Source of the DNA: a bacterium
GTDB taxonomy: Bacteria > JAJVIF01 > JAGGVT01
NCBI GenBank assembly: GCA_021157815.1
Contig: JAGGVT010000093.1
Coordinates: forward strand, 1 to 32,489
Length of the DNA: 32,489 bases
Direction of reading: 5' to 3'
The notes below the pieces were generated by a model. That model saw only the letters and a program-made list of their open reading frames with translations. It ran no database searches and was not told the DNA's origin. A program made the translations under genes and the position numbers. Below, one piece after another: positions 1 to 32,489 of the stretch (position 1 is the stretch's first letter; every line of letters begins with the position of its first letter).

Positions 1-30
1 AACATTGAATTCACCAATTGGGTGATAAAT

Positions 31-122
31 TGTCATTCTGAACTTGATTCAGAATCCATGTTTTTAGCGCTTATCAAGATGGATTCCGGGTCAAGCCCGG
101 AATGACAACGAGTTCAATCGCG
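31..122. repeat. Two-hairpin dispersed palindromic repeat (family C, copy 1)
   Basis: gtcattctgaacttgattcagaatcca ... ggattccgggtcaagcccggaatgac; near-identical arrangement at 9370-9466. Confidence 0.8.
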
Positions 123-164
123 GATTTAGGGTTTTTATACATATTAGTAATATAAATATGGATT

Positions 165-173
165 TGGTATAAT
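165..173 (+). promoter_or_regulatory. Extended -10 promoter element TGGTATAAT upstream of the lipoprotein
   Basis: TGGTATAAT at 165-173, about 40 bp before ATG 215. Confidence 0.45.
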
Positions 174-214
174 ATTCTAACGTTCTTAAAAACAACATAA
201 GGAGCGTGTTTGAC

Positions 215-2218
215 ATGCGCTGTTCAACATTGATTTTATCTGTGTTTGTTTTTCTGCTGGGCTTTGCCGGATGTTCGAGTTCATCAAATAATCCTGCACA
301 GCCTGAAAGCCCGTTGCTGCCTCAGGCTGGTGTTTCGCATGATGGCGCCGCGCTTTTATATCAGGGCACTTTCGAGATAGACCTTGAAACTCAAACGATA
401 ACGCAGCATGAAAACAGGGAAGCATCCACTATTTATGACATAACCGGATTCCTGCCGGACAAGTGTCCGGGCGGATGTTTCAGGTTTTCAATCGTGGGCG
501 TTGTCGGTACTGTTTTGGAAATCGAACTGACTTTGGAAAACCCGATTACGATACAGGTCTATGATGCCAGAGTTCAATATCTTGATTTGTTCGGCAAGAC
601 GGTTTTAAATCCTGACAGCTATACTGATTTTCTCGGGACGCCAATAACTAAAATCTATCCGTTTACAGCGTATGCCAAAGATGTGCCTGACAGGGCATTT
701 CCAGTTGGGCCGGGCGGGATCGATACCGAAACCATGTTTCTCGATTTCCCTCCGGGAGCGCCATCCGCGGTTAACTATGCAATCACGGCACATCTTCCGG
801 GGAATACGCCTGAGCCGTACGAGGTGAGTGAAATGTCGCAGTCCGGCACACTTACACCAACAGGCGGAAGCGCGATTATCAGATGTAAAGTGGATGATCA
901 TCAGGACAATATTTCCGGCGTTTACATGAATGCGATACCTTTTGCCGGCGCGCCTGTCCAGCTTGTTTTCAATGATCCGATGTGGGAAGTTGAATTTTCC
1001 AACACAGCCGGCGCTCCTGTGGGAATTTATAATCAGCTGATAATGGCGTTAAGTCCAAACGGGCAGAATGTCAGCACATATAATTATGTTGAAATAACAG
1101 TAAGCGAGGATATTGTCCGGGGAATTTGGCCAACGACGCAGGGCGATATCGCGAACACCGGATGCATCGGATTAAACGGGCCCGCTGGTGAGCTCGGCTC
1201 GCCTGACTGGTCGAATGATGTTTGCAGGTGGAACGCGCTTCAGATTTTCCTCAATGAAGACATGGCTTTCGCCAGCAGTGTTGGAACCGGTTCGGAAAAT
1301 GGATACGCCTCAGGTGTGAGATTGAGCGATGGCCAAACCATTTGGACGAAAGCTTACAGTACATCGGCAAATACATATCTTGCCGTAAAGGGTTTAAGCG
1401 CGGATGGCTCTATTGTTTTCTGCTGCCAGAGCAGTAACGGCACGATGTATGGACTGGATGCGGCAACTGGGGATGAAATCTGGAGCACTCCGGGTTCAAT
1501 AATGTGCGATTCTTATCTCACGCTCGACCTTGAGGGCAATTTCATTGTGCCGTCATCGGATGGAATTCGCAGCATGAATCCGCAAACGGGCGCGATTAAC
1601 TGGACAGCGCCAATAGGAAATGCATACTACTGCACACCGGCGGTCGGCGCGGATGGAACCATTTACGCCTACAGTTATTTTACCAATTGCCCGCTTCACG
1701 CGTTTAATCCCGCGACTGGCGCTGACAACTGGACTGAATTTCCGAATATCGGTGAATGCCACAATGGAATCACTGTTCATCCGACATTGGGATATATAGT
1801 TATTCACACTCGGATTAGCGGTGGAACTCTGCTTTGCTTTGAGGATAACGGGGCAAGCAGTACTGAGGTTTGGAGACAGTCGTACGGATATCCGTGGTAC
1901 TGCTCAACTGCGGTTGGGGCAAACGGTGATATCTACCTTCTTGATTACAGCGGCACATTGCGCAGGATTAACCCAATCGATGGCGTAACAATCGATTCAA
2001 CATCAGGCTGGGGTGACGGCTACGGAGCTCGTCCGGCGATTGGTGAAGATGGCTTGATTTATATTGGCGACCGGAGGAATTTTAGAGTTTTCAATCCGGA
2101 TTGTACGCAGGTATCATCTCACTATGACGGCGCAGGTTATTTCAAGGGGCCTGCGATTGGTAATGACGGCTGGGTTTATGCGTTAAGCACAAGTGGTATT
2201 CACGCGTGGCATGATTAG
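215..2218 (+). CDS. Secreted lipoprotein with PQQ/WD40-like beta-propeller repeats
   Basis: ORF with N-terminal hydrophobic segment and lipobox-like LLGFAGCSSSS; repeated 'GxIYxxDxxGxLxxxNPxxG' propeller motifs (e.g. MYGLDAATGDEIWSTPG, IRSMNPQTGAINWTAPIG). AAGGAG at 199-204 favours ATG 215 over the GTG at 206. Confidence 0.75.
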   Translation: MRCSTLILSVFVFLLGFAGCSSSSNNPAQPESPLLPQAGVSHDGAALLYQGTFEIDLETQTITQHENREASTIYDITGFLPDKCPGGCFRFSIVGVVGTVLEIELTLENPITIQVYDARVQYLDLFGKTVLNPDSYTDFLGTPITKIYPFTAYAKDVPDRAFPVGPGGIDTETMFLDFPPGAPSAVNYAITAHLPGNTPEPYEVSEMSQSGTLTPTGGSAIIRCKVDDHQDNISGVYMNAIPFAGAPVQLVFNDPMWEVEFSNTAGAPVGIYNQLIMALSPNGQNVSTYNYVEITVSEDIVRGIWPTTQGDIANTGCIGLNGPAGELGSPDWSNDVCRWNALQIFLNEDMAFASSVGTGSENGYASGVRLSDGQTIWTKAYSTSANTYLAVKGLSADGSIVFCCQSSNGTMYGLDAATGDEIWSTPGSIMCDSYLTLDLEGNFIVPSSDGIRSMNPQTGAINWTAPIGNAYYCTPAVGADGTIYAYSYFTNCPLHAFNPATGADNWTEFPNIGECHNGITVHPTLGYIVIHTRISGGTLLCFEDNGASSTEVWRQSYGYPWYCSTAVGANGDIYLLDYSGTLRRINPIDGVTIDSTSGWGDGYGARPAIGEDGLIYIGDRRNFRVFNPDCTQVSSHYDGAGYFKGPAIGNDGWVYALSTSGIHAWHD

Positions 2219-2248
2219 TATGTGTTTCTGAAGAAACGCCGGCAAGAT

Positions 2249-2456
2249 GGGGCTGTTGAAAAAGAGCTGTTTCAATCGGGGTCCGCAAAAAAGGGGACAG
2301 TCCACACCAGGCTTCAAATCTGGCGATTTCAATAAACATTGTTTTGTATCCCAATGTTTATCGCATTTATAGACGTTGTTGGGACAGTCCCCTTTTTTGC
2401 TAATCGGTTGAGATTAATGCGAATGCTATTACGACACATTGTTTTTCAACAGCCTC
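2249..2456. repeat. MITE-like element with TIR GGGGCTGTTGAAAAA / TTTTTCAACAGCCTC carrying an inner AAAAAAGGGGACAGTCC core
   Basis: Outer inverted ends at 2249-2266 and 2442-2456; inner element about 2286-2400. Confidence 0.75.
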
Positions 2457-2471
2457 AAAATGCTTGTTGTA

Positions 2472-3170
2472 TCAATAATTGCGCATCCAGTATGGGTTAA
2501 GCATTCTGTGTATGGTGAATGTTTCGAGGCCATCCGGGACTTTCACTTTGCCAACAATGTCATCAGTTACCATGACTCCGATGAAATCAATTTTCTCGTT
2601 TTTTGAAATCTCATAGGCGATTTCTATTCCCTTTTCAATCATGGATGGCTCTGTCTCGTCGAGCATGTGTGTGTTGGATATCAGTCCCGTAACTTTCAAT
2701 CCGCTGACCGATTCAATTCTCCTGAGTTCCCGAGTGCATTGTTTTGTATTGGCGTTGAAGGGCCTTGAGGCGTTAAGGATATAAAAGAGATTGTGTTTTC
2801 GACCATGAAGATTTTTGCTTATACTCGCCAGGATTCTGGCGCCGATTGCGTCCCCGCCGACATCGACAACCATCCAGTTGCCCGGATCGCTGATTATTCC
2901 ATACATCGCGGAGGAAATTGAGGGCATGTCGCTGTATGGCACGGATGAGATTACAATGTTAATACCTTCCTTTTTCAGCGCTTCGGATGCCTCCTGGCTT
3001 CTGAAAAGCGGTTTGATTGTGTCGAGGTCAACCAGCGTTACAGGCATTTTTCCGCTTGAGTTGAGGCGTCGCGCCCATGTGATTGCGAATTCGCTTTTAC
3101 CTGAACCGTGCCCTCCGATGAGGATTGTCAGGCCTGTTTTAAAAGATTTTATATATGCTTTTGGTGGCAT
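2472..3170 (-). CDS. P-loop ATPase of the CobQ/MinD-like class, uncharacterised
   Basis: Walker A-like LIGGHGSGKSEFA, VDLDTIKPLFRS, VVDVGGDAIGARIL, C-terminal NPYWMR. Confidence 0.6.
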   Translation of the reverse strand: MPPKAYIKSFKTGLTILIGGHGSGKSEFAITWARRLNSSGKMPVTLVDLDTIKPLFRSQEASEALKKEGINIVISSVPYSDMPSISSAMYGIISDPGNWMVVDVGGDAIGARILASISKNLHGRKHNLFYILNASRPFNANTKQCTRELRRIESVSGLKVTGLISNTHMLDETEPSMIEKGIEIAYEISKNEKIDFIGVMVTDDIVGKVKVPDGLETFTIHRMLNPYWMRNY

Positions 3171-3199
3171 GCGAATAGCACCCCTACGATTTAGTTTGC

Positions 3200-4279
3200 T
3201 TAATTGTGCCGGAAGAAAATGATGTCGCCATCCTGGACGATATATTCTCTTTTTTCACTGCGATAAACCCCCGCATCCTTGCACGCTTTTTCGCTGCCGT
3301 ATTTGACCAGATCATCGTACTTTATAACCTCGGCGCGGATGAATCTGGTTTGGAAATCCGTGTGAATTGCTCCTGCGGCGTCATAGGCGGTAGCGCCTTT
3401 TTTAGTTGTCCACGACCGGGCTTCGGTGTCGCCGCCTGTGAAAAAGTGGATTATTCCCACGGTTTTGTAAACCGCCTTGATTAATTTAACGACTGCTGTT
3501 TCCTCCAAGCCCATCTCCTTTATGAAAATTTCCTGATCCTCCTTGTCAAGTTCTTTCAATTCAGCCTGCAGTTTACCTCGCAATACAAGCACGCCAATTC
3601 CTTTTTCTGAACAGCGTTTTTTTATAGTTTCCAAATCGCCGGGGAAGTTGCCGTCATCATCGGCGTTGATAAGAACGATGCAGTTTTTCTGCGTAAGGAA
3701 TCCGAAACCGCGAATGGTTTTTTTTTCCTCATCGGTGAAGCTTTCCAATCTGAGTGGGCGTTCCTCGTTGAGTATATTGTTGATACGCAAAATTAGATCG
3801 TACTCAATTTGAAGTTCCTTCCTGCCCTTTTTTTTCAAATCGTGTTCGATGCGGGTAAGGCGTTTTTCCGCTGAGCTCATGTCGGTGATAATTATATCGC
3901 TTTCGATGCTTTCGACATCTCGCAGCGGGTCGATTTTATCGAATCTGTAGTAGATGCTTTCATCGATGAATCCGCGAACGACGTAAACCAGAGCGTCAGC
4001 CATTTTTAGCTGCGCAATCATCTGATCGTCAAGACCCTTTTGCTGCGATGAATCATCCTGCTGATATTCGAAATCGTTGAACTGCATTTCACTAAGAGTC
4101 TTTTTCGCAGAGTTAAATAATTCAGCAACTTTGTCCAAGCGGTGGTCCTCGATTTTGGATGATCCCAGCCGTACTTTCAAACGCCCTTTATCGATTGATG
4201 ATTCGGTGAATGAATCACAGAGCGTGTTGAAAATTGTCGATCTGCCTGAATTTGGATATCCTGTTAATGCCACTTTCAT
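3200..4279 (-). CDS. Divergent YchF/Obg-like GTPase (DUF933/TGS C-terminus)
   Basis: N-terminus MKVALTGYPNSGRSTIFNTL; C-terminus IHFFTGGDTEARSWTTKKGATAYDAAGAIHTDFQTRFIRAEVIKYDDLVKYGSEKACKDAGVYRSEKREYIVQDGDIIFFRHN is YchF-like. Start placed at internal ATG 4279 rather than 4300. Confidence 0.8.
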   Translation of the reverse strand: MKVALTGYPNSGRSTIFNTLCDSFTESSIDKGRLKVRLGSSKIEDHRLDKVAELFNSAKKTLSEMQFNDFEYQQDDSSQQKGLDDQMIAQLKMADALVYVVRGFIDESIYYRFDKIDPLRDVESIESDIIITDMSSAEKRLTRIEHDLKKKGRKELQIEYDLILRINNILNEERPLRLESFTDEEKKTIRGFGFLTQKNCIVLINADDDGNFPGDLETIKKRCSEKGIGVLVLRGKLQAELKELDKEDQEIFIKEMGLEETAVVKLIKAVYKTVGIIHFFTGGDTEARSWTTKKGATAYDAAGAIHTDFQTRFIRAEVIKYDDLVKYGSEKACKDAGVYRSEKREYIVQDGDIIFFRHN

Positions 4280-4376
4280 TTTGATAATTCTCCCGAGCAA
4301 ATAATTATATCCGAAGCATTCAAATTATAACCATTTTAAGCGGAAATTATCACTCGATAAGGCAGTTATTAATTTT

Positions 4377-4675
4377 AAAGGGGACAGAGACCAATGGCGC
4401 ATTTATAAGTGTATGGCTTATTTCATTTAGATTTAACATCTGTCATAACAGTATTGTTTATTTTAGTGGTCACAACAAGCGCAGTGACGATCGTCATTCC
4501 GACCATTCGCTTCGCGAATGTCGGAATGACACGCTCTCAAGTATTTTTCAAAAAGTGATGAATTTTATTTGGAAGACGCTAACGAAATAACTGTCAAACT
4601 AATTTCATAATAACTAATTCGTATAAATGCAAAATATAGCCTCCTAAAAAAGCGCCATTGGTCTCTGTCCCCTTT
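4377..4675. repeat. 299-bp MITE-like element with perfect 24-bp TIRs
   Basis: aaaggggacagagaccaatggcgc at 4377-4400 is the exact reverse complement of 4652-4675; an inner gtcattccgaccattcgcttcgcgaatgtcggaatgac hairpin is nested inside. Confidence 0.85.
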
Positions 4676-4687
4676 ATTCTCACCCCA

Positions 4688-5578
4688 CTACCTAAACCCT
4701 CTCCCCCAGCTCAGCTTCTCCCGCAGGATGTCGCCGAAGCGTTTTTCGCCCAGTCTTATCAGCTTAGCCGTTGTGGCGCTTTTACGTATATTGAACGCAA
4801 TTGGGTAGTTATAACTGCACGACAACTGACCGTCCAGCATGACCGAGATTTCCGATTTGTTTGCTACCGGGCAGCGAACTTCAATAACCTTGTCGGCGGG
4901 TACAATCAGGGGCCGACTGCTCAATGTGTGGGGGCTGATTGGGGTTATTATGAGCGCCTCAAGGTCGGGCCAGAGAATCGAGCCTCCGCTGGACAGCGAA
5001 TACGCCGTGCTTCCGGTCGGCGTCGATACAATCAGGCCATCCGCCTCATACGAGACAACCGGATGCCTGTCGATGAAAACCTCGATTACAACCATCCGGT
5101 GAAGTGAAATTCTGTGGAACACAATATCGTTGAACGCGACATAAGTAGCCTTGCTGTCGTTATATCCAAGTTCAGTTTCAATCATCAGGCGTTCCTCAAT
5201 TTGGAAATCGCCTTTGAGCACCTGATCCAATCCTTTCAACGCGTTTGCCAGCGGCACCTCGGTAAGGAATCCAAGCCCGCCCAGATAAACCCCGAAAACC
5301 GGAATGGCCCTGCGCGATGCCAGCCGGCTTGTTGACAGGAAAGTGCCATCCCCGCCAAGCGAGATAATCAAATCAATCCGGTTAAGTATCGAAATCTCAT
5401 CAGAATTGTGGGGATGAATCACACATGGTTCAGGGTCGGCGTGAAGGATTTCGACCTCGATATGCCTGCTTCTGAGGTACGGCAAAATAACGCCGCTCGC
5501 ATCGATAGCTCGTGTGTTGTTGGGCTGGTATCTCAGAGCTATTCGCTCAATTTTTTTGTCGCCTGATTTCTCTGGCAT
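4688..5578 (-). CDS. nadK: NAD(+) kinase
   Basis: GGDGTFL, GFLTEV, NDIVFHR, YEADGLIVSTPTGSTAYSLSSGG motifs. Confidence 0.93.
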   Translation of the reverse strand: MPEKSGDKKIERIALRYQPNNTRAIDASGVILPYLRSRHIEVEILHADPEPCVIHPHNSDEISILNRIDLIISLGGDGTFLSTSRLASRRAIPVFGVYLGGLGFLTEVPLANALKGLDQVLKGDFQIEERLMIETELGYNDSKATYVAFNDIVFHRISLHRMVVIEVFIDRHPVVSYEADGLIVSTPTGSTAYSLSSGGSILWPDLEALIITPISPHTLSSRPLIVPADKVIEVRCPVANKSEISVMLDGQLSCSYNYPIAFNIRKSATTAKLIRLGEKRFGDILREKLSWGRGFR

Positions 5579-5658
5579 TCCTCAGCCTTTCCTGTAAGCT
5601 TGGTTTCATCATTCTATAACATTTTGCCGCTCCGGGCAAAGCCGGGACATTAATTTAA

Positions 5659-5845
5659 GGCGCTTCAATAAATAGAACGGGTTAATTGCACACCGTAAAA
5701 AAGGGGATACTTCGACAGGCTCAGCATTTACATCAGTCCACAATAGGCTTCAAACTTGACAATTTTAATGAAACTTATTCATAACCCCACTGTTTATCGT
5801 ATTTATAAACCGGTTGGAACTGCCCCCTTTTTTACTCAATCTAAA
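5659..5845. repeat. Degenerate copy of repeat family B (GGCGCTTCAATAAA end plus AAAAAGGGGACAGTCC core)
   Basis: ggcgcttcaataaat...aaaaaagggga[26-bp insert]cagtccacaataggcttcaaacttga...cccccttttttactcaatc; compare 18817-19010. Confidence 0.65.
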
Positions 5846-5917
5846 GTTTGCATAATGCTAACAAAATCTTCATAATATTACCCATTCAAACTTAATGAAA
5901 CACATGGAGAATTAAAA

Positions 5918-8200
5918 ATGAGAACTCTGAGAATGATACTGATTGGTATTTTGGTTTTACTGATGCTGACAGGAGCGACAGTCGCAACACAGGAACGTCC
6001 GGGCGATATCCTCGATGATGAATGGACATTGCGCGATGACATCCCGGTAACGCTCGACATCGACGGGATAGAATGGAGCGCGGCGCTCTATCAAAACAAT
6101 GAAATGCTGAGAATTGTTTTCTATCTTGAGGATGAATCCGCTAAACCTGTGAAAACAACTCTTGAATTTGATCCTGTTTATTTCCTCATGAGAGGTATGC
6201 CGGTTGTAATTGACACATTTGCGGTTGAGAAAAAAGAGATAGATTACAAGTTCATTAACGATAAAATGATTTACGAGGTTGAAGTAACCAACTATCCGAA
6301 AATCCTTGAGATGAAAGCGACATCGCGAAAGCTCGGGAATAGAGGCGAACTCACAACCGAGGACAGAATCAAACAGGCGAGGACGCTGAGGCGAATCCGT
6401 CCGCAAATCGACAGCTGGTCTAAACTCGCAAGCGGACAGATTATCGCCCAGAAAACACTCAAGCCGATTATCTGCCACGCCGGTTATGATATCAACGGCA
6501 CAAAATCAGCGGTAATCTGGGCAAACTCAAAAAAACTATCAGGCACATTCGAACTGCTGGATGCCACCCGTAACAGGCAGCACCCCGCACCGCAGCCGGT
6601 TGTCTATACCGGACAACTTAAATGTACCGGATTCCATATCTGGGGCGGAAATAATTATGTGGCCGATTTCTCCGATTTCAAAACGCCCGGCTTATACTAT
6701 CTCAGGCTGCGAGTGAACGAAACCAAAGAGGTTGTCGATTCAGAGGTTTTCCCCATCAAGAAAAATCTGTATCGCGAACTTTCAAAGAAAGCGGCGGGTT
6801 GGTATTACTACCAGCGATGCGGCATGGAGATTCCGGGATTTCACAAAGCCTGCCACACTCAGGATACGGTTATCAAACTCGACGGCACGAAAGTCGATGT
6901 TTCCGGCGGATGGCATGATGCCGGCGATTACGGCAAATGGATTGGTCCCACCACAATCAGCATTATCGCTCTGGCAAATCTACAGGATGAACTCGGCGAT
7001 GAGTTTATCGGCAACCGAACCGCCAAACCTGATGTCCTCGACGAAGCCGCATGGGGAGCGGAATATCTGTGCAAAGGATATTGGGACGGCAAGTTTCATG
7101 CCGGATTTACCGCGGATTTCGAGGATGTCTGCACCTGGCTTGGCGCTCCTGAAAAAGAGCCGCCTCGCATTGTCACGGTAGCGGAAATGATTGAGAACAA
7201 TTATTATGGCTGTTCGCGCGGACCTGGAATCAGCCACATGGGCGCGTCCCTTGCAAAAACAGGAAGGCTAATAAGGCCCTACGGCGACAAAGAACTCAGC
7301 GACCGGTGCATCTCAGTTGCAAAAGAGGTCTATGAACTTGATAAAGCTGTGGATTTGTCAAAACCGGAATACGAGAAAAAGCAAAACTCATACCTCTGGA
7401 TTCAAGCCGGACTGCTAACATCAGCAATTGATCTCTATAAAGTAACCAACGATGAAAAGTATCAAAAAGACGCAATTCTATTTGCTGAAAATCTTCTCGC
7501 GCTTCAAGACAAGGATGGCAGTTTCTTTTTCGATGAAGCAAGAACATCGGATAAATATGTCGAATGTCGATTCCACATGCTCGCGCTGTATGATTTCTAC
7601 AAACAGAATCCTGGCAGCAGCCTGAATGTAAAGATTAAAGACGCTTTCAAACAGTGGGCTGATCTCACAATGAAATTCGCAAACCTGAATAATTTCGGAT
7701 TAATTGGCGGCGTGAATAAAGACGGCAAACTGGTTAACATTAAATATCCGCAGGGCAACCGACGTATCGGCGCATTCGCATGGGGGCTGGCAACAGCGGC
7801 AATCCTGTGCGATGAACCCAAATATCTCGAAGCGGCTGAAAATCAGATTCAATGGATTACCGGATTCAACCCGACTGACATCTCCATGATGGCTGGTGTC
7901 GGATTCGGTCCCGGATGCTACCATCACCGCTACTGTTTCATGGATGGCTGCAGTGATGGCATCGTACCCGGTGGAATACTAAACGGAATCACTGAGGGAA
8001 CTGGCAAGGCTAAATATCTGGGCGATACGGATACGAAAAACATTGTAATTGCCGAAGTTCCTGTCGATTACCCGATCATTGACACCGATGTCCGCGGATG
8101 GACCTATGTCTATTCCAGCAACGAATACTGGTCGCGAAACAGCGCATGGTTCGTTCTTGCCACAACACAAATTGAAAAAGCAATGCGGAAATTGCATTAA
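5918..8200 (+). CDS. Secreted glycoside hydrolase family 9 (GH9) enzyme with CelD-type Ig-like domain and an extra N-terminal domain
   Basis: Signal peptide MRTLRMILIGILVLLMLTGATVA; DVSGGWHDAGDYGKW; GFNP..; CYHHRYC; C-terminal YSSNEYWSRNSAW (catalytic Glu context). Confidence 0.9.
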   Translation: MRTLRMILIGILVLLMLTGATVATQERPGDILDDEWTLRDDIPVTLDIDGIEWSAALYQNNEMLRIVFYLEDESAKPVKTTLEFDPVYFLMRGMPVVIDTFAVEKKEIDYKFINDKMIYEVEVTNYPKILEMKATSRKLGNRGELTTEDRIKQARTLRRIRPQIDSWSKLASGQIIAQKTLKPIICHAGYDINGTKSAVIWANSKKLSGTFELLDATRNRQHPAPQPVVYTGQLKCTGFHIWGGNNYVADFSDFKTPGLYYLRLRVNETKEVVDSEVFPIKKNLYRELSKKAAGWYYYQRCGMEIPGFHKACHTQDTVIKLDGTKVDVSGGWHDAGDYGKWIGPTTISIIALANLQDELGDEFIGNRTAKPDVLDEAAWGAEYLCKGYWDGKFHAGFTADFEDVCTWLGAPEKEPPRIVTVAEMIENNYYGCSRGPGISHMGASLAKTGRLIRPYGDKELSDRCISVAKEVYELDKAVDLSKPEYEKKQNSYLWIQAGLLTSAIDLYKVTNDEKYQKDAILFAENLLALQDKDGSFFFDEARTSDKYVECRFHMLALYDFYKQNPGSSLNVKIKDAFKQWADLTMKFANLNNFGLIGGVNKDGKLVNIKYPQGNRRIGAFAWGLATAAILCDEPKYLEAAENQIQWITGFNPTDISMMAGVGFGPGCYHHRYCFMDGCSDGIVPGGILNGITEGTGKAKYLGDTDTKNIVIAEVPVDYPIIDTDVRGWTYVYSSNEYWSRNSAWFVLATTQIEKAMRKLH

Positions 8201-8213
8201 GGAGAATAAAACC

Positions 8214-9281
8214 ATGAAATTCACAACAATCACAAAAACTCTGATGCTCACTCTTCTGCTTGTTTTATGCATTAACCAAACAGGCGCTACACAAGCATCA
8301 GCTAAACCGAAAGCCGATGAAATTCGCGGTGTCTGGATGTCCTCCTCATCGTTCGACAGCGATGCAGACAAGGGGTTGGCAGGAATTAGGGAAATGCTCG
8401 ATATGCTTGATTCAATCGGAATCAACAACCTGTACTGTTTCTCAGCTCTGAAATGCCAGCACAACAAGGATTATGATTTCCTGCAGGTGCTGATTGATGA
8501 GGCTCACCCACGAAACATGAAAGTCCATGCAATCTGTTGCCCCGACAACATGTTCCCTGAATGGAAAGAGCAACTGGACAAGCATCCCGAATGGATTGTC
8601 AAAAACATGAACGAGGATAATATCTGGCTGAATTTCCCCGCTGAGGGTGCAAAGGAACTCGCGCTGAGTTTAATCAAGGAAGCGCTGGAGTATGATATCG
8701 ACGGCATCCAACTCGATGGAATCCGCTACCAGACTCACCAGGGATACAGCTACGATGATGTTACCCTGAAGGAATTCAAGGATGAATTCGGCAAAGACCC
8801 GCTTGAACTGAGATGGCTTAACAGCGGAAGCGTTATCTGGTGCGAATGGTGCAGATGGAACGCCGACCGTGTAACAAGTTATGTTCGCGATGTCAAAGCC
8901 ACAATAATAAAGTCCGGCAAGGATATTCCTCTGTCTGTTGCGGTTTTTCCCGATCACGAATCGGCAAAACTTCTCATCGGGCAGGATTGGCAGGCGTGGG
9001 TTGATGAGGGAATCGTCGATATGATTTGCCCCATGCTGTACACGAAAAATCAAAACGTATTTAGAAAATACGCCAAAGCCGCGATTGATCTTGGAAAGGG
9101 CAAATGCATTGTTACCACCGGAATCCAAATCAGCGGGCATAGCCATAGCACACCTGATGAAGTTGTAAGGCAGGTCGCCATTTCGAGAGAGGAAAACGCG
9201 GATGGGATCGTGATTTTCTTTGCGACACAATTTACCGACGAATTTCTCAAAGCGCTAAAAGAAAGTGTTTTTAAGGATTAG
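8214..9281 (+). CDS. Secreted GHL10/DUF187-type family 10-like glycosyl hydrolase
   Basis: Signal peptide MKFTTITKTLMLTLLLVLCINQTGA; EIRGVWMSSSSF; EYDIDGIQLDGIRYQT; DICPMLYT-like segment; aagGAG at 8199-8204 before ATG 8214. Confidence 0.8.
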   Translation: MKFTTITKTLMLTLLLVLCINQTGATQASAKPKADEIRGVWMSSSSFDSDADKGLAGIREMLDMLDSIGINNLYCFSALKCQHNKDYDFLQVLIDEAHPRNMKVHAICCPDNMFPEWKEQLDKHPEWIVKNMNEDNIWLNFPAEGAKELALSLIKEALEYDIDGIQLDGIRYQTHQGYSYDDVTLKEFKDEFGKDPLELRWLNSGSVIWCEWCRWNADRVTSYVRDVKATIIKSGKDIPLSVAVFPDHESAKLLIGQDWQAWVDEGIVDMICPMLYTKNQNVFRKYAKAAIDLGKGKCIVTTGIQISGHSHSTPDEVVRQVAISREENADGIVIFFATQFTDEFLKALKESVFKD

Positions 9282-9369
9282 TGCTAATACTAATCCGTAG
9301 GGGGCGGGTTTAAAATACGCTCCTACATATTTTACAAATGCATGTGCCGGGTTCATTCAGAGATGGCAG

Positions 9370-9466
9370 ATTGTCATTCTGAACTTGATTCAGAATCTAT
9401 CTTTTTCTGGTAATTGGCAATAAGATGGATTCCGGGTCAAGCCCGGAATGACAATGAATACAATTG
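9370..9466. repeat. Two-hairpin dispersed palindromic repeat (family C, copy 2)
   Basis: gtcattctgaacttgattcagaatct...ggattccgggtcaagcccggaatgac; matches 31-122. Confidence 0.8.
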
Positions 9467-9585
9467 CGATCTTCGAGCGGCACCCGATATGGTATTAGGC
9501 TTTAGCCGATTTTTAATAACACCATGCTTTAGCATGATGCTGCTGCAAACTGAGATTATCGCAAATATAACCTGGAGAGTTTATC

Positions 9586-11178
9586 ATGAAACCAAAATTC
9601 CTCATCGTATTAGCCCTATTCTGCTGCCTCGCGATTACCAGCAGTATTTCAGCTGAGGAAAAAATTGATTGGCAGCCCATCACAATAAAAGTCAACGATG
9701 TCGCAGGGCAATACAACTGGAGCATCAACTGGGATATCTCATTCCACTACAAAAAATTCGATAAAATCCTCCCGGACGGCAACGGCGTTTTCATTAACAG
9801 GCAGATTGACAAAAATTCCTATCTGCCATCCAAACCGCTCATAACCAGAAGCTCAAAAGGCATAGATGAAATCCCCAACGGCGCGAATGTCTCAATGGCA
9901 TCCATGCCGGAAAGCGAGAGAATCCCGGGCAGCGGCGGTGAGATTTACAATGAAAACGACGGCAAAACCGCTCATCAAAGAGACTGGGACGCTCTGGTCA
10001 GCACCAGAGAGATGATCTTCAGGGAAAATGGTGTAACTGATGAAACGCCACTCATGGAAAAAGTCAAACTTATCGCCGACTGGGCGCATAATACCAACAA
10101 AGAAGGACCTGTCTATGAATCCAAACACCCTGTCGATCTCATTTTCTATTCATCATTCTGTGTCGGACGAGCTAATGGATTTGTCGGAATGATGCACACA
10201 ATGGGACTCCCCGCCCGCACTGTCAACATGAACGGGCATTCGGTCGCGGAAGTATTAATAGATGGCAAGTGGCATTACGTGGAGAATTTCACCAGGAAAT
10301 CCGGGAAAAAAGAGGCAGCTACACTTATGTCATGCTCCCTGATGGAATTCTACGGCAATCCGTTTAAATATAAGGAATACACATCGGAATCGCATCTGGC
10401 ATCGCCATATTTCAAATCAAAGGATTTACACAACGGCAGGGGAAACTGGCAGCTTGGCGCATGGTGGCACTGGCATTTCATCCAGTGCGGAAAAGGCGAT
10501 GACATCATGATGCGCAACACGATGAAAAACGGCAGTGGAATCGCCGTAACTCTAAACGGCGCAAACAGCGCCGCGCTTTATCCGAATGCTGAAAACTATT
10601 ACTATAAAGTTATCAAAGGCAATCCGCCTGTCATGACAAACTACCAGAAAGAAACCTGGTATCGAGCCGGGCATAGAGTCTTGCAGGGTGATTGGATTCG
10701 CAAACGCTTCTACATTGGAAATCTCGACGATAAAGAAAATCCGGTTGAGAAGATAACATCGCGATTGTACCTCATGGGCGGCGACACTCAGTCATTCGCA
10801 ATCCCGCCGGTTATTTTCCCGGACGATGCTGACTGGACTCTGAAAATCAACTCGAAAGAATACAAGCTCAAGGATTGCACCAACGACTGGCAACTGGTGA
10901 AGGAATTCGAGCCAACCGCGATGATGCCTGTTATCTACTTTGAATTCCAAATCAACAAAGAGGATTTGAAACAAAACGATTACAATATATTTGAATTTGG
11001 AAGCATTCCATGCGAAAAATACAAAGAGCAACACATTCATGTCATGATATATCCTGAGCCGATGCTGCCATATTTCAATCCATACAAACGGTTCGACAAC
11101 ACACGAAAACAAACGGAATGGCGCATTATCACCGACCAGAAATGGGACTGGTTACAGATAGTTGAATACGCCTGGTAA
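9586..11178 (+). CDS. Secreted transglutaminase-like (papain-fold) domain protein
   Basis: Signal peptide MKPKFLIVLALFCCLAITSSISA; SSFCVGRANGFVGMMHTMGLPARTVNMNGHSVAEVLIDGKWHYVEN matches the transglutaminase-core Cys...GLPAR...His...GKWHYV layout. Confidence 0.75.
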   Translation: MKPKFLIVLALFCCLAITSSISAEEKIDWQPITIKVNDVAGQYNWSINWDISFHYKKFDKILPDGNGVFINRQIDKNSYLPSKPLITRSSKGIDEIPNGANVSMASMPESERIPGSGGEIYNENDGKTAHQRDWDALVSTREMIFRENGVTDETPLMEKVKLIADWAHNTNKEGPVYESKHPVDLIFYSSFCVGRANGFVGMMHTMGLPARTVNMNGHSVAEVLIDGKWHYVENFTRKSGKKEAATLMSCSLMEFYGNPFKYKEYTSESHLASPYFKSKDLHNGRGNWQLGAWWHWHFIQCGKGDDIMMRNTMKNGSGIAVTLNGANSAALYPNAENYYYKVIKGNPPVMTNYQKETWYRAGHRVLQGDWIRKRFYIGNLDDKENPVEKITSRLYLMGGDTQSFAIPPVIFPDDADWTLKINSKEYKLKDCTNDWQLVKEFEPTAMMPVIYFEFQINKEDLKQNDYNIFEFGSIPCEKYKEQHIHVMIYPEPMLPYFNPYKRFDNTRKQTEWRIITDQKWDWLQIVEYAW

Positions 11179-11359
11179 ATGGAAATTCCCAAATTAACAT
11201 TGATTAACCAACACGATATCTGCATAATGCTATCTGAAATCAGTACCATGCTTTAGCATCATGTTTTAACACCATGCTTTAGCGTGGTGCTTTTGAAAAC
11301 ATGATGCTAAAGGAAAAAAATTGAATTGGTCAATGAAATTATTATTCGTTAATCAATCC

Positions 11360-11384
11360 GTCATTCCCGCGAAAGCGGGAATCC
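11360..11384. repeat. Intact palindromic repeat GTCATTCCCGCGAAAGCGGGAATCC
   Basis: Direct reading; same sequence at 30704-30728. Confidence 0.85.
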
Positions 11385-11440
11385 ATTGAAAAATGAGAAA
11401 TGCCAACTCTCCATAAAAGATAATTGGATTCCCGCTTTCG

Positions 11441-11570
11441 GGGCTGTTGAAAAAGCTCTGAATGTAGGGGGTAGGTCTCTGTGCCTACCCTAAATATTGG
11501 TATAAATACAGGGCAACCACGGAGAGTTGCCCCTACGGTCTGGGATATAATGGGCTTTTTCAACAGCCCC
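11441..11570. repeat. MITE-like element A inserted inside a palindromic repeat
   Basis: TIR GGGCTGTTGAAAAAGC (11441-11456) / GCTTTTTCAACAGCCC (11554-11569), flanked by ggattcccgctttc and tttcgcgggaatgac (TTTC duplication). Confidence 0.85.
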
Positions 11571-11678
11571 TTTCGCGGGAATGACGTTTTTTTCGTCACA
11601 CTCTTTGGCGTAGTACTTTATGAAAGCATACTGCTTTTGAAATATTTTATCTGTAACACTCATTTCAGGAGATTCAAA

Positions 11679-13937
11679 ATGAAAGCTCTCAGGTTTGTAA
11701 CAATTACAGCATTATTATTCGCCCTTCTGACAGGCGCTGGACTCGCACAGGACACAACATTCAGCGACTTTTTCGACGAAGATGAAGGCTGGATACTGCG
11801 CGACGATATCCCCGTTTCACTTGGAATAAAAGGGACATCATGGTCAGCCGCGGCATACCAGAACGAAGTGAAACTAAGAATAATCTTCCAAATGGACGCT
11901 CCAGCCACCAAAACGATAAAAACACAACTCAAATTCGACCCGATTTATTTCCTCGTTAAGGGAATGCCTATTTTGATTGACACATCCACCGGAAAGAAAA
12001 AGGAAGTCGATTATGAATACGCGCAGGAGACCATGACGTTGGATGTTGAGGTTGCCAGTTATCCGAAAATACTGGAATTTCATGTAACATCGCGAAAACT
12101 AAGAAATCGCGGCGAACTCTCAATGAATGACAAAATGAAACAGGCGCGAACGATTCGACGAATCCGCCAACAACTCGACACCTGGTCCGAACTCGCCGAT
12201 GGCCAGATAATCGCACAGAAAACTCTCAAGCCGATAATCTGTCACGCCGGATATGATGTCAATAGTGTTAAAACCGCTGTAGTTTGGGCTAACAACTTAA
12301 AGCTAACAGGTCATTTTGAACTGATCGATTGCCTTCACAACAGGCAGCATCCTGCTCCACAACCTGTTGTTTACACGGGAAAGCTAAAGGAAACCGGATT
12401 TCATATCTGGGGCGGCAATAACTACATCGCGGATTTCTCCGATTTCAAAACGCCCGGGTTATATCGGGTAAGGCTGATTGTCGATGAAACAAAAGAGGTT
12501 GTCGATTCGCACACCTTCCCAATCAGGAATGACCACTATCTCGAACTAACGAAAAAAGCCGCGCGATGGTTCCGCTATCAACGTTGCGGAACTGGCGTTC
12601 CCGAATTTCACAAAGCCTGCCACACCGGGGATACGATTGTTAAACTGGATGGCACCCGAGTCGATGTCTCCGGCGGATGGCACGATGCCGGCGATTACGG
12701 CAAATGGATCTGGGGCGGAACAATGGGAATAAACGCACTCACAACTTTCCAGGATGAATTCGACGACATTCTCGATGAGCAACTTGACGGTATGCCCCGG
12801 TTCATCAACGAAGCCGCATGGGAAGCGAATTACTTCTGCAAGTGTTACTGGGATGGCGAGTTTCATGCCTCATTTACACCTGATTTCGAGGACGTCTGCA
12901 CATGGCTGGCAACTCCTGAAAATGAAGCGCCGCGAGTGGTTTATGAATCGGACTGTGTTAAATACGACTACGGAATCACAAAAGAAGCCGCAATCTGCAC
13001 AACAGGCGCGGTTCTCGCAAGAATGGGCAGGCAGCTAATGCCGTACAATAAGAATCTTGCCGATAAATGCATCGAAATCGCGATGGATACATACGAGCGT
13101 TGCAGCAAAATGCTTGCAGACAATCCCAACATCTATTACATTCAATCCGGACTTCTAATCAACAATTTGGAATTTTACGAAATTACCGGCGATGAGAAAT
13201 ATCTCACAGGTGCAAAAGAGAGAGTCAAAGCGATTCTCGATCTTCAGCTTGATGATGGCAGTTTCTACACTGATGCGTCAAAAGAGAAAACAACATTGCG
13301 ACCCGGATATCATTTGCCTGCTCTGTATGAATTTGCCAAACGATACCCGAAAAGTGAACTTACACCCGGAATTGCGAATGCTTTTAGGAAATGGGCGGAT
13401 AACATGATGCAGTACGCCTACCTCTCACCGTTCGGCCAGGTCGGAGGGAAAATGGATGACGGCGCGATTAGAAACATAATGCCCGACACAAACAACGGAA
13501 GATTCGGCGAAACTGCATTCGGTCTTGCAACAGCAGGCCGCTTATGCAAAGAGATTAAATATCTCGAAGTCGCGGAATACCAACTACAATGGATTCTTGG
13601 ATTCAATCCAGCCGATGTCTCCATGATGGCCGATGTCGGTCAAGGTCCCAACTGTTACCACACACGCTATTGCTTTATGAAAGGCTGCGAGGATGGAGTT
13701 GTTCCCGGCGGAATAACTCTCGGAATCTATTCAGGCAAAGGCGAACTGGTGGAACTCGGCGATCTGGATACCAAACAGTGGGTAGTCGCGGATGTCCCTA
13801 TTGACTACCCTATAATCGACACCGATGTCTGGGGATGGACATACGCATACCGAACCAGCGAATACGCCCTCGCAAAAGACGCATCATTCATAAGAGCGGC
13901 ATGCCAGATAATCAAGGGCTATGAAGAACTGAAATAG
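11679..13937 (+). CDS. Secreted GH9 enzyme, paralogue of 5918-8200
   Basis: Signal peptide MKALRFVTITALLFALLTGAGLA; RVDVSGGWHDAGDYGKW; CYHTRYCFMKGCEDGVVPGG; start at 11679, since the longer ORF from 11481 reads through a repeat. Confidence 0.9.
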   Translation: MKALRFVTITALLFALLTGAGLAQDTTFSDFFDEDEGWILRDDIPVSLGIKGTSWSAAAYQNEVKLRIIFQMDAPATKTIKTQLKFDPIYFLVKGMPILIDTSTGKKKEVDYEYAQETMTLDVEVASYPKILEFHVTSRKLRNRGELSMNDKMKQARTIRRIRQQLDTWSELADGQIIAQKTLKPIICHAGYDVNSVKTAVVWANNLKLTGHFELIDCLHNRQHPAPQPVVYTGKLKETGFHIWGGNNYIADFSDFKTPGLYRVRLIVDETKEVVDSHTFPIRNDHYLELTKKAARWFRYQRCGTGVPEFHKACHTGDTIVKLDGTRVDVSGGWHDAGDYGKWIWGGTMGINALTTFQDEFDDILDEQLDGMPRFINEAAWEANYFCKCYWDGEFHASFTPDFEDVCTWLATPENEAPRVVYESDCVKYDYGITKEAAICTTGAVLARMGRQLMPYNKNLADKCIEIAMDTYERCSKMLADNPNIYYIQSGLLINNLEFYEITGDEKYLTGAKERVKAILDLQLDDGSFYTDASKEKTTLRPGYHLPALYEFAKRYPKSELTPGIANAFRKWADNMMQYAYLSPFGQVGGKMDDGAIRNIMPDTNNGRFGETAFGLATAGRLCKEIKYLEVAEYQLQWILGFNPADVSMMADVGQGPNCYHTRYCFMKGCEDGVVPGGITLGIYSGKGELVELGDLDTKQWVVADVPIDYPIIDTDVWGWTYAYRTSEYALAKDASFIRAACQIIKGYEELK

Positions 13938-13944
13938 GAAAAGA

Positions 13945-14070
13945 AAGTTAGCAGGTTAGTAAGTTAGTAGGTTAGTAAGTTAGCAAGTTAGCAGGTTAGC
14001 AAGTTAGCAGGTTAGCAAGTTAGCAAGTTAGTAAGTTAGCAAGTTAGCAGGTTAGTAAGTTAGTAAGTTT
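13945..14070 (+). repeat. 8-bp tandem minisatellite A(A/G)GTTAG(C/T), 15 full units
   Basis: Units parse without interruption: aagttagc aggttagt aagttagt aggttagt aagttagc aagttagc aggttagc ... Confidence 0.95.
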
Positions 14071-14080
14071 AAAAACACTC

Positions 14081-14156
14081 CCCGGGAGCTTCGGCACCCT
14101 TGCCGGAAAACAGGGGGCTTCAGCCCCTTTACGGTTAGGGTGCCGAATCTCCCGGG
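14081..14156. repeat. Large hairpin (20-bp stem, 1 mismatch) with an inner hairpin
   Basis: cccgggagcttcggcaccct (14081-14100) / agggtgccgaatctcccggg (14137-14156), inner ggggcttcagcccc. Confidence 0.8.
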
Positions 14157-14250
14157 CGGGAAAAACCGTAGCCCGGTCATGCCGTCCCGAACAAAAGCAA
14201 CAATTACCTATAAGGTAAATCAGGCATGCCGGGGAAATTAAGGTGAACTC

Positions 14251-14778
14251 ATGATACCCGACATCAGAAAACCATACGGCGACAAAATAATCCGCAAGCT
14301 AAGCGATATCAAATCGCTGTTCGCCGACCAAAAAGCAGTCGAGGAAATCCTCGCAAAAGATGACCCCGTAATCTATGAAGTTTATGCACTCCCAGTACCA
14401 TCCGATGGCGATAATCTTGTCATAGGCACAACTATTCTCTTCCCCGGCAGAGTCGGCAATGAGTTTTATTTCACAAAAGGGCATTTCCATAACGATCCCG
14501 ATGCCGCCGAATCAATCATGGGACTCGAGGGGAAAGGCCTTGCGCTAATTCAAGACAGAAACGGCAAATTCGAATCACATGAATTGACTCCCTTTAGCCA
14601 TGTATATTCACCACCGGGATTCGGGCACAGAGTAGTGAACGTTTCAGATGAAAATCTCGTCTTCCTGTCAATCTGCAGGGCGGATGTAGGCCACGATTAC
14701 GAAACAATCATGGCGGACAATTTTGCTATGAAAGTTGTAGCAACAGATAAAAACCTGTATAATTACGAGATAATTTAA
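14251..14778 (+). CDS. pgiA: Cupin-type glucose-6-phosphate isomerase (cPGI)
   Basis: GTTILFPGRVGNEFYFTKGHFHNDPDAAESIMGLEGKG...YSPPGFGHRVVN...ADVGHDY; cupin HxH..E..H metal ligands present. Confidence 0.85.
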   Translation: MIPDIRKPYGDKIIRKLSDIKSLFADQKAVEEILAKDDPVIYEVYALPVPSDGDNLVIGTTILFPGRVGNEFYFTKGHFHNDPDAAESIMGLEGKGLALIQDRNGKFESHELTPFSHVYSPPGFGHRVVNVSDENLVFLSICRADVGHDYETIMADNFAMKVVATDKNLYNYEII

Positions 14779-14856
14779 GATGTATTGCAATTGATAAAAA
14801 ATCGTTAATCCTGATAAATTCGTTGGCTTTCGGGTCACCATAAAAAAGGACTTGTG

Positions 14857-15972
14857 ATGCAGTACAAAGCATTTACCAGAATACTGGCAATCGGGATTAT
14901 ACTCCTGATTTGCTTTCACCCCGCCCAGACAACGGCACAAGAAGAAACTACAAATATAAGGCAATCTGTAATTTCCGCTCGCCAGCATCATTACATTCCC
15001 TCCAGAGAAGCAAGGGCGATATGGGTATCAACCAGCCAATTCTCAAAAGAGAAAGAAAAAGCGCAAATTGAGATGCAAGAGCTTTTCATTAAATATGCGC
15101 AGATCGGAATCACTGACCTCTTCGCTTTTTCGGTGTTGAAATGGCAGCACAAAATGGACTGGGATTTCCTGGATGTCATGCTCAAAGAGGCTCATGCGAG
15201 GAATATCAAAGTCCATCCCTGCATTTGCCCAAGCCACATATATCCCGGATGGGAAAAAACAGTCAAGGAGCATCCCGAATGGCTGATGAAAACCATAAAG
15301 GAAATAAGCCCAAAACTGAATTTAGCCCTTAAGGAAGTACGCGATTTCGTTATCGCTGAAATAGTAACTGCATTGGAATATGACATTGACGGTATCCATC
15401 TGGACGGTATCCGCTTCCAGACCAGCCAGGGATTCAGCTATGATGACGCCACCATTAACGCTTTCAAAAAAGAGTACGGCGTAACACCTCTCGAGCTGAG
15501 ATGGCATAATTGCGGAAGCACCGAATGGTGCGAATGGCTTAGATGGAACGGGAATCATGTAACCACTCTTGTCAGAGGGATTAAGGATTCAATCATTGAG
15601 TCAGGAAAGGATATTCCCCTCTCAGCCGCTGTTTTCCCCGACCACGAATCGGCAAAACTCCTCATCGGTCAGGACTGGAAGGGCTGGGTCGATGAGGGCA
15701 TCATCGATATCATCTGCCCGATGATTTACACAAGCAACCAGGACGTTTTCAGAAAATACACAAAACGCGCTGTTGAGGTCGCTAAAGGAAAATGCCTTGT
15801 TTATCCCGGGATAGCAGTCAGCACATCACATAACAAGAATACTCCTGAAGACGTTGAGGAACAGATAATCATCTCAAGAGAGGAAAACGCTGATGGCGTT
15901 GTTTTCTTCTCCGGCTCAAGCTTCAGTGATTCATTTTTAAATAAACTTAAATCGTATGTATTCAAAAAATAA
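14857..15972 (+). CDS. GHL10/DUF187-type glycosyl hydrolase, paralogue of 8214-9281
   Basis: Shared EYDIDGIxLDGIRxQT, WCEWxRWN, PLSxAVFPDHESAKLLIGQDW, DEGIxDxICPMxYT; GTG at 14854 is an alternative start. Confidence 0.82.
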   Translation: MQYKAFTRILAIGIILLICFHPAQTTAQEETTNIRQSVISARQHHYIPSREARAIWVSTSQFSKEKEKAQIEMQELFIKYAQIGITDLFAFSVLKWQHKMDWDFLDVMLKEAHARNIKVHPCICPSHIYPGWEKTVKEHPEWLMKTIKEISPKLNLALKEVRDFVIAEIVTALEYDIDGIHLDGIRFQTSQGFSYDDATINAFKKEYGVTPLELRWHNCGSTEWCEWLRWNGNHVTTLVRGIKDSIIESGKDIPLSAAVFPDHESAKLLIGQDWKGWVDEGIIDIICPMIYTSNQDVFRKYTKRAVEVAKGKCLVYPGIAVSTSHNKNTPEDVEEQIIISREENADGVVFFSGSSFSDSFLNKLKSYVFKK

Positions 15973-15991
15973 AAGCGAGGGTAAACGTTAA

Positions 15992-17497
15992 ATGCTGCAT
16001 GGAATAGACTTATTCATTGTTATTGCCTTCATTGTGGGCATCTTCGCTGTCGGCGTATATTTCCGTAAATATGTCCGCACATCGGAGGATTTCTTCCTTG
16101 CCGGCAGAAATCTGACGTGGTGGATAATCGGAATGTCGATTATCGGCACGAATATTGGCTCATACGACTATGTCGGAGGCGCCGGCGCCGCGTACGGTGT
16201 CGGTATCGCGCAAGCCAACTACGAGTGGATTGGCGCGATTCCAGCGATGGTTATTTCAGCGCTGATATTCGTTCCATACTACTGGAAAGCCGGTGTTTAC
16301 ACTGTCCCGGAATATCTGGGCAAACGTTACAGCCAGCCGGTCAGGACAATCGAGGCTCTTTTATGGGGTTGTTTTCTCATCGCATGCCTGTCAATCTTCT
16401 TCTGGGCAAGCGGAGTCATGATTGAAACCTACCTTGGCTGGAGTATCTGGACTGGAATTATAGTTACAGCTGTTGTCGTTGGATTCTACACAGTCAGCGG
16501 AGGCTTGACAGCGGTCGCCATGACCGATGTCATCCAATTAGTAATAATGCTGGTTGGCGGAATCGCGATTGCCATTATCGGATTCGATTTAGTGGATGGC
16601 TGGGGAGGCCTGATTGCTAAAATCCAGCCTGCACATCCCGACCACTTCAAATTGTTTTTACCATTAGACAACCCGGACTACCCGTGGCTGGGGATGATAT
16701 TCGGACTTGCGCTTGTCCTGTCGCCTGCATGGTGGTGTTGCCATCAGGCGATTATCCAGAGAACTCTCGGCGCGAAATCCGAATGGGACGCCAAAGCTGG
16801 TATGTTAAGCGCGGCTTTCCTTAAAACGCTGGTTCCCCTTCTGTATGTTCTCCCCGGTCTGTTCGTTCTCGCGCTTTGCACAACCGGACTTGATAATAAG
16901 GATCAGGCGCTGCCTTGGGCAGTCAAGAACCTGCTGCCAGTCGGACTGTCAGGCTTGATATTCGCCGCGTTTATTGCCGCCGTCTATTCAAGCATCGACT
17001 CGACACTCAACTCGGCGGTTACAATCTGGTCGAGAGACATATACCAGAACTTCTTTAAAAAGGACGCATCCGACAAGCACTATCTGAATTTCGGCAGATG
17101 GCTTACGGTTATTTTCATTCTTATCGCCGTTCCGCTTGCGCCGATAACAGAAAACTTTGGAATTTACAAGGCGATGCAGGTGGCGCTATCATATTTCCAG
17201 GGCGCGACTCTGGCAACTATCCTTCTCGGCATTATGTGGGCAAGATCAACTCCCTGGGGCGGACTCGCGGGATTAGTGCTCGGTGTGGTTTGTTCCATTT
17301 TACTAACAGCGACAGGAATGAATTTCCTCTATGTCGCATGGTGGTCTTTCGTTGTGGCGATTATCTTTAATGTATTGGTTAGCCTGTTCACAAAGCCGAA
17401 GCCAATCGAGGAACTCACCGGACTGGTTTACGGACTTGTCATGAAAAACGAAAATATCCAGAACAATCTCTCAGATAGAGCAGAGGGAGGCGCGTAA
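15992..17497 (+). CDS. Sodium:solute symporter (SSS family), likely sugar uptake
   Basis: About 13 hydrophobic helices; YFRKYVRTSEDFFLAGRNLTWWIIGMSIIGTNIG, VYTVPEYLGKRY, AVYSSIDSTLNSAVTIWSRDIYQ. Confidence 0.9.
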   Translation: MLHGIDLFIVIAFIVGIFAVGVYFRKYVRTSEDFFLAGRNLTWWIIGMSIIGTNIGSYDYVGGAGAAYGVGIAQANYEWIGAIPAMVISALIFVPYYWKAGVYTVPEYLGKRYSQPVRTIEALLWGCFLIACLSIFFWASGVMIETYLGWSIWTGIIVTAVVVGFYTVSGGLTAVAMTDVIQLVIMLVGGIAIAIIGFDLVDGWGGLIAKIQPAHPDHFKLFLPLDNPDYPWLGMIFGLALVLSPAWWCCHQAIIQRTLGAKSEWDAKAGMLSAAFLKTLVPLLYVLPGLFVLALCTTGLDNKDQALPWAVKNLLPVGLSGLIFAAFIAAVYSSIDSTLNSAVTIWSRDIYQNFFKKDASDKHYLNFGRWLTVIFILIAVPLAPITENFGIYKAMQVALSYFQGATLATILLGIMWARSTPWGGLAGLVLGVVCSILLTATGMNFLYVAWWSFVVAIIFNVLVSLFTKPKPIEELTGLVYGLVMKNENIQNNLSDRAEGGA

Positions 17498-17498
17498 A

Positions 17499-17702
17499 AT
17501 GATAGAAAGTTTAAAATCAATACCAATCGGCACGGTTAAAATAATCGGAGCAATCTTCTTTTTAATCGTGATGTTTTGGGCGGTAACTCGTCCAAGAGCT
17601 TATATCTTCAGGGGAGCGCCTGATCAAAGCGCATGGCGCGACCTAAGAATATGGGCCGTTATCGTGCTTTTAGTCCAGATATACCTTTATATGAAGTTTT
17701 AA
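17499..17702 (+). CDS. Small membrane protein (67 aa) immediately downstream of the symporter
   Basis: One base between symporter TAA and ATG (taaaatg); two hydrophobic segments. Confidence 0.6.
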   Translation: MIESLKSIPIGTVKIIGAIFFLIVMFWAVTRPRAYIFRGAPDQSAWRDLRIWAVIVLLVQIYLYMKF

Positions 17703-17738
17703 TCATGCCAATTTCGATATTTAAAATGAGGAAATGCC

Positions 17739-17960
17739 ATGGAAAATAAAGATGAACAAAAATCTGTCGCGAATCCCCTTCAAGTGATGGGCATATTCTG
17801 GGTCGTCTTTGGGTTAATCGTGGCGATATCAGCATATGCGCCGGAAGAAGCTCTGGGCAAACTCGTAAACCTGCTCTCAGGTCTTATCCTGATAATTGTC
17901 GGCGTGATTGCTCTTTTGAAAGGGCGCAGGAAAAAAGAGATTCCCGGCGGGTCAGAATAA
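17739..17960 (+). CDS. Small two-helix membrane protein (73 aa)
   Basis: MGIFWVVFGLIVAISAYAPEEALGKLVNLLSGLILIIVGVIALLKGRRKKE; upstream aaaatgaggaaatgccATG. Confidence 0.6.
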   Translation: MENKDEQKSVANPLQVMGIFWVVFGLIVAISAYAPEEALGKLVNLLSGLILIIVGVIALLKGRRKKEIPGGSE

Positions 17961-17962
17961 TT

Positions 17963-18499
17963 GTGAGATTCGTTACGCCATCTGTTGACAAAGATACGGC
18001 TTTCAAGAATCTCACAAGAAAGCGAAAACGGCTGTTTGCTGCCGCATCTAAACAAGCGCCGTTGAAAATTGAACTAATCAATTTTCCGCATTACATATTC
18101 ACACTGACAATCTCAGTTGAATCGGGCAATAAGGAAATAGATGTTGCGGCCGACGGTATCGTCGGCCTTTTTTCTTTTTTGAAAATTGAAGAACTTTCAC
18201 TTGATGACAAATCCGACTTTCCAACTTTCGCATGGAAACTGTCAACCGAACAGGCTAAGGAAAAAGTTGTCGCTGAGTACAGATGGATATTAATCAAACA
18301 CGGAATCCACAACAGGGAACTGCCTAAAATAATCGACATCAGAGACAGCAAACTATTCTATCCGTTCTGGGTCGGTTACTATCCAAGAGGCGACGGCCTC
18401 GATTTCAACGCCATCGACGCCATATCAGCCGCTCCCATCGGAATAAAAATGCGCCGCTCGTTTTTAGTAGCTTTCGCGCAGAAAAAAACGTTTGCATAG
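17963..18499 (+). CDS. Uncharacterised protein
   Basis: 178-aa ORF starting GTG directly after 17960 stop; conserved-looking KLFYPFWVGYYPRGDGLDFNAIDAIS segment. Confidence 0.5.
   Translation: MRFVTPSVDKDTAFKNLTRKRKRLFAAASKQAPLKIELINFPHYIFTLTISVESGNKEIDVAADGIVGLFSFLKIEELSLDDKSDFPTFAWKLSTEQAKEKVVAEYRWILIKHGIHNRELPKIIDIRDSKLFYPFWVGYYPRGDGLDFNAIDAISAAPIGIKMRRSFLVAFAQKKTFA
18148..18180 (+). terminator. Intrinsic-terminator-like hairpin plus T-tract inside ORF 17963-18499
   Basis: ggccgac ggtatc gtcggcc followed by ttttttctttttt. Confidence 0.55.
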
Positions 18500-18502
18500 A
18501 TT

Positions 18503-18578
18503 GTAGCCCGGGAATCCATTTCCCGAGAAAAAACGACGCTAATCTACGCAAACCCCGGGAAATGGATTCCCGGGCTAC
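18503..18578. repeat. Perfect 23-bp inverted repeat (30-nt loop) downstream of the symporter operon
   Basis: gtagcccgggaatccatttcccg (18503-18525) / cgggaaatggattcccgggctac (18556-18578); half copy at 32196-32218. Confidence 0.9.
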
Positions 18579-18816
18579 TTGCGCACTGATTTAAAGCAGG
18601 CGGAATATGAACCTGATCCAATATTGAACAGGTTTACAGGCTTCTTTGTTAAGAGGTATCAGCGAGAAGGGCAGAATACGATACAATGATATGATTATAA
18701 TCAACACCAGTAGGTCGACTTTCGACATTTATTTACTTTCTGTATTTTGTGGCTCTGGGCAATATGGTACGTTCATTGGAAAAGAAGCGATTTTAAATTC
18801 GGCTGTGTTTTTATTT

Positions 18817-19010
18817 GGCGCTTCAATAAATTGTGTGGGTAATTTGCACCCCCGTAAAAAAAGGGGACAGTCCACATGAGGCATCAAACTTGATGATTTC
18901 AATATATCATACTGCAACCCCTCATTTATACTGTATTTATTCACTTGCTTGGGACAGTCCCCTTTTTTTACTCAATCAAAACTCAACCCACACGATTTAT
19001 TGAAGAGCCT
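18817..19010 (+). repeat. Repeat family B element (TIR TTGGCGCTTCAATAAATTGTGTGGGT)
   Basis: Ends ggcgcttcaataaattgtgtgggt / acccacacgatttattgaagagcc; inner aaaaaaaggggacagtcc / gggacagtcccctttttt. Confidence 0.85.
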
Positions 19011-19054
19011 TTTATTTGAGTGTAGTAAAACAACAATAGATCGAATTTATAAAC

Positions 19055-19162
19055 CTCGGGTGCCGCCCACACATCACGTCTTTTTGTGATTTGTGGGTGA
19101 AATGCGTAACTTTGCTGCAAACACCCATAAAGCCGGGACGGCTGTATGGGCGGCACTCAGGT
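19055..19162 (+). repeat. Repeat family D element (CGGGTGCCGCCCACACATCACGTC...)
   Basis: Inverted ends cctcgggtgccgccca / tgggcggcactcagg; 45-nt exact inverted copy of 19057-19101 at 32244-32288. Confidence 0.8.
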
Positions 19163-19385
19163 TAATAGTATTTAGGTAGCCTTAAATGTCGAAAGTCGAG
19201 AGTAGGGGTGGGTTTAAAGCCCATCCCTACTGAGTATATCGAAATCTTAATAAGAAACCAATCCGAAGGATTGTACCGAGCCTGTCGAAGTGCCGACAAT
19301 GTTATCTAATTCCATTTGTTCTTTGAGTTTTTAATCGGTAAAATGATTCCGTAATTAACCAAGCCTTGATCTTTTCGGAGGAACC

Positions 19386-20324
19386 ATGCAATTTTTAGTA
19401 CTGGGAATAATAGCTATTCTGGTCGGAATTTATTTCGTTAGCAAGAAACTTATTTTCTTAAGCAGTGGGCAAGTGATGCAGTCAACGGGACCCGGTTCAA
19501 TCCTGATAGTGGTCGGAGTGCTCTTAATCGCGATCTCAGGCCTCAGGATTGTGGATGCCGGTTATGTCGGAGTGGAAAAACTATTCGGAAAAGTCACTCC
19601 AACCCCTCTTAAAGAGGGCTTGCACTTAATCAACCCGCTGAAAGTTGTAGTGCCTTTGACGATACGAACCGAGGCGTACACAATGAGCGGCACCACCGAT
19701 GAGGGGCAGGTTCGAGGAGATGACTCTATCAAAGTGCTGACATCCGACGGCCTGACTGTAACTCTTGAAGTAACAGTCTGGTTCAAGATTAAACCTGATG
19801 AGGCTCCTCGAATTTACAGGGAGCTGGGTGAAAGCTATGTGGCGAAAATCGTACGCCCAACTGTACGGACCGCGCTCAGGAATGCCGCAGCAAAGCATAC
19901 ATCATCAGCAATATACTCATCGGAAAAAAGGGTGATATTTGTTCAGGATGTTGAGCAGGAGATTGAACCGTCATTCAAAACGTACGGGATCATTCTCGAA
20001 AACACCCTTTTAAGGAATGTCGCCCTTCCACAGATGGTTGCTACCGCAATTGAGACAAAATTGAAAGCCGATCAGGAACAGCAGGAGATGGATTTTGTCC
20101 TGCAGAAGGAAACCAAGGAAGCGGAAAGAAAACGCATCGAAGCGAAAGGTATTGCCGATGCCAACCGTGAAATCGCGGACAGTATCGGCGGCCCTTACGG
20201 CCTGTTAATCCAGCAGTGGATTAAAGAGGTTGTATCAAGTGAAAAAACCCAGATAATCTATGTCTCCTCGGAAAGCAGCGGTCTTCCGGTACTCGAAGCC
20301 GGTCGATTCCTGGACAATAAATAG
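19386..20324 (+). CDS. SPFH/Band 7 (prohibitin-like) membrane protein
   Basis: N-terminal TM segments; GYVGVEKLFGKVTPTPLKEGLHLINPL; VLTSDGLTVTLEVTVWFKIKPDEAPRIYRELG; aggagg-like cggaggaacc before ATG. Confidence 0.85.
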   Translation: MQFLVLGIIAILVGIYFVSKKLIFLSSGQVMQSTGPGSILIVVGVLLIAISGLRIVDAGYVGVEKLFGKVTPTPLKEGLHLINPLKVVVPLTIRTEAYTMSGTTDEGQVRGDDSIKVLTSDGLTVTLEVTVWFKIKPDEAPRIYRELGESYVAKIVRPTVRTALRNAAAKHTSSAIYSSEKRVIFVQDVEQEIEPSFKTYGIILENTLLRNVALPQMVATAIETKLKADQEQQEMDFVLQKETKEAERKRIEAKGIADANREIADSIGGPYGLLIQQWIKEVVSSEKTQIIYVSSESSGLPVLEAGRFLDNK

Positions 20325-20385
20325 TCTCTTTTGAAAATAGTTTTTTTCCGGAAAGATGATTTTTCTGTATTGGTAGAATGCTGAA

Positions 20386-20562
20386 CCTGGGAGCGCTGGT
20401 CTCTGACCGGCACTTGAACACAGTAACTAAAATGCAAAAAAGAAATTCTTACGAACATGGTTGATAAAACCAGTTTATTATTTGGCAATTTATCTGTTAG
20501 CCAAATTTCGTTGATTCCTACTAACTTTGTTAAAGTGCCGGTCAGAGACCAGCGCTCCCAGG
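20386..20562. repeat. 177-bp MITE-like element with perfect 30-bp TIRs
   Basis: cctgggagcgctggtctctgaccggcactt (20386-20415) is the exact reverse complement of 20533-20562. Confidence 0.9.
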
Positions 20563-20608
20563 AAAAAATATATTTGTAATGCGCAAAATTTTTGCTTTTC
20601 AGAAACAA

Positions 20609-22117
20609 CTATTCATCCGGCGTCATATTTGGCTTTATTACTTCACCATTCGCCAACGAAAAACCATATCTCGTAAGCAATACGCCCTCATGACGTAACA
20701 GATAAACAACCGCTTTACGGCAGTTTGCAACAGCTTGTATTTCAGATATCTTGCTTGCAAGAAGGTCGCGTTGTGCCTGCGCGACAAGCAGCGATGTCGA
20801 TTTCCCTACACGATACTTCTCCGTTTCCGCCCGCAGTTTCGCCTCCTGCAGCTTGCGGGATGCCGCTGTTGCGACAATCTGTTCGGTGGTGCGGTTAAGT
20901 TCAATCCACGCGACACTGACATCCATTTTGGCAAGCTGCTCAAGGTTGTTCATCGCCTCTCTGGATTGCTCCTGGCTTATTAAAGACTGCCTGTGGCGTT
21001 CCCGTGAATCCCTGTTGCCAATATCCTGCGTATATTGAATTCCGACCTGCATATCATTGCCGCTGTTGCCTATATCCCCTATTGACTGGTTGAACGAATC
21101 AGCATAACCGGTCATTCCAAGCGTAACAAAAAATTTCATATTGGGAAGCAATCCGTTTTTTGTTGTTAGCACATCAAGTTCATTTCGCTGTAACTGCAAT
21201 TCAGCCTGATTCAAATCGGGCCTGTTGTGCAGCGCAATATCAATATGCGAATCCATTTCACCAACATCAAATTCCGGAACAATAAACTCATTCTTAATAA
21301 CAATACTCTGCTTAATAAAATCAACATTCGGCGGATTCAACAGGCGCAATAATTTAATTCGTGTTTTTTCAATGTTGCTGCGGGCGTTTATTAAAGCTTC
21401 ATTACGGGATGCCACCTCCGCCTCTGATGCTATCAGCTCTATCTCGGCAAGTTTGCCGACATCGATCATAGTCCGGGTTTCATCAAGCTGTCGCTGGGCA
21501 AGATTCAGGGATTCCACATAAATTGTAAGCTGCCTGACAGCAAGGGAATAATCCCAACATGCTGTTTCAACCTGGCTGATTAGCGTTTCAGCATAAGCCT
21601 GTAGTTCATAAATCGAGGATTTCGTACTCAACTGCGCCTTGCGAAGCCCCGCCAGATTTACTGAATAACCCGCACCCTTAAAGATTGGCTGAGACAATGT
21701 CAGGCTAATACGCGCGGAATAGTTGTTATCACTGGCTACTCCCCCACCTCTGTTTCCTGAAAGCCCAAGACTGATATCCCCACCGGATAATAGCAGTTTT
21801 GAAATTCCAAAGCTAAAATCAGATCGAGTGCTTTTCGACCCGGAATCATCCTTGTCCTGCGATGTTGACACCGAACTCGACAATCCAACATCAAATGCTG
21901 ACCGTTCCATCCGTTCCGAACTCTCACGCAATTCCGGTTTAAGGCGTTCTATCTTAAACGCGCTGTTGTTCTCAAGAGCCATCAGGATTGCTTCTTCAAC
22001 GGTCACTTCCAATGGCTTGTTTTTGGTATCAGCATAAACCGGATTCGAGAGCAATAGAATCAGGCAGCAAAGAAGGGAAATGCTGATCGATGGAAAATTA
22101 TTTTTTAGTAAAAACAT
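20609..22117 (-). CDS. TolC-family outer-membrane efflux protein
   Basis: Signal peptide; VTVEEAILMALENNSAFKIERLKPELRESSERMERSAFDVGLSSSV; NRPDLNQAELQLQRNELDVLTTKNGLLPNMKF. Confidence 0.88.
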   Translation of the reverse strand: MFLLKNNFPSISISLLCCLILLLSNPVYADTKNKPLEVTVEEAILMALENNSAFKIERLKPELRESSERMERSAFDVGLSSSVSTSQDKDDSGSKSTRSDFSFGISKLLLSGGDISLGLSGNRGGGVASDNNYSARISLTLSQPIFKGAGYSVNLAGLRKAQLSTKSSIYELQAYAETLISQVETACWDYSLAVRQLTIYVESLNLAQRQLDETRTMIDVGKLAEIELIASEAEVASRNEALINARSNIEKTRIKLLRLLNPPNVDFIKQSIVIKNEFIVPEFDVGEMDSHIDIALHNRPDLNQAELQLQRNELDVLTTKNGLLPNMKFFVTLGMTGYADSFNQSIGDIGNSGNDMQVGIQYTQDIGNRDSRERHRQSLISQEQSREAMNNLEQLAKMDVSVAWIELNRTTEQIVATAASRKLQEAKLRAETEKYRVGKSTSLLVAQAQRDLLASKISEIQAVANCRKAVVYLLRHEGVLLTRYGFSLANGEVIKPNMTPDE

Positions 22118-22164
22118 CTTTTTGTCCTTTCTGTATTTATTTGCACAAGTAGGGGCATTGCTTG

Positions 22165-22355
22165 GAATCTGTCTCAGAATTCCATATTTCTATCATGTCT
22201 GCATTTTCTGTCATTCTTAACGAAGTGAAGAATCTATTCGCGATAACGTGAATATTTCTCATCAGATATAATCGCCGGCACAGTAGCATATAGATTCTTC
22301 GCTATGCCCAGAATGACATTAAATCATGCTTATAATGGAGTTCTGAGACATTTTC
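22165..22355. repeat. Inverted-repeat element between tolC-like and macB-like genes
   Basis: tgtctcagaattccat (22170-22185) / atggagttctgagaca (22335-22350), 1 mismatch; inner gtcattcttaacgaagtgaagaatct ... agattcttcgctatgcccagaatgac. Confidence 0.75.
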
Positions 22356-22366
22356 CCTGCTGTGCC

Positions 22367-23575
22367 CTATTCATAATAAAGAGATTCAACCGGATCAAGC
22401 AACGCCGCGCGGCGTGCAGGATAGTAACCAAAAAAGATTCCAACCGCGACAGAGAAAGACAAAGCCAGAATAACTCCTGACGGCTCGACAACGGTCTGGA
22501 ACTGGGTTGCGTTGCCGATGATTCTCGATGCTTCAAACCCAGCTGCCACTCCAATTATTCCGCCGATACCGCTTATGATAATTGCTTCAATAAGAAACTG
22601 GCGAAGTATGTCCCTGTCTTTCGCGCCTATTGCTTTACGTATTCCGATTTCCCTTGTCCTTTCTGTAACCGTAACCAACATGATATTCATTATTCCGATA
22701 CCGCCAACGAGCAGCGATATGCTTGCGATACTTCCCAGCAGTATTGCAAATGTACGGTTGGTTTCACTTACCATCTCGATAAAATCCGCCTGATTGCGAA
22801 TATAGAAATCATCCTCCTGTCCGGGAGCAATTTTGTGTCGTTTCTTCAACACAACCGCAGCCGCTGTTTCAACCTCCATAAGCGCGTCGCTATTATTTAC
22901 CTGAATATTAATTTCACGCAATGAATCAAAACCGAAAACGATTTTCATTGCGGTTGTATATGGAATTAACACCTGATTATCAGGGTTATACCAGCCCATG
23001 TCGCCTTTTGATTTCAAAACGCCGACAACACGGAAATTAATTCCCTTGAGTTTTATTTTCTCGCCAATTGGATTATCAGGCAGTTCAAGATCTTCAACGG
23101 TTTGGGGTCCCAGAACAGCTACTCGCGCAGTGCTGTTTACTTCGGACTCGGAGAAAAATCTTCCCTTTTCAAGATGGTAATCTCTAATCGTTTGATAAGT
23201 AATTGCAGTTCCGGTTACATTTACACGCGAATTTTTATTGAAATATTTCACCTGCGCATTGCTTGAAACCACAGGCGCGACCTGCTCTATGGCATTAACC
23301 TCATTAAGCAGCGCTTTGGCATCATCAACAGTCAAATTTTGGCGTGTTCCGCTCATAACACCATGCGAACCCAGCTGCCCGGGCCTTACCACAAGCAGAT
23401 TGGTTCCCATCGACGTTATTCTGTCCATCATTTCGCGCTTTGCGCCTGTCGCAATCGCCAGCATCGATATTACCGCGCCTACACCGATAATGATTCCCAG
23501 CATCGCAAGAAATGACCTGAGTTTGTTGGCATATAATCCTTTAAGCGCCATTTTAATTGTTGTCATCAGGATCAT
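22367..23575 (-). CDS. MacB-type ABC transporter permease
   Basis: KMALKGLYANKLRSFLAMLGIIIGVGAVISMLAIATGAKREMMDRI; LLVGGIGIMNIMLVTVTERTREIGIRKAIGAKDRDI. Confidence 0.92.
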   Translation of the reverse strand: MILMTTIKMALKGLYANKLRSFLAMLGIIIGVGAVISMLAIATGAKREMMDRITSMGTNLLVVRPGQLGSHGVMSGTRQNLTVDDAKALLNEVNAIEQVAPVVSSNAQVKYFNKNSRVNVTGTAITYQTIRDYHLEKGRFFSESEVNSTARVAVLGPQTVEDLELPDNPIGEKIKLKGINFRVVGVLKSKGDMGWYNPDNQVLIPYTTAMKIVFGFDSLREINIQVNNSDALMEVETAAAVVLKKRHKIAPGQEDDFYIRNQADFIEMVSETNRTFAILLGSIASISLLVGGIGIMNIMLVTVTERTREIGIRKAIGAKDRDILRQFLIEAIIISGIGGIIGVAAGFEASRIIGNATQFQTVVEPSGVILALSFSVAVGIFFGYYPARRAALLDPVESLYYE

Positions 23576-24261
23576 TCTCGCGATACCCTCCCATTTCGTT
23601 TATCGCTTATAATTTTGCCATCCATCATGCGGATAACACGCTTGCATCGCGCAGCGACATCATCATCATGAGTTACAATCAGAACAGTTAATCCTTCATT
23701 ATTTAGTTTGGCAAAAAGCTCCAGAATCTCCCCGCTTGTTTTACTGTCCAGATTTCCGGTTGGTTCATCAGCAAGCAGTATGGATGGCTTCGTGACAAGC
23801 GCCCGCGCTATCGAAACACGCTGGCTTTCACCGCCTGAAAGCTGATTCGGCTCATGATTCATCCTTTCAAAAAGCCTCACGCTCTTAAGAGATTCAACAG
23901 CACGAGATTTGGCATCATCAGCGCCGGCGTACAACAACGGCAGTTCAACATTTTCCAGCGATGACATACGGGATATTAAGTTAAACGACTGGAAGACAAA
24001 TCCTATGCGACGATTTCTTGTCTCCGCCAATTGATCCTTGGATAGATTGGACACATCAACATCAGTGAGGAAATATTTCCCCGAATCAGGTTTCCCAAGG
24101 CATCCGATTATGTTCAGCAGTGTAGTTTTGCCACTTCCGGATGTTCCAGTTACAGCGACCATATCCCCCTCGTCAACATTGAAACTAACACCATCCAACG
24201 CTTTTACAACGCTGTCGCCCACTTTGAAAATCTTGACAATGTTCTCGGTTTTAATGATCAT
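23572..24261 (-). CDS. MacB/LolD-type ABC transporter ATP-binding protein
   Basis: Walker A GTSGSGKTTLLN, signature LSGGESQRVSIARAL, Walker B ILLADEPTGNLD; overlaps neighbouring genes. Confidence 0.95.
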   Translation of the reverse strand: MIIKTENIVKIFKVGDSVVKALDGVSFNVDEGDMVAVTGTSGSGKTTLLNIIGCLGKPDSGKYFLTDVDVSNLSKDQLAETRNRRIGFVFQSFNLISRMSSLENVELPLLYAGADDAKSRAVESLKSVRLFERMNHEPNQLSGGESQRVSIARALVTKPSILLADEPTGNLDSKTSGEILELFAKLNNEGLTVLIVTHDDDVAARCKRVIRMMDGKIISDKRNGRVSRE

Positions 24262-25595
24262 CAGTGACGACCCATTCCTCCCGCTCCCGCAGGCCTGTTC
24301 TTGGTTCTTTCCTCAAATCGCTTTCGCCATGCGCTTTCGTACTCCATCTCATTTATTGCAACCGTTTCACCCTCCTGCAAACCTCGTACGATTTCAATAA
24401 TCTCGCCATCTGTAATACCCACCTCAACATTTCGAATTTCCGTACTGCCATCATCTTTGATAACTGACACAGTCGGCTTTCCCTCTTCTCTGGATACAGC
24501 GCCTATTGGAATCGTGAGAGCATCCTGAACTTCAGCCATCAATATTTCCACGTCTGCTGTCATTTCCGGTTTGAGAAGAGATTTATTTTTGCTCAGCAAT
24601 TCGATTCTGACTTCGAAAGTAATGACGTTTGATTGATTAATGCCTTTTTGCGCGATGCGATCCACAACACCTTTAAACTGCTTTCCAATAAAGGCGTCAG
24701 CGGAAACATTCACCGCCTGTCCCTGTTCAATTCTGCCTATATCGCTTTCATCAACGTATGCCAGCACGAACAATCGTGACAGATCCGATAAAGTCAGAAT
24801 CGTGGTTCCACCACCGACATTGCTGATGCCTGACGATATAATCTGGCCAATCTGAACCTGCCTGCCAGTAACAATGCCATCAATGGGAGCGTAAACTTTC
24901 GTATCTGTCAATCTCTGTTCAATAGTGGAAAGGTTAATCCGCGCGGATTCAACATCCGATTCAGCGAGGCGCAAATCCTGTCGTTTCAGTTCAAGCGCGG
25001 CTTCATCTGTTTTCAATTCCTCCAATCTAATTGTGGCATTGGTTAAATCAGCTTCCGCTTTTTGCGCAGCGGTTTCAGCTGTTTCGTATTCCTCCTGGCT
25101 TGCCAGTTTCTGATCGTAAAGCTGTTGCACCCTGTCAGCCTTGGCATGCGCATCCCGCGAACGGGTAACCGCGGTATTATGATCAACCTCAGCTCGCGCC
25201 TGAGCATTTACAAGATCATCCTGCGCGATTGTTAGATTCAATTTGGCTTTCGCAAGTCTTGCAACGGATGCTGAAAGCGTAACATTCGCTTTTTGAACAT
25301 TGCGCTCCTCATCGGCAGGATCCAATTCAGCGACCAAATCATCCTTCTTAACCTTATCACTTATATCAAACGGCAAAGTGATAACCTCACCGCTCGCCTT
25401 GCATTTTATCTGGACATCCAGGTTCGAAACTATCCTGCCCGTTGATTCAACCTGCAATTTTATCGATTTGCGTTCGACAACAGCGTTTTTCTTTTCAGAT
25501 GATTTTGCAGCGCTTTTATCTCCTGAGGCATTTTGGCAACTCAGAGCGCACATTGCCAGAATTGAAACGATAATAATCGTTATATACTTTTTCAT
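24261..25595 (-). CDS. MacA/HlyD-type periplasmic adaptor lipoprotein
   Basis: Lipobox MCALSC; coiled-coil hairpin; VYAPIDGIVTGRQVQIGQII; overlaps start of ATPase gene. Confidence 0.9.
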   Translation of the reverse strand: MKKYITIIIVSILAMCALSCQNASGDKSAAKSSEKKNAVVERKSIKLQVESTGRIVSNLDVQIKCKASGEVITLPFDISDKVKKDDLVAELDPADEERNVQKANVTLSASVARLAKAKLNLTIAQDDLVNAQARAEVDHNTAVTRSRDAHAKADRVQQLYDQKLASQEEYETAETAAQKAEADLTNATIRLEELKTDEAALELKRQDLRLAESDVESARINLSTIEQRLTDTKVYAPIDGIVTGRQVQIGQIISSGISNVGGGTTILTLSDLSRLFVLAYVDESDIGRIEQGQAVNVSADAFIGKQFKGVVDRIAQKGINQSNVITFEVRIELLSKNKSLLKPEMTADVEILMAEVQDALTIPIGAVSREEGKPTVSVIKDDGSTEIRNVEVGITDGEIIEIVRGLQEGETVAINEMEYESAWRKRFEERTKNRPAGAGGMGRH

Positions 25596-25687
25596 GTCCG
25601 ACCTCTTGGAGGATAGACGATTATAATCTCCTACTGTTCCGTAATTGATTAAGATTGTAACACATCGGCTGGGAATTCAAATTCCGT

Positions 25688-26590
25688 TCATACCGAACCG
25701 CGCATAATATTGCGCATCACGTAAAACATCATATATGGATTGGCATTGAGGCGCCTTCTGAGATAGGCAACACCGTCATCCCACCTTTCGCAAAACGGCA
25801 GATAATACCTGACTGCATAATTCTTCTTTCTAAGTTCATTTACAATTCGACCTCGCGGAACCCCCAGGAGCAGCTGAAATTCAAACCGCTCACGCGGGAT
25901 ATCCCATTCCTCAATATAATCAACCGCCCGGCGTATTATCGTTTCATCATGAGTGCCAATCTGCACGATATGCCCCTTGTCGAAAAGCTTTTTCATCAGC
26001 GCGAGAAGGTTTTCCTTCATCGCCGGTTTGGTTTGATATACATATCGCGGAACATCGTAAATCCCGATGCACAACCGGACTGTTGCCGTTATGCCATCCA
26101 GTAAATCAATATCAGCATTCGTGCGCCAGAGTTTTGTCTGCAGGACTATTCCTGTTGACGGATATTTCTCTACCATCTCACGATAAAGTTTCAGCGTAAA
26201 ATCAGTCTGGTCGGTATCCTCCATATCAATTGTAACCACGATGTTCTTCTCCACACCCTTCTTGATTATCGATTCGACATTGTCATGGCAAATGTCATGG
26301 CCTACATAAAATCCCATGTGTCCCAGCTTGATGGACACTGTCGCGTGATTACGGCTTCCAAGAGCATCAATGGTTCGAAGGTAAAGATCACACGCCGCGT
26401 GAGCATCCTCCTCTCTGTCAACCTCCTCCCCAAGGACATCGAGTGTTGATAAAATCCCACGAGTTTTAAAGAGTTTGTCAGCGACGTCAATAGCGGACTG
26501 CATTGTTGCGCCTGTTACATAAGGGCGCGCGAAGAAAATAATCATCGGATTGGGAATCAGGTTTAGAAGCACAATTTTAATGTTGCCCAT
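25688..26590 (-). CDS. Proline dehydrogenase family protein
   Basis: SIKLGHMGF, IVVTIDMEDTDQTDFTL, GIVLQTKLWRTNADI, FEFQLLLGVPRGR, VRYYLPFCERWDDGVAYLRRRLNANPY; start 26590 or 26599 preferred over 26692. Confidence 0.85.
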   Translation of the reverse strand: MGNIKIVLLNLIPNPMIIFFARPYVTGATMQSAIDVADKLFKTRGILSTLDVLGEEVDREEDAHAACDLYLRTIDALGSRNHATVSIKLGHMGFYVGHDICHDNVESIIKKGVEKNIVVTIDMEDTDQTDFTLKLYREMVEKYPSTGIVLQTKLWRTNADIDLLDGITATVRLCIGIYDVPRYVYQTKPAMKENLLALMKKLFDKGHIVQIGTHDETIIRRAVDYIEEWDIPRERFEFQLLLGVPRGRIVNELRKKNYAVRYYLPFCERWDDGVAYLRRRLNANPYMMFYVMRNIMRGSV

Positions 26591-26954
26591 GTTTATCATA
26601 ATTTCCGTTTGGATGCATAACAAAAAATCGCCCCGGCAGACAGGTCCACTCAAAGCATGCAGATTATACAATTTCATTGATTCATTTCGCAAATCACTAC
26701 TGTCTGTTTAAAACAGAAATAACTGAGAATACTCCACGATGGTAGTAAAAAGGGAACTGTTGGTTTTATCTGGCTTAAAGAACATCATCCCTGGCCCATC
26801 GTCCTGCATCAGGAGAGGGGAGAGAGATTACTCTTACCCCCCACTCTCCGCATAGAGTTTCCCTGCCCCCACTTAGGGGGTACCATTATTATTCTTGACA
26901 ATGTTTAAACCATGTCCGTGGACAAAACAAGTAGAGGGGCCGGGAGTGAGGTTC

Positions 26955-29036
26955 TTAATCCTCGACCTCTTCCTTATCCGATTTGCGGCGGTCTATTATT
27001 TTTTGGGCTGCGTCGTGGCCGACTTCGTCGTAGTGGCTGAATTCGATTTCGAATGTGCCTCGTCCGGATGTGATTGAATTAAGGTCGGCGACGTAATTCT
27101 GCAGTTCGGCTAGAGGAATTGTCGCCATGATTACCTGCAGGGAGCCTCGCGCCTCCATGTTCTGGATTCGCGCGCGTTTTGAATTCAGATCGCCCATGAT
27201 ATCGCCCATGTATTCCTCTGGGATGTAGATAGTTGTGTTATAGACAGGCTCAAGAAGGATTGGATTCGCTTCCATCCATCCCTTTTTGAAACTGAGTCGC
27301 GCCGCCTGTTTGAAAGCGATTTCCTTCGAGTCAACTTTGTGGTATGAACCGAAGAAAAGAGTCGCTTTGAAATCGGTCGCGGGATATCCCGCGAGGGGGC
27401 CTTCGACCATGTATTCTCTCAACCCCTTTTCAACTGCTGGAATGAAAGAGTTCGGGATGACTCCGCCGACTATGGCATCGACGAATTCAAATCCTGCGCC
27501 GCGTTCCATAGGCTCGTAGCGGATGTAGACATCGCCGTACTGTCCCGCGCCTCCGGTCTGTTTCTTGTGCTTGCCCTGCGCCTCAGACTTTCCCTTGATT
27601 GTTTCGCGATATGCGATTTCAGGGGTTTTGGTGTCAACGCCGACATTGAATCGTCGTTTAAGCTTTTGCAGGGCGACTGCGAGATGGTTCGGCCCCATTC
27701 CGTTGAGAATCAATTCATGAGTTTCCTGGTTCCTGTCCCAGATGAGAGTGGGGTCCTCTTCGGTCAGTTTGGTCAGCCCGGTTGTGATTCGCTGCTCGTC
27801 ATCGCGGGATTTTGGAGTAAGCGCGAGGGAATAAATCGGCTGTGGGAAGTCGATTGGCGCATACACAACAGGCTTATCGGCTTTGGTTATGGTGTCGCTG
27901 GTGTTTGTTACGGTGAGTTTCACAAGAACGCCGATATCGCCGGCGATAATCTCTTTTACAGTCTCATGCTCCTTGCCTTTGAGTTTAATAAGCGCGCCGA
28001 TTTTTTCCTTTTCGCCTCGTGATGTGTTGAACAGGTTGCTGTCGGCTGAGATTTTACCCGAGAATACACGCACGATGTTGATTCGTCCGGCGAACGGGTC
28101 GATTGTGGTTTTCACTACAAACGCGCTGACAGGCGCATTGGGGTCAGGATCACGAGTTTCTTTTTCCTCTGTTCCCGGTTTCAACCCCTCTTTCGGGGGA
28201 AATTCAGCCGGGGATGGGAACATGTTGACAAGAGCGTCGGTAAGCGGCATGACTCCGTTGTTCAAAGTTCCGCTGCCTGCGAAAACAGGAATAATCTCAC
28301 CGGATTTAATGGATTCTTTCAGCACTTTGAAGAAATCCTCAGGCGGGATGTCCTCATCCGAGAGATATTTCTCCATGAGCTCCTCATCGTTTTCGGCGAT
28401 TTTTTCAATCGTTTCAACTCGAAGAGTTTCGACAATGTCAGCCATGTCAGCGGGGATATCCTCTTCGCGGATTTTTTTGCCGTCACCCTCGGGATAAATC
28501 GCTTTCTGTTTGAGAAGATCAACGACACCCTTGAATCCTTCCTCTTTGCCAATAGGGATAGTAAGGGGCATCGCGCCTTTGAAAACCTCTTTGACCTGCT
28601 GGAAAACGCGGTCGAAATCAGCGCGTTCCCTGTCCATTTTGCTGATGAAAATGGCGCGAGCGTGGTTGCCGCTTATCGCGAATGAATTGACCTTCTCGGT
28701 CATGACCTCGACACCGTCAACGGCGCTGATAACTATAACCGCGATATCAGCAGCTCTGAATGAGGCGCGAGCGTCGTTGATAAAGTCAGGGAATCCAGGG
28801 GTGTCTATCAGGTTAATTACTGAGCCATTGTGTTTAACGGGATAAAACGATGATGAAACCGAGATTTTGCGTTCGATTTCATCCTCAAGGAAGTCCATTA
28901 CAGTGTTGCCTTCATCTGTTTTGCCCAGGCGATTTGTTTCGCCTGTGTTGTATATCATTGCCTCCGCAATGGAGGTTTTCCCGCATCCGCCATGTCCCGC
29001 GAGGACAACATTCCTGAAATCATTCACGCTTGCCAT
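26955..29036 (-). CDS. EF-G2-like translational GTPase
   Basis: GHGGCGKTSIAEAMIYNTGETNRLG, DTPGFPDFINDAR, SKMDRERADF, EF-G domains III-V; AGGAG upstream of ATG at 29036. Confidence 0.88.
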   Translation of the reverse strand: MASVNDFRNVVLAGHGGCGKTSIAEAMIYNTGETNRLGKTDEGNTVMDFLEDEIERKISVSSSFYPVKHNGSVINLIDTPGFPDFINDARASFRAADIAVIVISAVDGVEVMTEKVNSFAISGNHARAIFISKMDRERADFDRVFQQVKEVFKGAMPLTIPIGKEEGFKGVVDLLKQKAIYPEGDGKKIREEDIPADMADIVETLRVETIEKIAENDEELMEKYLSDEDIPPEDFFKVLKESIKSGEIIPVFAGSGTLNNGVMPLTDALVNMFPSPAEFPPKEGLKPGTEEKETRDPDPNAPVSAFVVKTTIDPFAGRINIVRVFSGKISADSNLFNTSRGEKEKIGALIKLKGKEHETVKEIIAGDIGVLVKLTVTNTSDTITKADKPVVYAPIDFPQPIYSLALTPKSRDDEQRITTGLTKLTEEDPTLIWDRNQETHELILNGMGPNHLAVALQKLKRRFNVGVDTKTPEIAYRETIKGKSEAQGKHKKQTGGAGQYGDVYIRYEPMERGAGFEFVDAIVGGVIPNSFIPAVEKGLREYMVEGPLAGYPATDFKATLFFGSYHKVDSKEIAFKQAARLSFKKGWMEANPILLEPVYNTTIYIPEEYMGDIMGDLNSKRARIQNMEARGSLQVIMATIPLAELQNYVADLNSITSGRGTFEIEFSHYDEVGHDAAQKIIDRRKSDKEEVED

Positions 29037-29165
29037 TAATGTAATTCTCCTTGAAATACGCAACGCGCAGCTAGCCAAAAAATGACACCCATGCATGGAT
29101 GCCAACGCAAAGCATGAATCATATCAAAATGGAGGGTGAAATACAAACCGGAAAGGGTGAAATTT

Positions 29166-29195
29166 AGGTTAGCAAGTTAGTAAGTTAGTAAGTTT
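29166..29195 (+). repeat. Short copy of the 8-bp minisatellite (3 units plus partial)
   Basis: aggttagc aagttagt aagttagt aagttt. Confidence 0.85.
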
Positions 29196-29493
29196 AGTAT
29201 AGGGGGAATTATCGAGTTGTGCCTCTTCGGATGTTTTGAATTTAACATGCAAGCCGGGATATAATGCGAAAAATGGAATTTCATATACCAGAGCTAATCA
29301 TTTGAAATGCCGTAATTTTGCAGATGCCGGTTATAATGCGGGTTTGCGCATGATTGAATGTGTATCCGGGGTAAGTGCTTAATATATGAAATAAATAATT
29401 TCAGATTAGTGATTAAAATTACCATGCAAGGTGATTTGAAATACCGTCTGGCGCAACGGTTCGCCCGGAATAATATAGCCAGTATTTCATGAA

Positions 29494-29695
29494 TGGTATA
29501 ATATATTCTATGCTGTTGGCGGCATCTGTTCGAAGCGGCCTGATTATATCTGCGATGCATTATAAATTTTTGCGCATGGTATAATTCAAACCGATAAAGC
29601 TATATAATATTATCGCATGGGTATAATATATATCTACCAAACGGTTGCGTCGTTATGCCGTTTATATTGCATATTTTATTCCGTCGTGATATAAT
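29494..29695 (+). promoter_or_regulatory. Cluster of extended -10-like elements upstream of the XRE/S24 repressor
   Basis: tggtataat 29494-29502, tggtataat 29577-29585, tgggtataat 29618-29627, tgatataat 29687-29695. Confidence 0.5.
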
Positions 29696-29704
29696 GACCT
29701 AACT

Positions 29705-30436
29705 ATGAGTAAAGACCAGGGCAGAATAATCCGGCTGGCAAGAGTTAAAAAAGGCTGGAATCAACAGGATTTGGGCGAGCGAACAGGGATTGTGCAGTCG
29801 TTGATAAGCCGTTATGAAAACGGTGTGAGAAACATCCCAAAACATGACCTGAAAAAGATCAAAAGAGCGCTTGGGCTACGTGATGAGGATTTAATGCCGG
29901 ATGCCGATGAGCGAATCTTTTCGGAAATTCTCGATGAAAGACGGGATCGCCGCCGCGATGTGGTAAAAAAGGATTTCCTTCACTTCCTGAAGGAACTCGA
30001 CAAGCTTGGCGGTCGTTTAAGCGAAATAACAGGCGGGGAAATTCAGACTCCGGTGCTGACTGATATTCCGGTTGGATGCCCGGTTCCGGTAATTGATGAT
30101 AAATACATGGACAGGACGGAATCGCTGCCGCTCGGATGGGCTGAATCTGAGAAATTATTCGGCTTGGTTTTAAAGGATGATTCAATGAATGGCTTGGGAT
30201 TGCATTCCGGCGACACTGTTTTTGTTAATCGTGAAAATATTGAAATCGGCGGCCAGGGCAAGGTCATGGCGATTGGCACGAAAAAAGGCCTGCTCATACG
30301 GACTGTTGTACAGCATAATGACAAGCTTCGATTAATCGCTGAGAATCCACGTTTCGAGGTTCAGGAAATCTCCACCGATGGGGTTCATATCTATGGAACT
30401 CTTATCAAGTATATTTCCAAGGCAAAGCTTGGGTAA
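29705..30436 (+). CDS. XRE-type HTH repressor with C-terminal S24/LexA-like domain
   Basis: VKKGWNQQDLGERTGIVQSLISRYENGVRNIP HTH; VLKDDSMNGLGLHSGDTVFVNRE S24-like. Confidence 0.85.
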   Translation: MSKDQGRIIRLARVKKGWNQQDLGERTGIVQSLISRYENGVRNIPKHDLKKIKRALGLRDEDLMPDADERIFSEILDERRDRRRDVVKKDFLHFLKELDKLGGRLSEITGGEIQTPVLTDIPVGCPVPVIDDKYMDRTESLPLGWAESEKLFGLVLKDDSMNGLGLHSGDTVFVNRENIEIGGQGKVMAIGTKKGLLIRTVVQHNDKLRLIAENPRFEVQEISTDGVHIYGTLIKYISKAKLG

Positions 30437-30465
30437 AAGTTGCAGGAAAAAGATCAAGATCCTGT

Positions 30466-30525
30466 CATTCCTGCGAAACAAATTTCTGTCATTCCAACGA
30501 AACAGGATTGTGTCATTCCCGCGAA
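30466..30525 (+). repeat. Three imperfect direct repeats of (C/G)TGTCATTCCNRCGAA
   Basis: ctgtcattcctgcgaaacaa / ctgtcattccaacgaaacag / gtgtcattcccgcgaac. Confidence 0.7.
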
Positions 30526-30654
30526 CGGGCTTGTTGAAAAAGCTTGTTTTATCCCGAACCGTAGGGTCAGCCCTCTGTGGCTGCCCTGTATTTACAGCAA
30601 ACCTAAAGGCAGGCACAGAGACCTGCCCCTACATAATTAGGTTTTTCAACAGTC
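30526..30654 (-). repeat. MITE-like element A (inverted copy) inside a palindromic repeat
   Basis: gtcattcccgcgaa[cgggcttgttgaaaaagc...gtttttcaacagtccc]gaaagcgggaatc; cargo is the reverse complement of that at 11441-11570. Confidence 0.8.
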
Positions 30655-30703
30655 CCGAAAGCGGGAATCTATTTTCTTACACCAAACTTAGAAACAAGAT
30701 TCC

Positions 30704-30728
30704 GTCATTCCCGCGAAAGCGGGAATCC
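30704..30728. repeat. Intact palindromic repeat GTCATTCCCGCGAAAGCGGGAATCC
   Basis: Identical to 11360-11384. Confidence 0.85.
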
Positions 30729-30784
30729 ATTTTTCTTTTTTAAACCAAACTATCGTACAGGTCTTTTCATTCCTGGTTAAAAAT

Positions 30785-30998
30785 TTGGTTCTTCAATAAA
30801 TCGTGTGGGGTGAGTTTAGATTGAGTAAAAAATGGGGAATGTCCCTACAAAGTGAATAAACACAGTATAAATAAGGAATTACAGCATAGTATATTGATAA
30901 CATTAGATTTGAAGCCTCGTGTGGACGTACCCCGTTATCGGGGAATGCCCCTTTTTTTACGGGGTGCAAATAACCCACACAGTTTATTGAAGCGCCAA
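30785..30998 (-). repeat. Repeat family B element (inverted copy)
   Basis: ttggttcttcaataaatcgtgtgggg ... aacccacacagtttattgaagcgccaa. Confidence 0.8.
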
Positions 30999-31113
30999 AA
31001 ATTTCAATCAACTCAATTTTGTTTTTTGTGAAGCCGTTCGCTAAACCATTTTTATGCTCGTACACCCGTATTATCAGATTTGAACCAGAAGAAAAAATGG
31101 ATTCCCGCTTTAG

Positions 31114-31246
31114 CGGCTGTTGAAAAAGGGCTGAATGTAGGGGGTAGGTCTCTGTGCCTACCCTATATATATTGGCATAAATACAGGGCAACCACGGAGA
31201 GTTGCCCCTACGGTCTGGGATATAACAGGCTTTTTCAACAGCCCCT
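31114..31246 (+). repeat. MITE-like element A inside a palindromic repeat (copy 3)
   Basis: gattcccgcttta[gcggctgttgaaaaagggc...ggctttttcaacagcccc]tttcgcgggaatgac; cargo near-identical to 11441-11570. Confidence 0.85.
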
Positions 31247-31263
31247 TTCGCGGGAATGACGAG

Positions 31264-31353
31264 GTTATTGGGCCTGGCGGTGTTATTGTGCCTAGCAGTG
31301 TTATTCGGCCTAATGGGGTTATTTTGTCTGACGGTGTTATTCGGCCTGACTTC
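31264..31353 (+). repeat. 18-bp tandem repeat, five imperfect units
   Basis: gttattgggcctggcggt / gttattgtgcctagcagt / gttattcggcctaatggg / gttattttgtctgacggt / gttattcggcctgacttc. Confidence 0.9.
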
Positions 31354-31422
31354 GCATTTTCCACAACGCTATTCACAGCATGAATCAGTACTTTCTTCCA
31401 CAACGTGAATCAATGCATTATT

Positions 31423-32163
31423 TCACAGACTGATATCGTAATTCTTTTTGCTTGTAACATCGCGGTTGATTTCAATCATTTTCTCGATTCCCGACCATCC
31501 CATGCTTACAAGGTCATCCAGTTTTTCCATGGGGAAGGGTCCGCCCTCGGCGTTTGCCTGGATTTCGATTATCCGTTTGCGTGATGTCATCACGAGATTC
31601 ATGTCAACCTGCGCGATTGAATCCTCGGAGTATTCCAGGTCAACCATGATTTTGTCCTGCACGATTCCCACGCTGATTGAACCGATATCATCCATGAGGG
31701 GATTTTTCGGTATCAGCCCGGCGGTCAGGCAGTAGTCGATTAGAAGTTTCAGTGCGATGAAGGATGCGTTTACCGCTGCTGTCCGTGTGCCGCCATCAGC
31801 CTGAAGCACCTCGCAGTCGAGGAAAAAGGTTTTATCCTTGATAAACGACAGATTAACGACGCTTCTGAGTGATCTTCCAATCATGCGCTGGATTTCCATT
31901 TGCCGTCCCTGCGCGCGATTTGGCGGGCTGCGATGAGAGCGTGGTTTGGTTGACGCCGGCAGCATGGCATACTCGGCAGTCAGCCAGCCCTCTTTTGACT
32001 TTTTCAGGAATTTCGGAACATTATCCTCAAGCATCGCGGTTGCGAGAATCCACGTGTTGCCGAGGCGATACAGCACACTTCCCGGATTATTTTTCAGGTA
32101 ACCTGTTTCGATTGATATGCTTCTGGTCGCATCAAGCGCTCGTCCGCCGCTTCGTAAGTGCAT
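31423..32163 (-). CDS. rph: Ribonuclease PH
   Basis: RSGGRALDATRSISIETGYLKNNPGSVL, GWLTAEYAMLPAST, GRQMEIQRMIGRSLRSVV, DCEVLQADGGTRTAAV, QVDMNLVMT, EIQANAEGGPF. Confidence 0.95.
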   Translation of the reverse strand: MHLRSGGRALDATRSISIETGYLKNNPGSVLYRLGNTWILATAMLEDNVPKFLKKSKEGWLTAEYAMLPASTKPRSHRSPPNRAQGRQMEIQRMIGRSLRSVVNLSFIKDKTFFLDCEVLQADGGTRTAAVNASFIALKLLIDYCLTAGLIPKNPLMDDIGSISVGIVQDKIMVDLEYSEDSIAQVDMNLVMTSRKRIIEIQANAEGGPFPMEKLDDLVSMGWSGIEKMIEINRDVTSKKNYDISL

Positions 32164-32195
32164 TTTTGTTTGTCCTTTTGTGTAAAGTATTTTCC

Positions 32196-32288
32196 CGGGA
32201 AATGGATTCCCGGGCTACATATTTTCTTTTCGAACCTGCCAAATTCACCCACAAATCACAAAAAGACGTGATGTGTGGGCGGCACCCG
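32196..32288 (-). repeat. Half copies of the 18503-18578 inverted repeat and of repeat family D, adjacent
   Basis: cgggaaatggattcccgggctac 32196-32218; ttcacccacaaatcacaaaaagacgtgatgtgtgggcggcacccg 32244-32288. Confidence 0.8.
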
Positions 32289-32325
32289 ATAGTTAACAGG
32301 AGAATTCTATATTTGAAAATCAACC

Positions 32326-32476
32326 TAACCTGCTACTCTACTAACCTACTAACCTGCTAACCTGCCAACCTGCTAACCTGCTAACCTACTAACCTGCCAA
32401 CCTGCTAACCTGCCAACCTACTAACCTGCTAACCTACTAACCTGCTAACCTGCTAACTTGCTAACTTGCTAACTAT
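32326..32476 (-). repeat. 8-bp minisatellite (C(T/C)AACCT(G/A)), opposite orientation to the 13945 array
   Basis: 16 consecutive full octamers from 32341 to 32468 plus degenerate edges; reverse complement is the AGGTTAGC unit. Confidence 0.95.
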
Positions 32477-32489
32477 ATCTTTTCCCAGT

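Follow-up and report, generated by a model that had tools for sequence, protein, structure and literature searches.

The locus at positions 5918–18499 of the window, by which we mean the whole 32,489-nucleotide stretch of DNA analysed here, raises the question of whether its genes act together in the use of one polysaccharide and, if so, of which. Ten genes lie on the plus strand in the order GH9a, GHL10a, transglutaminase-like protein, GH9b, cupin phosphoglucose isomerase (cPGI), GHL10b, SSS-family sodium symporter, TM1, TM2 and ORF178, which bears out the gene list, order and strand given in a preliminary description of this DNA. Probable starts differ from those of the longest ORFs for GHL10a (8214), GH9b (ATG at 11679, favoured over GTG at 11481) and GHL10b (ATG at 14857). 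Housekeeping genes flank the locus on both sides of the window contig. As that description had also stated, SusC and SusD are absent: no SusC, SusD or TonB family was detected in those window proteins that were scanned, and no sensor-regulator gene was found in the window. The locus resembles SusC/SusD-type polysaccharide utilization loci of Bacteroidota in its co-located, predicted secreted glycan-cutting enzymes, its transporter and its mosaic occurrence across genomes. It differs from them in the absence of SusC/SusD, TonB and a sensor-regulator, in the use of an SGLT-like sodium symporter and in the presence of the set in several phyla. Searches for Rfam families and tRNAs found none, and scans for promoters and terminators scored no more than about 1 s.d. 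higher than shuffled sequence.

GH9a (5918–8200) consists of a predicted Sec-type signal, an unassigned N-terminal module of about 155 amino acids, an Ig-like CelD_N domain and a GH9 catalytic domain; GH9b (11679–13937) represents a second, ancient type. Both carry CelD_N and match PF00759 (149 bits for GH9a and 126 bits for GH9b; cut-off 27.7). Their candidate catalytic residues are Asp334/Asp337 (DAGD motif) and Glu736 (SNEYWSRN) in GH9a, and Asp336/Asp339 and Glu728 (TSEYALAK) in GH9b. By profile and by these motifs both proteins are members of GH9, and hydrolysis of a beta-linked glycan is their predicted activity. They are 55% identical to each other across 761 columns, and their best solved relatives in a PDB sequence search are mostly endoglucanases and cellobiohydrolases. 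CelD_N, the GH9 domain and the catalytic Asp/Glu motifs are shared with CelD/CbhA-type GH9 enzymes of C. thermocellum, which have an N-terminal Ig domain. By contrast, the proteins studied here have the extra N-terminal module, come in two types (SNEYW and TSEYA) and form a separate clade (support 1.0) whose branch measures 1.5 substitutions per site. Over a 118-amino-acid segment, identity within this subfamily is 73–77% versus 46% for the next relatives. Two GH9 copies are present in all seven seed genomes, and the whole genome of the window holds no GH9 or GHL10 genes beyond those of the locus. In the catalytic-domain tree the GH9b clade covers five phyla (bootstrap 100), and GH9a-type orthologues occur in Planctomycetota, Eisenbacteria and Acidobacteriota. 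The tree thus indicates that the GH9 duplication is ancient; the two catalytic types travel together. For GH9, the tree rules out that a GH9-GHL10 unit was recently duplicated in tandem. Unlike the catalytic domains, the N-terminal modules group largely by genome.

The GH9 subfamily is rare and scattered across five phyla. It was found in 1 of 397 Bacteroidota, 1 of 393 Planctomycetota and 3 of 396 Acidobacteriota genomes, seeds included, and neither GH9 nor GHL10 was present in any of three genomes of the same class. Parts of the set recur: the synteny GH9a-SSS-TM1-TM2-ORF178 is found in Planctomycetota and Eisenbacteria MAGs (loci L114 and L122), the GH9-GHL10 adjacency in two genomes (G062 and G064), and the pair of transglutaminase-like and GHL10 genes in one (G060). 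Among 73 distant GH9 loci used as a control, none had homologues of the symporter, the transglutaminase-like protein, TM1, TM2 or ORF178, and one had GHL10. This recurrence of a rare set in unrelated phyla makes it look like a shared uncharacterized system for the use of a complex and probably acidic polysaccharide. The preliminary description had named a neighbourhood comparison as the test that might refute it; parts of the set are kept together in other phyla and the refutation fails. It had also regarded the combination as an unrecognized type of polysaccharide utilization locus, and searches of the literature outside subscription papers found no description of it. What the comparisons support is a co-inherited glycan-degradation set conserved across phyla, of which the present locus, first described as a possible utilization system, is only a part. 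The locus appears to have spread horizontally. A plasmid search returned, among the matches listed, only GH9 at about 25% identity, and a search of a viral collection gave no match; these searches thus point to no known plasmid or phage vehicle. The flanking repeats are dispersed, which rules them out as transposon ends.

The symporter (15992–17497) exceeds the cut-offs of PF00474 (SSF; 248 bits) and TIGR00813 (291 bits), and its closest solved relatives are vSGLT (E 2e-72) and SGLT1/2. Its sequence identifies it as SGLT-like and predicted to be sodium-coupled, with a sugar as its likely substrate. Syntenic orthologues are 74–76% identical. The symporter is a core syntenic member of the set, in agreement with the earlier proposal of uptake via a sodium symporter. 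A more distant relative (48–50% identity) lies between GH92 and GH2 genes. While vSGLT, the best solved relative, belongs to the same SSS family, the symporter described here is paired with two small membrane proteins, TM1 (17499–17702; 67 amino acids, directly 3' of the symporter gene) and TM2 (17739–17960; 73 amino acids), and with ORF178 (17963–18499; 178 amino acids), the conserved final gene of the block. In L114 and L122 all three occupy the same positions, with identities of 55–61% (TM1), 54–56% (TM2) and 36–39% (ORF178). TM1 is probably a small accessory subunit of the symporter. Neither TM1 nor ORF178 has a Pfam or NCBIfam match, and TM2 yields only DUF hits below the cut-off.

GHL10a (8214–9281; 355 amino acids) and GHL10b (14857–15972; 371 amino acids) are predicted secreted TIM-barrel proteins of the glycosyl-hydrolase-like 10 family, matching PF02638 above its cut-off with 95.8 bits (on the longer ORF) and 78.7 bits, respectively. 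They are 54% identical over 322 columns. Relatives of GHL10b (50–57% identity) occur in four of seven genomes, and GHL10b is the type nearest to the copies of other genomes. Both proteins fall, at poor resolution, into a group with the single planctomycete copy, which gives no support to the earlier idea that GH9 and GHL10 were duplicated jointly; that both families are paired stands, yet the GH9 copies did not arise locally. A GHL10-based pattern scan of genomes, whose patterns were too narrow, gave no match. The transglutaminase-like protein (9586–11178; 530 amino acids), predicted to be secreted, matches Transglut_core PF01841 with 26.6 bits (cut-off 23), and the candidate triad Cys192-His218-Glu233 is kept in both copies. 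Since it has no sequence relative in the PDB and its AF2 model is unusable (pLDDT 33), we make no fold claim for it. A homologue (61–67% identity, with a broken reading frame) adjoins GHL10 in a planctomycete MAG. Searches of 57 additional relatives and of 47 genomes from the Eisenbacteria phylum detected none; in all, the gene was found in one relative. The cPGI (14251–14778) matches PF06560 with 85.5 bits and a PDB cPGI with an E value of about 1e-41. It was at first counted as part of the system, but no homologue was found in any related locus, and it is probably an incidental cytosolic enzyme.

As to the glycan itself, the GH9 genes of relatives adjoin genes for heparinase II/III-type lyases, a second SSS symporter (SSS2), DegT and amidohydrolases; in L122 and L115, SSS2, DegT and a heparinase II/III-type lyase lie beside GH9. 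Homologues of these three (57–73% identity) are encoded in the window's genome on contigs C56 and C36, which dispersed repeats tie together with C169 to one genome. In this genome the lyase module thus lies off the window contig, and its link to GH9 rests on the relatives and on the shared repeats. Two of the lyases have heparinase III proteins as their nearest solved relatives. Heparinase-type lyases (PL12/PL21) have been reported in Latescibacteria (PMC4454575), likewise uncultured glycan degraders, whereas here the lyases form a single conserved set with the GH9 pair, GHL10, SSS, DegT and amidohydrolases. These lyases and the sugar-acid-type enzymes of relatives, with homologues in the same genome, make a glycan containing uronic acid more likely and disfavour the plain beta-glucan suggested initially. 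Neither a sulfatase nor an unsaturated-uronyl hydrolase turned up in the stretches that were read. Near the GH9 genes of Bacteroidota and Aminicenantes no heparinase II/III-type lyase was found, and in these bacteria the GH9-GHL10 part may be directed at another glycan.

Taken together, we hold with moderate confidence that the locus forms one component of a catabolic system that lacks SusC/SusD, has spread horizontally and breaks down an extracellular heteropolysaccharide containing uronic acids. The two GH9 enzymes, presumably exported and of complementary, anciently separated specificities with an interchangeable N-terminal module in common, would cut the backbone, and the GHL10 enzymes a second linkage, while the transglutaminase-fold protein would remove an amide- or peptide-linked part. 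Uronic-acid linkages would be cleaved by the heparinase II/III-type lyases, whose genes lie outside the locus. Sugars would enter with sodium through the SGLT-like symporter, of which TM1 and TM2 are probably subunits, and the remainder would be handled by the second symporter together with DegT, amidohydrolase and sugar-acid enzymes. It is tempting to extend this to a multi-phylum system of about 20 genes at its fullest for one glycan class, built around GH9 enzymes whose N-terminal modules are homogenized again and again within each genome while the catalytic halves stay apart. Both enzymes would then have to attach to a common surface or substrate, and amide-linked substituents of the glycan would call for the transglutaminase-fold enzyme; as a whole, this extension is tentative and rather doubtful.

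Ordinary use of a beta-glucan (cellulose, mixed-linkage or xyloglucan-type), with GH9 endoglucanases, uptake of glucose or cellobiose and the other genes as hitch-hikers, would fit the CelD_N-containing GH9 proteins and their solved relatives, the SGLT-like symporter and a cPGI using glucose-6-phosphate. We consider it unlikely, given that the locus has no other cellulase genes, that the GH9 subfamily sits on a long branch distant from known cellulases, that the GH9 genes of relatives come with lyases, SSS2, DegT and amidohydrolases, and that GHL10 and the transglutaminase-like protein are left unexplained. Very improbable is the use of a chitosan-like amino-sugar polymer by GH9a and GH9b acting as exo-beta-glucosaminidases like the GH9 enzymes of Vibrio and Photobacterium: the sequence matches include 6gdt, 5dgq and 3h7l, which presumably have exo-glucosaminidase activity, and PgaB, an enzyme acting on poly-GlcNAc, is among the fold neighbours of GHL10, but these three GH9 structures score below endoglucanases, the surroundings of the locus showed no gene for a chitinase, a deacetylase or GH20, and the partners are of the heparinase II/III type.

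Degradation of cell-envelope or prey peptidoglycan, with a Cwp19-like lytic transglycosylase and a transglutaminase-fold hydrolase of peptide cross-links, is suggested by the retained Cys-His-Glu set and by Clostridioides difficile Cwp19, a lytic transglycosylase (PMC6016235). This protein is the only PDB sequence match of GHL10a and the best fold match of the GHL10b model (AF2, pLDDT 79), sharing the Pfam GHL10 domain and the TIM barrel at a TM of about 0.7. However, identity is only about 20%, Asp196, the proposed key residue of Cwp19 (PMC5765458), is replaced by Gly or Tyr in each of the eight GHL10 proteins so that no acidic residue is found there, and cell-wall-binding repeats are absent. 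As GH9 is not among the murein-hydrolase families and the gene set is rare and patchy, we regard this reading as quite improbable. That the genes are chance neighbours or a product of metagenome binning might be suspected because the relatives are for the most part short contigs of MAGs and some have just the GH9 pair in common. Such an artefact is extremely unlikely in view of the flanking housekeeping genes, the repeats joining the three contigs, the PorV and T9SS-tail genes that adjoin the Bacteroidota copies, the GC contents of 31 to 69% among carrier contigs and the synteny across phyla.

If the favoured reading of a uronic-acid-containing heteropolysaccharide is correct, unrelated and mostly uncultured bacteria would share a rare set of genes directed at one particular, as yet unnamed glycan, and the twin GH9 enzymes, GHL10, lyases and symporter would form an enzyme set ready for identifying it. 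GHL10 enzymes would be placed in a catabolic setting other than that of peptidoglycan, and the GH9 pair would provide a clear case of distinct catalytic domains whose N-terminal modules are homogenized in each genome.

The ten genes of the block, for GH9a, GHL10a, a secreted transglutaminase-like protein (TGase), GH9b, a cupin phosphoglucose isomerase (cPGI), GHL10b, an SSS symporter, two small membrane proteins (TM1, TM2) and a 178-residue protein (ORF178), all lie on the plus strand as stated in the preliminary description, with better starts for GHL10a (8214, +), GH9b (11679, +) and GHL10b (14857, +). They are bordered by an NAD kinase gene (minus strand) on one side and an SPFH/band-7 gene on the other. 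The window is chromosomal because genes for YchF, NAD kinase, EF-G and RNase PH are present on the same contig. Identity is 55% between GH9a and GH9b and 54% between GHL10a and GHL10b. No further GH9 or GHL10 gene was found in the host assembly (3.2 Mb, 91% complete), and neither family is present in three genomes of the host's class. A MacAB-like efflux set (outer membrane efflux protein, MacB permease, ABC ATPase, HlyD-type adaptor) occupies 20609-25595 on the minus strand.

SSS-TM1-TM2-ORF178, GH9, GHL10 and TGase recur in relatives; cPGI has no homologue in any related locus. The order GH9a-SSS-TM1-TM2-ORF178 is the same in a planctomycete (L122) and an Eisenbacteria locus (L114), whose SSS proteins are 74-76% identical to that of the window. 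In the window SSS follows GHL10b, not GH9a, so that conservation in the strict sense covers SSS-TM1-TM2-ORF178, with a GH9 gene lying upstream. GHL10 relatives (50-57% identity) occur in four of seven genomes, adjacent to GH9 in G062 and G064 and to TGase in G060. Among 73 loci of distant GH9 proteins none contains homologues of SSS, TGase, TM1, TM2 or ORF178, and one has a weak GHL10 match. In the Bacteroidota locus L098 (G064:C45) the GH9-GHL10 pair is followed by genes for a BD-FAE-like esterase and GH26.

When 85,462 species genomes were scanned with the Ig/active-site segment, seven loci matched at 73-77% identity; the next best fell to 46%. Rooted with the 73 distant proteins, the subfamily forms a single clade (support 1.0) on a branch of 1.5 substitutions per site. 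Carriers are Bacteroidota (n=3), Planctomycetota, Eisenbacteria, Acidobacteriota and Aminicenantes, the last two being one phylum in the taxonomy used; the host appears to represent a fifth, as the genomes covered include only three of its class and no others of its phylum. About 1,180 genomes from three of the carrier phyla yielded one extra carrier, G1014. The GC content of carrier contigs ranges from 31% to 69%. Binning error does not account for this spread because the Bacteroidota copies adjoin PorV or T9SS-tail genes; the patchy distribution suggests putative horizontal transfer.

All seven genomes found in the scan carry two GH9 copies, a third match in G062 being a C-terminal fragment at a contig end. 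By their catalytic domains, GH9b sequences from the window, Acidobacteriota, Planctomycetota, Eisenbacteria, Aminicenantes and Bacteroidota group together as one clade (bootstrap 100). They have the acid motif TSEYA, as opposed to SNEYW in the GH9a types, which form a grade and no supported clade. Two of the three Bacteroidota genomes (G058, G064) have only copies that are GH9a-type or cut off before the motif. Catalytic parts are 67-74% identical between orthologues versus 58-65% within genomes. The N-terminal modules cluster mostly by genome or related genomes: the two copies share 60% identity in the window, 64% in Eisenbacteria and 99% in the planctomycete, and window modules share about 45% with those of the latter two. 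Gene conversion or domain replacement keeping the modules alike is the natural reading of these sequences, and GH9a and GH9b therefore probably share a binding partner. In the planctomycete pair (L122:339-5031) module and Ig domain are 99-100% identical and catalytic domains 70%, which could reflect recent conversion or a value inflated by repeat assembly.

Beyond ORF178, L122 encodes SSS2, DegT, a protein of the CBM9/heparinase II/III type and the first part of another lyase, the rest of which opens L094, a contig also bearing GHL10 and TGase; the two are probably adjacent. In L115, GH9a adjoins two amidohydrolases, SSS2, DegT, a heparinase II/III protein, two further amidohydrolases and a TIM barrel. 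Homologues of these partners are located on host contigs C56 (L153 and L154, 46000-74941) and C36 (L155, 15000-28000): lyases (62% and 57% identity), SSS2 and DegT (65-66%), amidohydrolases (57-73%) and TIM barrel (64%), together with MR_MLE, FAA-hydrolase and cyclase genes. That these contigs and the window belong to one genome is supported by shared intergenic repeats, palindromic MITE-like families dispersed through the host genome, including C56 and C36 (in the window at 18815-19010, 5659-5845, 2287-2398 and 30787-30999; at 11340-11600 and 31095-31261; and at 18503-18578). On C56 a short array with units about 25 bases apart (L160:1401-1721) resembles part of a window repeat. With the lyases and an amidohydrolase present in Eisenbacteria G059 too, four genomes from four phyla hold much of the extended set; in the Bacteroidota and Aminicenantes carriers the GH9/GHL10 part alone was seen.

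Signal-like N termini and CAZyme folds suggest that the enzymes act outside the cytoplasm. Two of the lyases have heparinase III proteins as their best solved relatives, which is why the glycan is proposed to contain uronic acid. The MR_MLE, FAA-hydrolase and amidohydrolase_2 genes resemble those of a non-phosphorylative pathway for sugar acids, of the type that acts on L-fuconate or L-rhamnonate; none reached an NCBIfam equivalog cut-off. The SSS symporter has vSGLT and SGLT1/2 as its nearest solved relatives, and a homologue (48-50% identity) sits amid GH92 and GH2 genes. The GHL10b model, a TIM barrel predicted with fair confidence, is closest to Cwp19 and PgaB, but where Cwp19 has its proposed key acidic residue, Asp196 (PMC5765458), all eight GHL10 homologues carry Gly or Tyr. 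TGase retains Cys192, His218 and Glu233. The model is weakest on the role of this protein because the only relative found, in the planctomycete (L094:3228-4411, minus strand), lacks the segment matching residues 260-393 of the window protein and shifts frame at that point, being either a decaying gene or an assembly error.

No published description of this locus was found in the literature searched. It is real and conserved, with an uncertain substrate, and, in contrast to SusC/SusD-type clusters, represents a glycan-degradation gene cluster without SusC/SusD.
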